Assembly (NCBI RefSeq): GCF_000192795.1
Contig: NW_007360610.1
Span: forward strand, 82,890-146,889
Source: Vavraia culicis subsp. floridensis
Lineage: Eukaryota; Microsporidia; Pleistophoridae
Length of the DNA: 64,000 bases
Direction of reading: 5' to 3'
Position numbers and translations under genes: made by a program. The notes under the pieces are model-generated. The model saw nothing but the letters and a program-made list of their open reading frames with translations, had not been told where the DNA came from and ran no database searches. Positions 1 to 64,000 of this stretch are shown here, in pieces. Position 1 is the stretch's first letter; each line of letters starts with the position of its first letter.

Positions 1-59
1 CAGCCGTATCCAGGTTGCATCTCATGATCCTGCTCGATATTTACCGCTGAAAAAGCCAT
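1..59 (-). CDS. 5' end of a gene cut by the left edge (unidentified)
   Basis: An ATG at 59 on the minus strand opens a frame that stays open to the edge, giving 19 codons that begin MAFSAVNIEQDHEMQPGYG. No family can be named from so little. A second ATG lies 14 codons in. The frame could be chance, since it is short and no CCC motif precedes it. Confidence 0.3.
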   Translation of the reverse strand, partial: MAFSAVNIEQDHEMQPGYG

Positions 60-329
60 ACATCCGTGAGTATAGTACTATTTTTACTGGCATATCATTT
101 CCACACCGTTGAGAAGTTCTCCAAATCAAAAACGGTTTAACATCACGTTAAGCACTTCTAATTGATCTACTAACCCTCTAACCCTATATCACACGTAAAG
201 ATCCTAGCCCGGTATATAATTGTACACAAATACTTAATTTATATCGATTTAATTCACCAACAATAGCTTATTATCATTCATTCCACCTATCCATCACCAA
301 GTATCCTTCGTTATAATCCTTTTACACCA
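60..329. other. Intergenic spacer
   Basis: AT-rich spacer between the edge gene and the AC19-like gene, including its 3' flank. No ORF or repeat is supported. Confidence 0.5.
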
Positions 330-677
330 CTATACACCTTCATTCTCTGCTTCTATCATACTTTCCATCATTTCGTTGCCCATAGCTTCTAGCTCATCCA
401 AAGCGGTACAAAGCCACTCAAAAATATCACCTATCATGTCATTCTTCCCTACAATACTCAGCTCAACAACATCCTCCGATAAATGTGGTATGACATAACC
501 AGCAACGACAAAAGGATGCTGCATCAAAAAGTACTGAATAACATTCATTAATGTGTGATCTTCATGTGCTATTCGAATGGTTGTAGGTGATAAGCGTGTT
601 ATGCGTGGGTGCTGCTTGATTGACTCGTAGTCCTTTTGTGATTTGCGGTTGGGATCGGTGTATGAATTCAGCGGCAT
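330..677 (-). CDS. RPC19: RNA polymerase I/III subunit AC19-like (RPB11/RPAC2 family)
   Basis: The 115-aa protein matches the small L-shaped dimerisation subunit of eukaryotic polymerases. Around residues 38-70 it carries the EDHTL motif, then AGYVIPHLSED, which follows the family pattern EDHTLGN...GY.xPHPSE. The Ser-Glu after PHxx resembles AC19 (Pol I and III) more than RPB11 (Pol II), where Leu-Glu is usual; RPB11 remains the alternative. In the family this subunit pairs with AC40 and seeds polymerase assembly in the nucleus. The Gly after HTL is Met here. The ATG at 677 is preceded on the coding strand by CTACCCTTGGTAAAAA, a CCC motif close to the start. Confidence 0.82.
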   Translation of the reverse strand: MPLNSYTDPNRKSQKDYESIKQHPRITRLSPTTIRIAHEDHTLMNVIQYFLMQHPFVVAGYVIPHLSEDVVELSIVGKNDMIGDIFEWLCTALDELEAMGNEMMESMIEAENEGV

Positions 678-1313
678 TTTTTACCAAGGGTAGTTTCAAA
701 CCGCCATATTACGGGGTATTGCTCTGCAATGGCAGGCACACGTAATGCGTGGTTGTAATGAGTGAAACGTATGCTAACATTGGTGGTATTACACAATGAC
801 CAGCATGTTGTCATAAAACATCTCAATCTTTTTATGAACACTTTTTTAAAAAATCCTCTTGTTCATTTCCACACCACCTTGCACACTTTTTGGTGTGTCA
901 AATACCTCACAACCAGTTTTAATCAATAAATGCACCACCCGATCGTGTTTAAAATACATTATCCGTGATACTTTCTAAACTTGGTCTGATAGCGCCCTAC
1001 ATACAATTTGACAATATCCCGTGCTGAAATATTATACACCCGTAGTTTTAAACGTACTAATATCAATGTATACAAATTATGGAAGAATGATGATTAAATA
1101 TGCTTTACACATGCCACCGCCTTAATGTCGTGCGAATACCTTTTTGCGTTTTTACTCATTTTTTATTTTCCTGACCAAGGTGCTGATCGGTAAGAACAAC
1201 ATCAGTTAAAATAATATGCACTGCTACGATGCTTTGAGAGGAACACGCTCGTGCATGATGCAATAAAAGTGCCATGCGCATTTTGATTACCGAACGTACT
1301 TTGTTTAACACAG
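678..1313. other. Intergenic spacer
   Basis: Holds the upstream region of the AC19-like gene, with GGG on the plus strand at 688-690, and AT-rich sequence. No other ORF, RNA gene or repeat is seen. Confidence 0.5.
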
Positions 1314-1550
1314 ATGTGTTACCTCCGTTGTTCGATAGAACAATGGTTAGTTTTTTTTAATTTACTGTTTTTAATGGCAATATTTTTGGTCTCTTTCTTT
1401 GTTTGGCACCTTTTAGCACGTAGGAAGCAGTTCATGCATAGACAGCTTTTAATGAACGAATTGCACTTTTGTGCAAGAGCAGAAAACTCAATTTTTTTGA
1501 TGATCGTGTTTTTATGTATTTTGATAATTCACGCGTCTCGTGCAAAGTGA
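1314..1550 (+). CDS. Small hypothetical two-helix membrane protein
   Basis: The 78-aa ATG ORF has two hydrophobic stretches, about residues 11-33 (WLVFFNLLFLMAIFLVSFFV region) and 58-73 (SIFLMIVFLCILIIHA), separated by a basic, Met/Leu-rich loop. That would make a hairpin membrane protein. It is isolated, with more than 600 bases of non-coding DNA before it, and has no CCC motif. T-rich sequence easily gives spurious hydrophobic ORFs, so it may be chance. Confidence 0.35.
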   Translation: MCYLRCSIEQWLVFFNLLFLMAIFLVSFFVWHLLARRKQFMHRQLLMNELHFCARAENSIFLMIVFLCILIIHASRAK

Positions 1551-2715
1551 ATTAAATTACCATATTTAACTCTAAGATGTGAACACCAATTCTTTTATTT
1601 TCTAATGGAGCAAGACAAATTATCTCGATCGGTCTCTCACTCAGCTTTCAAGTACGCTCTTATCAATATTGATGATATAATACTTCCATGTACGCCAAAA
1701 ATACGAAAATGAGTAGTGAATAGGCAATCATGGCTTGATAAAATATGCCTTATGTCAAGAAAATGAAAATGTGTTCCTTTAAACTGCGCTACACTAAGTT
1801 GTTATACAATATAGGTCTGGTTATACAGCCCGTCAAACAAGTTACTCAAAATGGTTAATTAATGACATAATAATGCTCTAATAAGTGCTACAAATATTTT
1901 ACTAATACGGCAACCAGACTAGCAAGTAGATTATCGGTTCGCATGGCCTGTAACACAAAACATGGTCTGCTATGTTTTCATTTGTTACCAATTGTATTTT
2001 TCGTAGCATGTTTGCTTGACATGAAAATTTTGCCAAGGATTGTCAATACGCTATTTTGCTGATTTAATACTTTTACAACAAGTTCTTGTACAATTAACCA
2101 TTAAAAACTATGATTCTGGAGAAATAACAAACTGTCCACAAAACTTGCTTTCTACCATCCGTATCATAGCGCATTTTCAACTACCCGCGTTTCATCCATT
2201 TTATTACCTTTTTGCCGGACAACTGTTCGGCTGGTGCTAAAATTTTTAAGTGTTGCCAGAGACATATCCAGCCGCTGATAAACAACTACCGTGTCCTTTA
2301 GCATATTACTCGTTCGTCTGTGGCAGAATAATAAATATGATACGGTATTAAGGCACAAAAATTGTGCTACTGCTTAACTTTTTGATGCTTCTTTAACCTG
2401 TGCTCGAACAAATTTAGACCTGAAACACACCGTTCCACGAATAAATATACGGTTCGTCATCAAATATGAGCTGTGGAATGCAAATCTAAGCATTGTACTG
2501 GGCATTTGCTCTGTGTTTGCAGTAGTTGGGTGGTACAGGTTTTAATACCTCTAGCAGGTACCGATCACATAACTTGCCAGTGACCACAGCGTTAATACGC
2601 TGTGCTTCATGTTCTACCAATCAGGCTTGGCCATGCTTATCCATCAATCAGTATCATCCGATTGATTTGGCCGCGCACTCCGTCTTTAAAAGTGGGCGGC
2701 GGTCTCCCCTTAAAA
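1551..2715. other. Intergenic spacer upstream of tricalbin
   Basis: AT-rich spacer of about 1.2 kb without a supportable ORF. The tricalbin frame stays open back to 2602, but those codons are read as 5' flank. The last bases before 2716 contain the motif CCCC at 2706-2709. Confidence 0.5.
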
Positions 2716-5700
2716 ATGGAGGAAGCCGTAAAAATACGCAACCTAAAAAACAAAGAAGAGAGCGCCATGGGCGCACACAACAAGAAGAGCGTGGCCGACA
2801 TGGACAAAGAAACAACAAAAAGGCTAGAAGAAATCAACAGGAGCAAGGAGGAGGAAGAAAACAAAATAAACGAGATGTACGAGCGCAGCCGTGTTGAATT
2901 TGTGAACTCGCTGAACATGGACGTACCAAAAACCATTTTTTTGCAGGTTCCGGGTGTGCTTTTCGCATGTGCCCTCCTTTCGTATCTGATCGGCCGCCTC
3001 CGCCTTAACTTCTCGTTTCTTGTGCTTGTGCTGTACGGCATGTACTTTCTGTTCTCGAGGAACGTGGCAAAGTTTAAGAAAAGTATGGCAGCACTCGTTT
3101 TCAGGGATGAAAGGCGCAGGAAGGTGTGTGAGCTTGAGTCGGTTGAGTGGATGAACTTTGCGATCGAGCGGGTGTGGAAAATTATTGAGGCTGAGGTGAG
3201 CAAAGAGGTGTTTCGGGTTGTTAATCCGATCCTTGCCGAGAAATGCCCATCGTTTCTCTCTCAGCTGGTGCTTTCTGAGTTTACGCTTGGCTCGCTGCCA
3301 CCCACCCTTAAGGGCATTTCGTTTGACCCGCGGGCCGCACAGAACGTCATCTCATTCGATGCCGAGGTATTCTTTGTGCCGCTTGAGACCGGCCGTGGTG
3401 CTGCTATGATGTGCCTGAGTGACAGCATGAACTGGAACTCACGAATCGTTCTCACGGCTCGGCTTGGTCTGAATGTGAAGGGAAAGGGCCTGGACATCCC
3501 CATCATGGTGCGTAACCTTTCGTTTTCAGGTCGTGCACGCATCATCCTCACGCTTGCCAAGTCACTGGTCACACCGCTTGTTTCTGTTGAGGTGTGCTTC
3601 CTGACAGCTCCACAGATCGACTTTGATCTATGCCCTCTCAAATCAATCGATCTCATGAACATGCCCGGTCTGAGCACCTTCATCCACACCCTGATAAACT
3701 CCAACCTACAGAAAATGCTCGTAGACCCGAATTCGATCACAGTCGATCTCAGGAAGAAGGGCAAGGAGGAGATCGCACCGCAAGGCGTCGTGCTGCTGCA
3801 CATATACTCGCTCGACAACACGAGCGACATGTCGTGTCGTGCAGACATTGACGTAGATGGCCGCAGACTGTACAAGACGGAGAAACGTGAGGGCACACGT
3901 ATCGTGTACAACGAGTACTTCTACGTGGTGGTGCACAACCGGGATGATACGATCAACGTGAATTTTACCAGCATGGCAGTGAATGTGAGCCACAAGTACG
4001 GCACGGCAGGCGTGTGTCTGAAGAAGTTGCGCAGCATCGGTAACGTGCTGCAGGACATAAAGATATGGAGGAAAGGTGCAATACGCGCCGTACTGGAGAC
4101 AGACATCAAGTACTACCCGGTTCTGCACGGTCCCGTGGTGCCAAATCAGCACATGGCTGCACAAGCCGTTCTTATCATCACAGTGCAGCAGATTGAGAAC
4201 CTCCAGGGGCAGCGAAAACCACGCAACCGGTTGTACAACGCGTTCTGCCAGGTGATGGTGTGTGAGGCACTTTCGGGCAAGTTGCAGCGAAAGGACGAAA
4301 GTATCAGCGATTTTTTCACTGGAGCACTCAAAAGTGCAGGGTCGCTGTCCAAGAACATTGCAGGCGTGCTGACCAAAAATTTGAAAAGCGGGTTTAACAC
4401 GCTCACGAGCACGGGGGACACAGAAGAGGACACTGAAGTACTGCAGGGAGCATCACATAGCACGATGTTCGTCGGGCGCACGCATCGCGTGATGGAAACA
4501 CGTTCACCTTTCTTTGACGAGAAGTTCGAGGTGTTCAGCCGTAACATCCAGAAGGACGTGCTGTACCTGACAGTGATTGACCAGCAGGAAAGTGAAAACG
4601 AGGTGATAGGCACGGTAGACATACCGTTACGTGACGTATATGATGGTACAGAGGAGTTATACAGGATCAAAGGTGCGCAGCAAGGCCGTGTTAAGCTGTC
4701 TTTTGCTGTGCACTACATCACGCCATTCATATCGCCGTTTAAGCGATACGTGCACGCAGTGCGCGTACGCCTCGAAAAGCTCGTTACCACGTATGACGAG
4801 GGCATATTCTACGCCATAATCAAGAACAAGCGCGAGAGCTTTTTCATTGACAACTTCTGCTACGGTGACTTGCCCATCAACCGCGAGATAATCGTGCCAG
4901 CAGAGAGAGATGACCGGCTGAGGATGTTCCTTTTCAGAGAGAATTTCAATGAGAGTGATTTTATCGGCGAAGGGATGGTTGATGTCGTGGGAGGTGCGCA
5001 GGAGGTTGAAATCGTTGAACGTGGGGAATTGGAGGGCACCGTAACGGTGAATGTTGAGGTTGAAGAGCTGAACGGTGTTGGTTGTGTGCGATGTACGCGT
5101 GAAAGCGGCATTGGTGATGAACTTCCCAACAACAAGGCACGAGACGATGTGATTGCACCGACTGCTGATGCGCAGATCACAGATGAAAATGTTCTGGACA
5201 TGGAAGAGCCGCCAGCGCCTGGGAAACCGATCGCAGAGCCTAACGACGAAATAAGCGAGAAGGCATGCGCGGTGCACAGAGACCATCTGAGCGAAATTAA
5301 TCCACATGAAAGCGAGGCATCAAGCACGTATCTGAGGAGAGATGTGGTGAAAACCAAGGCTGACACCTCCGCCAGCATGTACCACGTAGTGCAGGTAGCC
5401 TTTCGGCACTTTGAGGGCGTGAACGAAAATTTCTTCATTGAGTTTGTGTGCGATGACGAGGTGATAAAGAAAAGCGGGCTGATCAAAGTCCGAGCGGGTA
5501 CGGCAGACAGTGACACCCAGGGTGTGCTTGGCATGTATGAGCACTGCCACCTAAACAGCAATTGCGAGGTGTTCACGCTGCTGTGCGGCGAAAGCGTGGT
5601 GCGCGCTAAGCTGCGTACAGCAGCGTTTGGGAAGACCAAAGTGGTCGGAGAGTGCGTAATTCCTAAGAAATGCATGGAAGAGAAGGTCTCGCTGGGCGGT

Positions 5701-6189
5701 GACGTGCACGTTTTGATGACAGTATGTGCACAGCAGGCATGCTTCAAGTGGAAGGATTACTTCAAGGTGGGTTATCTCGAGATACGCATTCTTGGCGCGA
5801 CGAAGGTACGCGGCGTTGAGAAGAACAGCATGTCTGATCCGTACGTCAAGGCGTACCTCAACAACACAAAGGTGTACAAGACGAAGACCATTCAGAACAC
5901 GGTGAACCCGTCCTTCAATGAAAATTTCTTCTGCAAGGTTAACATAATGACGGATGTGCTCAGATTTGACATAATCGACTGGAATAGAATCGAAACGGAC
6001 CAGCTGATCAGTTTTGTGGAAATCCCCCTGTATTTCGTAGTTGAAGGGTTCACGGAGGTGAAACTGCAGCTCATCGATGCGCTGAAGATGAGAAAAGACG
6101 GGTCGTACCTGCATTTAGGATTTGTGTTTAACAAAACATATAAGGGCGAGGATAGTGTCAAGAAGATTGCAGCAAGCATTTTCATTTGA
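2716..6189 (+). CDS. TCB: Tricalbin / extended synaptotagmin-like protein (SMP plus C2 domains)
   Basis: The 1157-aa protein starts with a charged coiled stretch (about 1-70), followed by a membrane hairpin at about 73-116, as in tricalbins anchored in the ER. An SMP lipid-transfer region spans about 135-345 and includes DFDLCPLKSIDLMNMPGL. Several C2-like segments follow; the clearest is C-terminal, about 1019-1125, with a SDPYVK loop and an acidic second loop (DIIDWNRIETD). Another begins near residue 480. The family tethers ER to plasma membrane and moves lipids. The ORF is open further upstream, but the ATG at 2716 is preferred because CCCCTTAAAA lies directly before it; ATG 2767 is an alternative. 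Codons are GC-rich, with long antisense shadow frames. Confidence 0.85.
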   Translation: MEEAVKIRNLKNKEESAMGAHNKKSVADMDKETTKRLEEINRSKEEEENKINEMYERSRVEFVNSLNMDVPKTIFLQVPGVLFACALLSYLIGRLRLNFSFLVLVLYGMYFLFSRNVAKFKKSMAALVFRDERRRKVCELESVEWMNFAIERVWKIIEAEVSKEVFRVVNPILAEKCPSFLSQLVLSEFTLGSLPPTLKGISFDPRAAQNVISFDAEVFFVPLETGRGAAMMCLSDSMNWNSRIVLTARLGLNVKGKGLDIPIMVRNLSFSGRARIILTLAKSLVTPLVSVEVCFLTAPQIDFDLCPLKSIDLMNMPGLSTFIHTLINSNLQKMLVDPNSITVDLRKKGKEEIAPQGVVLLHIYSLDNTSDMSCRADIDVDGRRLYKTEKREGTRIVYNEYFYVVVHNRDDTINVNFTSMAVNVSHKYGTAGVCLKKLRSIGNVLQDIKIWRKGAIRAVLETDIKYYPVLHGPVVPNQHMAAQAVLIITVQQIENLQGQRKPRNRLYNAFCQVMVCEALSGKLQRKDESISDFFTGALKSAGSLSKNIAGVLTKNLKSGFNTLTSTGDTEEDTEVLQGASHSTMFVGRTHRVMETRSPFFDEKFEVFSRNIQKDVLYLTVIDQQESENEVIGTVDIPLRDVYDGTEELYRIKGAQQGRVKLSFAVHYITPFISPFKRYVHAVRVRLEKLVTTYDEGIFYAIIKNKRESFFIDNFCYGDLPINREIIVPAERDDRLRMFLFRENFNESDFIGEGMVDVVGGAQEVEIVERGELEGTVTVNVEVEELNGVGCVRCTRESGIGDELPNNKARDDVIAPTADAQITDENVLDMEEPPAPGKPIAEPNDEISEKACAVHRDHLSEINPHESEASSTYLRRDVVKTKADTSASMYHVVQVAFRHFEGVNENFFIEFVCDDEVIKKSGLIKVRAGTADSDTQGVLGMYEHCHLNSNCEVFTLLCGESVVRAKLRTAAFGKTKVVGECVIPKKCMEEKVSLGGDVHVLMTVCAQQACFKWKDYFKVGYLEIRILGATKVRGVEKNSMSDPYVKAYLNNTKVYKTKTIQNTVNPSFNENFFCKVNIMTDVLRFDIIDWNRIETDQLISFVEIPLYFVVEGFTEVKLQLIDALKMRKDGSYLHLGFVFNKTYKGEDSVKKIAASIFI

Positions 6190-7032
6190 TGTGATTGAAT
6201 TAAAATCAGTTTCGTTAGTGGAGCGTGAGTAAAATTGGTGCCATTAAACGGTTCAGTAAATCGGTATGGTACGGTCTGCGTTCAGCACAATATTGAAATG
6301 TGCCGTCCATGCCATGACAAACGATTTGCAGCGCTTTCGTATTTACCATGGCTACGAAGAAAAGGTGCTTCATCAGATAATCTGTAGATGGAAATAATAA
6401 ATAAACGTACCTCTAGTGAACAAAATAAGAAAACATCACGGTTACAAACTGAGCATCTCATAATCATGGACAAGTGATACTTTTACACATGTGTATGTGT
6501 ATCTAACGGAATACTGCACTCCTCGCTTTTCATCTCTGTGGTATATTCGCGTTCTCTGTGCTGAAGTCAAACATTCTTGGTGCAAGTATTTCATGTACAA
6601 CTGGTGCTTTGTACACTGTAACATCCTTTGGTCAAGAAATCCGTTTTGTAAAGACTTGTAAACTTCCTTCATAGTAACTTTTAAGGTTTGGTTAAAGGTT
6701 TTTCAATTATCTGTTGTGGAGGGTGTTACAGCCTTTCAAATATTATTTTCATACGGGTCAATATCTATCGTGGCTTGCTAGGCTCCCAATTCGCGAGATG
6801 CAGTAATGCGGCACAATAATATTTATTCTCCTGTAACGAAAAAAATCACGGTTACGAGCAGTATTGGAACGACCAAATGCACTTAAACATTTCAAAACCA
6901 TGACTTTAGAATATAAATAAAAGATTATTCGGTTCATTTCTATCTCTCGCTTTCTTAAGTCATAATATTGCAATCTGTGCATTGCTTTCTTTTGCACTCC
7001 TTATAAATAAAAAGACAATTTGATAGTTTAAT
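6190..7032. other. Intergenic spacer
   Basis: AT-rich 3' flank of tricalbin. Two minus-strand ATG ORFs of 76 and 79 codons lie here, with no motif, hydrophobic pattern or start signal in their favour. Confidence 0.45.
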
Positions 7033-7311
7033 GGCCCTTTATGAACAAGGTAAATTTATTTCCTCATTTCTACGCAACAACGAGTTGAGCACTATTATTC
7101 AACTCGTTCTTTCTAAAGACATGCCCATCTATTCTTTATGAACAACATCAAAAGGTTATGATTGCCGAATCTAAAATAATTCTTTGACCCTTACCGTACT
7201 CACAACAAGTAAAAACATAACATATCAAAGGATAGAAACGTGATTTAATGAGCAATCAAACTTTGCTCTGTTTTACAAGCAGAAATAGCGCAGCTAGTAC
7301 AAATATAATAT
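7033..7311. repeat. 279-bp dispersed repeat, copy 1
   Basis: This segment recurs in the same orientation at 24077-24355 with the same length, no indels, and a single difference seen (CCCTTACC here, CCCCTACC there). It begins GGCCCTTTATGAACAAGG and ends GTACAAATATAATAT. Inside is a perfect 10-bp inverted repeat, AACGAGTTGA and TCAACTCGTT, with a 10-nt loop at 7079-7108. No coding frame longer than a few codons runs through it and no target-site duplication is evident. It could be a small non-autonomous mobile element, a solo terminal repeat or a segmental duplication. Confidence 0.85.
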
Positions 7312-8070
7312 GAATACTTACACTTCAATGATTTATTTGTGATAAAATAAAATACTCACAATCATTACAGCTTATACCTGATATTCTTTGTACTATACGG
7401 TAGATTACGAGGTCTGAATGTGCTCGTATTCTTTAGAATGTATTTAATGTATTTTTATGTTCATAGCGATACAAATGTTCGTTTTACGTTAATAGGTATT
7501 AGGAGATTAAAAACTATGACCTTAGCTGTTCACAGGGTTCGTACAGAAGAAAATACATTTTTACAACATAATGGTTACTACACAATATGGAACTAAGGTA
7601 TGAATTGGTTTTCTATCTTTTAGTATTACCGCATTTTTGAAAGGCAATACCTTTTATGGATGTACTTTGCTGTCATAGTTCTCTAGATGTAAATAAAGTG
7701 TTTGTTATTGAAGACACTATAATTGATATGATTGTTCTATAACGTGATCATTATCTGGTGATCAACTTAACTAGAACGTTTTTATGGCCAATTTCAGCAA
7801 TTTTCGATGTGCTGCGTATTTGATAGCACTAGTTATGGTGTATTTAGCATTTGCAGAATGTTCAAAATGATTTCAAGTGAACTTTGACATGTTACAAAAC
7901 CCTTTCAGAAACTTAAACTCTACAAATAAAATGTTTATCAATCCTTGGTTACCAAAATTTTAGCTTGTGACATTTGACATGAAATATTGTTTATGAGAGT
8001 ATATGGAAGAAAATCATAGTTAAGGATTGGCAATAGTTCAAAATATAAGATTGAGGTAAATTTCTGTGCT
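7312..8070. other. Intergenic spacer
   Basis: Very AT-rich, with no supportable ORF. It separates the 279-bp repeat from a tiny membrane ORF. Confidence 0.45.
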
Positions 8071-8238
8071 ATGAACTTTTGGACGTTTATAATCGTATTA
8101 TTGTGTTTGTTTCTACTTTTGTCAATAATAGCTTTGTATCTAATACTTGAGTTTATAGGACAAATACTTAGTGCAGCTATTTACAAAGCACTGAATCGCT
8201 CACAACACGACAAAAAAATCTCCGCATATAGAACATGA
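8071..8238 (+). CDS. Tiny single-helix membrane ORF (55 aa)
   Basis: The ATG at 8071 opens 55 codons ending at TGA 8236-8238. Residues 3-26 are strongly hydrophobic (FWTFIIVLLCLFLLLSIIAL), followed by an amphipathic part and a polar basic tail (RSQHDKK). This is the shape of a small membrane subunit or N-terminally anchored peptide. No CCC motif is seen and it lies alone in AT-rich DNA, so chance is possible. Confidence 0.33.
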   Translation: MNFWTFIIVLLCLFLLLSIIALYLILEFIGQILSAAIYKALNRSQHDKKISAYRT

Positions 8239-8791
8239 GGAGAATAGCACCATCAATTACAATAGATAGTGCTAAGAGGATCGGTAAAATGTTGAAGTGT
8301 TTTTCTTTCAAAAAATTGTTTTTACATTACACAAAATTTGTTCACTAAAAGTCGTTTCTTCATAATTCAAATGTAAAATCACTTAAACAAATGTTCTCAT
8401 GCGTTTTATTGTCATCAACCATGCCCATTTGTCCTTTGTTCATGTTTTTTACCAAATATCATTGTCTATATCACCGCTATCAATTAATATTTCGGATTAA
8501 TATTTTCAATACACTTTCTAAATGTGTTATTATTTAGCATCACAGTGCAATCATAGATTTCATCATGACATTTGCTGAAATATAACAATGTATATGTTAC
8601 AACTAAGACATGTAACTGCCAATATTGTCTATCAAATAATTGCTTTCAATCACATTCCATATCAAGCTCACTGATCTAGATTCCTACAAGATAACAGCTA
8701 CATTATTGCAAAGAATATGAGCATTAAAATTGATTAAACGGTATTGACACAGTCAAATGATATAACTAAAATCCAATAAGCACCAAAAGTT
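8239..8791. other. Intergenic spacer
   Basis: AT-rich, forming the 3' flank of the minus-strand LRR gene. Nothing else is supported. Confidence 0.5.
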
Positions 8792-11596
8792 TTATTCAAT
8801 AACCATAAGAGTCGCAGCGTTGATGAACACCGGTCGACTGATTGAAACAAGCCCAAGACGTTCAAGCAATGTAAAATCAATGTAAAGTGCAAGGCTTTGT
8901 ATAAAACAATGGATTTCGGATTTAGTACTCGATGTTTTATATTCGTTAATTTGAGAATAACTGCACTCAATGAATAGTTCATGTAATCGTATCTTATCTC
9001 TCTGTGCTTGCGAATTGATCTTGATCGGTTCTGAATACCGTATTTTGAGTACTTCGAGAGATGGTATCAATAATAAAATGCTGTTAAAATCATATAGGAA
9101 CTGTGCATCAATCACCAAAACTTTCAGACTTATATTCGGTCGAGCAAGATTCAACGGATTGATTTCGTGTTCAGTCATCAGACTTCTATCCATCGTATCC
9201 AAGTCAGTAATGTTCAGTAGCTTGAGATTCATCGGCAGGTTATAAAAAAATTCGTTGGTGATGATTTCGGGGCATATTCGAAGAATTTCGAGGTTTGACA
9301 ACTTTCCAAGTGATTTGCAATTATCAGCATCGATAACAACAGACGTGAACTCTAGCTTCGAAACAGTATTCATCACTTTTTCGCTCAACACTGCTTTGAG
9401 AATAAGATTTACCACGATATTCGACATCTCGAAGAGGAATAAGACCGGTTCTTTGTCCTTGATTGCTGAATATCTAAGTTCAAAATTCAGATCATTTATG
9501 TAATTCTCGGTCGATACGATGTTCATTAACGATTCTTTGTTGTATTCTTCAAATACTTTACTCATCTTCTTAGGGTATTTACTTTCGAATTCCAGGTGCT
9601 TTACTCCTTCAAGACCAGCTAGAATGGTTGTGATTACATCCATACTGTGACAGATATCAATAAGAGAAATGTGGTTGACTCGTTTCAGGCCAACAAACAC
9701 AATGTTATCTTTTTCAAGTGCAGAAAATTGTATGCATAAGCTATCAAGCTCATCAACATTTTGTGCATTGATCACAACTCTACATCCACGAATTACGAGT
9801 TTTCTGCAAGCTTTGTTCAGCACTATCTCTACGTTCTCATCCGTAAGTACATGGTCTAATTCAATCTCTTCGTATTTATTCGGTAGTTCTACTCTTTTCA
9901 CAAACCGAAAATCATATAACGCTATTTTTGATAGGTTATGTGTAGAATGGATTATAGGAGCTACTTCCATTCGCATTCCCTTATTAAAACACTGTTCAAT
10001 CCCTATAAACTGTTTCAGATTAAACATACCAGTTGAATGTAATATTTTCAAATTCTTGTTCTCTTCACTAAATATAACACATGATCCTGCAGACACGTTT
10101 ACATCTTCAAATCTTACAGCATCTATGGTTGCATCGATTGTTACTGTACTATTAATGTCGGCTACCTGTAACTTTAGTGATTTTTGTTCTTTATCCACAT
10201 TGTATTCAAAGCATAAGTGTCTCAACATTATACCTGATCCCATAACACATGGTAGTACAATCTTAACTGGGGTGTTATATATTTCAACATACTCACATTT
10301 TCCGTTAATCATCAGTGTCACGTCTTTATTAACATTACAGTTATCAATTTCAATACTTTCTACGTGATCAGGAAACACTATATTTTCACGGATCTCCAAT
10401 GATAGAAATTCAAATTTCACAACATTTTTAAAAATGTTATTGAATGCATCATTCGGTATGTTTTCTTCGGTATAAACAGCAACTTTAACATGTTCTGGTA
10501 TTGATTGTATAAAATTGAGCGAACAACGATTGCATACTACAGTTATTGGAGCTTTTATGTTATTAAGACATGATAAATCAACATTAGTGTGGATACTGTT
10601 AAATTCCAAAGTTAAGCTATCCACATTTGTTCCTGTAAGAAATTTGCTGGTTGTAACTGCCTCTAGAGTACGCTTAAGTGTCTCATTTTCGAGATCTCCA
10701 TGTGATTTTAAGCCGTATATACTTACAGTATATGGCGAATCACTATTACTAACATTAAATTCACTATCTAAAATCTCCTTGTTATTCAGCAACCATTTGT
10801 AATTCATGTCTAGCTTATAAAACAAGAAGGCTAATGTAAACTTGTGTGAATTAACGGTTCGATAATGGTAACCATAAAATTTCGATTTTCCACTTATGCT
10901 TGCCCGATTTTTATCTTTATCCTTCAAGGCAAGTATAACATATGACTTGATCGATTTTCTAAGTTGTGTCGCAATGTCGCTTGATCCAAATATATATTTG
11001 GAGAGAAGCATAGTTGACTCGTTATACTGGCCGTTATTAGGATCGTGATTGTAGTTTTTCATTTCCTGGAGCAGCTCGGGATTATTCAACAAATGCATGC
11101 ACACTGCACACGCAATCGCTCCTCTCCCGTATTCATCAAATAATGATAAATACTTCACGAGTGCACAAATTTCATCTGTATCAAAGGTAGGTACATCTTT
11201 GTCAAAACTACTATTTTGCGACAATTTCATGATTTTTTGATACAATAAAATGGATATTGGTACATTAATAACTACAAATTTGATGTCTGGGTTTTCTTTA
11301 ATCACATCATGGTATGTCCCATAGCTGATCCTCTTGATACCAGCAATGTGACTATGATAGGTACTATCATCGTAGTCAAAGCTTTTATTGACCGTATCTC
11401 TACCAAGAAAACATGTGCTTCTGATCTCATGCGGTAATGATTGCATCATTTTATCTCTTTCATGTGCATTCAACAGGCCAGACATTCCTATATCTGCCGG
11501 GTTTTCGAAGATCAAAAAATCTTTATCTTGTTCATTTTTGAAGACCAGTATGTATTTGAGACTTGCCTCAACATAGCCGTACAAATTAAACAACAT
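8792..11596 (-). CDS. Large LRR protein of a lineage-specific family (LRR-A)
   Basis: The 934-aa protein is a paralogue of the gene at 42759-45677. Both start with a short region containing KYILVFK / KYLLLFK, share a segment near residues 95-200 (FVVINVP / FVIIKVP, then a CMHL / CLHL helix and LLSKYIF / FLSKCIF), a SKFYG / GCFYG motif, irregular LRR units, and a matching C-terminus (YIDFTLL / YVDFTVL). LRR-like units such as LSNLEILRIC and MNLKLLNI are frequent after about residue 300. No signal peptide or membrane segment is obvious. The family role is unknown; LRRs suggest protein binding. Codons are AT-rich, unlike the core genes. The ATG at 11596 lacks a CCC motif, and a 69-bp tandem duplication lies just upstream. 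Confidence 0.85.
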   Translation of the reverse strand: MLFNLYGYVEASLKYILVFKNEQDKDFLIFENPADIGMSGLLNAHERDKMMQSLPHEIRSTCFLGRDTVNKSFDYDDSTYHSHIAGIKRISYGTYHDVIKENPDIKFVVINVPISILLYQKIMKLSQNSSFDKDVPTFDTDEICALVKYLSLFDEYGRGAIACAVCMHLLNNPELLQEMKNYNHDPNNGQYNESTMLLSKYIFGSSDIATQLRKSIKSYVILALKDKDKNRASISGKSKFYGYHYRTVNSHKFTLAFLFYKLDMNYKWLLNNKEILDSEFNVSNSDSPYTVSIYGLKSHGDLENETLKRTLEAVTTSKFLTGTNVDSLTLEFNSIHTNVDLSCLNNIKAPITVVCNRCSLNFIQSIPEHVKVAVYTEENIPNDAFNNIFKNVVKFEFLSLEIRENIVFPDHVESIEIDNCNVNKDVTLMINGKCEYVEIYNTPVKIVLPCVMGSGIMLRHLCFEYNVDKEQKSLKLQVADINSTVTIDATIDAVRFEDVNVSAGSCVIFSEENKNLKILHSTGMFNLKQFIGIEQCFNKGMRMEVAPIIHSTHNLSKIALYDFRFVKRVELPNKYEEIELDHVLTDENVEIVLNKACRKLVIRGCRVVINAQNVDELDSLCIQFSALEKDNIVFVGLKRVNHISLIDICHSMDVITTILAGLEGVKHLEFESKYPKKMSKVFEEYNKESLMNIVSTENYINDLNFELRYSAIKDKEPVLFLFEMSNIVVNLILKAVLSEKVMNTVSKLEFTSVVIDADNCKSLGKLSNLEILRICPEIITNEFFYNLPMNLKLLNITDLDTMDRSLMTEHEINPLNLARPNISLKVLVIDAQFLYDFNSILLLIPSLEVLKIRYSEPIKINSQAQRDKIRLHELFIECSYSQINEYKTSSTKSEIHCFIQSLALYIDFTLLERLGLVSISRPVFINAATLMVIE

Positions 11597-11616
11597 GGAT
11601 TGGAATCTGTCTCGTC

Positions 11617-11754
11617 CTTTTATGCTTTGAACATTAGTCTTATTAAGAAAAGAATTAATTAATTGTAATATTAAATTGAATTAAACTTTTATGCTTTGAA
11701 CATTAGTCTTATTAAGAAAAGAATTAATTAATTCTAATATTAAATTGAATTAAA
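11617..11754. repeat. Tandem 69-bp duplication at the 5' end of LRR-A
   Basis: Two adjacent copies (11617-11685 and 11686-11754) begin CTTTTATGCTTTGAACATTA and differ at one position seen (AATTGTAAT versus AATTCTAAT). The pair starts 21 bases upstream of the LRR-A start codon, so it probably lies in its promoter or leader. The near identity implies a recent event. Confidence 0.95.
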
Positions 11755-13351
11755 CTAAATTTACTTATTGCTCATTAGTTTTAATGGTAACCCAATATTC
11801 TCAATTAATCAAATGGGCGAATAACAAGTTTTTGTGTTGTGCCGAATTGTAGAAGCAATATGAGCGTGGATTGGCTCTATTTGATTGCACAACAAACAAA
11901 TATAATACAGTAATTGATTACAATAGAATACTTACAGTTGGCGCTCTGACTCTTTTATCAGATGAAGGTTGGTCTATGCCATTGTGTTTGTAATGGAATG
12001 GTGATTGAATGAAACGGATTGTAGGACCGTTTTCTCATTATCAAATTTAAAAACGGTAAATTAGCACTAAAAAATATATTTAAAAATTATGAGAGTTAAT
12101 TATTTAATTTGTTAAAGTTAAATAATTAATCATTTTGAAAAATCGAACAAATTTTACTTTACGCTACAAATGAAATTTTAAGTTAGACTTATCCAATTTA
12201 TTTTTTAGACTAGCTTAATTATCTCTACCAGCATTATAAATGACACGATTTATTTGCTAAAAGTACGTTTTCTTACCTTCATATATCACAACACTCAAAT
12301 AAACACACTTGTATGGTCGTTGGGACCAATCATGGCCACTAACCTCTGGTCATGAAAGAAATTGGTGCGCCAACCCGCACAACATTTCACACACTTTCAT
12401 CACAACATAAATGTCTTCTGCAACCTCAATAGTAACTTTAACGCGCAAATTATGATTTACATAACATCTTCGCAGAAGAACCTTGTGAAACTCTTTTTCT
12501 CTGAATTTACAGACAGATATGGTTCTTGTCAAGTAAACGTTCAGCCGAAAAATTATGTTCGATATTTGGGCAATCATTTGTAATTCCGAAGGAGATGCCA
12601 CGCGGTTTTCTTCCTATTATTTCAGCAGAATGGATATTGTCTCTTTACGTTGGAGTGACTACACAGTGTCGAACCAGGCGATAGGCATACATGAACATTG
12701 ATACACATGTTAATTAATGCAGTTCATTAATTGCCGAAGTAGTAACAACTACTTTTCAAGATGGCAGAGGTAAACTAATTAAACTCACGTGTCAAGATTG
12801 CTTATCACGCTTTTATCCGTACATACTCTTTTGCTATTTCATAATTAACCTCAGACTCTCACGCCGCATATTAGAAACTGCTTACTGCATTTTGTTCAAA
12901 TATGAAGAGATAAATGAAAAAAAATTTATTGTGAGCAACAAACACGTTGACTGCTTGCAAATAAATTTCACACTGTCAAACAGTCTTCAAAAATTAATCT
13001 TTTGCTTATCCATGAGGTATTGTTGCCATGGTCATTTGTTCCAAGAACTAAATCTTTTTGGTTATTAGATCAAATGACCATTGACCAAAGTTTTTTCCGA
13101 ATCCCAAAACGACAATTCCTGTTAAATGAAGCTAAAACTTCTTCAAAAACGCTGAAAATACAAACTTTGTATTTTTGCTGGCCACAACCGAATCTAAAAC
13201 CAACCTCATGACGCTTATGCCAAAGAAGTAACCAGAGGAAATAACTGCTCCAAATACCAAATTTAACGATAATTGGCAGCAGACACGGTCATTTTGTAAT
13301 AAAAAATGCGAGTAAAAAAGCTTACATGATGTTTGTTCTTTAATGTAACCT
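11755..13351. other. Intergenic spacer, AT-rich
   Basis: A spacer of about 1.6 kb that is especially AT-rich near 12050-12240. It contains an 11-bp perfect inverted repeat (13028-13038 and 13071-13081). A minus-strand frame of up to 75 codons from ATG 12577 has no supporting feature. Confidence 0.45.
13028..13081. repeat. Perfect inverted repeat, 11-bp arms
   Basis: ATGGTCATTTG at 13028-13038 is mirrored by CAAATGACCAT at 13071-13081, with a 32-nt loop. It could form a hairpin or be a pair of protein sites. No gene lies within 250 bases. Confidence 0.6.
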
Positions 13352-14011
13352 TTATACGAGAATTACGCACAAGGCAACACCCAATAAGGCAGACATTATG
13401 CTGATTGAGGCAGCTCCATTGCTGGATTTAGTTTTTGAGCTCGATTTGCTGCTCTTCTTTGTGCTAGACTTGCTGTTTCCTTTCTTATCACCGGATTTTT
13501 CGTCCTTCAATCCGGATGATTTGCCCGCGCCACCTTCTGACTTGCCAGTTCCGGCCGCAGCTCCTCCCGCTCCTCCTGTTGCAGCGCCAGCCTGTCCTTG
13601 TCCCTGCCCTTGCATGATAGCACCACTCATTCCCTGATCAGCTATGAAAAAAGGCTGTGCTACGGGCATACTTTCTGCTGCGTAGTGACTTCCACCTGTC
13701 GGTGCATATGATGCCATTGCAGGTGCTGCATACGATGCCATTGCAGGCGCTGCATACGATGCCGCTGCAGGTGCTGCATACGATGCCGCTGCAGGTGCAT
13801 AAGACCCATATCCATCACCCATGCTACCACTAATTGGCATCATCACATCGTCACATTTCATCGTTCCATAGTATGATCTGTCCGGGTTGCCATGAAGATC
13901 CATATCGAATGATTGGTTCGGCACAGGCTCAACAAGTATGGCATCAGATATCGTCCTTACATATGGGGCCGCTTCAGCACTTATGTGAGGTATTAAAAGA
14001 GTGAACAACAT
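13352..14011 (-). CDS. Secreted, probably GPI-anchored repeat protein (surface or spore-wall candidate)
   Basis: The 219-aa protein begins with a short signal-like sequence (MLFTLLIPHISAEA). An Ala/Ser/Tyr/Pro region follows with an eight-residue repeat (AASYAAPA) in four copies, encoded by a 24-bp tandem repeat at 13710-13805. Next come a Gly/Gln stretch (GQGQGQAG), a Lys/Ser-rich region (KKSSKSSSKTKSS) and a hydrophobic C-terminus (SIMSALLGVALCVILV) after small residues, the pattern of a GPI attachment signal. The ORF is open 25 codons further, but ATG 14011 puts the signal peptide at the N-terminus. An exposed role is inferred; no known spore-wall family is recognised. Confidence 0.72.
   Translation of the reverse strand: MLFTLLIPHISAEAAPYVRTISDAILVEPVPNQSFDMDLHGNPDRSYYGTMKCDDVMMPISGSMGDGYGSYAPAAASYAAPAAASYAAPAMASYAAPAMASYAPTGGSHYAAESMPVAQPFFIADQGMSGAIMQGQGQGQAGAATGGAGGAAAGTGKSEGGAGKSSGLKDEKSGDKKGNSKSSTKKSSKSSSKTKSSNGAASISIMSALLGVALCVILV
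13710..13805. repeat. 24-bp tandem repeat, about four copies, inside the surface protein gene
   Basis: Copies begin at 13710, 13734, 13758 and 13782, each GATGCC(A/G)(T/C)TGCAGG on the plus strand. They encode AASYAAPA-type units on the minus strand; the last copy is partial. Copy number may vary between isolates. Confidence 0.9.
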
Positions 14012-15173
14012 GGTGTGGTGTGTTTTTTCTCTATTTATACTTTTAAGCTGATAAATTAACGTGGTGATAAATTTGGTGCCAATCATAAAAGTGTAATAAC
14101 ATCAGCATAACATCACTTTAATCTACCGAGTACCGATGGATGTGCTGTGTCGATACGATGCCTGTAAACCATAGGTTTGTTTGGTTTGCACCATTTCGTT
14201 CCGAGCTGAAACGGCTATAATTACGCGTTTTTTTACCGGAATACGGAAACGATGCGATAGGAACAACAAATTGATAACTTTCCTTCAATGATAAGTTGTT
14301 ATTACGTTTCACTCATTCTGAGCGCTCACTAATACGAGTCAGCATTCATTTTGTTGTTTTTTCTACTTAATTTATCTTCGAACCAAACGCATCAATTATG
14401 ATCGAGTACTGAAGTGCAAATGAAGTTACTGCTCAATTCTGACATGGATATCACTATCGAACCGTTTTATCGTGCAAGACGTACCTCAGCTACGTCATGT
14501 GTTGCCAGCTCGAATAAATGCCCAGTTATACTTTGCAGTGGCACTATGATCCTTATTAAAGCTATGAACACGTGATCTAGGTATGTTCATCTCGAAATAG
14601 AAGTTTCATTCACCGCGTATTATCGTGCTACTTTCATTGACACACGAATTTATCATTCTCATTACTCACTTTGTTTGCAATCTTACTCATCGTTTTGTTT
14701 TATCATTTTTTAATAAATCATTAATCGTATCGTACGATTATGACGACCGGAAAACCGCATGCAAGCGGAATATTGTACCGCAGCACCCAGCACAAAATAT
14801 CATGATCAACTTGGTGCTGGAGATGAGCGTGATAAATGTAATTTAATTAGACATGCCTTCATCAAAAAAATAAGTAATGACCGGTTTATTGACGAGTGGC
14901 TGAAGCTTACGATTGTTGCAGTGCCAATAAAATAATTATTTTACAAATATTTGGAGTATAAGGCGTAATTAAGCTCATCTAAGTACTGTGCGATGTAAAA
15001 GGCATCTACCGGTTCAAAGGGATGAGTGAGCACATTATAAAGTACTTGGAGCGAAGGCGTTCGTTTTCTTGTAATAAAACAAGAATGGTAAAGTATTACG
15101 GTGCCTTCAGGAATTTATCCAAAATTTGCGAGTATTGAAAAAACTGACCGCACTTCAACAAATCACTTTAATT
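14012..15173. other. Intergenic spacer
   Basis: About 1.2 kb between the surface protein and coatomer alpha. Frames of 64-80 codons here lack ATG starts or features. No RNA gene is recognised. Confidence 0.45.
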
Positions 15174-17879
15174 TTACATTTCATCGTTTACTACACCAAT
15201 GTAACACCCTCCACACTCATCATTCACGTTGTAACATCCGCAAAAAACGCATTGCCGCCCCTTCTCGCGGTAACCACCCTCGTCAACACAGAACACGCCC
15301 TTACCCACCTCAATCGCATCACCTTCATGTTTGCTCTTGCGCACTTTCATGCAGAACTCATCGTCTGAATGTTCGGCCGCGAGCTTCGCACTCGCGTAGT
15401 TTCCATTCTTGTACGATACGGCGACGTAATTCTCCGTCTGTATTTTGCGGTGCTGTGGCAGCAGATCAAGGTGATAGAAAAAGTGCGCACGCTCAAGTGC
15501 ACGCTTCACATCTGTTTCTTTCTTTCTCTTACGCTCGCTCTCTAAACCGGCCACGTACCGGCCAATCAGGAACCGCTTCTCTTCATCCAACGAGTCTGCT
15601 AGCGAGTACAAAACAGTGTACAGCACTTTGAGAGTATCTTTTGCCTTTCCTGCATCGATGTAGCTCATCGCTTTGCAGAATTCCTCCTCAGCATTTAACC
15701 CCTCTACAACGAAATTCATCCTTTCACTGAGCCTTTCAACATGATACAACTTGCCCTCTCCATCATAATCATAATACCTGTCCTCATCGGCATCGTTCTC
15801 CTCCACTAAACCCTCTCCAATCATCTGCTGATTACCCACAATATTCTCGCTGTCTCGCAAAATTTCCATTACCCCATTCTTATCGCCCAAGTACACGCAG
15901 CGCAGCAGCCTGATGTTCAAATCATCCACAACCATAGCCTGTATCCTCTCATCATTCTTCGTCACAAGGTAAAACATGAACAGCTTGCGCTCGTCGTCCA
16001 TCTTCCTCAGGCAGCCCTCCAGCACGTCGTAGTTCTTGTCGATCAATTCAACGTTCTTCATTCCCATCTGGTAAATCTGCGTGTATTCGTTCCGATCATT
16101 CGCAATTTCGTAGGCACTTGCAATGTCCCCCATCGATAGGTACAATTTGAACTTCTGCGCACGCTCATGTATGAAAGGCAGGGCAATGTCACCACGCCCG
16201 TTGTGTCTCAGGAAATTAACGACCGCCATACCCGGCAGATTTCCGATGTGTGATGCGATTGCCTCGCTGTCATTGTTCAGTACCGCAAGCTTGAACTTTA
16301 TCTCGTCCAAGTTCACTTCTCGCTCAATGATTTGCGTGTCGCTCACGAGCAGACAAACATCCCTCCCATCCTTCTTGTACATTCTGACGAGGTTCACGCC
16401 GCTTACCGAACAGATCACACCCTCCGAATGCTTAAAGACATACCTGAGCTGCTTCTCCGTGCTGTAGAACACCATACCGTCCGATATCACGGCAGAAAGG
16501 ATCCTGGTCATATCGTTCACGTGCCGTACCACATCAAGGTTGCTGTCAAGAACCATGAGGTCGTTCTTACCAATTACAACACACATCGGCTCATTCTCTT
16601 CGCTGTAATACACGTTCGTAACCACAAACGGAACACTCGTGCTCTTCCTCTCGTAGCTTGCGTTTACCATCAGAATCTTCTTCTCGTTGAGCACGAAGAA
16701 CACCGTCCTAAAACCGACGACCCGCCCAACCAAAAAGAAAATGCACTCGTCCTTGACCTGCCCGTTCAGCTGATACGCGTGAAATTCGCCTTTGTTGCTG
16801 CAAATGATGAGATCGTTGAAGAACGCAGCATTGCCTGTTTCAGACCAGCTCAGCTTCTGATCGCGCACTCTATAGACCTCAAAGCGGTGCGCATAGTTCA
16901 CAATAAGCATGTCTCTGTACGAGCAGATGTCTTTCGCTTCTTTCTTCAGATCAGCGATGCGCTCATTTTTGTAGTTCACCACCCGGTTGTCTCTGACCAC
17001 GTAATTCGTGTCGAACACGAGATCGTTTTTGAGCTTGAAGATGATGAAGCACTCGTCATGACCGGCCACAATCACATTTTCGCTGTTGCGCGCCAGGCAC
17101 CAAAAACGGCCCTCCTTCTCAATGCGCCTCGTCTTTTTGTTCTCATTGACGAACAGCATGCCATCCTCTCCACAGCTTACGACAACTTTATTGAACGAAA
17201 GCAGCGCGGTGACCGGCTTGTTGTGGTAGTTGAACGACTCCGTGCTGACCAGGTCAGAGTTGAACACCTTGATGCACTTGTCATCCGAGCCTGTGAAAAT
17301 CGCAAAGTTGCCGTTGTTAAAAAGCACTGAGAGCGTGTTGATGCCCTTATCGTGCGCCTCCACAATCTCAGAGGTGCCATCATCGATGTTCCATACGCGG
17401 ATGGTCTGATCAAGTGACACACTCACAACACGCTTGTCGTGCAGGAACTCAGCACACATCACGTAGTTCGTGTGCCCTGCCAGTGTCCTAATCTTCTTCT
17501 TGCTCTGAAAGTTCCAAACCTTTACCGTCCTGTCATCGCTCGCGCTCAGCACGAAAGGTTCACTCTGATGAAAACGCACACACCGTATGTAATCGGAATG
17601 TCCCTTCAGTTTAACGCTCGTCCTGTTCGTGTAATCCCAAATGCGCACGTACTGGTCATCTCCCCCGCTCACAAAAATATCGTTGTGCTGGTGGAACTGA
17701 ATCGATCGCACAGGTCCATCATGGTCAAGAAACTTGTGGATGAAGGATGAGAGCGTGTAGTCGTATGCACGAATTTCTCCGTTGTGCTGGGCCAGCAGAA
17801 CAACCGGTCGGCTGCGATGAAAGCACACAGACTTTACACGTGGCGATTTTATCTCGTCTTGGATGTTGAGCGCTTGCAT
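15174..17879 (-). CDS. COP1: Coatomer (COPI) subunit alpha
   Basis: The 901-aa protein has an N-terminal WD40 propeller over about residues 1-300, with units such as SGGDDQYVRIWD, SASDDRTVKVWN and SVSLDQTIRVWN. A second beta-rich region, a helical solenoid, and a Cys-rich end (CVFCGCYNVNDECGGC) follow; alpha-COP also ends in a Cys-bearing domain. The family forms the COPI cage with beta'-COP and sorts KKXX cargo in Golgi-to-ER traffic. At 901 residues it is clearly shorter than the usual 1200 or so. The frame is open to 18017, but ATG 17879 is chosen because ACCCCTCAGA precedes it and the upstream codons lack WD40 similarity. A TBC protein gene lies directly upstream in the same direction. 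Confidence 0.9.
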   Translation of the reverse strand: MQALNIQDEIKSPRVKSVCFHRSRPVVLLAQHNGEIRAYDYTLSSFIHKFLDHDGPVRSIQFHQHNDIFVSGGDDQYVRIWDYTNRTSVKLKGHSDYIRCVRFHQSEPFVLSASDDRTVKVWNFQSKKKIRTLAGHTNYVMCAEFLHDKRVVSVSLDQTIRVWNIDDGTSEIVEAHDKGINTLSVLFNNGNFAIFTGSDDKCIKVFNSDLVSTESFNYHNKPVTALLSFNKVVVSCGEDGMLFVNENKKTRRIEKEGRFWCLARNSENVIVAGHDECFIIFKLKNDLVFDTNYVVRDNRVVNYKNERIADLKKEAKDICSYRDMLIVNYAHRFEVYRVRDQKLSWSETGNAAFFNDLIICSNKGEFHAYQLNGQVKDECIFFLVGRVVGFRTVFFVLNEKKILMVNASYERKSTSVPFVVTNVYYSEENEPMCVVIGKNDLMVLDSNLDVVRHVNDMTRILSAVISDGMVFYSTEKQLRYVFKHSEGVICSVSGVNLVRMYKKDGRDVCLLVSDTQIIEREVNLDEIKFKLAVLNNDSEAIASHIGNLPGMAVVNFLRHNGRGDIALPFIHERAQKFKLYLSMGDIASAYEIANDRNEYTQIYQMGMKNVELIDKNYDVLEGCLRKMDDERKLFMFYLVTKNDERIQAMVVDDLNIRLLRCVYLGDKNGVMEILRDSENIVGNQQMIGEGLVEENDADEDRYYDYDGEGKLYHVERLSERMNFVVEGLNAEEEFCKAMSYIDAGKAKDTLKVLYTVLYSLADSLDEEKRFLIGRYVAGLESERKRKKETDVKRALERAHFFYHLDLLPQHRKIQTENYVAVSYKNGNYASAKLAAEHSDDEFCMKVRKSKHEGDAIEVGKGVFCVDEGGYREKGRQCVFCGCYNVNDECGGCYIGVVNDEM

Positions 17880-18079
17880 TCTGAGGGGTGTGAAAATGGG
17901 CGATTTTATATTTTTTGTGTTTGGCGAATTTCGGTGGCGTGGGTCGGTCCCAGCAGACAGGAAAGTCATTTCGGTGTTGTAGGAGGTAAATGAACGAGCT
18001 ATCAGCAAAAAATGCACAAACTTAATGTAAATTCACCATCGATGGCAGGCATGAACAGTAAATTGAACAATAATCACCT

Positions 18080-19069
18080 TTAATTACCCTTACAGGTGCC
18101 AACGCAACAACTGAAGAACAGCATTTCCAAATTAATACCAATCAGTACGGCAATCACAAAAAATCCCAAATTGTTCTTCCAAAATTTAAATTTTTTTTTC
18201 CTGATTTCGTTCTCTTCCTCTTTGAACTCGTAGTTCAGGTTTTTGAGATCAAGCATGAACATTTTGCGGTTCCCTATGTTCTTCTCGTTATAAAACTTGA
18301 GCATAAGAACGAACAGCATGCCAACATCTTCCTCAAGTATGATCTTAAAGATAAAATAAATGTCATCCTTCCTCCTCAATATTCTGCTGAACCATGTCAA
18401 CGTGTAATTCATAAATTTTATGCTTTCGTTCACACTTACATTTTTTTGCTCCCTGTTCAGCAGGTTAAGCATCACCTTGTTCTTCGCTAGGTACGTTTTA
18501 AACTCGTGTTGCACAAGACAGAGGTACTTGTCCTTGATGATGTGGTATACAGCCGTAAGCATCCTGTTCCGTGTCGCATTGCTCATCAAATTTGTTACGT
18601 CGGCGTACTTCTCGAGCTCCTCGAAAATGCTCTCGTCTGCCGCGCTCTTACCGCCGCTGTTATGCTTGCATGTGGTACTGCTCCCAGCGATTTGGCCATT
18701 CTTACACCGAGAGATTTCACCACGATCCTTATCCGAATCATCACTCGCTATGTCATCCACATCAATGCTGTTGAGTGTCACGTCGTCAACACTCTCGCTC
18801 TCGGCGTAAAAGTACACCAAGACAGCTGCTACATCGTTCATTCCTTGTACGTACTCGAACGGCATCCGTATTAGCAGGTTAAACAGCTCTTTCCTGAGCA
18901 GGGCCACGTCCATGTCTCCATAATCAAAATATGTTCTCTCAACGTCCACTTTAATCACGCTCAGATCATCCTGTGATTTATCAGGCGTGCCAGGCGCTTT
19001 TTTACTTTCGTACCGGCTCATTACGGACCGAAGTGCTAAGAAATCTTTCCATGATCGATTTTTTGACAT
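18080..19069 (-). CDS. TBC-domain Rab GTPase-activating protein with a C-terminal membrane anchor (Gyp8/TBC1D20-like)
   Basis: The 329-aa protein carries the two TBC fingerprints: IKVDVERT with the catalytic Arg (about residues 39-46) and YVQGMND with the Gln finger (about 73-79). An acidic low-complexity insert follows (about 88-150), and a hydrophobic segment near the C-terminus (LGFFVIAVLIGINLEMLFFS). In the family a C-terminal anchor is typical of Gyp8 and TBC1D20, which act on Ypt1/Rab1 at the ER; that assignment is inferred. The start is supported by GTACCCTTTT directly before ATG 19069. The gene lies 200 bases upstream of coatomer alpha on the same strand and is divergent from a small plus-strand ORF. 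Confidence 0.75.
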   Translation of the reverse strand: MSKNRSWKDFLALRSVMSRYESKKAPGTPDKSQDDLSVIKVDVERTYFDYGDMDVALLRKELFNLLIRMPFEYVQGMNDVAAVLVYFYAESESVDDVTLNSIDVDDIASDDSDKDRGEISRCKNGQIAGSSTTCKHNSGGKSAADESIFEELEKYADVTNLMSNATRNRMLTAVYHIIKDKYLCLVQHEFKTYLAKNKVMLNLLNREQKNVSVNESIKFMNYTLTWFSRILRRKDDIYFIFKIILEEDVGMLFVLMLKFYNEKNIGNRKMFMLDLKNLNYEFKEEENEIRKKKFKFWKNNLGFFVIAVLIGINLEMLFFSCCVGTCKGN

Positions 19070-19198
19070 AAAAGGGTACGTGGTGAAGATATTTTAGTAT
19101 TGCGATGTACGCACCTATGAAGAGAGGTATGAGGTGAGCAACGTGTTGTTTAGAGCGTGATATATACTTCTCACCCGCTGCTTTCCCATGTGATGAAT

Positions 19199-19405
19199 AT
19201 GGAAAGTACACAAAAAGATTTTTCTACGATCCGTTATATACCATTAAAAAGTGTCTCTGCAGGTGTGTGCGGTAAATATGAATTAAAACACGTACTTGAT
19301 GGGAGATTGCGTGAATATTTGCTCCACCTGTTCCTATCCCAGACCTTCAAAAAAGAAGTATTTTTTACAAGCTTGAACTTCAACACGATTAAAGAACGAG
19401 ATTGA
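19199..19405 (+). CDS. Small hypothetical protein (68 aa)
   Basis: This ORF is divergent from the TBC gene, about 130 bases away. The mixed, soluble-looking sequence starts MESTQKDFSTIRYIPLKS and has a helix-like DGRLREYLLHLFLSQTF segment. TTTCCC at 19182-19187 lies upstream of two candidate ATGs (19193, 19199), resembling the start motif of confirmed genes. No family was recognised. It may be real because of the motif and balanced composition. Confidence 0.42.
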   Translation: MESTQKDFSTIRYIPLKSVSAGVCGKYELKHVLDGRLREYLLHLFLSQTFKKEVFFTSLNFNTIKERD

Positions 19406-20492
19406 AGGTTGCACATCAAAATGCATGGAATGAGCGGTTCATGGACAGCGTGTATTTACCTTCATATGAACTGTTAAATCGCTATGTCTATGCGCACACG
19501 AAATGTGGATGAAAATATAATTGCTGAGTTTCTCAGCATCAACACAATCATGGATGAACTGAACGGGTATTGAAAGCTCAGATAAATACATGAAGTAAAC
19601 ACAGAAAAATACTGCAGGGCATCGTCTCCTACTCCTCACTCATTCTCAACGCTACGATCTGCTTGAGAGCAGGGCATTCGTTTCAAATAATTTCCTTCGA
19701 CTATTTTTCAGGTCGCTTCAAGCAATGTGAAACAACAATTTGGTGTAACATTTGAATTGAAAGTGTCCATCTAAGCCGTGTGTTACCGAAGTATCCATCA
19801 GGATTTAATTCAAGAATGAGAACTAAATTTATTTACCGCACAGATCATGGCGTAATACGCATCGTAATACGCGTTAGTATTACTTTTTGATGATTTATCG
19901 GAAGTTGTGAGAGAAAGAGTGATTACCGATTGCTATCAAGATTTGGCTGGACGTATCATTTGCTACCTGCGATTCACTAAGGTACTATCACTTCCTATTC
20001 TCAAAAGGTGATTCCTTTATGTTGACAGTAAAAAGATCATCTTCTGTAAAAATTCTATTCGTTTGTGCTATCGTAAGATGATTGCAAGATTCTCAATAGA
20101 AACAACGATTTGCTGTAAGGTGTTCACAACTGCTCGGTTACACAGCATTATGGCATAGTAATGACGATTGTTACGCGCTTTATCTTTTATTACACAGTTT
20201 CACGCCCAAAATCACCGATTGCACAGTTAAACTCTTCGTTTGGTGGTCGCAGATGGCGTGTCTCGGCTCACATCTTGTAAATATTTGAGGAACACCGTAA
20301 ACTCGGAGAATGACCGGTCGTAACCGGTAACAAATTTATTCGCCGCACCATTACCAGTCATGACAATCACGTAATGTGGCTGAACAGGCATATCTTTGTA
20401 CTTATCATCCCTATGGAACGAATCAGGTGTTCCTATCTAAAACACCACTGATATGTTCGTAAACAATAAAAGTAGGAGGCTGAGTGCTGGAA
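19406..20492. other. Intergenic spacer
   Basis: About 1.1 kb with no supportable ORF. A short direct repeat, CGTAATACGC, occurs at 19851-19860 and 19863-19872. Confidence 0.45.
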
Positions 20493-22265
20493 ATGGGCAA
20501 AACAGGTAAAATAGCACTTCTGACAGGCACAATAGTACTGAGCTACGTCGTGTACAACCACTACGACAACAAACGAAAAAGAAAAATGATCGAGGAGCTT
20601 AATGCACACCCACCTTTATCCTGGAAGCCTTCAAGCCGACATACCACAATACACAACATGAAAACAAAGTACTACGATGTCCTGGTCATTGGTGGGGGTG
20701 CTTCCGGTTCAGGATGTGCGCTGGATGCAGCTACCAGGGGATTGAAAGTTGCGATGGTCGAGTCCGGTGACTTTGGAAGTGAAACGAGCTCAAAAAGTAC
20801 AAAACTGTTGCATGGTGGCGTGCGCTATCTGGACAAGGCAGTAAAATCTTTCGATCTAAGTAATTTACAGCTCGTATTAGAGGCATTGAAGGAAAGGAAG
20901 TATGTGATAGATGCCATACCGTATATGGCAAAGCCAATTGCACTAATGTTGCCTGTGTATAGCAAAATACTGGTGCCTTATTTTTTGATGGGCCTGAAAA
21001 TGTACGACTACTTCTCCTGGAATAAATCGCTGGGCGGTAGCTACCACATAAGCACCAAAGAGACACTGCAACACTTTCCAAATATAAAACTTGATGGGCT
21101 GAAAGGCAGTATAGTGTACTATGATGGAATACACGATGATAGTCGTTCAAACGTAGTGATAGCGCTGACTGCAGCATATTACAACGCAGATATACTCAAC
21201 TACTCACCCGTAAAGCAGCTTATCAAGAACGATGGTGTTGTGGTCGGTGCGGTATGCAAGGACAGAATCGGTGGCGAGGAGTTTAAAATACGTGCAAAAT
21301 GTGTCATCAGCACAGCCGGTCCATTCACTGACCAGATTAAGAAGTTGGCAAATCCTAAATCACCAAGCCTGGTTGTTCCCAGTTCTGGCGTCCACATAGT
21401 TGTACCGAAGGAGTACGGTGCTAACGATATGGGCCTTATCAATCCAAATACAAGCGATAATCGCGTCCTTTTCTTCATTCCATGGCTCAACAAAACCATC
21501 ATAGGCTGCACAGACAATCCGTGCAAAGTTGAGAAAGAACCCAAACCAAGAGATGAGGAAATATCGTACATTCTAAATGAGGCCAATAGGTTCTTAAAAG
21601 AGGATAAGATGTTGAAGAAGAAGGATATTTCATCGGTATGGTGTGGAATACGACCGCTTGTTAAGGATCCATCACGTAAGGACACGAAGAGTCTGGCACG
21701 CAACCATATAGCATACCTTACTGAGGAGAATTTGCTCGTATTGGCAGGCGGAAAATGGACTACACACAGAAAAATGGCAGAAGATGCAATCGATCTCGCG
21801 GTAAAAAAGTTCTATTTAAACCCAGCAAGACCATGCGTAACTAATTACATCAAAATGTTGGGCTCACACAACTACACAAAGCAGCTTTCAGCTGATATTC
21901 AGCGTGAACTCGACCTTAGTGAAGATGAGGCCATGCACTTCGTAACGCGCTACGGAGACCGGTCAATGATTTTTCAGAACTACAAAAACAGGAGGGAGCC
22001 GCTAAAAAGACTGCACAACGACTACATGTACACAGAGGAAGAAGTATACTATGCTATAGATCATGAAATGGCGTGCAAGCCGGCCGATGTATTGACGAGA
22101 AGAACTCGATTAGGATTTTTGGATGTGAAAGCATGTGAAAAGGCTCTTGACAAAGTAATGGATATATTTGTAAAGAGAATGTCATGGAGTGCACAAAAAA
22201 TGAAGAAGGAAAAGAAAGAGTGCTTAGAGATGCTCGAAAGTTTGGGGCTAAAGCTCCTGAAGTAA
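20493..22265 (+). CDS. GUT2: FAD-dependent glycerol-3-phosphate dehydrogenase (mitochondrial type)
   Basis: The 590-aa protein has an N-terminal hydrophobic segment (KIALLTGTIVLSYVVYN), then the dinucleotide-binding motif VLVIGGGASGSGCALDAA (about residues 63-80) and the family signature SSKSTKLLHGGVRYL. A C-terminal GlpO-like region follows; EF-hands are absent. The enzyme oxidises glycerol-3-phosphate to DHAP and passes electrons to quinone. In microsporidia it is discussed together with alternative oxidase in mitosomes, but no oxidase is in this window. ATG 20493 is chosen over a GTG three codons earlier. No CCC motif is present; GGAGGC lies about 18 bases upstream. Confidence 0.93.
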   Translation: MGKTGKIALLTGTIVLSYVVYNHYDNKRKRKMIEELNAHPPLSWKPSSRHTTIHNMKTKYYDVLVIGGGASGSGCALDAATRGLKVAMVESGDFGSETSSKSTKLLHGGVRYLDKAVKSFDLSNLQLVLEALKERKYVIDAIPYMAKPIALMLPVYSKILVPYFLMGLKMYDYFSWNKSLGGSYHISTKETLQHFPNIKLDGLKGSIVYYDGIHDDSRSNVVIALTAAYYNADILNYSPVKQLIKNDGVVVGAVCKDRIGGEEFKIRAKCVISTAGPFTDQIKKLANPKSPSLVVPSSGVHIVVPKEYGANDMGLINPNTSDNRVLFFIPWLNKTIIGCTDNPCKVEKEPKPRDEEISYILNEANRFLKEDKMLKKKDISSVWCGIRPLVKDPSRKDTKSLARNHIAYLTEENLLVLAGGKWTTHRKMAEDAIDLAVKKFYLNPARPCVTNYIKMLGSHNYTKQLSADIQRELDLSEDEAMHFVTRYGDRSMIFQNYKNRREPLKRLHNDYMYTEEEVYYAIDHEMACKPADVLTRRTRLGFLDVKACEKALDKVMDIFVKRMSWSAQKMKKEKKECLEMLESLGLKLLK

Positions 22266-22554
22266 GAACCTGCAATGCTTTAACCAGGTGATCATTTGAA
22301 GATGTGCGGAGCATCTAAGTATGTTCAACGAGTAGCGATACATGTTTGGAATAAAAAAAGAAGTACAAAATACAATTTGAACTATGTTACACATGCTTAA
22401 AGTTATAATGTGTTACTGCTTAGTGTGCGGATAACAAGGAATGTGCCATCGGGTATGATTTGTAGTGGCGAACTCTTTTTAAAATATTTTTGATGTCTGA
22501 ATGAATTTTTTGATTAATTGCGTTTAAACACTTATCGCGTCGTTTTTGCCCCGA

Positions 22555-22695
22555 ATGACCAAAAAAAGTGATTTGGATGAAATAGAGCTGACAGACCTGG
22601 ACTATCTAAAGATTTCAGACATAAAGAACACTAATGGTGAGATAAGCAAGGAGCTAAGAGCTTACTACGAGAAGTTGTTTGGATACAAGTTCTAG
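22555..22695 (+). CDS. Very short conserved-looking ORF (46 aa)
   Basis: The ATG at 22555 is preceded directly by GCCCCGA, the start motif seen at core genes. It encodes a soluble acidic peptide with a basic aromatic end (LRAYYEKLFGYKF). It lies 289 bases after the glycerol-3-phosphate dehydrogenase in the same direction. Codons look ordinary for the region. No family could be named; it would be missed by usual length cut-offs. Confidence 0.5.
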   Translation: MTKKSDLDEIELTDLDYLKISDIKNTNGEISKELRAYYEKLFGYKF

Positions 22696-22915
22696 CAATA
22701 CATTGCAGCAGGATGCTGAACGGAGAAACAAAATGTCATGGTATATCTTTCTTATTCAGAATTGATAGTAAATGAAATTGTTTGGATTAAATCGGAATTT
22801 GAATATGTTACGTTCTTTGACACTCGGTTATACGTAACGTATAATTTGATGGCACAAAGATGAATCTCAATTTTTGATCAGTTCATACAATAATTAATAA
22901 TCATTTAATTAGTTC

Positions 22916-24001
22916 TCAATGTATGATGAAAACGAAATGCGCCAAATAAAAGGAACAATCCGTACGTGGTACAAAGAAGCTAAGTCCGTTTCTTTTGACC
23001 AGATAAAGCGATTCATTCTCAAATTTTAGAGAGAATGCTATGGCACCATTTGTGTCAATGTACGTGATGAAATTCTTACCTTGAATTTCTTCGTCGATGC
23101 ATCTCATGATAAACATGTCGTAGTATTCGCCCTGCTCCCTCTCCTTCATTAAGATGTAATTATTGGCCTCGAATTCATAGAAATCGCACTCTACAAACTT
23201 CAAATTTGAAATGACTGGCACTAAAATCTCTTGCACATCAAGCAAATAGACTCGTTGTTCGGTAAACGGGCCTATTAATTCCTTGCTCTTCCATTCAAAA
23301 TCGTATTCGCCTACCTCCATCAACATGCAGTCACCAGCTATCTCATCACATATATCGACGTATTCAAGTACAGCCGTATTTTTCTTCGTTTCAAATTTTT
23401 TACTTCTTCGTTCAGTTTTTATATCGGTATTATACCAGCCTGTAAATGCTTTTCTACCTGGCTGTGCACACAAATTAACCTCATGAAAGGATTTTTCGGA
23501 CACTTCAAAGATAACTATCCGATTTCGTTTGACCTCTATTCTTTCAACTTCCACATTAGCATCTTCATTGAAAAGTATCAGTTCTCCTGACAAAAAATCG
23601 TTCAAATAATACGAAAAAGCGTACTTCCTATGTTCGATCAGATCATCATGGCACAGCAGATAGTGTCCTACGTCGTAATAAGAAGCGAAAACGTTGAACC
23701 AATGTTTATTTTCGTTAGATACCACGTTCAAAGCATTTTCATTCGCAACGGTTTCATAGTTTACATCAGTTTTTGATCCATCGGATTCTTCCAGCGGCCT
23801 CATTGCTTCATAAATTTTGCTTTTGAAGAACTTCAAGCTTTCAAGTTCAACGAGTTCATTGCTCTGAAAAAAATGGTAGAGGTCTGTGTGTTTTTCATAA
23901 AACTTTATGTTCCTATACACCTTTTCAATCGTGACAAACTCCTCTTCGGTGAGAAAATTATCTATGACGATATGTCTATATGGAAAATCACTGATTCTCA
24001 T
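22916..24001 (-). CDS. TPA1: Tpa1/OGFOD1-like prolyl hydroxylase (2-oxoglutarate/Fe(II) oxygenase)
   Basis: The 361-aa protein shows the iron ligands H118 and D120 (in LLCHDDL), distal H173 (in IFEVSEKSFHEV), and the 2-oxoglutarate Arg R183 before TGWYN. The order and wording closely follow the OGFOD1/Tpa1 catalytic domain. That family hydroxylates a proline of ribosomal protein uS12 and affects translation termination. At 361 residues it is shorter than the usual 500-650; the second, non-catalytic barrel is diverged or reduced. No CCC motif precedes ATG 24001. It is convergent with the plus-strand genes upstream in the window. Confidence 0.85.
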   Translation of the reverse strand: MRISDFPYRHIVIDNFLTEEEFVTIEKVYRNIKFYEKHTDLYHFFQSNELVELESLKFFKSKIYEAMRPLEESDGSKTDVNYETVANENALNVVSNENKHWFNVFASYYDVGHYLLCHDDLIEHRKYAFSYYLNDFLSGELILFNEDANVEVERIEVKRNRIVIFEVSEKSFHEVNLCAQPGRKAFTGWYNTDIKTERRSKKFETKKNTAVLEYVDICDEIAGDCMLMEVGEYDFEWKSKELIGPFTEQRVYLLDVQEILVPVISNLKFVECDFYEFEANNYILMKEREQGEYYDMFIMRCIDEEIQGKNFITYIDTNGAIAFSLKFENESLYLVKRNGLSFFVPRTDCSFYLAHFVFIIH

Positions 24002-24076
24002 TATTGAAGGCCATCTATTTTAAAATATAAAAAGAACTCGAAAGCTGATTGATCGGTTGGTAAGGGAATATTATTC
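24002..24076. other. Short spacer between oxygenase start and repeat copy 2
   Basis: 5' flank of the oxygenase gene. The dispersed repeat begins 76 bases upstream of its start codon. Confidence 0.5.
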
Positions 24077-24355
24077 GGCCCTTTATGAACAAGGTAAATT
24101 TATTTCCTCATTTCTACGCAACAACGAGTTGAGCACTATTATTCAACTCGTTCTTTCTAAAGACATGCCCATCTATTCTTTATGAACAACATCAAAAGGT
24201 TATGATTGCCGAATCTAAAATAATTCTTTGACCCCTACCGTACTCACAACAAGTAAAAACATAACATATCAAAGGATAGAAACGTGATTTAATGAGCAAT
24301 CAAACTTTGCTCTGTTTTACAAGCAGAAATAGCGCAGCTAGTACAAATATAATAT
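24077..24355. repeat. 279-bp dispersed repeat, copy 2
   Basis: Near-identical to 7033-7311 in the same orientation and equal in length. The hairpin lies at 24123-24152. The flanks differ from those of copy 1, so only the 279 bases were duplicated or moved. It sits just upstream of the Tpa1-like gene and may carry or disturb its promoter. Confidence 0.85.
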
Positions 24356-24482
24356 TTTGAACTATGATACATAACAAGACCATTTTCTGTCTGTAACAAA
24401 CCGATTCTTCTTTTTTGTCGTATGAACAAGGACCGGTACACGGCATTGCTAGTAAGTTATTAGAGAGACATCATACAATGCA

Positions 24483-24722
24483 TCAACGCACCAATAAGAA
24501 ATGAACACCACGATAGAGGAATAGCCCAGCGTGTGCTCTCCATACATATTTGTCTTGCCCCTCGATAATTAAGTGTCCATCCTTGATTCTCACATCAATT
24601 TTGGACATTAAAAACGTACCGCCGAACTTTCTGATGATTGTTGGTACGTGCAAATCATATGGTTCATCTTTGAAGATTATTTTGTATTTGAACAACATTA
24701 GGGGTGGGAATGGCTGTTCCAT
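24483..24722 (-). CDS. Small hypothetical protein (79 aa)
   Basis: An ATG ORF with balanced composition and alternating beta-like segments (KIDVRIKDGHLIIEGQD). The VRIKDGHLIIEG stretch faintly recalls an alpha-crystallin/Hsp20 strand pair, but the protein is too short to assign. It lacks a CCC motif and borders a GC-richer, gene-poor stretch, so it could be a gene fragment. Confidence 0.35.
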   Translation of the reverse strand: MEQPFPPLMLFKYKIIFKDEPYDLHVPTIIRKFGGTFLMSKIDVRIKDGHLIIEGQDKYVWRAHAGLFLYRGVHFLLVR

Positions 24723-26039
24723 ATTTTTAAATGCGTTTTTGCAGCCGGGCAGGGATGCGGACCACTCCGGGTTCAGATCACCCTTGGCAGATATATTTGT
24801 GGAAATGACTACAGGTAGGGCCTCAGGTCACAACATCAAAGAGATGCGCTAGCAAAAGGCATGTTAAAGGGCGAGAAGTGTTAACTCAGAGGTTGTGGAT
24901 AAGGAGCGATGATATTCTTAGAGAGTGCGGTTCTCTTGACATCACAAGATAGCATATGACAAGACTCTCCAAAGACACCCAACTGTCGGCGCACCTTGAT
25001 CTTCGAGACAAATATACACTACCGAGACCAAACGCTTTACGGCTTTGTTAGGGTACAACTCTTTGGGACCGGCAGGTTCTAAAGGGGCAAGTCCTGTCAA
25101 CTTCAGATAACATAAAAAATTTATAACTTACGTGTAGCGGTTATACCACAAAAAAATGTTATAAACAGATCGAATAAACGAATATTTTAATGAAATATCA
25201 AACATCTTTTTTGTATGAATGACTCTGCTCATCTACTGGCGTGCTTCTGCCTGATTATAACGCTCTCTGCCATCCCGGTCCTTTGCCAATTGCAGAAGAG
25301 TGCAGTAATGTGCTAAAATGGTGCTAACTGCTCGATTTGCCAAAATAACAAAAGAATGGCCAAACGAAAGCTTTTACGTGTAAAGAGACGCGATGCCGTG
25401 CTTCTCCCTTAGCGCCAGGAATGGAAACTTGCAGCAGGTGATAACGCCTAGTGACCTGTGCCGTGCTGCCAGCTGGTAGTCAAACGGAAGTAATTCGGCT
25501 AAAGTAAGCTGATACCTCCAAACTTGTCAGAACTGTAGGAGCAGTATGCTCCACGCAGACTATCCGAACCAATAACAGTGTTTTTGATGATCGTGAGCGA
25601 TCACTTGCAACGAGTGGAGGGCAGCAAGAACAGGTGTTATTCGTGTTTAAGTGTCATAAACACTCGATACGAGGCAATTTAACCGGAACGAGCTGCTTGC
25701 TCAGTGTTCGCCATCCAAAATGGAAGAAAAAAGTGCGTTTGGTTGATCAGCTGTATTGGTGGAAGAACATACTGTGAGGATCAGAAAAACGGTTGAAATA
25801 CCACAAGCGAGTTTATTGCTGATTGGTAGATGGCTGTAATCGTAGGATGGCTGAAGTTATAGGGCTGCTGTGATCTTGTGATCACGTTGTTGACAGTGCC
25901 TCCAATGCATCAACGGATGCGCTTCGTTAAAATGAATGTTAAATCTGCGAGATAAGAAAAATCTTATTCTTGGAGGTTAAGAGCAGCAGGTGAGCGCAAT
26001 TAGACCTCCTATACAGTGTGTAGCTCTGCTATAGTAATA
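24723..26039. other. GC-richer stretch without a clear gene (possible relic)
   Basis: From about 24740 to 25980 the sequence is less AT-rich than other spacers, and readable stretches are repeatedly broken by stops in all frames examined. It does not match rRNA, SRP RNA, RNase P RNA or tRNA as I know them. A decayed gene or mobile element, or an unknown RNA, would fit. Confidence 0.3.
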
Positions 26040-26234
26040 ATGTTATGGGCAGAGTGGTTGTGTGAAGGAAAAGAGTTGATGGAATGGCTTACAGATAATG
26101 TGCATTTTTTATACAGAACAAAGGCTGAGGAGCTACAACAGCTACTTCTAGCCGACAACAAGCAACTACCAGTCCGTAACAGCATGAACTATAAATTTGC
26201 AGAGAAAAAGATAGAAAAATATGCAAATGAATGA
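26040..26234 (+). CDS. Short hypothetical ORF (64 aa)
   Basis: ATG ORF encoding a helix-rich peptide (MLWAEWLCEGKELMEWL...EELQQLLLAD) with a charged C-terminus. It has no start motif and lies at the edge of the relic-like stretch; it may be the end of a decayed gene. Confidence 0.25.
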   Translation: MLWAEWLCEGKELMEWLTDNVHFLYRTKAEELQQLLLADNKQLPVRNSMNYKFAEKKIEKYANE

Positions 26235-26980
26235 ATTTGAATGTAAAATTTAGCTATAGCACGTATTAAAGATATGGATGAAGCAGAAAGGTACTTTTAG
26301 ATCACGTATTAGAGATATAGGGTGAGTTTGAATGTACAATTTAGATTACGTATTATTCTACGTACAGTGCTATGTTTAGTCTTGCAGTTTAGAACAGACC
26401 ATTTGTCGTGCAGAATTGTAGCGCATCCCTTACTTGATGTGGTTTTCAACGTGCCGTTCTGTTTAACTCTATCGGTACTGAAAATAAAGAATGTGTGAGT
26501 TAATTGTGCACACCGTGAATAAAACGTTCAACAAGTCATCATGAGTGACAATAACAAATAGTGGTAAATTAATTGATGGTATACGGCATAAAATAATTGG
26601 TCTATGTCTGTTGATACGCTAAGCACAAGCATAGTTTGGGCATTCATTCACTTGCCGGCAAACACTTCACCACGACTAAATCAGATTACAATGCATGCTC
26701 AAATCCGAAAAACTGTACTAAAATGGAAATGTTTTATTTCAAAACGATTGTTCACACTTTTTCAAAAGCATGTTTCTACGAATGCTGCGTTGTTACTTAA
26801 AAACATTTTAATTAGAACTTTACCTGCACATTGATACCTCTTATGGCTCAGCAAACCTTTTATTTGTGATTGTCCACTTCTGCCTGCAAATTTTTGGCGG
26901 TGTATTGGTTTATTTATGGTAAATTGGATGAAAAAAGTATGCGGGTGTATAAAAAGTCTTTTTGAGGCCCAGGACGCCGT
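26235..26980. other. Intergenic spacer
   Basis: No supportable ORF. The 76-codon frame from 26604 lacks any recognisable feature. GGCCC at 26966-26970 precedes the next gene. Confidence 0.4.
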
Positions 26981-27400
26981 ATGGTAAGAATAGTAGAACT
27001 TGCAGATGATGGTACGCCATTGGTAGATCAATCGGCAACACTAAGCGAAGGAACAACCATTGAGTCAGTTAACGGTACATCCACAGTTCCACGCGCAGAC
27101 TGGTCTAGAAATCAACACCGTGTCCGGCAAAACACCTCAGACCCATTTCATTCTTTGCATGGTTTAAGCCCGTCTCAAGCTCTGAGAATTATCCAGAGAA
27201 GCTTTCAGAATATGGAGATCAGTACGTTAGGGTCGGGCTGCTTCGTCACTCTTCTAATTTTATGGTTTTCAATGATTGTGTTAATGCTGGTACTATGCGG
27301 TTTAGCGTTCTGCTCGTTTGTGAATTTTTTATTTCCGAAGTGTAGCAAACCAATTTCAACACGCAAACCGAGAAATGTACCTAAAAGAGATCGCAACTAA
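26981..27400 (+). CDS. Hypothetical single-pass membrane protein (139 aa)
   Basis: A polar N-terminal half of about 85 residues rich in Ser, Thr and Asn, one long hydrophobic segment (about 86-118, containing LLILWFSMIVLMLVLCGLAF), and a basic tail (KPISTRKPRNVPKRDRN). A Cys pair lies in the hydrophobic segment. The positive tail suggests an outward N-terminus. GGCCCAGGACGCCGT precedes ATG 26981. No family was recognised; it is similar in layout, but not clearly in sequence, to the PPxY protein at 40734-41192. Confidence 0.6.
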   Translation: MVRIVELADDGTPLVDQSATLSEGTTIESVNGTSTVPRADWSRNQHRVRQNTSDPFHSLHGLSPSQALRIIQRSFQNMEISTLGSGCFVTLLILWFSMIVLMLVLCGLAFCSFVNFLFPKCSKPISTRKPRNVPKRDRN

Positions 27401-27751
27401 AGTATAAATAAAGTATTCGTTATTACCGCCGTAAATATTGCTTAATTTCATATAATTAAGAAACGGTAGATTTATGTTTTATTCCTGTGACACAGAATCA
27501 GTTCATTGGCACTCATCATTGTGTTTCATCGATAATTGTAGATTGTAATGTATCGTATGGTGGGAGTGAGTGGTTACCATTCTTTGTTTTGCAATGTACT
27601 CACGCAGGATATACGCTGCAAACGGCAAAAACTCGATTTGTTCTACAACTCAACGCACATTCATACCACATGTCAAGAATTGTGTATTCAACGACAACAA
27701 AGGAAACATATTGAATGAGTAAAGGTATTTGACGCTGCTGACCCTCTAAAT
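27401..27751. other. Intergenic spacer
   Basis: No supportable ORF. ACCCTCTAAAT at 27741-27751 leads directly into the next small ORF. Confidence 0.4.
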
Positions 27752-27925
27752 ATGCCATGTCTTGCTGTTCTTGTTCTGTCATTGACCGTGCTGGCTGTCA
27801 GCACGAATCAATTTACGTATGTGAAATGCAAAATTTCTTTATCCTATGCCAAAGTTGCTTTTGTGGTAGCATGTTCAGTGCCATTTTCATGCTATGCTAT
27901 CATCCAGCGGATTCATACCAAATAA
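27752..27925 (+). CDS. Tiny secreted or membrane ORF (57 aa)
   Basis: The ATG at 27752 follows ACCCTCTAAAT, resembling the start motif. Residues 3-17 are signal-like (CLAVLVLSLTVLAVS) and residues 33-51 form a second hydrophobic stretch with two Cys. An overlapping frame from ATG 27757 (111 codons) has no comparable pattern. No family was recognised and a chance ORF cannot be excluded. Confidence 0.35.
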   Translation: MPCLAVLVLSLTVLAVSTNQFTYVKCKISLSYAKVAFVVACSVPFSCYAIIQRIHTK

Positions 27926-28690
27926 ATTTTTACCTAATTTATGTTGCAGGGCAGTTCAAAGTTTTCAGGTATTTTCGCTTCACATCTGCCACACGACCCA
28001 TGTCACTCAGAGTCACTCCCAGTACACTAACACACGGTTACACGCATAAGTGTAGTTCTATGAGGAAGTGGCACTCATATTGGATAAATTGATGTAGATT
28101 ACACACTTAACACGTTCTTCGCCCTGTACAATCGAGAGTTGTTTGGCGTAAGATTATCCGTCTCGCCATTAATGCTAATTAATCCCCATATGCTACCGAC
28201 ATTCATGTTCTGATTAATATGTTCATGTGAATGAGAGCCAGAAGCTTTGTGCACAGGATCGTGCAAAATTGACGCGTTTTGATGATTAACACGGCAGATG
28301 GTTTTTATGAGATTTGTTCGTAGAGCAGCCTATTGCAGTTTACCGAGCCAATCAAATTATCATTGTAAACTTATTTTTAAACATAAACACTAAAATAGCC
28401 TTTATATAACGATCCTACGTGCTTTTTTTCAAATTCTCTGTATTACTACGTTCTAATACATTGCTTTTATTGCCATGACATAAAAATACAAATTAATTAC
28501 ACGAAATGTAGGCACGCAGTTCGTATAATACAACAATTACACGTAAGCCAACCTACAATACAGCCATTACCTAACACACTGCTCTGTTTTGCTAAGCCTA
28601 ATTAATTTTCCTTCCACAAATCATTTGCTCAGTGATCATTCATTTGTTTCAAATAAATTTATAATCTCGAAAATAAATTAACCCTAGGAA
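27926..28690. other. Intergenic spacer upstream of CDC48
   Basis: AT-rich with no supportable ORF. The last bases, AACCCTAGGAA, carry the start motif of the CDC48 gene. Confidence 0.5.
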
Positions 28691-31078
28691 ATGTCAGAAA
28701 AGAAAAAAGACGGGGATTACATTTCAGCCATACTGGAGAATGTCACAGGCAATAGCTGTCTCGTGCTTGACCCACCACACGACACAACGCTGGAAATAAA
28801 CGAGCTAGGTATGTCAAAAGAAATGGCGAACTGTCACAGGGTGCGAGACAAGGGCCACATCATCGTCAGGGGAAAGCGAAGACGGGAGTGCATCTTTACT
28901 GTGCGTGTTTTTAACTCGAAGGTGGAAAAGACGATCTATCTCAGCAAGCATGCGCGTAACAACTTGCGGGTGAGGATTCAAGATGTCGTTAAACTGTACC
29001 CCTGTTCGTCGCTGACCAGGGTAAACCATGCCTTGATAAAGCCTATTTCAGATACCAAGAAAAATTTTTCGGATAAGGCTATTTTTGACACCTTTATAAA
29101 ACCGTACTTTGAAAAGCCGCTCGTACCTATCAGTAAGGGAGACATAATCCCAGTAACGTGTGGAATGGTGACCGTAGATTTTAAGGTGCTCGAGCTCTCG
29201 AGCCAGGATGGTACAAACGATTTGAAGTACGGGCTGATCACGGTGGAAACCAGGATATCATCTGAGGGAGACGTGGACAGAGAGGCAGCCGAGGCCGACT
29301 TTAAGAGCATAGGCTACGATGATGTGGGTGGCTGCAGAAGGCAAATGGCACAGGTAAGAGAGCTCATTGAGTTACCGCTGCGTCACCCGTCCTTGTACAC
29401 AAGCCTGGGAATCAACCCGCCACGAGGTATTCTTCTTTTCGGTCCTCCAGGTACTGGAAAAACGCTGATAGCACGTGCTATTGCCAATGAAACCGGTGCG
29501 TTTCTGTATGTGGTGAACGGACCGGAGATCATGAGTAAGATGTCCGGTGAAAGCGAGAGTAATTTACGTAATGTGTTCAAAGAGGCTGAGAAGAATGCTC
29601 CTTCAATCATTTTCATCGATGAGATCGATTCAATAGCGCCCAAGAGAGAGAAGAGCCACGGCGAGGTGGAAAGACGCATTGTATCGCAGTTGCTTACGCT
29701 CATGGATGGAATCAAGAAGGCGACAAATGTCATTGTTCTGGGAGCAACCAACAGGCCGAACAGTATTGATCCTGCGCTGAGACGGTACGGCCGGTTTGGA
29801 AGGGAAATTGAGATTGGTATTCCTGACAAGATAGGCCGATTGGAAATCCTTCGCATTCATACTCGTAATATGAGCCTGGCAGAGGATGTAGACCTGGAAA
29901 AGGTCGCAAATGAGACACACGGTTTTGTAGGTTCCGACATTGCATCCCTATGTTCAGAGGCGGCAATGCAGCAGATAAGGCGAAAGATGCCAAAAATTGA
30001 TATTGAGTCGGATAAAGTCGATGCTGAGATTCTGTCGTCGCTGAAGGTAACAACGGAAGACTTTACGTATGCTGTTGATAACACAGATCCTAGCTCGTTG
30101 CGCGAGACGGTCGTTGAAACGCCCAATATCCAATGGGAAGATATCGGTGGTTTGCAGGCGGTTAAGGATGAACTAAGGGAAACTGTATCGTATCCGATAA
30201 AATTCTCTGAGAAATACGTGCAGTTGGGAATGGCGCCATCTCGTGGTATCCTGTTCTATGGACCACCCGGATGTGGTAAGACATTGCTCGCCAAGGCAGT
30301 GGCAAGTGAATGCTCGGCCAATTTCATATCGGTGAAGGGACCCGAGTTGCTGAACATGTGGGTGGGTGAGAGCGAAGCAAATGTAAGGGACATCTTTGAT
30401 AAGGCGCGTAGCTCAGCACCATGTGTGATCTTCTTTGATGAGCTGGACAGTATAGCAAAGAGCAGGAGCAGCGGATCATCGGATGCCGGCGTGACAGACA
30501 GAGTTTTGAATCAAATGCTCACCGAGATGGATGGCATCTCCGCGAAGAAGAATGTATTCGTGATAGGTGCGACAAATCGACCAGATCAGCTGGATACCGC
30601 CCTTTTGAGACCGGGAAGACTTGATCAGCTTATTTTCATACCTTTGCCTGATCAGGATAGCCGAAATTCCATCTTTAAGGCTACGTGTAGGAAGACCCCT
30701 CTTAACAGAGACGTGAACCTGAAAGCCGTTGCGGAGATGACCAAAGGATGTTCTGGTGCAGATATTGCAGAAATCGTGCAGAGGGCACGTAAGTTTGCGC
30801 TCAAGGAGAGCATACAGAGGGACATGGACAAAATGAAAAACATTCGCAAAAAGAATGGTGATGTGGATGAGGAAGACATCGAACTTGAGAGCGAGCCACT
30901 CTTCGTTAGTTTGAGACATTTCCAGGAGTCGTTAAAGAATACACGCAGGAGTGTCACTCAGAAGGACATGGAAAGATACGAATCGTTTGCAAGGAGTATG
31001 AACATAAATCTCAACTTGAGCAACAACGAACGGCAGGAAAGGCCCGAGAACAACAACGTGGAGGATTTATATAATTAA
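28691..31078 (+). CDS. CDC48: Cdc48/p97 AAA+ ATPase
   Basis: The 795-aa protein has an N-domain (about 1-190) and two AAA modules, D1 with GPPGTGKT (about 251-258) and IIFIDEIDS, and D2 with GPPGCGKT (about 524-531) and VIFFDELDS. Near-canonical length and the end VEDLYN keep the C-terminal Tyr motif that binds PUB/PUL cofactors in the family. Cdc48 unfolds ubiquitinated proteins for ERAD and proteasomal degradation. In D1 the usual RFDRE after the arginine-finger region reads RFGRE. The start is supported by CCC at 28682-28684. It is convergent with the proteasomal ATPase Rpt5. Confidence 0.97.
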   Translation: MSEKKKDGDYISAILENVTGNSCLVLDPPHDTTLEINELGMSKEMANCHRVRDKGHIIVRGKRRRECIFTVRVFNSKVEKTIYLSKHARNNLRVRIQDVVKLYPCSSLTRVNHALIKPISDTKKNFSDKAIFDTFIKPYFEKPLVPISKGDIIPVTCGMVTVDFKVLELSSQDGTNDLKYGLITVETRISSEGDVDREAAEADFKSIGYDDVGGCRRQMAQVRELIELPLRHPSLYTSLGINPPRGILLFGPPGTGKTLIARAIANETGAFLYVVNGPEIMSKMSGESESNLRNVFKEAEKNAPSIIFIDEIDSIAPKREKSHGEVERRIVSQLLTLMDGIKKATNVIVLGATNRPNSIDPALRRYGRFGREIEIGIPDKIGRLEILRIHTRNMSLAEDVDLEKVANETHGFVGSDIASLCSEAAMQQIRRKMPKIDIESDKVDAEILSSLKVTTEDFTYAVDNTDPSSLRETVVETPNIQWEDIGGLQAVKDELRETVSYPIKFSEKYVQLGMAPSRGILFYGPPGCGKTLLAKAVASECSANFISVKGPELLNMWVGESEANVRDIFDKARSSAPCVIFFDELDSIAKSRSSGSSDAGVTDRVLNQMLTEMDGISAKKNVFVIGATNRPDQLDTALLRPGRLDQLIFIPLPDQDSRNSIFKATCRKTPLNRDVNLKAVAEMTKGCSGADIAEIVQRARKFALKESIQRDMDKMKNIRKKNGDVDEEDIELESEPLFVSLRHFQESLKNTRRSVTQKDMERYESFARSMNINLNLSNNERQERPENNNVEDLYN

Positions 31079-31448
31079 ACTGCCAAGTACCGCCTTTATT
31101 TATGATGTTGATCTGTTTGTGCGTATCCTTTTATGTTATTTGCTAATGATTGGACATGATGTTGTTCTTCAGGCTCTACTTGTGCAAATGTTTGGAATAA
31201 AAGTAAACTTAGCATGTCCCTTCTTCCCACATAACATGATCTACGCAATTGCCCTTCACTATCAAACAAAAAGGTAAATTTACCCAATTTTGTAGACGAA
31301 GTAACACAATCAACTGCTTTTACGGTTTAAATAAGTGTGATCCACATTTCTACACGTATCGCACAGAGTGGTAGGGAATAACTCACGTTCGACCCGTGCC
31401 CGTTACAAAGAGCATTCTACAACCAATTGGACCAAAGAATCGCTTTAA
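31079..31448. other. Convergent spacer between CDC48 and RPT5
   Basis: A 370-bp 3'-to-3' spacer holding both transcript ends. A tRNA-like T-arm word (ACGTTCGACCCGTG near 31385) was checked and no tRNA fold was found. Confidence 0.5.
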
Positions 31449-32678
31449 TTACGTGAAATACATCAAAACACTCTTTTTCTTGGCCATAACCTCCTGTATG
31501 CCATCAATCATGTCGTTCTGCGTAATTTCCTTGTGATCCTTTCGCAGTGCTGCCATTCCTGCCTCAACGCATACCGCTTTACACTGTGCACCATTAAAAC
31601 CTTCTGTGCTGCGTGCCAGCTCATCAAAATTTACACTACCGCTCACAGACATCTTTCTTGCATGTATTTGCAGTATGCGCTTTCGACCGTCCGTGTTCGG
31701 GAGCGGGAACTCTATTTTCCTATCAAACCTACCGCTTCTCAGCAGCGCAGGGTCCAAAATGTCCACACGGTTGGTGGCTGCAATAATTTTGACATCATCG
31801 GATGACGAGAATCCATCGAGCTGATTGAGTAGCTCAAGCATGGTTCGTTGTACCTCTCTGTCACCGGTCCTATCCGACTCAGTTCTCTTGGTCCCTATCG
31901 CATCAATTTCATCAATAAAAATTATTGTTGGCTTTTTCTCCACTGCCAGCTTGAACGCGTCTCTCACCAGCTTGGCGCCATCTCCAATATACATCTGCAC
32001 AAGCTGCGGCCCTGCCAGCTTCATAAACGTAGTTTCGCTCCTAGCCGCACACGCACGTGCCATAAGTGTCTTGCCTGTACCTGGCGGACCATGCATCAAT
32101 ACTCCCTTGGGTGGTCTTATGTTCAATTTTCTAAACCTTTCTGGATGCGTAATGGGCAATACAAGCGCCTCAGTCAGCTCCATGATCTGTCTCTCCAGTC
32201 CACCGATGTCTTCGTACGTTTCAGTCGGTTTCTCATCCAGTTCCATTGCTTTAACCCTGTTGTCGTAGTCGGGCGGCAGCTTCTCAAAGATAACATTTGT
32301 TTCCTTGTGCAGAGACACCATATCACCCGGCCTTAAGTCCTTGGCCTCCACAAGCCCAATCATGGGCAAGAATGAGGTTACACGTGTGCTGGTGCTCACA
32401 ACCGCACTCTTCTTCTCCTCATTCTCATCATCATCCAAAATTTCAACGACATTTCCGACCAGGTAGGGCATCTGCCGGTTAAGTTTGATTTTTTTCAAGT
32501 TCTCGTTTATACCCTCCTTCTTTACGCGTATCTGATGCTCAATGTTGCTTATCACAGACTTTATCATGTCTGTCTCGCCATTTATCAGCTTTGTCTGAAC
32601 ATCCAACTCGCCCAGGTCCTCGTCAAAAAGATTGGGCCGTAATTTCAGTAAATCCTGGATTATATCCGCATGTGACAT
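31449..32678 (-). CDS. RPT5: 26S proteasome regulatory ATPase Rpt5 (PSMC3)
   Basis: The 409-aa protein has an N-terminal coiled coil, an OB region ([12 protein letters not shown]) and an AAA module with [22 protein letters not shown] and [20 protein letters not shown]. Wording such as [19 protein letters not shown] and [15 protein letters not shown] matches Rpt5 rather than Rpt1-4 or Rpt6. It is one of six ring ATPases that unfold substrates and open the 20S gate. The C-terminus reads MYFT; the family HbYX motif is usually YYA, so the Tyr is Phe here. CACCCCTC lies directly before ATG 32678. Confidence 0.95.
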
Positions 32679-33571
32679 GAGGGGTGCGAAATTGTTATTT
32701 TAATATCTCAGTTTGTTGTGAGCAGCGAAATTAAGAAAAACAATTCGATCTTAGCACGTTATTTTATCGTGACAGCCAAAGATTGATTATAACAGCACCA
32801 ACTTGTCATAAAAGGCAATCTTTTATTCATAAAGTTCTGTTGCAGGAGCTAAGCAGGATTCCGCATCGCAAAATTGAAGAGAGCGGTACGTAACGCGCCA
32901 TTATTAGGTCAAAGGGGTGATCTTTTGATATGCTCGGCATAAAATACGAAAAGGTGCACGGATTGGCGAACAAATAATGCATTCAAATACTGTTAAGCGC
33001 AAGCATTTCCAAAATATTTGATAAAACAGCAGAGTCAAAGGTTCTATCAGCACGCATCCGTGTGTGTGCCAAGTAAATTATTTTTAAAACTATTCATGAA
33101 TGTATTTCGTACCATGACGGATAAGTTCTGGCATTCCCTTGTAATAGCGCTGGTCTTTGTAAAAATAATCCTATGATATCACATGTGCGTTGGTTTGGCA
33201 ATGAGCAGCCATTTGTAAACAATTACGGCGCGCATGCCCCATCTCACCACCATGTATCTGCTTTAAAAGGCTGCAGTACTAAATGTCATCTGATGAATAG
33301 CAGTTAAAGGATGATTGTGGCTTAGGAAACAAAATAATTGCTGTACTATGTTAAAAAGATTTTAAAATATGGTGGAATAACAATATGTCCTCAAAACAAC
33401 ACGTCTGTCCGAATTGTTTTATGTTTATTACGCATTTTCTTTCTTGTAAACCGTTTGTTTGTAAAGAAGTGCAATTTAAACGTAGTACGCCCAAACTATT
33501 AATTTAATGGTTGCCCTGAAATACTAATTTCTCTATTTTGTCGTATATTTCCTCTCCAAACACGCAAATCC
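32679..33571. other. Intergenic spacer
   Basis: About 0.9 kb without supportable ORFs. It includes the RPT5 start motif (GGGG at 32681-32684 on the plus strand). Confidence 0.5.
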
Positions 33572-33922
33572 TTATATATTTCCATTATCCTTCACCAATC
33601 TCTTTATTTTCTGTACTTCTGCATCAAAATACTTCATAATCTCTGTTTTACTCTTTTTCTCAACGAAGTGCCTGTCTTTCAGCTCAAATTTGCTCGGACC
33701 GCTTATCGGCGATGACACCCACAGTTCCATAACAGATGGCTGTCTACTCACTATGTATCGCCCTATGCCATCAACACTATACTCTATGACATTGTTGTTG
33801 TGTTCAATCTCGCCGTATCCATTATCCAATTTCTTTTCCAGCGAGATCAAAGTGTTGTGAGCAATCGTAAAATATGAAGGCTGCCCGGTAATTCTCTGCA
33901 ACATTTTTGATGGGTGCGCCAT
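33572..33922 (-). CDS. YFH1: Frataxin (mitosomal Fe-S cluster assembly)
   Basis: The 116-aa protein carries the frataxin beta-sheet signature: GRYIVSRQPSVMELWVSSPI followed by SGPSKFEL, matching the family pattern YVINKQ...QIWLSSPxSGPxR. Acidic residues in the first helix region (EKKLDNGYGEIE) fit the iron-binding ridge. There is almost no N-terminal extension, so targeting to the mitosome would be by a very short or internal signal. Frataxin tunes the Nfs1-Isu1 complex. No CCC motif is seen before ATG 33922. It is downstream of alanyl-tRNA synthetase on the same strand. Confidence 0.9.
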   Translation of the reverse strand: MAHPSKMLQRITGQPSYFTIAHNTLISLEKKLDNGYGEIEHNNNVIEYSVDGIGRYIVSRQPSVMELWVSSPISGPSKFELKDRHFVEKKSKTEIMKYFDAEVQKIKRLVKDNGNI

Positions 33923-34201
33923 TATTTTAATATAGGTCGTTAGGACAGCGCTGAAAAGCGATGATCCAACAGAAACAATTCGGAAATATTCGACCCGGTA
34001 AGATTCATTCCTGCAGTGTAAGATGATAAAATGAACATTTAAACGATTAATTTTAATTGCAGGTGAGATTTTTGTCTAACCATGGCACAGGGCTACTCCA
34101 ATGCTTGTAGGGAACTACGGCATACACCATCAAAAATAGACGAGCATTCATAAAAGGAACAGTCCCAATCTCACGCAAACAAAAATCTCAACCTGGCACG
34201 T
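33923..34201. other. Spacer between alanyl-tRNA synthetase and frataxin
   Basis: 279 bases holding the synthetase 3' end and the frataxin promoter. No other feature is visible. Confidence 0.5.
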
Positions 34202-36814
34202 TTATTTAAAACCATCAGTAAACTCCTTAGGATTCAATTCCGGTATTTCACCGCACAACTTGCCGTGCACATTAATAACGTTTTGTGCACCCCAACGTTT
34301 TAAGTAGTCGGCAGTCCTCTCCAAGTTGTTACACACGAAGGGATACGCACCATCAACATTGGCTAGAACGATCACTTCGGCATTTATTCGGCTTACATTG
34401 TGAAATATTGCATTTAAATCTTTCAAAATACTCTTTTTATCGCCAATAAGATCTGCAACGATCACCCTTTCGTGAGACTGGCTGTATTTTTTCACTTTCT
34501 CCTTTCGTATTTTCATGTTTGCCTTGATTTTGCTCTGCTTCAGGTCCATCAACCGCATTTTATCAAGCAGGCCCAGATTGTCTTCCCATTCATGGCACGT
34601 GCTCAGTTCAAAGCTCTCAATTTTTAATGCGTTATCATGGCATTCGAGCGCTCTGTCACGAGTATAAGCAATTATTCGCCGCGTGTTAAAGCTGATACTG
34701 CCCTCACTGATAATTTTGAAGCACTTTATCTGCGAAAGGCTCTCAGCATGCAGTCCTCCACAAAGTTCCCTCACACCTTCCACATCAACTACGCGCACCA
34801 CATCAGGATAGCTTTCCTCCTCAAGGTGAACCGCACAGTCCTTCACATCATCATATTTTCGCTCATAAACCGTCACCTTGTAACCGTTCTGTATCATTTC
34901 GTTTAGCTTATCTTCAATCTCTTTTATCTCTTTTCCTTCCAATTTACGGTTCATTGTGTAATCGAACCTGAGCTTGTCATCAGCAACTAACGAGCCCTTC
35001 TGCGCAGATCCGTACTTTTCTCTCAGTATTTGGTTTAAAAGATGCGTTGCCGTATGATTGCAACGTATTTTAAATCTGCGATCCAGATCAACTTTCATAT
35101 TTAGCATTGTGCTCACCTGTCCCTCAACTGTACCCTTATGAACGACGTATTTTTGGTTCCTCTGCGTATCATTGACGTTCATCTTACCGATCGCATTTCC
35201 ATTTTCATCCATAAATACGATTACTCCGGCATCACCAATCTGACCGCCCTTTTCACTGTAAAAACACGTTCTGTCAGCAACAAGCCCAATTTCCCTGTCT
35301 GTCAGCTGTTCATGATCTTTCTCCTCGATAATTCTACTGCCATCAAATACAAAAAACAGGGAGCTATCAAAGTTCTCGTAATCACGTTCCAAAAATTCTT
35401 TTGTTGGTTCGTATTCAACGTTCCACGAATCTTTTATAGCAACACCCGCCTTTTTCTTTACCTTACTTCTCTCTATTCCCTCTTCAACCAACTTTTTAAG
35501 TTCATTCTTGTCGATAACAATCCCCTTCTCTCTGCACATCTGTTCTGTAAGATCGAACGGAAAGCCGTAAGTGTCTTTCAAGATGAACATCTCCTTTGCT
35601 GTGATCGTCTTAAATTGGTTAAAGTACTTTACGCCCTGGTTAAGTGTCTTTTCGAACAATTTTTGCTCATTTTCTAACTGCTCCATTTTACTATCTGCAA
35701 GTGGTATTTCCAGGATGTCTGCTGCCTTTAAAACAAGTTCCTTCAAATTGTGAAGATTTTTGTTGTGCAACACTCTTATCATTCTCCTTGTGATCCTTCT
35801 GAGGACATAACCTGCCCCATCGCTAGAAAATGATATGTCATAAAACAGGCATATCGCAATTGTGCGAGCGTGATCAGCAATTATTCGTAGTGCCACATTA
35901 TCGGAGAGTGTTCTAAGTCCCTCGGTATTTTTCTCTTTTTCAAAATTCTCATGCCTGCTGTACGACAGACCGGTCATCTCAAACAACGGAATGAACAGGT
36001 CTGTATCGTAGTTATTGGTCCCGTTGAGGATGCCAAGCACCCTCTCCATGCCCATCCCTGTATCAACACTCAACTTATCGAGACGTGAGAGTGTGCCCTG
36101 TTCATTCCTGTAGAACTGCATGAAGACCAAGTTCCATATTTCGATACACGACGGATCGTCTTTATTGACCTGTTCTGGGCCATTTGTCCCCTTCAAGTCG
36201 TAGTGTATCTCTGTGCACGGTCCGCACGGCCCTGTATCGCCCATCTCCCAGAAATTTTCTTTGGTGAAGGGCAGAATGCGTGACTCAGGCAGATACTTCA
36301 TCCAAATGCCTTTTGTCTCATAATCAGCTTCTAGTGCAACAGCATCCTCCTGCACTTCAGCCTGTGTCTGTGCACCAGTCTGCTTGCCATCCTTCCATCC
36401 CTCAGGCACGTAATAGCTCACGTATATTCTGTTCTTATCCAGCTGCAATTCCTCAGTCAAAAACCTGAACGCAAGATCAATTGCCTGTTCCTTCCCATAA
36501 TCACCAAATGACCAGTTGCCCATCATCTCAAAGAACGTGTGGTGGTACGTGTCAAACCCAACATCCTCAAGATCGTTATGCTTACCGCCTGCCCGTATAC
36601 AGCGCTGTATAGAGGCTGCCCGTTTTAACTCGCTAAACTGACAGGGCTGATTAAGAAATACCGGTTTGAACTGGACCATTCCACTGTTCACGAACAGAAG
36701 CGTTGGATCATTGTGCGGTATGACAGACGAGCTATCCACAATCGTGTGATTGCTTGTCTTGAAATATTCGATAAAGGCTTCGCGTAGTTTGGTAGATGTC
36801 CACTTCGTTGTCAT
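34202..36814 (-). CDS. ALA1: Alanyl-tRNA synthetase
   Basis: The 870-aa class II enzyme opens with the AlaRS catalytic core (LFVNSGMVQFKPVF, HHTFFEMMGNWSFGDY). Its editing domain has the zinc-type motif HTATH (H587/H591) and CGGLHAES. A shortened C-Ala region follows (AYPFVCNNLERTADYL...). The usual eukaryotic length is about 950-1000, so it is mildly reduced. It charges tRNA-Ala and clears mischarged Ser/Gly. GACCCTTCACC lies directly before ATG 36814. It is followed by frataxin. Confidence 0.97.
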   Translation of the reverse strand: MTTKWTSTKLREAFIEYFKTSNHTIVDSSSVIPHNDPTLLFVNSGMVQFKPVFLNQPCQFSELKRAASIQRCIRAGGKHNDLEDVGFDTYHHTFFEMMGNWSFGDYGKEQAIDLAFRFLTEELQLDKNRIYVSYYVPEGWKDGKQTGAQTQAEVQEDAVALEADYETKGIWMKYLPESRILPFTKENFWEMGDTGPCGPCTEIHYDLKGTNGPEQVNKDDPSCIEIWNLVFMQFYRNEQGTLSRLDKLSVDTGMGMERVLGILNGTNNYDTDLFIPLFEMTGLSYSRHENFEKEKNTEGLRTLSDNVALRIIADHARTIAICLFYDISFSSDGAGYVLRRITRRMIRVLHNKNLHNLKELVLKAADILEIPLADSKMEQLENEQKLFEKTLNQGVKYFNQFKTITAKEMFILKDTYGFPFDLTEQMCREKGIVIDKNELKKLVEEGIERSKVKKKAGVAIKDSWNVEYEPTKEFLERDYENFDSSLFFVFDGSRIIEEKDHEQLTDREIGLVADRTCFYSEKGGQIGDAGVIVFMDENGNAIGKMNVNDTQRNQKYVVHKGTVEGQVSTMLNMKVDLDRRFKIRCNHTATHLLNQILREKYGSAQKGSLVADDKLRFDYTMNRKLEGKEIKEIEDKLNEMIQNGYKVTVYERKYDDVKDCAVHLEEESYPDVVRVVDVEGVRELCGGLHAESLSQIKCFKIISEGSISFNTRRIIAYTRDRALECHDNALKIESFELSTCHEWEDNLGLLDKMRLMDLKQSKIKANMKIRKEKVKKYSQSHERVIVADLIGDKKSILKDLNAIFHNVSRINAEVIVLANVDGAYPFVCNNLERTADYLKRWGAQNVINVHGKLCGEIPELNPKEFTDGFK

Positions 36815-38225
36815 GGTGAAGGGTCAAAATTTTTGATCACGAAAACATTGTGGGACGGTTGCAATGAAGCAGCAACCGTAGGATTGGTGTGGAAACCAGC
36901 ACTCCATTAATTCTCAGTCAGCATGACCAACGCGTACTGCAATTTAGATTATTAGGGCTGAGGAGCGCCACTAGCGAGGTAATAAATCTATTCAATGATT
37001 TTACCGAACTACTCTTATTCACATTGGTGAGTAGCTCTTCAAGGAATGAAGAACGTCATGCAACATTTCATTCATTCGTAGATATGCGTGGTCATTTGAG
37101 AATAAGGCATGATACTGCTGTGCGTGTGCGCACTATCAGTTCTGGACGATCCAGCAGGTAGGCACACATTTCCCTACTTACCCCTAGGGCGTATATTTGA
37201 GATAGTCTCAGTGAAATAACACGCAATCTTGTGTTTGTATAAGACCGATGCAACATTTAAGAAGTAACAGGCCCACATTCGTAGTGGCAGATGCCAAACG
37301 AAGATGTAGACCAAAATGCCAGGCTTGAATTGGTCAGGATCTTGTCCTGAACGAAGATCGGAATCAATAGAACCAGCACTCTCATGGTTCCAATACAGGG
37401 TCGTAACATTAGGCTGTAGGCACCCATGGCTGAGACAGATTTTTAAAATGGATTCTACGGAACGGGCATGCATACAGGCAGTGCTAAAAAAGGCAGTCAT
37501 CAACAAAAGATATACACTATCACTGCAAAAGGCGCGTGCATCCTTTTCTCTATATTTTTATGAAGAACTGTAAAACGTGAACAACCTCTTTGCTCTGAAG
37601 ACACGTTTATTTGCGTGGTAAAGCACCTTTTTTAGCGATTAGTTCCATTCGTATGATCGAGCTATTTAATTAAAGGTGGTTCTCCAAAAAAAATAAAGAA
37701 AACGAACAAACAAACATTTGATGCTTTGCAGGCAGGCATATTCAGCCGCATTGATATGCTTAATCGTTTGTAAAAATTCATCACCTATTTCAGAGTATTT
37801 CTCTGCCGTCTCCCGTTCTATAACACCGAATTCCCAATATATTTTTTAAATGGTACATGATCAGCTGTCAAAAGGTTGAGATAGTTCGTAAATAAGAAAT
37901 AAATGATCGATAATTGCTTGCTCAACACCACGGATCACGATGAAAGCATTGAATGTTAAACATTAGCAGCAGTTCATCCCATGTCCATGCTATAAGGGCT
38001 CGTGAACGAAGTGGTGCATGATTTGCCTTTTTCCAAATCGTTTTGTACGCAAATAATTACGCTGTAGCGATGCAATTAGTAGTTTTGTTAAAATTTGTGA
38101 AGTGAAAGCAACTTTTGTTCCGTTGATAATTGCTATTTAAAGTTTGTCTATTTCCTTTTTGGCGAGAATGCTTGTTATGGAAGTATTTTTAAATTCCGGA
38201 AAAAGAAACCCATTACAGGGTAAAA
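36815..38225. other. Intergenic spacer, left border of the accessory island
   Basis: About 1.4 kb. The part from 36890 to 37510 is less AT-rich and has frames of 85-110 codons on both strands without family similarity; it may be a relic. From 37600 on it is AT-rich. No transposase or RNA was recognised. Confidence 0.4.
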
Positions 38226-39491
38226 ATGCATTTTCATACGCTAGAGATGTTGGTTATGGTGGTGATCTTTGTGCATGCCGATTTGCTGAAGTTGAAAAGT
38301 GTCTGTAAGTGTGCGGAGGAGGGATCGTATCAGTGCCAGAATGTAAACAACCCAAATGTGAAAGGCAATGGCGGCACAACAAGAAAAGCGTGTATCACAG
38401 ATGATCTGTACGCCGGTATTTTTGCAGATGTGGTAGGGAAGGATGGTCTGACTGACAGTCATCCACGAACTGACAATGCCGCTCATAGCCAAATAATGGG
38501 CTGTTCAAGTGCGCCATGTCCTTGTGATGAATTACTTTCTGATGAGATGGTGGAAGATGCCTCAAATTTGATGCGGAAGAGCTACCAGCAAAATGTAGAG
38601 CACAGCTCGTGTCGCATAGCAGCGCGTGGTGATAGCCCAAATAATGAAGAAAAATTGAACGTATCGGACCAACCGGTATGTACCAGGATAGGTGTTGAAA
38701 AAGAGTGTGATCAGGATAATGAGGAAAATAACGATGAGAACGCGTACTGGTTCGGGTCGTACATATCGAGCGCTATACAAAACGGATGCAGAACGGTTTC
38801 ATCTATTGTTGAGGAAGTGTTCAGCATGTTTCAGGGTTGCGGATTGTGGATAGATCCTTCAGATGAACGAAATGAGGAGTTCATCGACGAAGCGATCGAC
38901 AATATGAGCGAATCGGGGAATGGAACTGATAACGAACTTAAGAAGGCGGGAAAATTGTTGGCTAGGACATGCAAGTGCTTTATACGTGAATTTTTCTGGT
39001 GCACCATAGGTTTATGTGACAAAATAAGTGGCGTGATCGGTAAGAGAAAGGTAAAATACAGGGATGCGAACATAGGCTCGGATAAAAACAAAGACAAGTA
39101 TTCAAATTTAGAAAGAACATGCACCTGTGAAGCATACATTAAACGAGCAGCATGCAGGCACGGTTCTGGACTAAAAGGAAAAAAAGGCAAGGCTGTCGAG
39201 CATGTTTCTGATAGCATATATTGTGAGTTTATGAGAGCTTTTGAACAAGAGAAACATGGTTTGACAATGCAAGAGCTCATAGAAAGGGTAGCATCGCGTG
39301 GTGAGCATCGTGGCACTCAAATTGTCGACAGCAAAAAATGTTTTAACGGGTGTGATGAGGTGCAGGATGTTACGAAGAGAAGTAATTTCTACGAAACAGT
39401 GGAATTAGCCATAAAAATGGTTTCTCTAATGGGTGTATTACTGTTTATGGTTGCGCTGGTTGCGACTGTCCTTCACCACTGGACCAAATAA
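38226..39491 (+). CDS. Cys-rich secreted/membrane protein, founder of a local pair
   Basis: The 421-aa protein has a signal-like start (MHFHTLEMLVMVVIFVHADL), many Cys in short clusters (CKCAEEGSYQC, CSSAPCPCDE, CKCFIREFFWC, CTCEAYIKRAAC), an acidic middle, and a C-terminal hydrophobic segment (MVSLMGVLLFMVALVATVL) ahead of a short basic end. This suggests a type I membrane protein. It resembles the product at 50575-51405 in the region EEFIDEAID / ENFIDELIP and in its N-terminal KCA. AGGGTAAAA precedes ATG 38226. No known family; a host-facing or surface role is inferred from secretion and fast evolution. Confidence 0.72.
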   Translation: MHFHTLEMLVMVVIFVHADLLKLKSVCKCAEEGSYQCQNVNNPNVKGNGGTTRKACITDDLYAGIFADVVGKDGLTDSHPRTDNAAHSQIMGCSSAPCPCDELLSDEMVEDASNLMRKSYQQNVEHSSCRIAARGDSPNNEEKLNVSDQPVCTRIGVEKECDQDNEENNDENAYWFGSYISSAIQNGCRTVSSIVEEVFSMFQGCGLWIDPSDERNEEFIDEAIDNMSESGNGTDNELKKAGKLLARTCKCFIREFFWCTIGLCDKISGVIGKRKVKYRDANIGSDKNKDKYSNLERTCTCEAYIKRAACRHGSGLKGKKGKAVEHVSDSIYCEFMRAFEQEKHGLTMQELIERVASRGEHRGTQIVDSKKCFNGCDEVQDVTKRSNFYETVELAIKMVSLMGVLLFMVALVATVLHHWTK

Positions 39492-40733
39492 GTTTGTCAG
39501 TCACGCTGTAAGCGACGTGCATTCATTAAAATATTGTATTTAGTGCTAAGCTCTACGGTGCATGTCTGACATTTACTGCGTTGTTTTTGTAACGGGGATG
39601 TATTTGCCGTACTGGGCTGCAAAACTGCGAATTGCACATTTTCAATGATCGCGTACCGATCAGCACGCTATATTGTAAATTATATCGTAAGATAATTGAT
39701 TAAAAACCGTAATGAACCTGGTAGCAATCATGTGTGCTATTTTAATGGCAAGCAGTTTAATGTTTTACATCTCACCAAGCACAAATGATTCTGCCACATA
39801 AAATAAAAGAGAATGGCGCACCAGAGATCATAAACCCTTTGTTCTCTTTGTTAGCCGGGTTTTAACCGCACAATCCTATGCTACGATTGTTTTAAGAGAA
39901 TTGCTCGGTGAATGTGCGTAGGTATTCGGAGATTCTTCAGCAACATATTACAGAATTATCACAAAATAGTACTGAATTACTTGCTCATTCGTATTTTACT
40001 AAAATGTTCTCCTAATACGATTACATACTAGAACTACGTTCATAAAAACTACTTTTTTACACAGTTTTTGGTACAACTTGGATACAATCTCATATAAAAG
40101 CTCGTATTATCTCAAAGCATATTTGCCATGCTCTTTTCTAGAAGTACAATCCATTCATTATCCACGAATACGTCTTGTACATCAGTGTAAATCATGTCCT
40201 CGTACTCAAGAATCACATTCCTATATTTCAATCGATTTATAGATCACAAATACAAGTATATCTTTTCATTCTTGTTCATCTGCTGCGTTAATTTACATTA
40301 CAGCAGTGAATTATCTTCGTACACTGCAATTGTGTAATCGATATGCGTTCACTCAAGGAATGTGATAAACTGCTCAGCATTATTTCTTTAAATGGTTCAT
40401 AACAGCTTCATGTGACAGATCTGCTGTAAATTAGCTTGTTAAGAACTGATAATGGTTCTGTTATTGATTCGAAGGAACACTGTGCAGTGATTGCTACTCT
40501 TTCCAATTCGTTCGGTGAAACGGGCCAAGTTAAGTGACTGCTAGTGTGAAATGTAAATTAACAAAAGATTGAATTGGACGAGAATTTAAAAACCATTCTG
40601 AGGTATGCGGCAGTATTATGGAATAATGTCCTACAGTGATATTAAACATCAGACTTGGTGAACAAACATTGGAACCAAGCCAAGTAAAATCTGCTTAAGA
40701 TAAAAGAAACATTCGCTAGAACGCGTATTAACT
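39492..40733. other. Intergenic spacer
   Basis: AT-rich, 1.2 kb, with no supportable ORF or repeat. Confidence 0.5.
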
Positions 40734-41192
40734 TTATTGAACGCATGTTTCGTATGCTGGTGGTTTCTCTTCATCACCACTAAATACCGGCAAAGTTATG
40801 TTCTGGCCTGCCATTACTTCAGCGTAAGAAGGTGGCGGATCAGATAATTGTACTGTAAATTGAGGTAAACTATTTCTACTTGCCGGATTAGCTTGATGAC
40901 AGTTAATTATATTCCTAGCTCTACGACGTATTGAAGACACATTCCGTTCACAATATGAATGAATGCCCCTGAATATTCTGTAGATACAGACTATCATCAA
41001 TATAATAAGCAGGAAACCGATAACATTGATAGCTATGGTACCATAAGTGGCTAGAATTTCAGTGCTAGCTAATGGTGTTGTATAATTGAACATGTCTGTG
41101 GAATGATCCATGGTAAAGTTTGAGTCAAAAAAATAACTCACCTCTGTTATTGCTTGGTTTATGCCTAGTGATGAGTTATTATTGCTGTCCAT
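40734..41192 (-). CDS. Single-pass membrane protein with two PPxY motifs
   Basis: The 152-aa protein has an Asn/Ser/Thr-rich N-terminal part with three possible N-glycosylation sites (N6, N25, N36), one membrane helix at about 50-71 (TIAINVIGFLLIILMIVCIY), a basic juxtamembrane stretch (RRRARN) and a tail with PPSY at 120-123 and PPAY at 144-147. The basic flank puts the tail in the cytoplasm. PPxY motifs bind WW domains, classically of Nedd4/Rsp5 ubiquitin ligases. No signal peptide is present, so it would be a signal-anchor protein. No family was recognised. Confidence 0.7.
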   Translation of the reverse strand: MDSNNNSSLGINQAITEVSYFFDSNFTMDHSTDMFNYTTPLASTEILATYGTIAINVIGFLLIILMIVCIYRIFRGIHSYCERNVSSIRRRARNIINCHQANPASRNSLPQFTVQLSDPPPSYAEVMAGQNITLPVFSGDEEKPPAYETCVQ

Positions 41193-42758
41193 TTTTATAG
41201 TGCTCAGTTCTTTTTCACAGCTTTTTTTTATGCTGAACTAATTAAGCACTTTTGTTCAATATTTTCATTTTTTGTGCGCTATAGATGCAACAAATGAAAT
41301 GAATGGATCGTAATTTGGTGTGAATTTGATTCTGTGCAGAATTCATTTGCAGCGCGATTTGTTGCTCTTAATGATGTTTTTGGTATAATTTAATTAAAGT
41401 CGTAATTGAAGTAGAAGTAATTTCATTTAATTACAAGGGCGTTCTCGTAAAAAATTACCAAATTGTAGAGAATACATCAAATAATTTGTATAGTCAAATA
41501 TTATGCACATCAAGACCACAGATTCAAACATAGGTTTGTACAGAAGAACCGGTAACCTCGTTAAATAATGGTAGATATTTTGAGTGCCTCGTTTTTAAAT
41601 TTACAGCATATAAATTATGCTCTTCACATTTCACCAAAAAGTGAATGAAATGTTACAGGTAAAATAGAAAATACACGAGCAATTAGTCTTTTAATGGCAT
41701 GTAATTATCATAATTATGAGTAAATAAGGAAACATAGAGGCTGATTGCTCAGCTCAAAAAATGATAAAATTTCGTTTCGCATTCGTTACACAGAATAAAA
41801 GGTAAAAAATGAATTAAATCACTGTACCATACCAATACCATTTATAACTGCTGAAAAACAGATTATTAAATAAGGCGGTAAATGATAACAATAAATGTAA
41901 ATAAGAGAAAACTTAAAACTTCTATCAATACACAACTGTACCTCAAAAAACGAAACATACAGGACTATAACAATGGAAATGATGGCCGAATAGGATGGTG
42001 GTATAGTAATACTCAAGGAAAGTATAACAGGTTAAATTCTTGTTTTACGTTTCCTTGGTAGATAGGATCAATGAAAGTAACTAATATCATAGAATTGTGT
42101 AATAGGAGAAACCACAAATTGATCCTTTTTGAACGTGTTCAGCTATCATCCATGATTAACCCTAAAATGACATGATTAAAAATGTAGAACTAACTCTTAG
42201 TTCTACGAAAAATACCAGAAGGATGAAGGTGGGGCAGAATCATAACTTAGAAAAATAAGTTTTTGGAAACACTAGAACTTTTGATCCGTTATAATGAGAG
42301 CTGTTACAGCTAGTATTCTAAGAATTACTTCTTTTTTGAGGTAAAAATGAAATAGTCTAAAATAAAAGCAATAATCAAATTAGCACAACATTGATTATTA
42401 AAGACGGCATATTAGTTTAACATATTGAGCAACATCATTAATTAATGATGTATACCAATGAGAAACACAAAAATATATCCATGCCATCCTAAAAATTTAT
42501 CTGCTCATACACGTTTTCCTATTCAGTTAACAAACCATACCAGGATTAGTTCTATTCGATTCCGGTGATATTTCGAATGATTATTTGCGTTTTACTGTGT
42601 GTCTCATTATTTCCCTACTTATCCATTCACACTATGTCATTACCATTTACCCGATTTGTACGTGTTTTAATAAATAAAATATGCATAAATGGTTAATTTT
42701 AATATATCTAATGCAATGATATAGAAAGTATAAATAATTTCGATTCATACAACATAGC
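41193..42758. other. Intergenic spacer, very AT-rich
   Basis: About 1.6 kb. A 65-codon minus-strand hydrophobic frame (41819-42016) was judged weak. No start motif is seen before the next LRR gene. Confidence 0.45.
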
Positions 42759-45677
42759 ATGCAATTTGATATATGTGATTATATTCGGGTGGCAACAAAG
42801 TATTTGCTGCTTTTTAAATCAATGTCGGATACAGCAGAAACTGATTACCTTGTGTATAACAGCTTAAAAGAAACCGAATTAGAGAATTTTCTGATAGGAT
42901 GCGAATCGAGCACCGTTGTCTCTGCGCCTATGCACGAATCATCAGGAGTTCACAGCAGAAACACATGCACTAAGGTCTTTGGTTCCGATGAATACACCGA
43001 TAATAAGCGTAGTGTCAGCTATACGAACGAGATACTAGGTCTGGGAAGAAGGAAATACATAAAATACGTTGATTTTGTGAATGCTAACATCGAAGACATG
43101 TCATTTGTGATTATTAAGGTGCCGCTTACCATGTCGCTTTTTCGAAAGCTTGTTAAACTATCGATGTACAATATCTGCGAATTCACATCAAATGAAATGC
43201 ACGAAATTTTCGCGCATCTCTATCCTTTCCAGGATAAGCAAGGATTGTTAGCATATGTTACATGTTTGCACCTTCAGGAAAATGCTAGTTTGGTTAGGAA
43301 GCTCAAGAAGTGCCACAAAACAGGGGACAAAAGTAATTTCAATGAACAAACACGATTCCTATCAAAATGCATTTTTGACATAATTGATGATTCAGTGTCT
43401 TTTGTCGAAATGGTGAATCAAAATATCGAATTTAGGTTCAGGGGAGAAGGATGTTTTTATGGACAGTTTAATAGGAAAATACACTCTGAAAAAATTATAC
43501 ACCATGAGCTAGAACTGTCGAGTTTGGTGATTGGTTTTCTATTCAATTATCTAGATTTACATTATAACTACTTAGAAGATAACATACACACTTTGGTCAA
43601 TAAGTTTAATGGTAGAGGGACACAATCCCCTTTGGTTCTACGAATAACTTATATCAGCGATAAAATTAATGATGATTGTGAAATAGAGAATACAGACATG
43701 CTTTCTGCAACTGATGTATTGCTAAGAAAGATTAATACAATATCCAATTTTGTTTATCAGATAGAACACAATATTAAGGATGTTATTTTGGAATTTTCTG
43801 AGGTTAACGCATCTGTTGATTCATCCTGGATTCACTTTATCCCAGCTCTAAGGACAATTCAGTGTGATCGTTGTTCCGTAGATTTTATAAGTTCGATACC
43901 GAAGGATATGTTAACAGTAGAAGTCGATTTTTACAATACATCTGATAATGAGATCACAAATGTTTCCCAAGACATTGCGGTAGCACGATATTATGATGGT
44001 ATATTCTACGGCAATTTGGTGTTTGATGGTGCTCAAAGACAGATTGTAATTATTGGAGAGAAAATTCAAGGGTCGTTAACTTTTGCATACAACGAAAAGT
44101 ACGAAGAGATCAAAATATCAAATATAAGTGGAAATGTTTGTTTATCAAACATAGCAGGGATCAACAGAATAGCTTGGAATATGCATGAATACTGTAATGA
44201 ATTGTCGTATGAGAAAAAAGACAATGGAAAAAGTTCGCTCAAGCTTGTAAATGCTCAAATTTGTGATTCGGTTATTCTTGATACGAATATTGGCGTCCTG
44301 TCCTTTAGAAATGTTTATTTTGGCACAAATCAGAAATTCATATTTGTGGATACCAATACATTCATACATATATCAGAATCATACGGTTTGTACGATCTTA
44401 CGCCGTTTTTTGGAATAGAACTGGACATTCAGCAAAGTATGGAATTGATAATCTCACCAATTCAAGACGATGAGATGAAGTTATCCCGGCTCGAATTATC
44501 GGGCGCCAGGCTTCATAGCACTGTAAAGCTGTCGGATATCTTTAAGTATGTTAAATTGAGCAACATTTTCGTTGTGGATGATTCATCATTCATCCTAAAT
44601 GCGCAGTGCAAAGAACTCGTTCTCAATGAGTGTGCCGGTACCATCGATTTTACAGGCATAAAGCAACTCGACATGGTAGAAATTATGTTTTCTCAAGCAG
44701 AATCCATCTATGCCACATTCGCAAATCCGGTCAGTGTTCGTGATTTACGCCTTCATTGTATCAACCAAACCCCAGAAACATTACAGAACTTATTATTCAA
44801 TTTTAAAGACATCGAACGTTTGCAAATAGTGAACAATAGCAGCTCTGCATTCTATACGAGTTGCTTACCTTACAAACAGGATATTGCACAATTCTTCGAA
44901 TATGAGCGTCCTATGAATGCGACTATGCCGTTGTCGATGAATTTACTAGCAGAACACAGCGATTATCCGCACTTAAAAGGTCATGTCATATCAAGCCTGG
45001 TCGTAAATTCTGTTTTGACTTCGTCCATAAGCGAATGCACAGCAAGTACAATCCGCGAGCTTGATCTCACCAACACTATAATTATGAAGGACAACTGGAT
45101 ATCGTTGAGCAAATTGACCAATTTGAAAATACTCAAGTTATGTGTGGATAATCTCACCGATGCGTTCTTCAAGAACCTTCCACCGAGCATCAGGCTATTA
45201 AAATTATCAAGCATGACCACACGTGACGTGGAATGGAACGTTGAAGATAAGTTTGGCTGTTCCAATCCTTTGGTCGCACTCCCAAACTTGCGAATTTTAT
45301 TGGTTGATGCAAATTTCATACCCATTCTATCTCATTCTGATCCAATACCTCGGTCACTCGAGGCCATTCAAGTACGTTTGACAGAGAGATTTGCGAAAGC
45401 CCCATCAATGGCGAGATCGAAATTCAAAATAAGTGAGTTATACATCAGTGATGAAGACGACATTGTCGGTGACTGCAACAAGAGTGTTGGTCGAAAAGTT
45501 AAAGCCCTGCTTATGTTTTTATCAAACTACGTTGATTTTACTGTTCTTGATCATCTCATGCTTGTCTCTTCTTCTGGTTTGATCATAATTGATCCGCTAA
45601 CATACGAAATTTTGAACAAAGATGAAATGTGTGTTCCCATAGGGTTTGGAGAGGATAGAAATTTGATGTGGAGGTGA
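42759..45677 (+). CDS. Large LRR protein of the same family (LRR-B)
   Basis: The 972-aa protein is a paralogue of the 934-aa gene at 8792-11596: matching N-terminal KYLLLFK, the FVIIKVPLTM block, the CLHL and FLSKCIF helix segments, GCFYG, and the C-terminal YVDFTVL. LRR-like units fill the middle and end (LTNLKILKLC, PNLRILLVDANF). No signal peptide is evident, so the protein may act inside the cell or use a non-classical route. Codons are AT-rich. It lies in the accessory island between the PPxY protein and a third LRR gene. Its function is unknown. Confidence 0.85.
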   Translation: MQFDICDYIRVATKYLLLFKSMSDTAETDYLVYNSLKETELENFLIGCESSTVVSAPMHESSGVHSRNTCTKVFGSDEYTDNKRSVSYTNEILGLGRRKYIKYVDFVNANIEDMSFVIIKVPLTMSLFRKLVKLSMYNICEFTSNEMHEIFAHLYPFQDKQGLLAYVTCLHLQENASLVRKLKKCHKTGDKSNFNEQTRFLSKCIFDIIDDSVSFVEMVNQNIEFRFRGEGCFYGQFNRKIHSEKIIHHELELSSLVIGFLFNYLDLHYNYLEDNIHTLVNKFNGRGTQSPLVLRITYISDKINDDCEIENTDMLSATDVLLRKINTISNFVYQIEHNIKDVILEFSEVNASVDSSWIHFIPALRTIQCDRCSVDFISSIPKDMLTVEVDFYNTSDNEITNVSQDIAVARYYDGIFYGNLVFDGAQRQIVIIGEKIQGSLTFAYNEKYEEIKISNISGNVCLSNIAGINRIAWNMHEYCNELSYEKKDNGKSSLKLVNAQICDSVILDTNIGVLSFRNVYFGTNQKFIFVDTNTFIHISESYGLYDLTPFFGIELDIQQSMELIISPIQDDEMKLSRLELSGARLHSTVKLSDIFKYVKLSNIFVVDDSSFILNAQCKELVLNECAGTIDFTGIKQLDMVEIMFSQAESIYATFANPVSVRDLRLHCINQTPETLQNLLFNFKDIERLQIVNNSSSAFYTSCLPYKQDIAQFFEYERPMNATMPLSMNLLAEHSDYPHLKGHVISSLVVNSVLTSSISECTASTIRELDLTNTIIMKDNWISLSKLTNLKILKLCVDNLTDAFFKNLPPSIRLLKLSSMTTRDVEWNVEDKFGCSNPLVALPNLRILLVDANFIPILSHSDPIPRSLEAIQVRLTERFAKAPSMARSKFKISELYISDEDDIVGDCNKSVGRKVKALLMFLSNYVDFTVLDHLMLVSSSGLIIIDPLTYEILNKDEMCVPIGFGEDRNLMWR

Positions 45678-47324
45678 TATCAATAAAAAGGATGTTTGAT
45701 AGTTAAATTTTTGAACTTTCACTTGTCGCATCTGACAAAGAAATAGCTTTCAGGTGTTTCTGGTTCGATCATACGGTGTCCTGAGGTATATATCCCTTAA
45801 TTGGACAATTTATTGCGATACAAGTTATTTTGATCGATTTTCCTGGCTAAAGATAGTTTATTTAACATGGTTTTTGCAACTTAAGCTGTACTAATGTTTT
45901 AACAGGCTACTCTTTCTATTGTGATAGGATGCGAGCGAATATTTTACGCAAGATGACGCACAAATGTTCCCTATGAACTAAATTCTAGCAGCTATGACCG
46001 GGTCCAGCGGACTACAAAAGTGTGAAGATAAATAAACGAGTTTTAGTGGAATAATGAGCTACTATCACTTGTGTTGTTTCCTTGCACCAGCACTGCCATA
46101 ATTGTCCATAGACTTAGGATGTTGCTTTGCATTGTATCGTTTTCTTAGCTTTGTTTAGCTTCAACACCATCTCTCAATATATTGGTACATCTCTTTCTTC
46201 TTTTGCTGATATCATATCAATTTGAGAGAAAGCAGCAGTGCTGTAAAATTGCTACAAAATCACATAAATATTTGCATAATAAATGCCAATAAAATTGATC
46301 ACACTATAATACCTCATTTAATATTTTAATGCTGCTGTCATTTTCAATTTTTTGATTGCCTGTCAAAAAGATGCAATATGGTCATCAAGACCACAGTGAT
46401 TAGTGCTCATTACCAGTCAACCACCATATGTCAATGTGTTTTTATGACAGAATATTTTTAATTAAATACCAGTTTAGTAACAGTTGTGTTATGGCTCTAC
46501 AACACGTGATATCGATTGTGAAATGGCAACAAAATATCATGTCATGATTATCTTGAGAATATTAGCACATTTTTGTAGCTATAATATTGTGCAAAAAGAG
46601 CATAAAGAAGACGAGTACTGATTATTACAACCGGTTTGTTCAGCAACTAGTAAAAAATACTTTCAAACAGTGCTTTAAATAGTTACAATGTTCGAAAAAC
46701 TAATGCAGGTGACATTTTATGCTAACAATAGTTGATCAACATTGATGACATTTATGTTCAATATTTGTTCGAATTGATTTGATGATAAGAAATTCATTTG
46801 GAGTAGAAACGATGACAGGAAAAGAAATGCAGTGATACTAGCATACACAATATAACTGGTGTACATGCATTGTAATAAACATAACTATGATAATGCATTG
46901 ATAATTGCATATTGTATGTAGCTTTCAGCTTTTCGTGAGGTAGATCAACACAATTACAATATGAGCTTTCTGATCAAAAGCAAAACATGTGTTTAACAGC
47001 AATGTATTCATCACTCAACAATACTTTTATTCTTCATCATCATACTCATGCATCTTACTGAAGTGCGTACAATTAGTAACAGTGTGTTAACCAGGAATAC
47101 TTCGTTCACACAAACAACTAGTTTATAATTTTATGTAATAGATTGTTAAGAAAAACAGGCCTATTTTGGTGATCGATGCCATAAACAAGAAAAGAACACA
47201 CTAAACTTGTAAAAATGTGTGCAGCAGTATTGTCAGTGTCAAAAAATTCGCAATTTAATACTAGCATTTTCCTCTAATCACATGACCAACAACCATATGA
47301 GATGAACAAAAAGCACGTGCCGAT
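45678..47324. other. Intergenic spacer between LRR genes
   Basis: AT-rich, 1.6 kb, with no supportable ORF. A short word, CATCAAGACCACAG, near 46385 also occurs near 41511; no longer repeat was found. Confidence 0.45.
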
Positions 47325-49511
47325 ATGAATGAATTTCCTTATCATTTTTGCAAATTTAAAACTATAAAAGGAAAGAATTCTGTGGATCCCATGATTTTTT
47401 TCAGTAACTTGTTGTTCATTCATCAATTGTTATGTACCAATACAGATGATGGAGAGGGTGATGATGGCTCAGAATATGTGTACACAGAGAAAGAACTTAG
47501 GGATGATCTTAAGCACTTACTGGATGAACCTGAAGAACATTTGGATCTCAGGTATGCTCACATTGTGGAATGTCTTCTCTTGTCAGATTGTAAGACACTT
47601 TTGAAGAGGGCAACAATGAAAAAGTACAAGAACTTGCAAACCTTTTATCACGAGCTTCCAAAAGCAATACAATTTGTCTACGAGGCAGAGAAGTTCAGCT
47701 TATACTTTTCTGCTCAACAGACAGATAATGCAGAGCCAATGGGAGGATTGAAGCTTTATATTGACAAGAAGAAGATTGAGATGATGAAAGGTATTTTTAA
47801 AAAACTCGACCGTGTGCATTTGACAATTGTTGTTCGTAAATGGTCAAGAAATTTATCTGATGTGGATCTTAGTGATATAATACAACAATTTTGTTTCATT
47901 ACCGATTTATATATTCTAGACTTGACGCATGAATATACAATTTGGATCGGTGAATCTTGTAAAACAGTGCAAGATTTCATTGATCTTGAAAAATTTTCAA
48001 AATTACGTATACTTAAGGTGAAGTATATGTTTGTAACAGATGAATTCTTAGAGAAAGTGAGTAACATGAAACTGGAAAGTCTGATGTTTATTGGATGTAC
48101 TTTTCTCACTTCCAAGGATACTGTGCAAACTGTGCAACAATGTAAACAAATTGAGGTAGCTTTTGGAGAATCATATGAGACTATCTGCTTCAGTAAGTGC
48201 AAGATGTACGGAATACATCAGTTATGGTTCGCTCTAGGTCTGACATACAGTATAAAGATCATAATCAATCTAAATAACTGCGTAAAACTACGCAATCTGA
48301 CGGTAAACATGGGTGAATATGCGAGTGTTATACTCAGTAAACAAATAGTAAGTGGTCTACGGTATTTATCATTAGGTAAGAATCGTTTTGAACCGCCGCT
48401 TTCGTCTTCTAAGTGTCAGGGTGCTCGACTAGAATTTTTAACAATTGACACAAGAGATCTAGAGCTGGCTGTTAATGTTCTAAAGGAAATTAACCGAAAC
48501 AAACTCAAGAATTTAGTATTGATTTGTCATGTTTGTGATGTTTCCGATTTATTTAACTTAGAATTTGCCGCTCTTGAAATTCTAGAAATTGATGTTAGCA
48601 ATAATAATTTGGAGTTGAAGGATAAAAGCACAATTGAAGTAAAAATGAAAAAGTTAGAAGCACTGAGAATAAATTGCAAGTATGTAAATGAAGCACTCGT
48701 GCAAATGATAACTGAGTTGGAAATGTTGAAACATCTAGAAATTTTTGTAAAAAAATGGAACTATAATTATGAACTTTTATGTAGACAACTAAGCAGTTTA
48801 AAGGGACCAATAGAAAAACTCTTGGTTAGTTCTGAGATGACCATTGGTGGATTGGTAAGGTCGATAGAACCTTTGAACAAGCTGAAAGAATTTTACATAG
48901 ATGGTAGATCCATTCGGTCAACATTTAATAGCCTCGCCAATAGAAATTATGGCAGATTTAAATCCGTGAAAATCCGTTTAAACAGGCTGAAAGAATTATT
49001 CATGAACAGTAGATTCATTCGGCCATTATTTTATAGCCTTGCCAGTCGAAATTATGAAAGACTTCAACCTGCAAAAGCTGACGCAAACGAACAGAATGTG
49101 GTGCATCTTAAACTCCACACTCTTCATATTGGCATGGGTTCAACTTATGAAGAACTAATCGAACTTATGTTATGTCAATATTTTGAAGCTTTCGCAGGTA
49201 TTAAGAAACTGGTGATTGACGTAGTACCAAAATGTCCAGGAGTAATTCAAAAATTGTTTGGAAGTATGCAAGAGGAAGGTATGCAAGAGGAAGGTATGCA
49301 AGAGCAGTTCAATAACTTGATCGAAAGTGTTTTTGAGACTTTCAACCAGCTTGATGTACTTGTGTTCTGTTATAAGAGTTCTCACATATCTAGAGAAGAA
49401 GCGCATATTCTTCGTAAGCTTTTTTCTGAGAAGTGTAAATTGGTCAAGGAGAGATGCGAGTGGTCAGATAATTGCAATGAGGAACGAACAATCTTCGAGC
49501 TTTATAAGTAA
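47325..49511 (+). CDS. Third LRR protein (LRR-C), with internal duplications
   Basis: The 728-aa protein has an N-terminal part with an acidic stretch (DDGEGDDGSE) and a helix-rich region, followed by irregular LRR units (FSKLRILKVKYM, LRYLSLGKNRF, MKKLEALRINC). It is more distant from LRR-A and LRR-B; a possible match is the HIVECLLL helix. A 35-residue duplication occurs: LNKLKEFYIDGRSIR starts at residue 517 and LNRLKELFMNSRFIR at 552. Near the end GMQEE is repeated (49265-49306). There is no signal peptide and no CCC motif. The recent changes point to ongoing diversification. Confidence 0.8.
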   Translation: MNEFPYHFCKFKTIKGKNSVDPMIFFSNLLFIHQLLCTNTDDGEGDDGSEYVYTEKELRDDLKHLLDEPEEHLDLRYAHIVECLLLSDCKTLLKRATMKKYKNLQTFYHELPKAIQFVYEAEKFSLYFSAQQTDNAEPMGGLKLYIDKKKIEMMKGIFKKLDRVHLTIVVRKWSRNLSDVDLSDIIQQFCFITDLYILDLTHEYTIWIGESCKTVQDFIDLEKFSKLRILKVKYMFVTDEFLEKVSNMKLESLMFIGCTFLTSKDTVQTVQQCKQIEVAFGESYETICFSKCKMYGIHQLWFALGLTYSIKIIINLNNCVKLRNLTVNMGEYASVILSKQIVSGLRYLSLGKNRFEPPLSSSKCQGARLEFLTIDTRDLELAVNVLKEINRNKLKNLVLICHVCDVSDLFNLEFAALEILEIDVSNNNLELKDKSTIEVKMKKLEALRINCKYVNEALVQMITELEMLKHLEIFVKKWNYNYELLCRQLSSLKGPIEKLLVSSEMTIGGLVRSIEPLNKLKEFYIDGRSIRSTFNSLANRNYGRFKSVKIRLNRLKELFMNSRFIRPLFYSLASRNYERLQPAKADANEQNVVHLKLHTLHIGMGSTYEELIELMLCQYFEAFAGIKKLVIDVVPKCPGVIQKLFGSMQEEGMQEEGMQEQFNNLIESVFETFNQLDVLVFCYKSSHISREEAHILRKLFSEKCKLVKERCEWSDNCNEERTIFELYK
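48873..49082 (+). repeat. 105-bp diverged tandem duplication within LRR-C
   Basis: The copies 48873-48977 and 48978-49082 encode 35 residues each, with the same order of landmarks (LxxLKE, FIRP/SIRS, SLA.RNY). They keep the reading frame and add one repeat unit. Confidence 0.85.
49265..49306 (+). repeat. 15-bp tandem repeat in LRR-C (about 2.8 copies)
   Basis: ATGCAAGAGGAAGGT is repeated at 49265 and 49280, with a partial third copy at 49295. It encodes MQEEG units and keeps the frame, so length variants are expected. Confidence 0.95.
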
Positions 49512-50574
49512 AAGTTAAGTTATTTTTCGATCTTCTGGTGCTGATCATTTCTTTTTTATGATTGTAATGATCTCAGGTCTCATTGTTCATGGTATTCAAG
49601 CAATCTATAACATATTAATGACATGTAACAGCCGAATGAATGATGCTATCAATCTAAACACAATGGATTGTGTCTCTTGCACATGATCAACGCCATTGCT
49701 GCAGAAAATTTGTTGATATGAACAATTAAGATCTTTGTTGATTAGTAAAACGATTTAAAACCGCTTGTGTTGAGATCACTGCTCTGTCATGTTAACAGTA
49801 ATGAAGTATTTACCAAAAGTAAGAGCTGGTATGATGTTGTGATCTATTCGAACATACTACGGATGACATGTCTTGCAAGAAAGCAATTCTTGCTATGTGT
49901 TGTGAGATAGTCTAGCTATCATACATCGGTAGAAGCGTGACAAGCAGTTTTAGATTTGCTAATTTCATTAATTCACCTCCATTGTTTTAGAAAATTGTTG
50001 CTATTAATCGGGCAACTGATGAGCTGCATTAATAAATGCATGTGGCACATTCATGTTTGTCCATTGCCTGATAGATATTGACAGGAGGAAATGGTCATTC
50101 TGTGAAAAGTATGAGAGAGGAACAATATAGCATCTCTTCTGAGAATAATAATAATAGGTTGAGTATTGAGCACGCTTCTTTGCTGGATGTTAAATTGCCA
50201 CGGATCACATTTATCTGCAGATCTGAGAAGAAAGTCTTTCGATGAGTCGTGCAAACTATGGCTTACATTAGGATCATCATTACGATTGCAGCATATCTTT
50301 ATGTTATAATGAAGGCTTTGTGCGAGATAAAACACTATTTCCTTCATGAACTAAGGGCTACTGACCACGATTGTCTCAGCAAACCAGAAAAGAGTGTTAG
50401 TTATATGAACAGGTAAATAAACGCATTTTTCGTAGAAAACATTTACTAAGGCTGTCCTGAACCAAGAGATCGATCTAAACGTTTTATCGTTCAATTTTTT
50501 CGATTGTTCCTTAATACGAGCTACTACCTGTTACGGAAGTAATACCAAGCACAGAAAAGTAGGACCCGTTTTAG
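49512..50574. other. Intergenic spacer
   Basis: AT-rich, about 1.1 kb. A 98-codon minus frame at 50051-50347 lacks features. GGACCCGTTTTAG leads into the next gene. Confidence 0.5.
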
Positions 50575-51405
50575 ATGCACATGCTTTCATTTGCTGCGCT
50601 AGAAATCGTAGTTTTAATGTTGGTTGTTGCAAATGCTACTGCATTGAGAATTAATAGAGCAAATAAGTGCGCAGTTGATGAGCAGAATAAGAAAGTTGAT
50701 GGCATCGATATGGGGTGCCAAACGAGTATTGCGAACAATCGTATCACAGGTGTTGACAAAGGTACAATGACAGAAGAAGATTTGATGGATGACGTGTTAC
50801 CAAATAGTAGTATGGATGCTGATCGAAGGATGAAATGTTCAAACGGATTGGAACGTGGTGCTGGATTATCTTTGGGTAGAACGACATGCGATAGATCGTT
50901 TTCTGTGCAGCAGAGCCATCAACACGATCTAAAGCATAACCAAGGCATGGTTGCACACCATAATGATTTGGATCGAGATGAAAAATCTGATGTATTTGAA
51001 CATGAGGTGTGCACCGCGTATGATGCCAATGAAAGGGGTGATGAAGTAGTTCATGGTGCAAATGATCATTCTACGTCACGTGCTTCGAATGCCATCCGGT
51101 TGAAAGCAAAAGTTGAAATGTGTCTCGAACGAGTAAAGAATATGATTTTAAACTGTTTTTCGTGCTATATGCAGTGGAAGGAAGCTGATGATATAGAAAC
51201 TGAAAATTTTATTGATGAATTAATCCCCGATGCGGCAGGTTTCGAAGATGCGGTCGATCAAGAATTGGAAGAGCCACAGGAGGGTCTTGGTGAATCGTTT
51301 GTGCGTCTTTTTCATGATTACACCACAGCTTCTTCGAATGATGAGGATGGTGAGTTTATGTTAGATGAGAATAATGAAGGTGATGTGTATGATATGGACG
51401 AATAA
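50575..51405 (+). CDS. Secreted acidic protein, probable paralogue of the 421-aa Cys-rich protein
   Basis: The 276-aa protein has a signal-like start (SFAALEIVVLMLVVANATA), scattered Cys, His/Asp-rich middle parts and a very acidic end (DENNEGDVYDMDE). It shares the ENFIDELIP / EEFIDEAID region and general order with the 421-aa protein, but lacks its C-terminal membrane helix, so it may be soluble. CCC at 50565-50567 supports ATG 50575. After the TAA the same frame continues 31 codons and repeats the GEFM.DEN words, which suggests recent truncation by a stop. Confidence 0.7.
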   Translation: MHMLSFAALEIVVLMLVVANATALRINRANKCAVDEQNKKVDGIDMGCQTSIANNRITGVDKGTMTEEDLMDDVLPNSSMDADRRMKCSNGLERGAGLSLGRTTCDRSFSVQQSHQHDLKHNQGMVAHHNDLDRDEKSDVFEHEVCTAYDANERGDEVVHGANDHSTSRASNAIRLKAKVEMCLERVKNMILNCFSCYMQWKEADDIETENFIDELIPDAAGFEDAVDQELEEPQEGLGESFVRLFHDYTTASSNDEDGEFMLDENNEGDVYDMDE

Positions 51406-51426
51406 GATGTGAACGGTGAGTTTATG
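51349..51426 (+). repeat. Imperfect 66-bp repeat spanning the stop codon
   Basis: GGTGAGTTTATG occurs at 51349-51360 and 51415-51426, followed by similar GATGAGAAT sequences. The TAA at 51403-51405 falls within the first repeat period, and the frame is the same on both sides. Confidence 0.8.
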
Positions 51427-52857
51427 CCCGATGAGAATGATCTAAATCTCCTGGATCATAGACAGAACAATTTTTATGGTCGGCAGATGGCGAGGCTATA
51501 GCGGGTAGCACCCATCAAAAAGGAACGATTGATTGATTTGAGGTGTAACTGAGCTGCTAATTAAATTATTTGATGATTTTGTATAAAATTAAAGGCATAC
51601 ATCGAATGTAACGATGAAATATTACGCCATGATCAAGCATCCACTGATCGTACAGCTCATTTTAATTTAAATTTATGTCGGTGAGTATGGCAGGTAAAAC
51701 CGTAACTATTCTTGTATAGCGGTGTTATACCTGTTAAATGACCGATTAGCAATTTTTTACCGTGTAATTGCTGTTAGTATGTGTGCTGCGTGGAGTAAAT
51801 TAAAGACAAGGAACAAAGGAAATGATAGAGGGAGGTGAAGAAGGACAGCAAACATATTTTAGATGAAAAGGTAGGGAAAGACGATGAGAAGAAAGGTGTG
51901 AACAAAAAACATACTTTTTAAGAAGGTGAAAAATAATAATTTAGGATGATATTGCATAGCGGTAAGAAATAGCACGGAGGTAGAAGAGGTGCAAAAAATA
52001 TGAGAACGGAACAGAAAAGGCAAACAGCGATTAAATGGTATAAAAGGCATACAACAACCACCAATAGTACAAGCATCACAACATCTTACCGAACATCAAT
52101 CAGGGAGTAATATGATGTGCGGGGAGATGATCACAGTGAAATTATTCGTGGATCACTTACAACAAACAAATATTTTCAATCACCGCTAGCAACAAAGTAC
52201 CACGTTATGCTTTTGTGGTAATTTATATTAATTCGTTCACTCAGATACTCTAATCTAACTCAAAACATCTACAAGTACCACATCGCTGTACATCATAATC
52301 CTTCAAACTTTAATTTTACGGTATTTTATCCGTTATTTGCCTCAATTACGTATGATTCATTAAATTTTGTTTCTTTCCTTGCACCGCTCTGCTCATCATT
52401 CCGATATATTAGAACACTGCGATATAATAGCGAATTATTAGATGTGCTGTTCTGTTTCCTTTCATCGCATCGCACTACTCCCATGTTTACGTATCTTCAC
52501 CAACCATTTTTTCTTTGCTATCAGTTACGTGGTAAAACGTCAAAATTAAAAATTTTTATCGTGTGATAGACCACGCTTTAGCGTACCGTAGCATATTTAC
52601 GCACCCGTACCAGTGAGCACATCAAGTATGGTGCACGTGCCAGGTGCACGTGCTGTTCCCTACCCACGCAATACGGCCGGTACCTCTCAGTGCCGTACTG
52701 TCTATCCAAAAATGTGCATGCACAAATAAAATTGCACGCTACCGCGTAGTTCATTGGCCATCGCCGTCAAAAAACAAATAATTGATCTGTTACACGTTCA
52801 CACATCAAAACAAAAAAGAAAAAAATCCCTTTAACCTCACAAACAAAAAAAAACAAA
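51406..52857. other. Intergenic spacer, right border of the accessory island
   Basis: About 1.45 kb. The first 96 bases continue the frame of the acidic protein. Base composition becomes GC-richer from about 52580, and a repeated CACGTG word lies near 52640. No other ORF is supported. Confidence 0.5.
52630..52653. promoter_or_regulatory. Repeated E-box-like palindrome upstream of V-ATPase subunit a
   Basis: GGTGCACGTGC occurs at 52630-52640 and 52643-52653, each holding a CACGTG core, about 205 bases before the V-ATPase start codon. CACGTG is a typical bHLH site in other eukaryotes; use here is inferred. Confidence 0.4.
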
Positions 52858-55578
52858 ATGTTTCTGCAATCAGAGAAAATGAGAAGAATATCGCTGTACA
52901 TCAACAAGGAGAATGTGAAACGGGCGCTTTACGAGCTGGGCAAGCTCAAGCTGATACAGTTCGTTGATCTTAACGCGCACTTGAAGAATGAGCAGCTGCC
53001 GTACAACAAGGAGATCCTGCACTACGAGAAGCTGCGCAGCAAGATAAACTTTCTGATGGGAGAGATTGAGGCGTACGACATGGAGGTGCACAGGAACGAG
53101 CACGTATTTGACGAAGACGCGATAGAGCGGCACTTCAATCGGCTGCTTGAGCTCAAGAGCATACGTGACGGTGCGCAGGAGCAGCTCACCAATCTGAGCG
53201 AGAACCTGTTCATTCTGGAGGAGATGAAGGAGCACGACTTCTCCTCCTCATCGTGCCTCACCGGTATAATTGACAATGACAAGGTGCTGCTGCTCAGGCG
53301 CATCCTCGAGAGCGTGCTCAAGAACAACCTCGTGATACACATGAAAACGGGCAGACGCACCGTGTTCGTGATATTTACGCACGGCGAGGAGGCATTCGAG
53401 AAGATAAAGAAGATCTGCGTGTCGTTCAACGCACGCATCTTCATGATGAAGAGCGAGGAAGAGCAGTCCGAGAAGCAGCCGAAGAACGAGGACAACGAAA
53501 AGAAGGACGAGGAGCAAAAGGAGGAGAACAAGGACAACAACAAGGGGGAGGAACATGAGGACGAGAATCAAACGAACATCCTGCGCGTGACAGCGCTCAT
53601 CCAGCAGTACCAGCACGTGCATGCCAACAATGAGAACAGCATAAAAAACGAGCTCGGAACAATTGCACAGCACATCCACACGTGGAAATACAAGACACGC
53701 CAAGTGCTGCGCATTCTTAAGACGCTCAACCGGTTGAGGGAGAGCACCGCATTTATTGGCGAGGGCTACGTGCCCGAGTCGAAGTTTCCGGTGTTTCAGA
53801 ACGCCGTTAACACAATCTGCGATGCGCACGGGCGTATCGCGTACGAAGAGCAGGTGCGTACGGGCGGTAACCTTGAGGTGAGTGTGCTCGTGACGGGTAA
53901 TAACAAGAAGAGAAGGCAGAAGAGGATGAATGAGCGGGAGATACGAAGGTTGATGAAAGGAGAGGGTAGCAACGGAGAGAATAGGGAAAATAAGATAGAG
54001 GATGAGAGGTACCTTGAAGTGGATGGCACGGGGAGCAGTGGACGGGCCAGGGAGAGGAGTGCTCCTGACATTGAAAGTGATGGGGAGAGGAGCTCAGATG
54101 CACAGTTGGATGGTATGAGCGAGGAGAAGGGTGGAGTGGCGTGTACCACAGATCGCAGCGCAGAGCAGCGAGAGAAGGCCAGGGATGTGAATCAGGCCGA
54201 TGATGCGGAGAGCGATGCGTCCAATTCAAGCGGAGAGAAAACGCACAAAAACGGAGATAAAACACGCCCAAGTGGTGGCAACGTTCAACACCGTACCGAC
54301 CAGTACGAGCAAACCAGGAACAAACGCAGGAGCACAAAAATCGATTCCGATCTCCCACACAAAACTGAAAACTCATCGCTCAGCAACTCGATGGAGGACA
54401 TCCACGCAGCAAGAGCACAAAACGAGGATCACAAAGTGCAAGAAAACGAAATGCCGCCCACGTTCTTCCGCACAAACATTTTCACACGGCCGTTCCAGGA
54501 GATGAACGATGTGTACGGCGTGCCATCGTACCGCGAGATAAATCCGGCACCGTTCACCATCATCACCTTTCCATTTCTGTTCGGTGCCATGTTTGGTGAC
54601 GTGGGGCACGGCCTGATCCTGGTGCTGATAGCGGTGCTGTTCATAAGACGGCCCGAGCTTGCGCGTGTGCACGAGATGGTAGAGATGGTGGTGAATGGCC
54701 GGTATATGCTGCTTGCGTGTGGCGTGATGAGCATGTACTTTGGGCTGCTCTACTCTGAGTTCTTCGGCGTGGTGATGCCGCTGTTCAAGTTTGGAGGTGT
54801 TACGTACTTTGGGGTTGACCCGTCGTGGCACGAGGCGAAGAACGGCATGAACCTGATGAACTCGCTCAAGATGAAGATGAGCGTGGTGATTGGCACGGTG
54901 CACATGGGCCTGGGACTGTGCCTGGCAGCGTTTAACACGGTGCTCACCCGTGACAAGCTGCTGTTCTACTGCAAGGTGCTGCCACGCATTCTCTCGTTTG
55001 CGTGCTTCGCGGGCTACCTGAGCGTGCTCATTGTTGTGAAGTGGATACGTCCGTTCAAGCCGAGCATCATCAACACCATCGTGCTGATGTTCACCGATCC
55101 GTTCAAGGCCGAGTTCTTCTATCCGGGCCAGCTGTACGTGCAGCTGTTCATGCTTGCGCTGTTTGCGGTCTGCATGCCGTGGATGATGGTGTCGTATCCG
55201 ATCATGCTGTTCATCAAGCACAAGCGGAAGAACCTGTCCGATGTCATCATACATTTCGGGATAGAGGCCATTGAGTTCAACATCGGTCTCATCTCCAATA
55301 TCAGCTCGTATTTGCGTATCTGGGCGGTGTCGCTCGCGCATTCCCAGCTCACCGGCATTATACACAAGTATACGATGGGGAGTGCGAACGTGATTGTAAG
55401 GATTGTGAGCGCACCTGTGTGGCTGCTTGCAACGATGGTGCTTATGGTAGCGCTTGAGGGGCTGAGCAGCTCGTTGCATGCCATGCGGCTCAATTGGATT
55501 GAATTTAATTCGAAGTTTTACGATGGACAGGGCAATCCGTTCCAGCCCCTTAACTTCGATGAGGACAGCGATGTGTAA
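52858..55578 (+). CDS. VPH1: V-type proton ATPase subunit a (Vph1/Stv1 family)
   Basis: The 906-aa protein has an N-terminal cytosolic half, then membrane helices from about residue 565 (FTIITFPFLFGAMFGDVGHG). SSYLRIWAVSLAHSQL holds the essential proton-path Arg, here R820, equivalent to yeast R735. The subunit forms the half-channels next to the c-ring. Two charged inserts are unusual: about residues 198-236 (Glu/Lys/Asn repeats) and about 345-530. Together they make the N-half larger and low-complexity. A poly-A rich leader precedes ATG 52858. Codons are strongly GC-ended, giving long antisense shadow frames. Confidence 0.95.
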   Translation: MFLQSEKMRRISLYINKENVKRALYELGKLKLIQFVDLNAHLKNEQLPYNKEILHYEKLRSKINFLMGEIEAYDMEVHRNEHVFDEDAIERHFNRLLELKSIRDGAQEQLTNLSENLFILEEMKEHDFSSSSCLTGIIDNDKVLLLRRILESVLKNNLVIHMKTGRRTVFVIFTHGEEAFEKIKKICVSFNARIFMMKSEEEQSEKQPKNEDNEKKDEEQKEENKDNNKGEEHEDENQTNILRVTALIQQYQHVHANNENSIKNELGTIAQHIHTWKYKTRQVLRILKTLNRLRESTAFIGEGYVPESKFPVFQNAVNTICDAHGRIAYEEQVRTGGNLEVSVLVTGNNKKRRQKRMNEREIRRLMKGEGSNGENRENKIEDERYLEVDGTGSSGRARERSAPDIESDGERSSDAQLDGMSEEKGGVACTTDRSAEQREKARDVNQADDAESDASNSSGEKTHKNGDKTRPSGGNVQHRTDQYEQTRNKRRSTKIDSDLPHKTENSSLSNSMEDIHAARAQNEDHKVQENEMPPTFFRTNIFTRPFQEMNDVYGVPSYREINPAPFTIITFPFLFGAMFGDVGHGLILVLIAVLFIRRPELARVHEMVEMVVNGRYMLLACGVMSMYFGLLYSEFFGVVMPLFKFGGVTYFGVDPSWHEAKNGMNLMNSLKMKMSVVIGTVHMGLGLCLAAFNTVLTRDKLLFYCKVLPRILSFACFAGYLSVLIVVKWIRPFKPSIINTIVLMFTDPFKAEFFYPGQLYVQLFMLALFAVCMPWMMVSYPIMLFIKHKRKNLSDVIIHFGIEAIEFNIGLISNISSYLRIWAVSLAHSQLTGIIHKYTMGSANVIVRIVSAPVWLLATMVLMVALEGLSSSLHAMRLNWIEFNSKFYDGQGNPFQPLNFDEDSDV

Positions 55579-55977
55579 GCGGGGTGTGCAGGACTGTTCT
55601 GTGCGCAGGGTGTTTATGGTATGAAATGTTTGGTGCGTGGTGCTGTGCGGTGCCACGTAGTACCGTAGTCAAGCACCACGATATATCAGCGATGTGCTCC
55701 TGTAAGGTGTAGATAGAGATGAGTGCTAATTAAAATGAATTTTACGAATGCAGCCACTGCTTGGTAGGACCTATGCGATGAACATGTTCAGCATTTGCCA
55801 CGCTCTGTAATGCGCACTATTGCCGTTATTAACGGTGCAATTTGTGCTATCATATAAATAAATAATACGTGTTGTGGATGACAGCCTCTGCCAATAAGTT
55901 GGTAAGCATCTTCTCCAAATAACAGAAATGCCAAGCACACGATTTAAAGCATTGGTAGTTACGGCAGCAATTCTTTC
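55579..55977. other. Intergenic spacer
   Basis: 3' flank of V-ATPase subunit a, with scattered GGTGC and CACG words and no supportable ORF. Confidence 0.45.
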
Positions 55978-56087
55978 GCATTTAATCGCACCTTCCCGAT
56001 TTATTCCCGCGTTTGATTGCACCTCCCGATTTATTCCTGCGTTTGATTGCACCTCCCCGATTTATTCCTGCGTTTAACCGCACCCCC
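55978..56087 (+). promoter_or_regulatory. Tandemly repeated start-proximal element (3.5 copies of about 30 bp)
   Basis: Units at 55978-56008, 56009-56038, 56039-56069 and a partial 56070-56087 share GCGTTTGATTGCACCTCCC and GATTTATTCC. Each holds a CCC motif, and the last runs into ATG 56088. So the promoter or start-proximal block of the RPA43-like gene has been multiplied. Confidence 0.85.
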
Positions 56088-56450
56088 ATGAAGTTCTACA
56101 AAACACTCATCTCCATAGCAATGTCATCACCCCCCACCAACATACAATCCGCAGCAATTCGCACCCTCTCCACGTACCTTTTAAAATACTCCTCAAAACT
56201 AAACGGCATTCTCCTCTCATACACCCTGTTAGGTACCACCGAAGAGTACACCATGGTGTACGACAGTGCTGAGGTGGTAGGTACCTTTCTGGTTGAGTGT
56301 GTTGTTATGGAGGTGTGCGGTGATGTGGTTGAGGTTGTTGATGGGTACGCGGTTGGAGTGTTTTATGTGGGAGATTGCACACATTTTCATGTGAAGGGGG
56401 TTGTACAGGGAAAGGGGAATGCTGAGTTGGTAGGTGATAAGCTTAACTAG
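56088..56450 (+). CDS. RPA43/RPC25/RPB7-like RNA polymerase stalk subunit, minimal form
   Basis: The 120-aa protein starts MKFYKTLISIAMSSPP and has LLKYSSKLNGILLSYTLL, matching the N-terminal pattern of Pol I A43 (LLxKYxxxxxGVVLxY). A beta-rich part with GDVVEVVDGY and CTHFHVKGVV resembles the start of the OB domain. A43 bridges Pol I to Rrn3. It is far shorter than yeast A43 (over 300 aa), so much of the OB and tail is missing. The frame is open to 56013, but ATG 56088 directly follows CCCCC. The assignment is by pattern only. Confidence 0.5.
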   Translation: MKFYKTLISIAMSSPPTNIQSAAIRTLSTYLLKYSSKLNGILLSYTLLGTTEEYTMVYDSAEVVGTFLVECVVMEVCGDVVEVVDGYAVGVFYVGDCTHFHVKGVVQGKGNAELVGDKLN

Positions 56451-56880
56451 CGGTGCGGTGTATTACGATCGTGGTGTGGTACTGTAGCGGTACGGTACAC
56501 CAAATTAAACACATTCCAATGTTACGGTAGCATACATCCGTACGGTACCCTTTACGTGCCGTAGCATTCCAAGGTTCTTTATTATCATTTTACGTTATTT
56601 GTTATTTTATTGGTATTAGTGTGGTGTTTGCGATATTGTTGTTGTTTATGGTACTGGCAGAGCGTACGGTATTACTGATAGAGCGTACGATACTACTTGT
56701 AGACCATACGGTATTACTGACAGATCACGCTAGCATAAAATACTACGCTAGCATAAAATACCATACCATGTTAAATTACCATACCATATTAAATTACCAT
56801 AACATGTTAAATTACCATAACATGTTAAAAATACCACGCTAGCATCAAATACCCTGCTAGTACACCATTCATCAACCTCT
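56451..56880. repeat. Mosaic of short tandem repeats (21, 18 and 18 bp)
   Basis: Three families abut: a 21-bp unit with GTACGGTATTACTG in about three copies (56658-56720), an 18-bp unit ACGCTAGCATAAAATAC in two copies (56727-56762) with another after the next block, and an 18-bp unit ATACCATGTTAAATTACC in four copies (56763-56835). A frame from ATG 56648 (64 codons) passes through because the periods are multiples of three; it is read as a by-product. Confidence 0.85.
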
Positions 56881-58161
56881 TCATATGTCGTACGAAAAGA
56901 CCGCGATCTCAGCACACGAACTACGCTTGCACCCCACCACTATTCTGCTCTCAGTACAGTACACCTTGTAAACACTGCTCAGGTTATCAATCAGCGTTCT
57001 CTTGAACTGTGCGTCCCTCAAATCATACACCTTCACCCTGTTATGCACACCAACAAACAAACAATCATTCTTAAGTGCTATCGTGGTGATCGGCATGTTC
57101 TCCACAATCTTATCACGCAGTGTGCCGGTGTGCAGGTCCCATATGCAAATATGGCCATCTGCTCCGGCACTCACGAGCAGGTGATCTATTCGGTGCACGG
57201 GATCACTCGTTAGCTCTAGCCATGCTACGATCGAGCGGTGGGCGTGCAGCGTGGTGATGAACTGCCCCTTTATGTCCGACACGTGGATGAACGAGTCCTG
57301 GCCCCCAGATATTATGTGGTTCCTGCCTATCAGCACGGAGTACACGCGCAGCAGATGCGATTTGAGCCTGCGCACCATGGCACCCTTGGGATAGTCCCAC
57401 AGAATGACCGTGCCATCGTACGAGCCTGACACGAGCATGGAGTGGTACACATCTATGCACCGCACACTCTCCGCGTGTCCCTTCAGGGTGTGCAGCAGCA
57501 CACCATCCATGCTCCACACCTTGATCGTGCTGTCACGTGCACCCGACACGATGTACTCCTTGTACACCTTCAGGCAGCGTACGGTTGACCGGTGGCCCTT
57601 AAGGTGCCGCAACGGCCATCCCGTCACAAAGTCCCACACACGTATGCTCTTGTCGGTGCTGCCACTCACAATCACATCCTTGTGCCACTGAAATGTCCAT
57701 ACACCCCCGAAATGGCCCACCAGGTTCTTTCGCAGACAGCCGTTCACATCAAAGATTTTTATGCTCTGGTCATCCGATGACACCACGATGTACCGGTCAT
57801 TGCACTGTGCGTGTGTTATGTCCGGCTGGTTGGTGCTGAACACCGTTCTGCTCTCCATGTGGCCGCTCATCCAGCACCGGCGTATCCGGCAGTACTGCCT
57901 GTACACCGCGAAGTACCCGTCACTCTTTTCCACCCGCCGCGTTGATACGTTGCTCAGCATGCACTTGCTGTGCCACAGCACGTAGTTGCTTGTTATCTTT
58001 GTCTGCAGCTCTCTGAGCCTGCTCAGATTTTTTATGTTTGCGAGTGGCAGGGGGATGAGCACCTTGGATAGCAGCTCGTTGGGCAATTTATGCAATGAGT
58101 TTGTTATTTTTATGCGTTTCTTTGTGTTTGTCATGCAGTGCGGTGCGTTTTTAGGAGGCAT
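56881..58161 (-). CDS. CDC4: Cdc4/Fbw7-like F-box and WD40 protein
   Basis: The 426-aa protein has an F-box at about 23-67 (LHKLPNELLSKVLIPLPL), then a WD40 propeller with repeats such as SGSTDKSIRVWD, SGARDSTIKVWS and SGSYDGTVILWD. Order and motifs follow Cdc4/Fbw7/Pop1 substrate receptors of SCF ubiquitin ligases, which bind phosphodegrons of cell-cycle regulators. It is much shorter than yeast Cdc4 (779 aa), having lost the N-terminal region. CACCCCCTTAC precedes ATG 58161. Rbx1 lies next upstream on the same strand. It may be another F-box/WD40 member such as Met30. Confidence 0.85.
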   Translation of the reverse strand: MPPKNAPHCMTNTKKRIKITNSLHKLPNELLSKVLIPLPLANIKNLSRLRELQTKITSNYVLWHSKCMLSNVSTRRVEKSDGYFAVYRQYCRIRRCWMSGHMESRTVFSTNQPDITHAQCNDRYIVVSSDDQSIKIFDVNGCLRKNLVGHFGGVWTFQWHKDVIVSGSTDKSIRVWDFVTGWPLRHLKGHRSTVRCLKVYKEYIVSGARDSTIKVWSMDGVLLHTLKGHAESVRCIDVYHSMLVSGSYDGTVILWDYPKGAMVRRLKSHLLRVYSVLIGRNHIISGGQDSFIHVSDIKGQFITTLHAHRSIVAWLELTSDPVHRIDHLLVSAGADGHICIWDLHTGTLRDKIVENMPITTIALKNDCLFVGVHNRVKVYDLRDAQFKRTLIDNLSSVYKVYCTESRIVVGCKRSSCAEIAVFSYDI

Positions 58162-58260
58162 TTATTTGTTGTAAGGGGGTGATCATTTTGAACAGAACGA
58201 TTGAATTAAATATGAGGCATAGAACCAGGTGGTGGTTGAGCGAGGCACGAAGTGTGGTTA
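58162..58260. other. Short spacer upstream of the Cdc4-like gene
   Basis: 5' flank with GGGGG at 58175-58179 on the plus strand, followed by the 28-bp repeat array. Confidence 0.5.
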
Positions 58261-58414
58261 GATTGACGAGCGGAATGAAATGCCATCAGACTGACGAGCG
58301 GAATGAAATGCCATCAGACTGACGAGCGGAATGAAATGCCATCAGACTGACGAGCGGAATGAAATGCCATCAGACTGACGAGCGGAATGAAATGCCATCA
58401 GATTGACGAGCGGT
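58261..58414. repeat. 28-bp tandem repeat, five full copies plus a partial
   Basis: Copies start at 58261, 58289, 58317, 58345 and 58373, with a broken sixth at 58401. Each begins GA(C/T)TGACGAGCGGAATGAA. They are almost identical, so the array is recent. It lies 100 bases upstream of the Cdc4-like start codon and downstream of Rbx1. Confidence 0.97.
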
Positions 58415-58819
58415 ACAAATGCGATTAATTACATCAAACATTTCTAAAAGCACGCTCAGATTGATCTACTTTCTGGTGGCAGGTACCCGTCCTATATCAC
58501 TCATGAACATAATGTACAAATTAGCAGCATGGTATACATCCCATAACTTTACTTTGTTTGTTACAGTTCATTAATTTCTTTGCACACGCAACCAGAGAAT
58601 ATCAAATCAAGAGCTGATCCTGCTCATGCACGTTTCCTGTTTTTATTCGCAATTATGAGCAGAAAATCGAACTATCCAATTCTTGCATGCTGCTACGTAA
58701 AATAATAGAAAATTACTTTTAATGGCAAAAAGGATTTAACACACAAAGCAGGTACTTAAACCGCAAATACCGCTTATCACCATTTAATACATCGTACTCT
58801 ACCAACACTCACCACACTA
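58415..58819. other. Intergenic spacer
   Basis: AT-rich; no supportable ORF. Includes the 3' flank of the Rbx1 gene. Confidence 0.5.
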
Positions 58820-59098
58820 TCACTTACCAACACCATGGTTAAACTCCCATTTCTGCGTGTCCAACGGGCAAATAGGCTTAGACTTCAACCACTGCGATAT
58901 ACAGTGCGAATGAAACGCATGATTGCACATTCCCCATGCTATCGTGCACTCGGTGGTTACCGCTCGGCCGGTCTGGCATTCTATGCACGTGTCCATTATA
59001 TGGTTGCGGCATATTGCACAGTTCTCTACTTGGGTGTCTAAGGACCACAGGGCCACGGGTGTGAAGCTGAGTATTTCTATTGTTGGTTTTTTTGTCAT
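58820..59098 (-). CDS. RBX1: Rbx1/Roc1/Hrt1 RING-H2 protein
   Basis: The 92-aa protein is a near-canonical Rbx1: the N-terminal strand [17 protein letters not shown] that pairs with cullin, then [32 protein letters not shown], and CPLD with the Asp zinc ligand typical of Rbx1. It recruits the E2 to SCF and other cullin ligases. The frame is open to 59179, but ATG 59098 starts the conserved part and follows CCCCTCCCCTGCCCC. The upstream codons are repeat-derived. The Cdc4-like gene is its neighbour on the same strand. Confidence 0.97.
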
Positions 59099-59200
59099 TT
59101 TTTGTTTTGTGGGGCAGGGGAGGGGCGCAATAAATAGGATGAAGAGCGGTGCAATAAATAGGATGAGTGAGCGGTGCAATAAATAGGATGAGTGAGCGGT
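59099..59200 (-). promoter_or_regulatory. Start-proximal region of RBX1 with tandem 24/25-bp repeats
   Basis: Three G-runs (59111-59114, 59117-59120, 59122-59125; C-runs on the coding strand) lie before the start. Upstream are three tandem units at 59127-59150, 59151-59175 and 59176-59200, each GCAATAAATAGGATGA(A/GT)GA on the plus strand. The minus-strand reading CTATTTATTGCACCGC resembles the units before the RPA43-like gene. Confidence 0.8.
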
Positions 59201-59416
59201 GTTAGAGAGGAAGTAATCAATGGGGGTGTTAGAGGAGAGTATTCAATAAAAAAATATGGCAGTAAAAAATGGGAAATAAAAGGTAACTTGCTCATGTGTA
59301 CTACACGGCATTAGCGACCATGAAGGGTAATAAACCACGCAGAAGAATGCAACAATACGGTAGAACGGTACTGCACTGGTACCTCTTGCATTCCTAGCTG
59401 TAAAACAGTCCTTTAC
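59201..59416. other. Spacer
   Basis: AT-rich 3' flank of the coiled-coil gene. Nothing else is seen. Confidence 0.5.
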
Positions 59417-59905
59417 CTAACGCTTTGCCATATTGTAGAACAGCTTATCACCGGCACTGTCTTTGTCTCTGGTAAACTTCTCTATGTTTTTCTGGATGTA
59501 TGCCGCTTGCCTGTCAACCGATCGCATATTTTTGTTCTGTACGCCTTTCAGTTCCTCTAAATAGGCGTGTATTTCAGAGAAACTCGCCTCCTTTATTTTT
59601 CTTATTCTGGTAATGCGCTTTTCAAGCGCACTCTGCTGCTTAATAATCATCGCACCAAACTTTTCGATTTTTTTGTTTAGGTCAGCAATTATCGCTTTCG
59701 AGTCGAAGTCGTTCAAAAGCGTGCTTATCTCCTTTTTTGTATCGTTAAGCCTCTTTCGCTTCCGGTGCAGCAGTGCCTTTATCTCTTTTTTCTTTTTGTG
59801 GGTGATTGTGCTCAACTCGTTCATGAGATTTGTTCTGAATGCCGTGTTCTCCCTTTTTATTGCATCTCTGAGATCTGCAATTTCTTTCATCGATCTGCTC
59901 TTCAT
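59417..59905 (-). CDS. Coiled-coil protein of unknown function (162 aa)
   Basis: Almost the whole protein is predicted helix with heptad spacing and many Lys/Arg/Glu (KKKKEIKALLHRKRKRLND; ADLNKKIEKFGAMIIKQQSA). There is no signal peptide or membrane helix. It could be a kinetochore, spindle or cytoskeletal component, but no family motif is recognised. The frame begins with TTG at 59908; ATG 59905 or the Met five codons later is more likely. No CCC motif. It lies upstream of RBX1 on the same strand. Confidence 0.7.
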   Translation of the reverse strand: MKSRSMKEIADLRDAIKRENTAFRTNLMNELSTITHKKKKEIKALLHRKRKRLNDTKKEISTLLNDFDSKAIIADLNKKIEKFGAMIIKQQSALEKRITRIRKIKEASFSEIHAYLEELKGVQNKNMRSVDRQAAYIQKNIEKFTRDKDSAGDKLFYNMAKR

Positions 59906-61184
59906 CAACGCATGAACAATTTCTCGTTTTTTGTTCTACTGTTTATGCACTGAAAGAATATGAGGTATTGTTTTTTGAGTCAAGAGCTGTGCTGTTTTTG
60001 TTCACAATACGTAAAGGTTGTTGCTGCTGTATTCGATTGTTTATATCTTTATTTTATGTTGTTAGATTAGGCTTTCTTACCGCTGTGCCTTTTGGTAGGG
60101 GTAAAAAATTAATTTTGACTGGAATGTACCCCTAAGTATTAATGATTTACCTTTTCTCAATTTTTATGTAGAAATGCATTTATCTATATTTTATACATAG
60201 CACCACTTAATAAGCACATTTCTATGTTCCCTATACTTTTCAAACACCCCCATATTACAGCGCTGTTACTAATTTATTGTTTAATTACTTCATTTGCAAT
60301 AAATGAGCGGTTTAAAAACAAATTACTTCGTTTTTCGTAGCGCTGATATTCACAGGAAATAACAAATATTGCAGTTTTAACACAACGAATCCAAAGATCG
60401 GTTCTTAAACTAAGTAATTTAGAAATAAATGATTTAACACGATATAACAATTGTATCCGTAGCAATGCTCCCTATTCTTATGGTTGGTTCAATTGCCATC
60501 ATAGCAAGCAAAAGATGAAGAACTAAAAAGGAATTGGAGTAGGAGTATACAAGCAGCGAGCATGTGGATAAATAATGAAAGTGCATTTGTACGTGTGCTG
60601 CCACCAAGAGTGTGGTAGTGTGCAGTTATACCTGAAGAAAACAGATTTAGAAATTGTGTAAATACAGATTATTGCACAATGAGATGAAATATTGAGTAGG
60701 ATGTAGATTAAAGTATGTTCACATCCACAGTACAAGCATTTGTACTCTATTGTTGTGGGGTGAGAAGCGATGAATGAGCCATTCTTTGTATCAAACGTAA
60801 GTGTTCACAAAAATGATAGCAATAAACAAAATGAAAGTTAAGCTGTGGAAGATTTGCACGTAGCATTTAATGCGACTTGAAAGCGAAAGAATAAATGAAA
60901 CGTGCAGAACCACTTACACCGTGAAGATAAATTGCTGTTTGAAGAGGATTTAGGTGTGCTGATAGAAAATAACTGTTAATTTGTTTTGTAATAACGCAAT
61001 TAGTTCACAGGGCAGAGCACGAGTAACATTTGCTGTGATCTCAAGTGGGCGTTACTAGGAGGTACAACGAAGTACCACCTTTTTACGTTGTGCTAAGCAT
61101 CAGTTTTATGAAGTAGCACGAGTACTTTTACAAACGTACGGTAAAACAGCTATGTAACCATTAATGTGCTTTATTCCACGATTA
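59906..61184. other. Intergenic spacer
   Basis: AT-rich, about 1.3 kb. Frames of 63-70 codons on the minus strand lack features. No RNA gene was recognised. Confidence 0.45.
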
Positions 61185-61598
61185 TCAATACAAATTTGGT
61201 ATAACCTCCTCGTTATTGGTAGCTATCACCTTCAGGTGCCTAATATGCGAATCTCTTCCCTCCTGGTGGTTGGCAGCAATCACCACGTAAATGTAAAACA
61301 CACTGCTCTTGACCATCAACAAAACGGCACCTTCCGGCTCAAACAACGACAACGAGAATATTTTCTCCATACTGTCAGTTGTATCGCCAGCAAACACGTC
61401 CAATTTCTCGGGTGTATAAGAATCATCCTTGAAGTATGAAAGAGTAAGCTGTATGTGATCGATGTACGTTCGTTTGCTGAACGATAACTTTACGAAGTGT
61501 GGCAGGTTGTCATCGGTGTGCCAAAATTCTGAGGTGTCGGGCGACAGCAGTTCTTTCAGACCGTGGTCTCGCTTAAACGATGACAGACGTATGTTCAT
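61185..61598 (-). CDS. APC10: Anaphase-promoting complex subunit 10 (Doc1)
   Basis: The 137-aa protein is the DOC beta-sandwich: FWHTDDNLPHFVKLSFSKRT, KDDSYTPEKLDVFAGD, LFEPEGA and VIAANHQEGRDSHIRHLKV match the family blocks, including ANHQ.GRD.H.R, the substrate-receptor loop. Doc1 with Cdh1/Cdc20 forms the D-box pocket of APC/C. It is shorter than the usual 180-250 residues and ends NEEVIPNLY, without the Ile-Arg tail that binds Cdc27. ATG 61598 follows CGACCCTC. It is divergent from the gene at 62095. Confidence 0.93.
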   Translation of the reverse strand: MNIRLSSFKRDHGLKELLSPDTSEFWHTDDNLPHFVKLSFSKRTYIDHIQLTLSYFKDDSYTPEKLDVFAGDTTDSMEKIFSLSLFEPEGAVLLMVKSSVFYIYVVIAANHQEGRDSHIRHLKVIATNNEEVIPNLY

Positions 61599-62094
61599 GA
61601 GGGTCGTTCATAGCAAAATTAAATTTTGTTGGACGAGAACATTTCATTAAATGTGCATGAGGAGATGGCTTGAATGTGAAGACAGTGTGGTAACACAGAA
61701 TGTTTGTGCGCACATGCCATTTGTACCTTTGCACTTCGTTGCTTGTGAAATGCAGCGTTGCACACGCTCTAAACCCGCATTTCTATACCCGGTCAATCTT
61801 CATTGGTCAAAAAACCGTATACAAACCATGAACAACAAACTATCTCCCTAGCAAACACGTGCACCGGCACAGTTTGCGCTGTATTATTGCCATGATAGCA
61901 TGGTTCCGCTTATAGCTCTCGTATCTACCAATATTTTTGTTTAACACCACGTTAAAGTTCTTTTCTCTTATCGTTACAGAAGAACAAAAATATTTTTAAA
62001 TATTTTTGCTTATGTCGCACCACGTTGAAACATTCCTTCGTATTATTCCGCACTCAGAAAGCGTGCTCATCTCAACCCCTCAAAAACAACGAAA
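61599..62094. other. Divergent promoter region between APC10 and the 185-aa gene
   Basis: 496 bases. C-runs lie at both ends (GGG at 61601-61603, plus strand; CCCC at 62076-62079). A 66-codon ATG frame at 61651-61851 is Cys/His/Trp-mixed and was not accepted. Confidence 0.45.
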
Positions 62095-62652
62095 ATGCAA
62101 AACGATCTGCTGCACTTATCGTATCTAAAGTCGAACAATATCAAATACATCAGCACAGACATAAACGGTCACCCGTTTATAATACCGCATGATCCCTCTA
62201 ACCTTGACCTGTACCGAAAGTGCCTGTCGGATTTCTACGAATTCTACACCTTCATTTCTGAGATCAAATCAACCACCTACAAGGATTTAGCAGAGTATTA
62301 CAAACTGAAATACGAGCTGAAGGGATTGGAAAGTTTAATCACGGAATATAATACGCTCAGAAACGAGCTCGACAAGGAGCCGAAAAAGGAAGGCGTGGTG
62401 TACTACAATGAGGAGGAGGAGCGTGTGCTCAGGGAGAGCAACGAAATGGTAGGCAACGCGAATGCATCGTGTATGTTTGTAGGTCCGTATAATTTGGCGA
62501 TGTTCTACAGACGAATGGGGAGTGAAAAGAATTTTGTTCGTTTTATGAAGGAGGCGAGGAAGAGCGCCATGATGCAGGAGAATTACAATGGGATAGAGTT
62601 GTGTCAGGAAGAGCTAAGAAAGTACAGGAAAGAAAGGAACAAACGTAGGTGA
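62095..62652 (+). CDS. Unassigned soluble protein (185 aa), helix-rich
   Basis: No family was recognised. The middle is helical and charged (YKDLAEYYKLKYELKGLESL), and the last third looks like one or two TPR-type hairpins (GPYNLAMFYRRMGSEKNFVR, then MMQENYNGIELCQEELRKYR). It ends in a basic tail. CCCC at 62076-62079 supports ATG 62095. GC-ended codons resemble those of core genes, so it is likely a conserved cellular protein too diverged to name by eye. Confidence 0.75.
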   Translation: MQNDLLHLSYLKSNNIKYISTDINGHPFIIPHDPSNLDLYRKCLSDFYEFYTFISEIKSTTYKDLAEYYKLKYELKGLESLITEYNTLRNELDKEPKKEGVVYYNEEEERVLRESNEMVGNANASCMFVGPYNLAMFYRRMGSEKNFVRFMKEARKSAMMQENYNGIELCQEELRKYRKERNKRR

Positions 62653-63856
62653 TAGCTGCTGGAATGTACACTTATTCTTGTTGAGATTCTACCAGGAGAT
62701 TATTTCGTTCTGTGTTTCCCCTGCGATAACAAAGGCAATGCAGTGTAAACTTTGTTATTCGAGGCTGATCGTTGGTGCTAACGTAATAAACCAGGATTTG
62801 TGAAGTAATCGCTGTGTGGCGTGCTGCGGGTACAATGTGCACTTTTTTAATGATTTTCCTTTTGGTTCTTTCTCCGTTTGATGATGCCTTCATCGTTGAT
62901 TAAAAATATTTTTACGTTACTGAAAAGAAGGGAACGTACGGAACGGTCTCATACGCTTCACAACCACCATAACAGCAGCATGCTAGGCTTCTACACTCTC
63001 AATCGATATGCCATCCGTAAAACGGGTTAAAAACCATAAAAGCAGGTGAAAGGTGGACCCTAAGCTAATATGGTGCACATATCACATCAGATGAACTAAC
63101 AATGGCACACCTGCTATATATTTGCAACAAAACACGAGTTATGCCAACCAACGCAGGTAAACTGTTGTGTGAGAATGATTTGTTCATTGCCAACATGACG
63201 AAGTAATAATTTTAAGAATACCCGTTAATTACGCCGATTACCAACGACAGCTCCTTCGTAAAAGAGTGGTCAACTTGATTAGTAAACCCTTTCACTTCTC
63301 CCTATCAGGTACACAAACTGTTTTGGGTCGCTCCAAAAATAAATTGATAGTGCTGTAATACGGGGTGTTTGAAAGGCATCAGCAGTACTTGCCATCAGAG
63401 ATGCATGCAAGGACACGATTTGTAAATAAAAATAAATTTTTTTGATCTCAACCAATCTGCTTGCAGCACAAGAACAAAGAAGGTAATAACGTATTGTTGT
63501 TCAGAAAGGTAAGTTTAATATTGTTATGAGAAGTATAATTTTGGCAATGGTGTTTCTTAAACAATAACTAAGTTTATAAAAAGCCGTTTTATATGAATTG
63601 TAGCTAAATAATGGCAGCAAATGCTATTTTATAATATTTTTATGTTAATCATACCTTATAAAGTGTACAATCGAGCGGTGCTTCTTTTTTTCCTCCTTTG
63701 CGCAGAGCGTGTTTCAGGGGTATATATGGTGAATTAAACCGCATACGTTGTAATTCACAGGTGTTTTGAGCGTTACTCCGCCATTTCATCAAACAAAGCA
63801 GTGATTCCCGTGCTGTAATTTATCAGCTGTACAAAAAAACAAGCAACTCATTTCCC
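62653..63856. other. Intergenic spacer
   Basis: 1.2 kb. A 73-codon minus frame from ATG 62893 shows no recognisable feature. From 63400 it is AT-rich. TTTCCC at 63851-63856 leads into the edge gene. Confidence 0.45.
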
Positions 63857-64000
63857 ATGCCAACAAATAAATCAAAGGTGTACCAACTGCTCCTCTCGAT
63901 GGGAACGTTACTGACAGTAAGCATACTTGCACCCTTTCTTATCGAGCAATACATTGCTCTGATTCTAATTGCAGTCGTTTACATGTCATCATCGATCTCA
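63857..64000 (+). CDS. Membrane protein, 5' part, cut by the right edge
   Basis: ATG 63857 directly follows TTTCCC. The 48 visible codons begin MPTNKSKVYQLLLSMGTLLT and form one or two hydrophobic helices (LLTVSILAPFLIEQYIALIL). It is likely a multi-pass transporter or similar; the family cannot be told. Confidence 0.6.
   Translation, partial: MPTNKSKVYQLLLSMGTLLTVSILAPFLIEQYIALILIAVVYMSSSIS

What the first reader, a model, noticed from the sequence alone, without database searches (positions are those of the whole stretch)
38226..51405. Accessory island of secreted, PPxY and LRR genes between core genes
Five neighbouring genes without recognised cellular families (421-aa Cys-rich, 152-aa PPxY, LRR-B, LRR-C, 276-aa secreted) lie between alanyl-tRNA synthetase and V-ATPase subunit a. 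They share AT-rich codons, long spacers and mostly weak or absent CCC motifs. Such a grouping suggests a fast-evolving region linked to host interaction.
Basis: partly seen in the sequence, partly recalled or inferred. Interest (0 to 1): 0.75.

Follow-up and report, generated by a model that had tools for sequence, protein, structure and literature searches.

The report
Secreted LRR gene cassette in microsporidian
In a mosquito-infecting microsporidian, what looked like one island of host-interaction genes is a mix of unrelated genes, one of which is a copy of a dispersed gene cassette whose surroundings stay fairly constant while its protein-coding part changes faster.

Summary
The window is from the mosquito microsporidian Vavraia culicis. 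All five ORFs exist; none passes a Pfam cut-off. They are not one island. The 421-aa and 276-aa genes are diverged paralogues, probably secreted. The PPxY gene is single copy. LRR-B belongs to an old dispersed LRR family (13 long loci, LRR-A included). LRR-C is the striking part: it sits in a dispersed unit (45912-50403) that fills the gap between LRR-B and the 276-aa gene. 18 genomic places match its protein, and each also matches at least one of its spacers. Its start should move to 47391, giving a signal-peptide-like N-terminus just after TATAAAAGG and CCC. In 7 copies the two flanks differ by 7-13%, the coding sequence by 15-28% (21 of 21 pairs); fourfold sites also exceed flanks (10 of 10 pairs); coding sequences are mosaics (0 of 500 permutations). 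One pair outside that set (C26-C10) shows no coding excess, which I read as recent exchange of coding sequence. Most likely LRR-C is a secreted LRR protein diversified by ectopic gene conversion under weak or diversifying constraint. Secretion, expression and host role are inferred; dN/dS is not above 1 overall; synteny in other microsporidia could not be tested.

The parts
38226..39491 (+). 421-aa Cys-rich gene: hydrophobic N-terminus like a signal peptide, C-terminal hydrophobic stretch (residues 398-416), 22 Cys
   Evidence: only paralogue found in the genome is the 276-aa gene; relatives 97% and 70%
40734..41192 (-). 152-aa single-copy protein, one TM by hydropathy (residues 52-70), two PPxY motifs after it (PPSY 40824-40835, PPAY 40752-40763)
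42759..45677 (+). LRR-B: 972-aa member of a dispersed LRR family, no signal peptide apparent
   Evidence: searches (27 matches; 11 of 13 long loci open; relatives 83% and 97%), weak LRR evidence
45912..50403 (+). LRR-C unit: dispersed repeat of about 4.5 kb
46085..47390 (+). conserved 5' flank of the cassette, no long ORF
   Evidence: JC distance 0.077-0.132 among 7 copies; ORFs at most 63 aa
47363..47371 (+). TATAAAAGG, 28 to 20 bases before the corrected LRR-C start
47391..49511 (+). LRR-C coding sequence with corrected start (706 aa; signal-peptide-like MIFFSNLLFIHQLLC)
   Evidence: LRR fold
48872..49076 (+). internal direct repeat in LRR-C (spacing 105, 76% identity); the extra segment is in 4 of 11 aligned rows
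49512..50230 (+). conserved 3' flank of the cassette, no long ORF
   Evidence: JC distance 0.071-0.133 among 7 copies
50575..51405 (+). 276-aa gene, shorter paralogue of the 421-aa gene, hydrophobic N-terminus like a signal peptide
   Evidence: BLASTP 3e-10, 60 of 264 columns identical; mutual only other hits in the genome

Best explanation
The stretch is a composite, not an island with one history. Shown: LRR-C is one of at least 18 genomic places of a dispersed cassette, with a conserved promoter and flanks around a faster-diverging, mosaic coding sequence for an LRR solenoid that starts with a signal-peptide-like segment. Inferred: ectopic gene conversion keeps the flanks alike and also shuffles pieces of the coding sequences, while weak or diversifying constraint on the LRR core keeps many coding variants. 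The protein is exported and binds host or surface partners, so the family serves as a repertoire of variable secreted binders. The 421/276-aa pair is a separate pair of diverged, probably secreted paralogues. The PPxY protein is possibly a membrane adaptor for a HECT ligase of the parasite rather than part of the cassette.
For: 18 contig places match LRR-C, and each of the 18 also matches at least one of the two spacers. The 10 other database relatives listed are all V. culicis proteins. Coding JC 0.150-0.276 against 0.077-0.132 (5') and 0.071-0.133 (3') in 21 of 21 pairs of 7 copies. Fourfold sites 0.130-0.231 against flanks 0.076-0.096 in 10 of 10 pairs of 5 copies, Fisher p 0.038 to 2e-7. 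A divergent copy on C36 differs from LRR-C by 27-38% in 5 coding windows but by 6-13% in 3 windows of 5' flank. PHI-type test (own script) on 6 intact copies: observed 0.316, permuted 0.413 (SD 0.005), 0 of 500 at or below. Codon positions differ almost equally (0.204, 0.170, 0.202). Omega 0.59-0.78 for 678 codons and 0.86-1.08 for a middle stretch of 162 codons, by model. 7 of 17 loci carry a full open frame from the conserved start. LRR fold.
Against: The pair C26-C10, outside the 7 copies because C10 lacks most of its 5' flank, shows no coding excess: 4 of 7 coding windows (0.023-0.073) lie below all four inner flank windows (0.077-0.112); the outermost 3' window differs by 0.255. In the divergent subfamily the rise in divergence begins about 180 bases upstream of the ATG, not at it. 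Pairwise dN/dS is 0.45-0.71, so selection above neutral is not shown. A control duplicate (LRR-A against its copy on C43) also has more coding than flank divergence (0.091 against 0.057 and 0.076). The other 10 of 17 loci are broken, cut by contig ends or partly masked, so decay explains part of it. Two of the 7 compared copies (C22, C27) are themselves broken. PMC4435813 reports no enrichment of secreted unknown proteins in V. culicis intracellular stages. No expression or protein data for these genes were seen. The LRR-C model has mean pLDDT 56.
Confidence: 0.6

Rival explanations
1. The flanks are under purifying selection (promoter, terminator or noncoding RNA), and the LRR-C coding sequences are simply drifting in a family that is decaying.
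For: 10 of 17 loci are not intact as held; codon positions diverge almost equally; the 60 bases before the ATG have no difference in the pairs W-C26 and W-C16.
Against: 7 full open frames persist; constraint would have to cover about 2 kb outside the gene; no Rfam match reached its gathering score there; omega for the rest of the gene outside the middle stretch is 0.51-0.69, so some constraint remains.
Confidence: 0.22
2. The LRR-C unit is a transposable element, a relic of one, or a passenger of one.
For: Dispersed unit with similar direct repeats at both ends (alignments of 141-270 bases); 5' ends differ between copies.
Against: The two end repeats of the C16 copy are only 68% alike, while the 5' ends of C16 and C22 are 96% alike, which does not fit LTRs made at each insertion; 3' ends of copies vary more (65-86%), so this argument is weaker there. 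No shared inverted termini or target duplications were seen by eye in the aligned ends. No ORF of 65 aa or more in the flank stretches examined, which does not exclude a non-autonomous element.
Confidence: 0.12
3. One reading: one accessory island of functionally linked host-interaction genes.
For: Low GC3; three genes with signal-peptide-like N-termini; for the 421-aa gene only relatives at 97% and 70% were found.
Against: Different copy-number histories; ordinary spacers; a run of 5 is not unusual (P 0.15); similar genes occur elsewhere in the window (LRR-A, 244-aa gene).
Confidence: 0.08

Closest known systems
Spraguea lophii LRR family (PMC3749934, abstract and passages read)
   Same: Lineage-specific microsporidian LRR expansion; 37 of 52 complete proteins have a signal peptide and no TM and are called possible effectors
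   Different: No S. lophii protein among the hits; conserved flanks around a variable coding part are not mentioned in the passages read
Trachipleistophora hominis LRR family of 117 ORFs (PMC3486916, passages read)
   Same: Large LRR family in the closest sequenced relative (PMC4654818, passage), with fragments and apparent pseudogenes, as LRR-B and LRR-C show
   Different: PMC3749934 says no secretion signals were reported for it; no T. hominis protein among the hits, whose reach is small
Signal-peptide-enriched LRR family across microsporidia (PMC3879972, passages read)
   Same: That study includes V. culicis and reports LRR proteins with more signal peptides than fungal homologues
   Different: Its tables were not seen, so whether LRR-C is in that family is unknown; homologues there include fungal outgroups
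Encephalitozoon cuniculi EXT repeats with inter gene families (PMC4704409, passages read)
   Same: Gene families carried in repeated DNA units with mosaic recombination and pseudogenes
   Different: Those lie mostly in subtelomeres; here 11 of 18 places are more than 1 kb from a contig end
Accelerated evolution of snake venom proteins (group IIA PLA2; passages of PMC7150969 read; slower noncoding parts recalled)
   Same: Coding part diverges faster than noncoding parts of the same units
   Different: dN/dS is not above 1 over the whole gene here
Antigenic variation families such as var and VSG (recalled)
   Same: Multi-copy, conserved flanks, mosaic coding sequences, broken copies
   Different: No evidence of switching or exclusive expression

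Membership tests
Leucine-rich repeat proteins (LRR-C) | LRR solenoid fold | tested here: met
Leucine-rich repeat proteins (LRR-C) | Pfam LRR profile above its cut-off | tested here: not met
   No match for LRR-C; for relative P0005 LRR_14 at 13.6 bits against 40.
Leucine-rich repeat proteins (LRR-B) | LRR solenoid | tested here: inconclusive
   Family profile weakly matches 4ezg (E 0.0015) and internalin K (E 0.0076); Foldseek TLR8 E 3.6e-5, but TM 0.16-0.19 and mean pLDDT 53.
T. hominis 117-member LRR family | sequence homology | tested here: inconclusive
   No T. hominis protein among the hits; one search did not list the genome's own LRR-B paralogues either, so its reach is small.
S. lophii secreted LRR family | signal peptide, no TM | tested here: inconclusive
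   LRR-C from 47391: best N-terminal 11 residues mean hydropathy 1.76, no 19-residue TM; no signal-peptide predictor was available.
S. lophii secreted LRR family | sequence homology | tested here: inconclusive
   All 10 named relatives are V. culicis; only the 7998 candidates sharing most words were scored.
Transposable element (autonomous) | own transposase or reverse transcriptase | tested here: not met
   No ATG-started ORF of 65 aa or more in 46085-47390 and 49512-50230 or the same stretches of the other aligned copies. A non-autonomous element is not excluded.
Transposable element (autonomous) | common termini and target duplications | tested here: inconclusive
   Not seen by eye in aligned ends of 11 copies (3') and 7 copies (5').
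Antigenic variation cassette family | mosaic recombination among copies | tested here: met
   0 of 500 permutations on 6 intact copies; nearest neighbour changes along the gene.
Antigenic variation cassette family | switching or exclusive expression | not testable with these tools
   No expression data held.
Accelerated evolution type (venom) | dN/dS above 1 | tested here: not met
   0.45-0.71 in 21 pairs; 0.59-0.78 over 678 codons, 0.86-1.08 in 162 middle codons.
NEDD4/Rsp5 PY adaptor (PPxY protein) | TM segment plus tandem PPxY | tested here: met
   Sequence and hydropathy; that the tail faces the cytosol is inferred from the basic residues after the TM.
NEDD4/Rsp5 PY adaptor (PPxY protein) | WW-HECT ligase in the same genome | tested here: inconclusive
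   One WW above cut-off, in a protein I take to be Prp40-like. HECT protein L056 has no Pfam WW match; a 171-residue piece aligns with WWP1 at E 1.3e-5 over two WW-like stretches whose own E-values are only 1.1 and 0.13, and the whole protein's best PDB match is HUWE1.
NEDD4/Rsp5 PY adaptor (PPxY protein) | binding to a WW domain | not testable with these tools
   Needs a binding experiment.

The most novel reading that the evidence does not exclude
LRR-C is a cassette archive in a microsporidian: whole coding sequences, or large pieces of them, are exchanged between constant promoter-and-flank cassettes, giving a reservoir of secreted LRR variants comparable in logic to var or VSG genes. Because the step in divergence lies near the ATG and the stop in the main group of copies, exchange templated by transcripts (which have very short UTRs in microsporidia; recalled) is not excluded.
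Probability: 0.2. Interest if true: 0.8.

Novelty: new variant of a known kind. Interest (0 to 1): 0.5.

Why it matters
Expanded LRR families are known from microsporidia, but their function and way of diversifying are not. A secreted LRR family with conserved promoters and flanks and mosaic coding sequences would give a concrete, testable route to protein variation in organisms thought to be highly reduced. It would also move a gene start so that a likely signal peptide comes into view.

Tried and rejected
Rejected or set aside: LTR retroelement made by recent insertions (C16 end repeats 68% alike, 5' ends of C16 and C22 96% alike; the 3' ends of copies vary at 65-86%, so the argument is weaker there); long spacers as a mark of an island; further repeats in the rest of the stretch (36815-38225 and 39492-42758 match only themselves); tRNA genes in the window and RNA families in 36815-52857 (one match, IsrM, 17.4 bits against a gathering score of 376, taken as chance); a conserved gene in the flanks (a 49-63 codon antisense frame recurs in 7 of 8 copies with a full 5' flank and was not followed). 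PPxY acting only on a host ligase is not required, since the parasite has two HECT genes, but WW domains in them are doubtful.

No expression data could be read.

Literature: among the papers listed I saw none whose title or abstract start names this V. culicis family or a PPxY protein of this kind; one search listed a Vps25 paper that holds both words. One search found no paper; of 32 papers, 10 were listed and none bore on this; one search gave PMC7150969. Supplementary tables were not available.

The seven-copy comparison (C7, C16, C22, C30, C26, C44, C27) leaves out 11 of 18 places: C10, C55, C51, C46 (flank cut by a contig end), C36, C24, C15 (divergent, broken or partly masked), C9, C11, C33 and C59. 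C22 and C27 have broken frames, and the held 3' flank of C44 is cut at 603 bases.
Full report
Origin. The window is contig C7:82890-146889 of a genome of 5.6 Mb in 80 contigs. LRR-C relatives carry VCUG names of Vavraia culicis subsp. floridensis, a mosquito parasite whose genome is described in PMC4435813 (passages read). That paper reports 169 secreted V. culicis proteins that are expressed during infection and have no predicted domain. It also reports that V. culicis intracellular stages were not enriched for such proteins. The word leucine does not occur in its main text.

The five genes. All ORFs are present and none passes a Pfam cut-off. Copy number differs sharply. The 421-aa gene finds only itself and the 276-aa gene in the genome, and the reverse holds. 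A direct comparison gives BLASTP E 3e-10, colinear from the N-terminus, 60 of 264 columns identical. They are diverged paralogues about 11 kb apart on the same strand. The 421-aa protein has a C-terminal hydrophobic stretch that the 276-aa protein lacks. The 421-aa gene has two database relatives, 97% and 70% identical, both in source 'lgn', which I take to be Logan assemblies (recalled). The PPxY gene is single copy. The DNA from 36815 to 38225 and from 39492 to 42758 matches nothing else in the genome.

LRR-B. It has 27 matches in the genome. Of 13 long loci, 11 have an open frame over about the full length, LRR-A of this window among them, and 2 are broken. Identity to 10 paralogues is 18-37%. 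Among 15 loci compared as DNA, only LRR-A and a broken near-copy on C43 share a long stretch; the other matches are of 53, 131 and 371 bases. Database relatives are one at 83% over the full length and one at 97% over 70%, both from 'lgn'. That search did not list the genome's own paralogues, so its reach is small. No signal peptide is apparent.

LRR-C as a cassette. The protein matches 18 contig places. DNA similarity goes far beyond the ORF: the window copy is alike to others from 45912 to about 50403, between the end of LRR-B (45677) and the start of the 276-aa gene (50575). Searches with the 5' and 3' spacers gave 15 and 17 matches, the window itself included. Each of the 18 places has a match to at least one spacer, and one further 5' match lies at the end of contig C21 without the gene. 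Copies on C16 and C22 share 0.36 kb more upstream, and those on C30 and C10 share a further 1.1 kb downstream. Similar direct repeats (alignments of 141-270 bases, 60-70% identical) lie at the two ends. I saw no crisp termini.

Corrected start. Ten copies were aligned at the start. The listed upstream ATG is missing in 7 of 10. TATAAAAGG lies 28 to 20 bases before the inner ATG at 47391 in the window copy, and the box is present in 10 of 10; CCC stands directly before the inner ATG in 7 of 10. Two copies (C27, C44) have an in-frame ATG six codons further up. The new N-terminus, MIFFSNLLFIHQLLC, is signal-peptide-like. Seven of 17 loci carry a full open frame from it.

Flanks against coding sequence. 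In 7 copies, JC distances are 0.077-0.132 (5' flank), 0.150-0.276 (coding) and 0.071-0.133 (3' flank). Coding exceeds both flanks in 21 of 21 pairs, and the profile rises after the ATG and falls around the stop. In 5 of the intact copies fourfold sites differ at 0.130-0.231 and flanks at 0.076-0.096, in 10 of 10 pairs (ratio 1.7-2.9, Fisher p 0.038 to 2e-7). The pairs are not independent. The C36 copy has coding windows 27-38% different from LRR-C while its 5' flank windows differ by 6-13%; here the rise begins about 180 bases before the ATG. Against this, C26 and C10 show no coding excess (4 of 7 coding windows lie below all four inner flank windows), and C26 and C55 are nearly identical at the 3' end of the coding part with flanks about 6% apart. 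I read these as recent conversions inside the coding part.

Selection and recombination. Pairwise dN/dS is 0.45-0.71 in 21 pairs of 7 intact copies. Codon-model omega, with 9 copies of which 3 are partial, is 0.59-0.78 for 678 codons, 0.86-1.08 for 162 middle codons and 0.51-0.69 for the other 516, by model. Codon positions diverge almost equally in 5 copies. In the control pair LRR-A and C43 (broken), coding differs by 0.091 (254 of 2805), with flanks at 0.057 (23 of 406) upstream and 0.076 (9 of 119) downstream, so a milder excess exists there too. A PHI-type test on 6 copies gave 0 of 500 permutations at or below the observed value, and nearest neighbours change along the gene. An internal direct repeat (48872-49076) adds a segment seen in 4 of 11 aligned rows.

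PPxY gene. It has one TM by hydropathy, a basic stretch after it, and PPSY and PPAY in the tail, so the tail probably faces the parasite cytosol (inference). The only WW domain found above cut-off is in a protein I take to be Prp40-like. There are two HECT genes. One has a sub-threshold AZUL match, hence perhaps E6AP-like. The other, L056, has HUWE1 as best PDB match; a piece of it aligns with WWP1 (E 1.3e-5) through two WW-like stretches that are not significant one by one, and Pfam finds no WW there. A role as adaptor for that ligase is one plain reading; binding is untested.

Interpretation. The low GC3 and the lack of domains are real, but the run of five is not unusual in this window (P 0.15) and the genes do not share a history. 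The stretch is best described as a place where an LRR-C cassette lies between LRR-B and one of two diverged, probably secreted paralogues. Ectopic conversion with weak or diversifying constraint on a secreted LRR protein accounts for the conserved flanks, the mosaic coding part and the broken copies. The cassette structure and mosaicism are shown; secretion, expression and host binding are inferred.

Known kinds. LRR expansions are published for T. hominis (PMC3486916) and S. lophii (PMC3749934), a signal-peptide-enriched LRR family across microsporidia, with V. culicis in the data set, in PMC3879972, and repeat units with mosaic gene families for E. cuniculi (PMC4704409); abstracts or passages only were read. 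I found no description of this cassette in the listings or in those passages; supplementary tables were not seen. I class it as a new variant of a known kind.

Noticed in passing
window 8792-11596 (-): LRR-A is an LRR-B family member with a near-copy on contig C43 (L018, 91% DNA identity over 3037 columns) whose frame is broken.
   Followed up: partly
window 13352-14086 (-): 244-aa Ala-rich protein with a C-terminal hydrophobic stretch; a hydrophobic stretch after Met26 suggests an internal start with a signal peptide, so a possible surface protein.
   Followed up: no
window 51340-51441 (+): A 36-base direct repeat (81% identity) stands on either side of the stop of the 276-aa gene, in the same frame, so the tail repeat goes on past the stop.
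   Followed up: partly
window 2716-6189 (+): 1157-aa protein with SMP and C2 domains (tricalbin-like).
   Followed up: no
window 52858-55578 (+): The V-ATPase subunit a gene carries long charged low-complexity inserts (by reading).
   Followed up: no
L056 298-2280 (+): HECT protein with two weak WW-like stretches; best PDB match HUWE1, a possible reduced NEDD4-type ligase.
   Followed up: partly
L033, L035, L037, L038, L042, L045 and contig C33: 7 of 18 LRR-C places lie within 1 kb of a contig end; assembly breakage or subtelomeric position cannot be told apart.
   Followed up: no
L060 and L062 (C30 and C10): C30 and C10 share about 1.1 kb of further downstream DNA beyond the common 3' end of the LRR-C unit.
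   Followed up: no
window 46085-47390 (-): A 49-63 codon antisense frame recurs in 7 of 8 LRR-C copies with a full 5' flank; at this level of divergence it may be chance.
   Followed up: no
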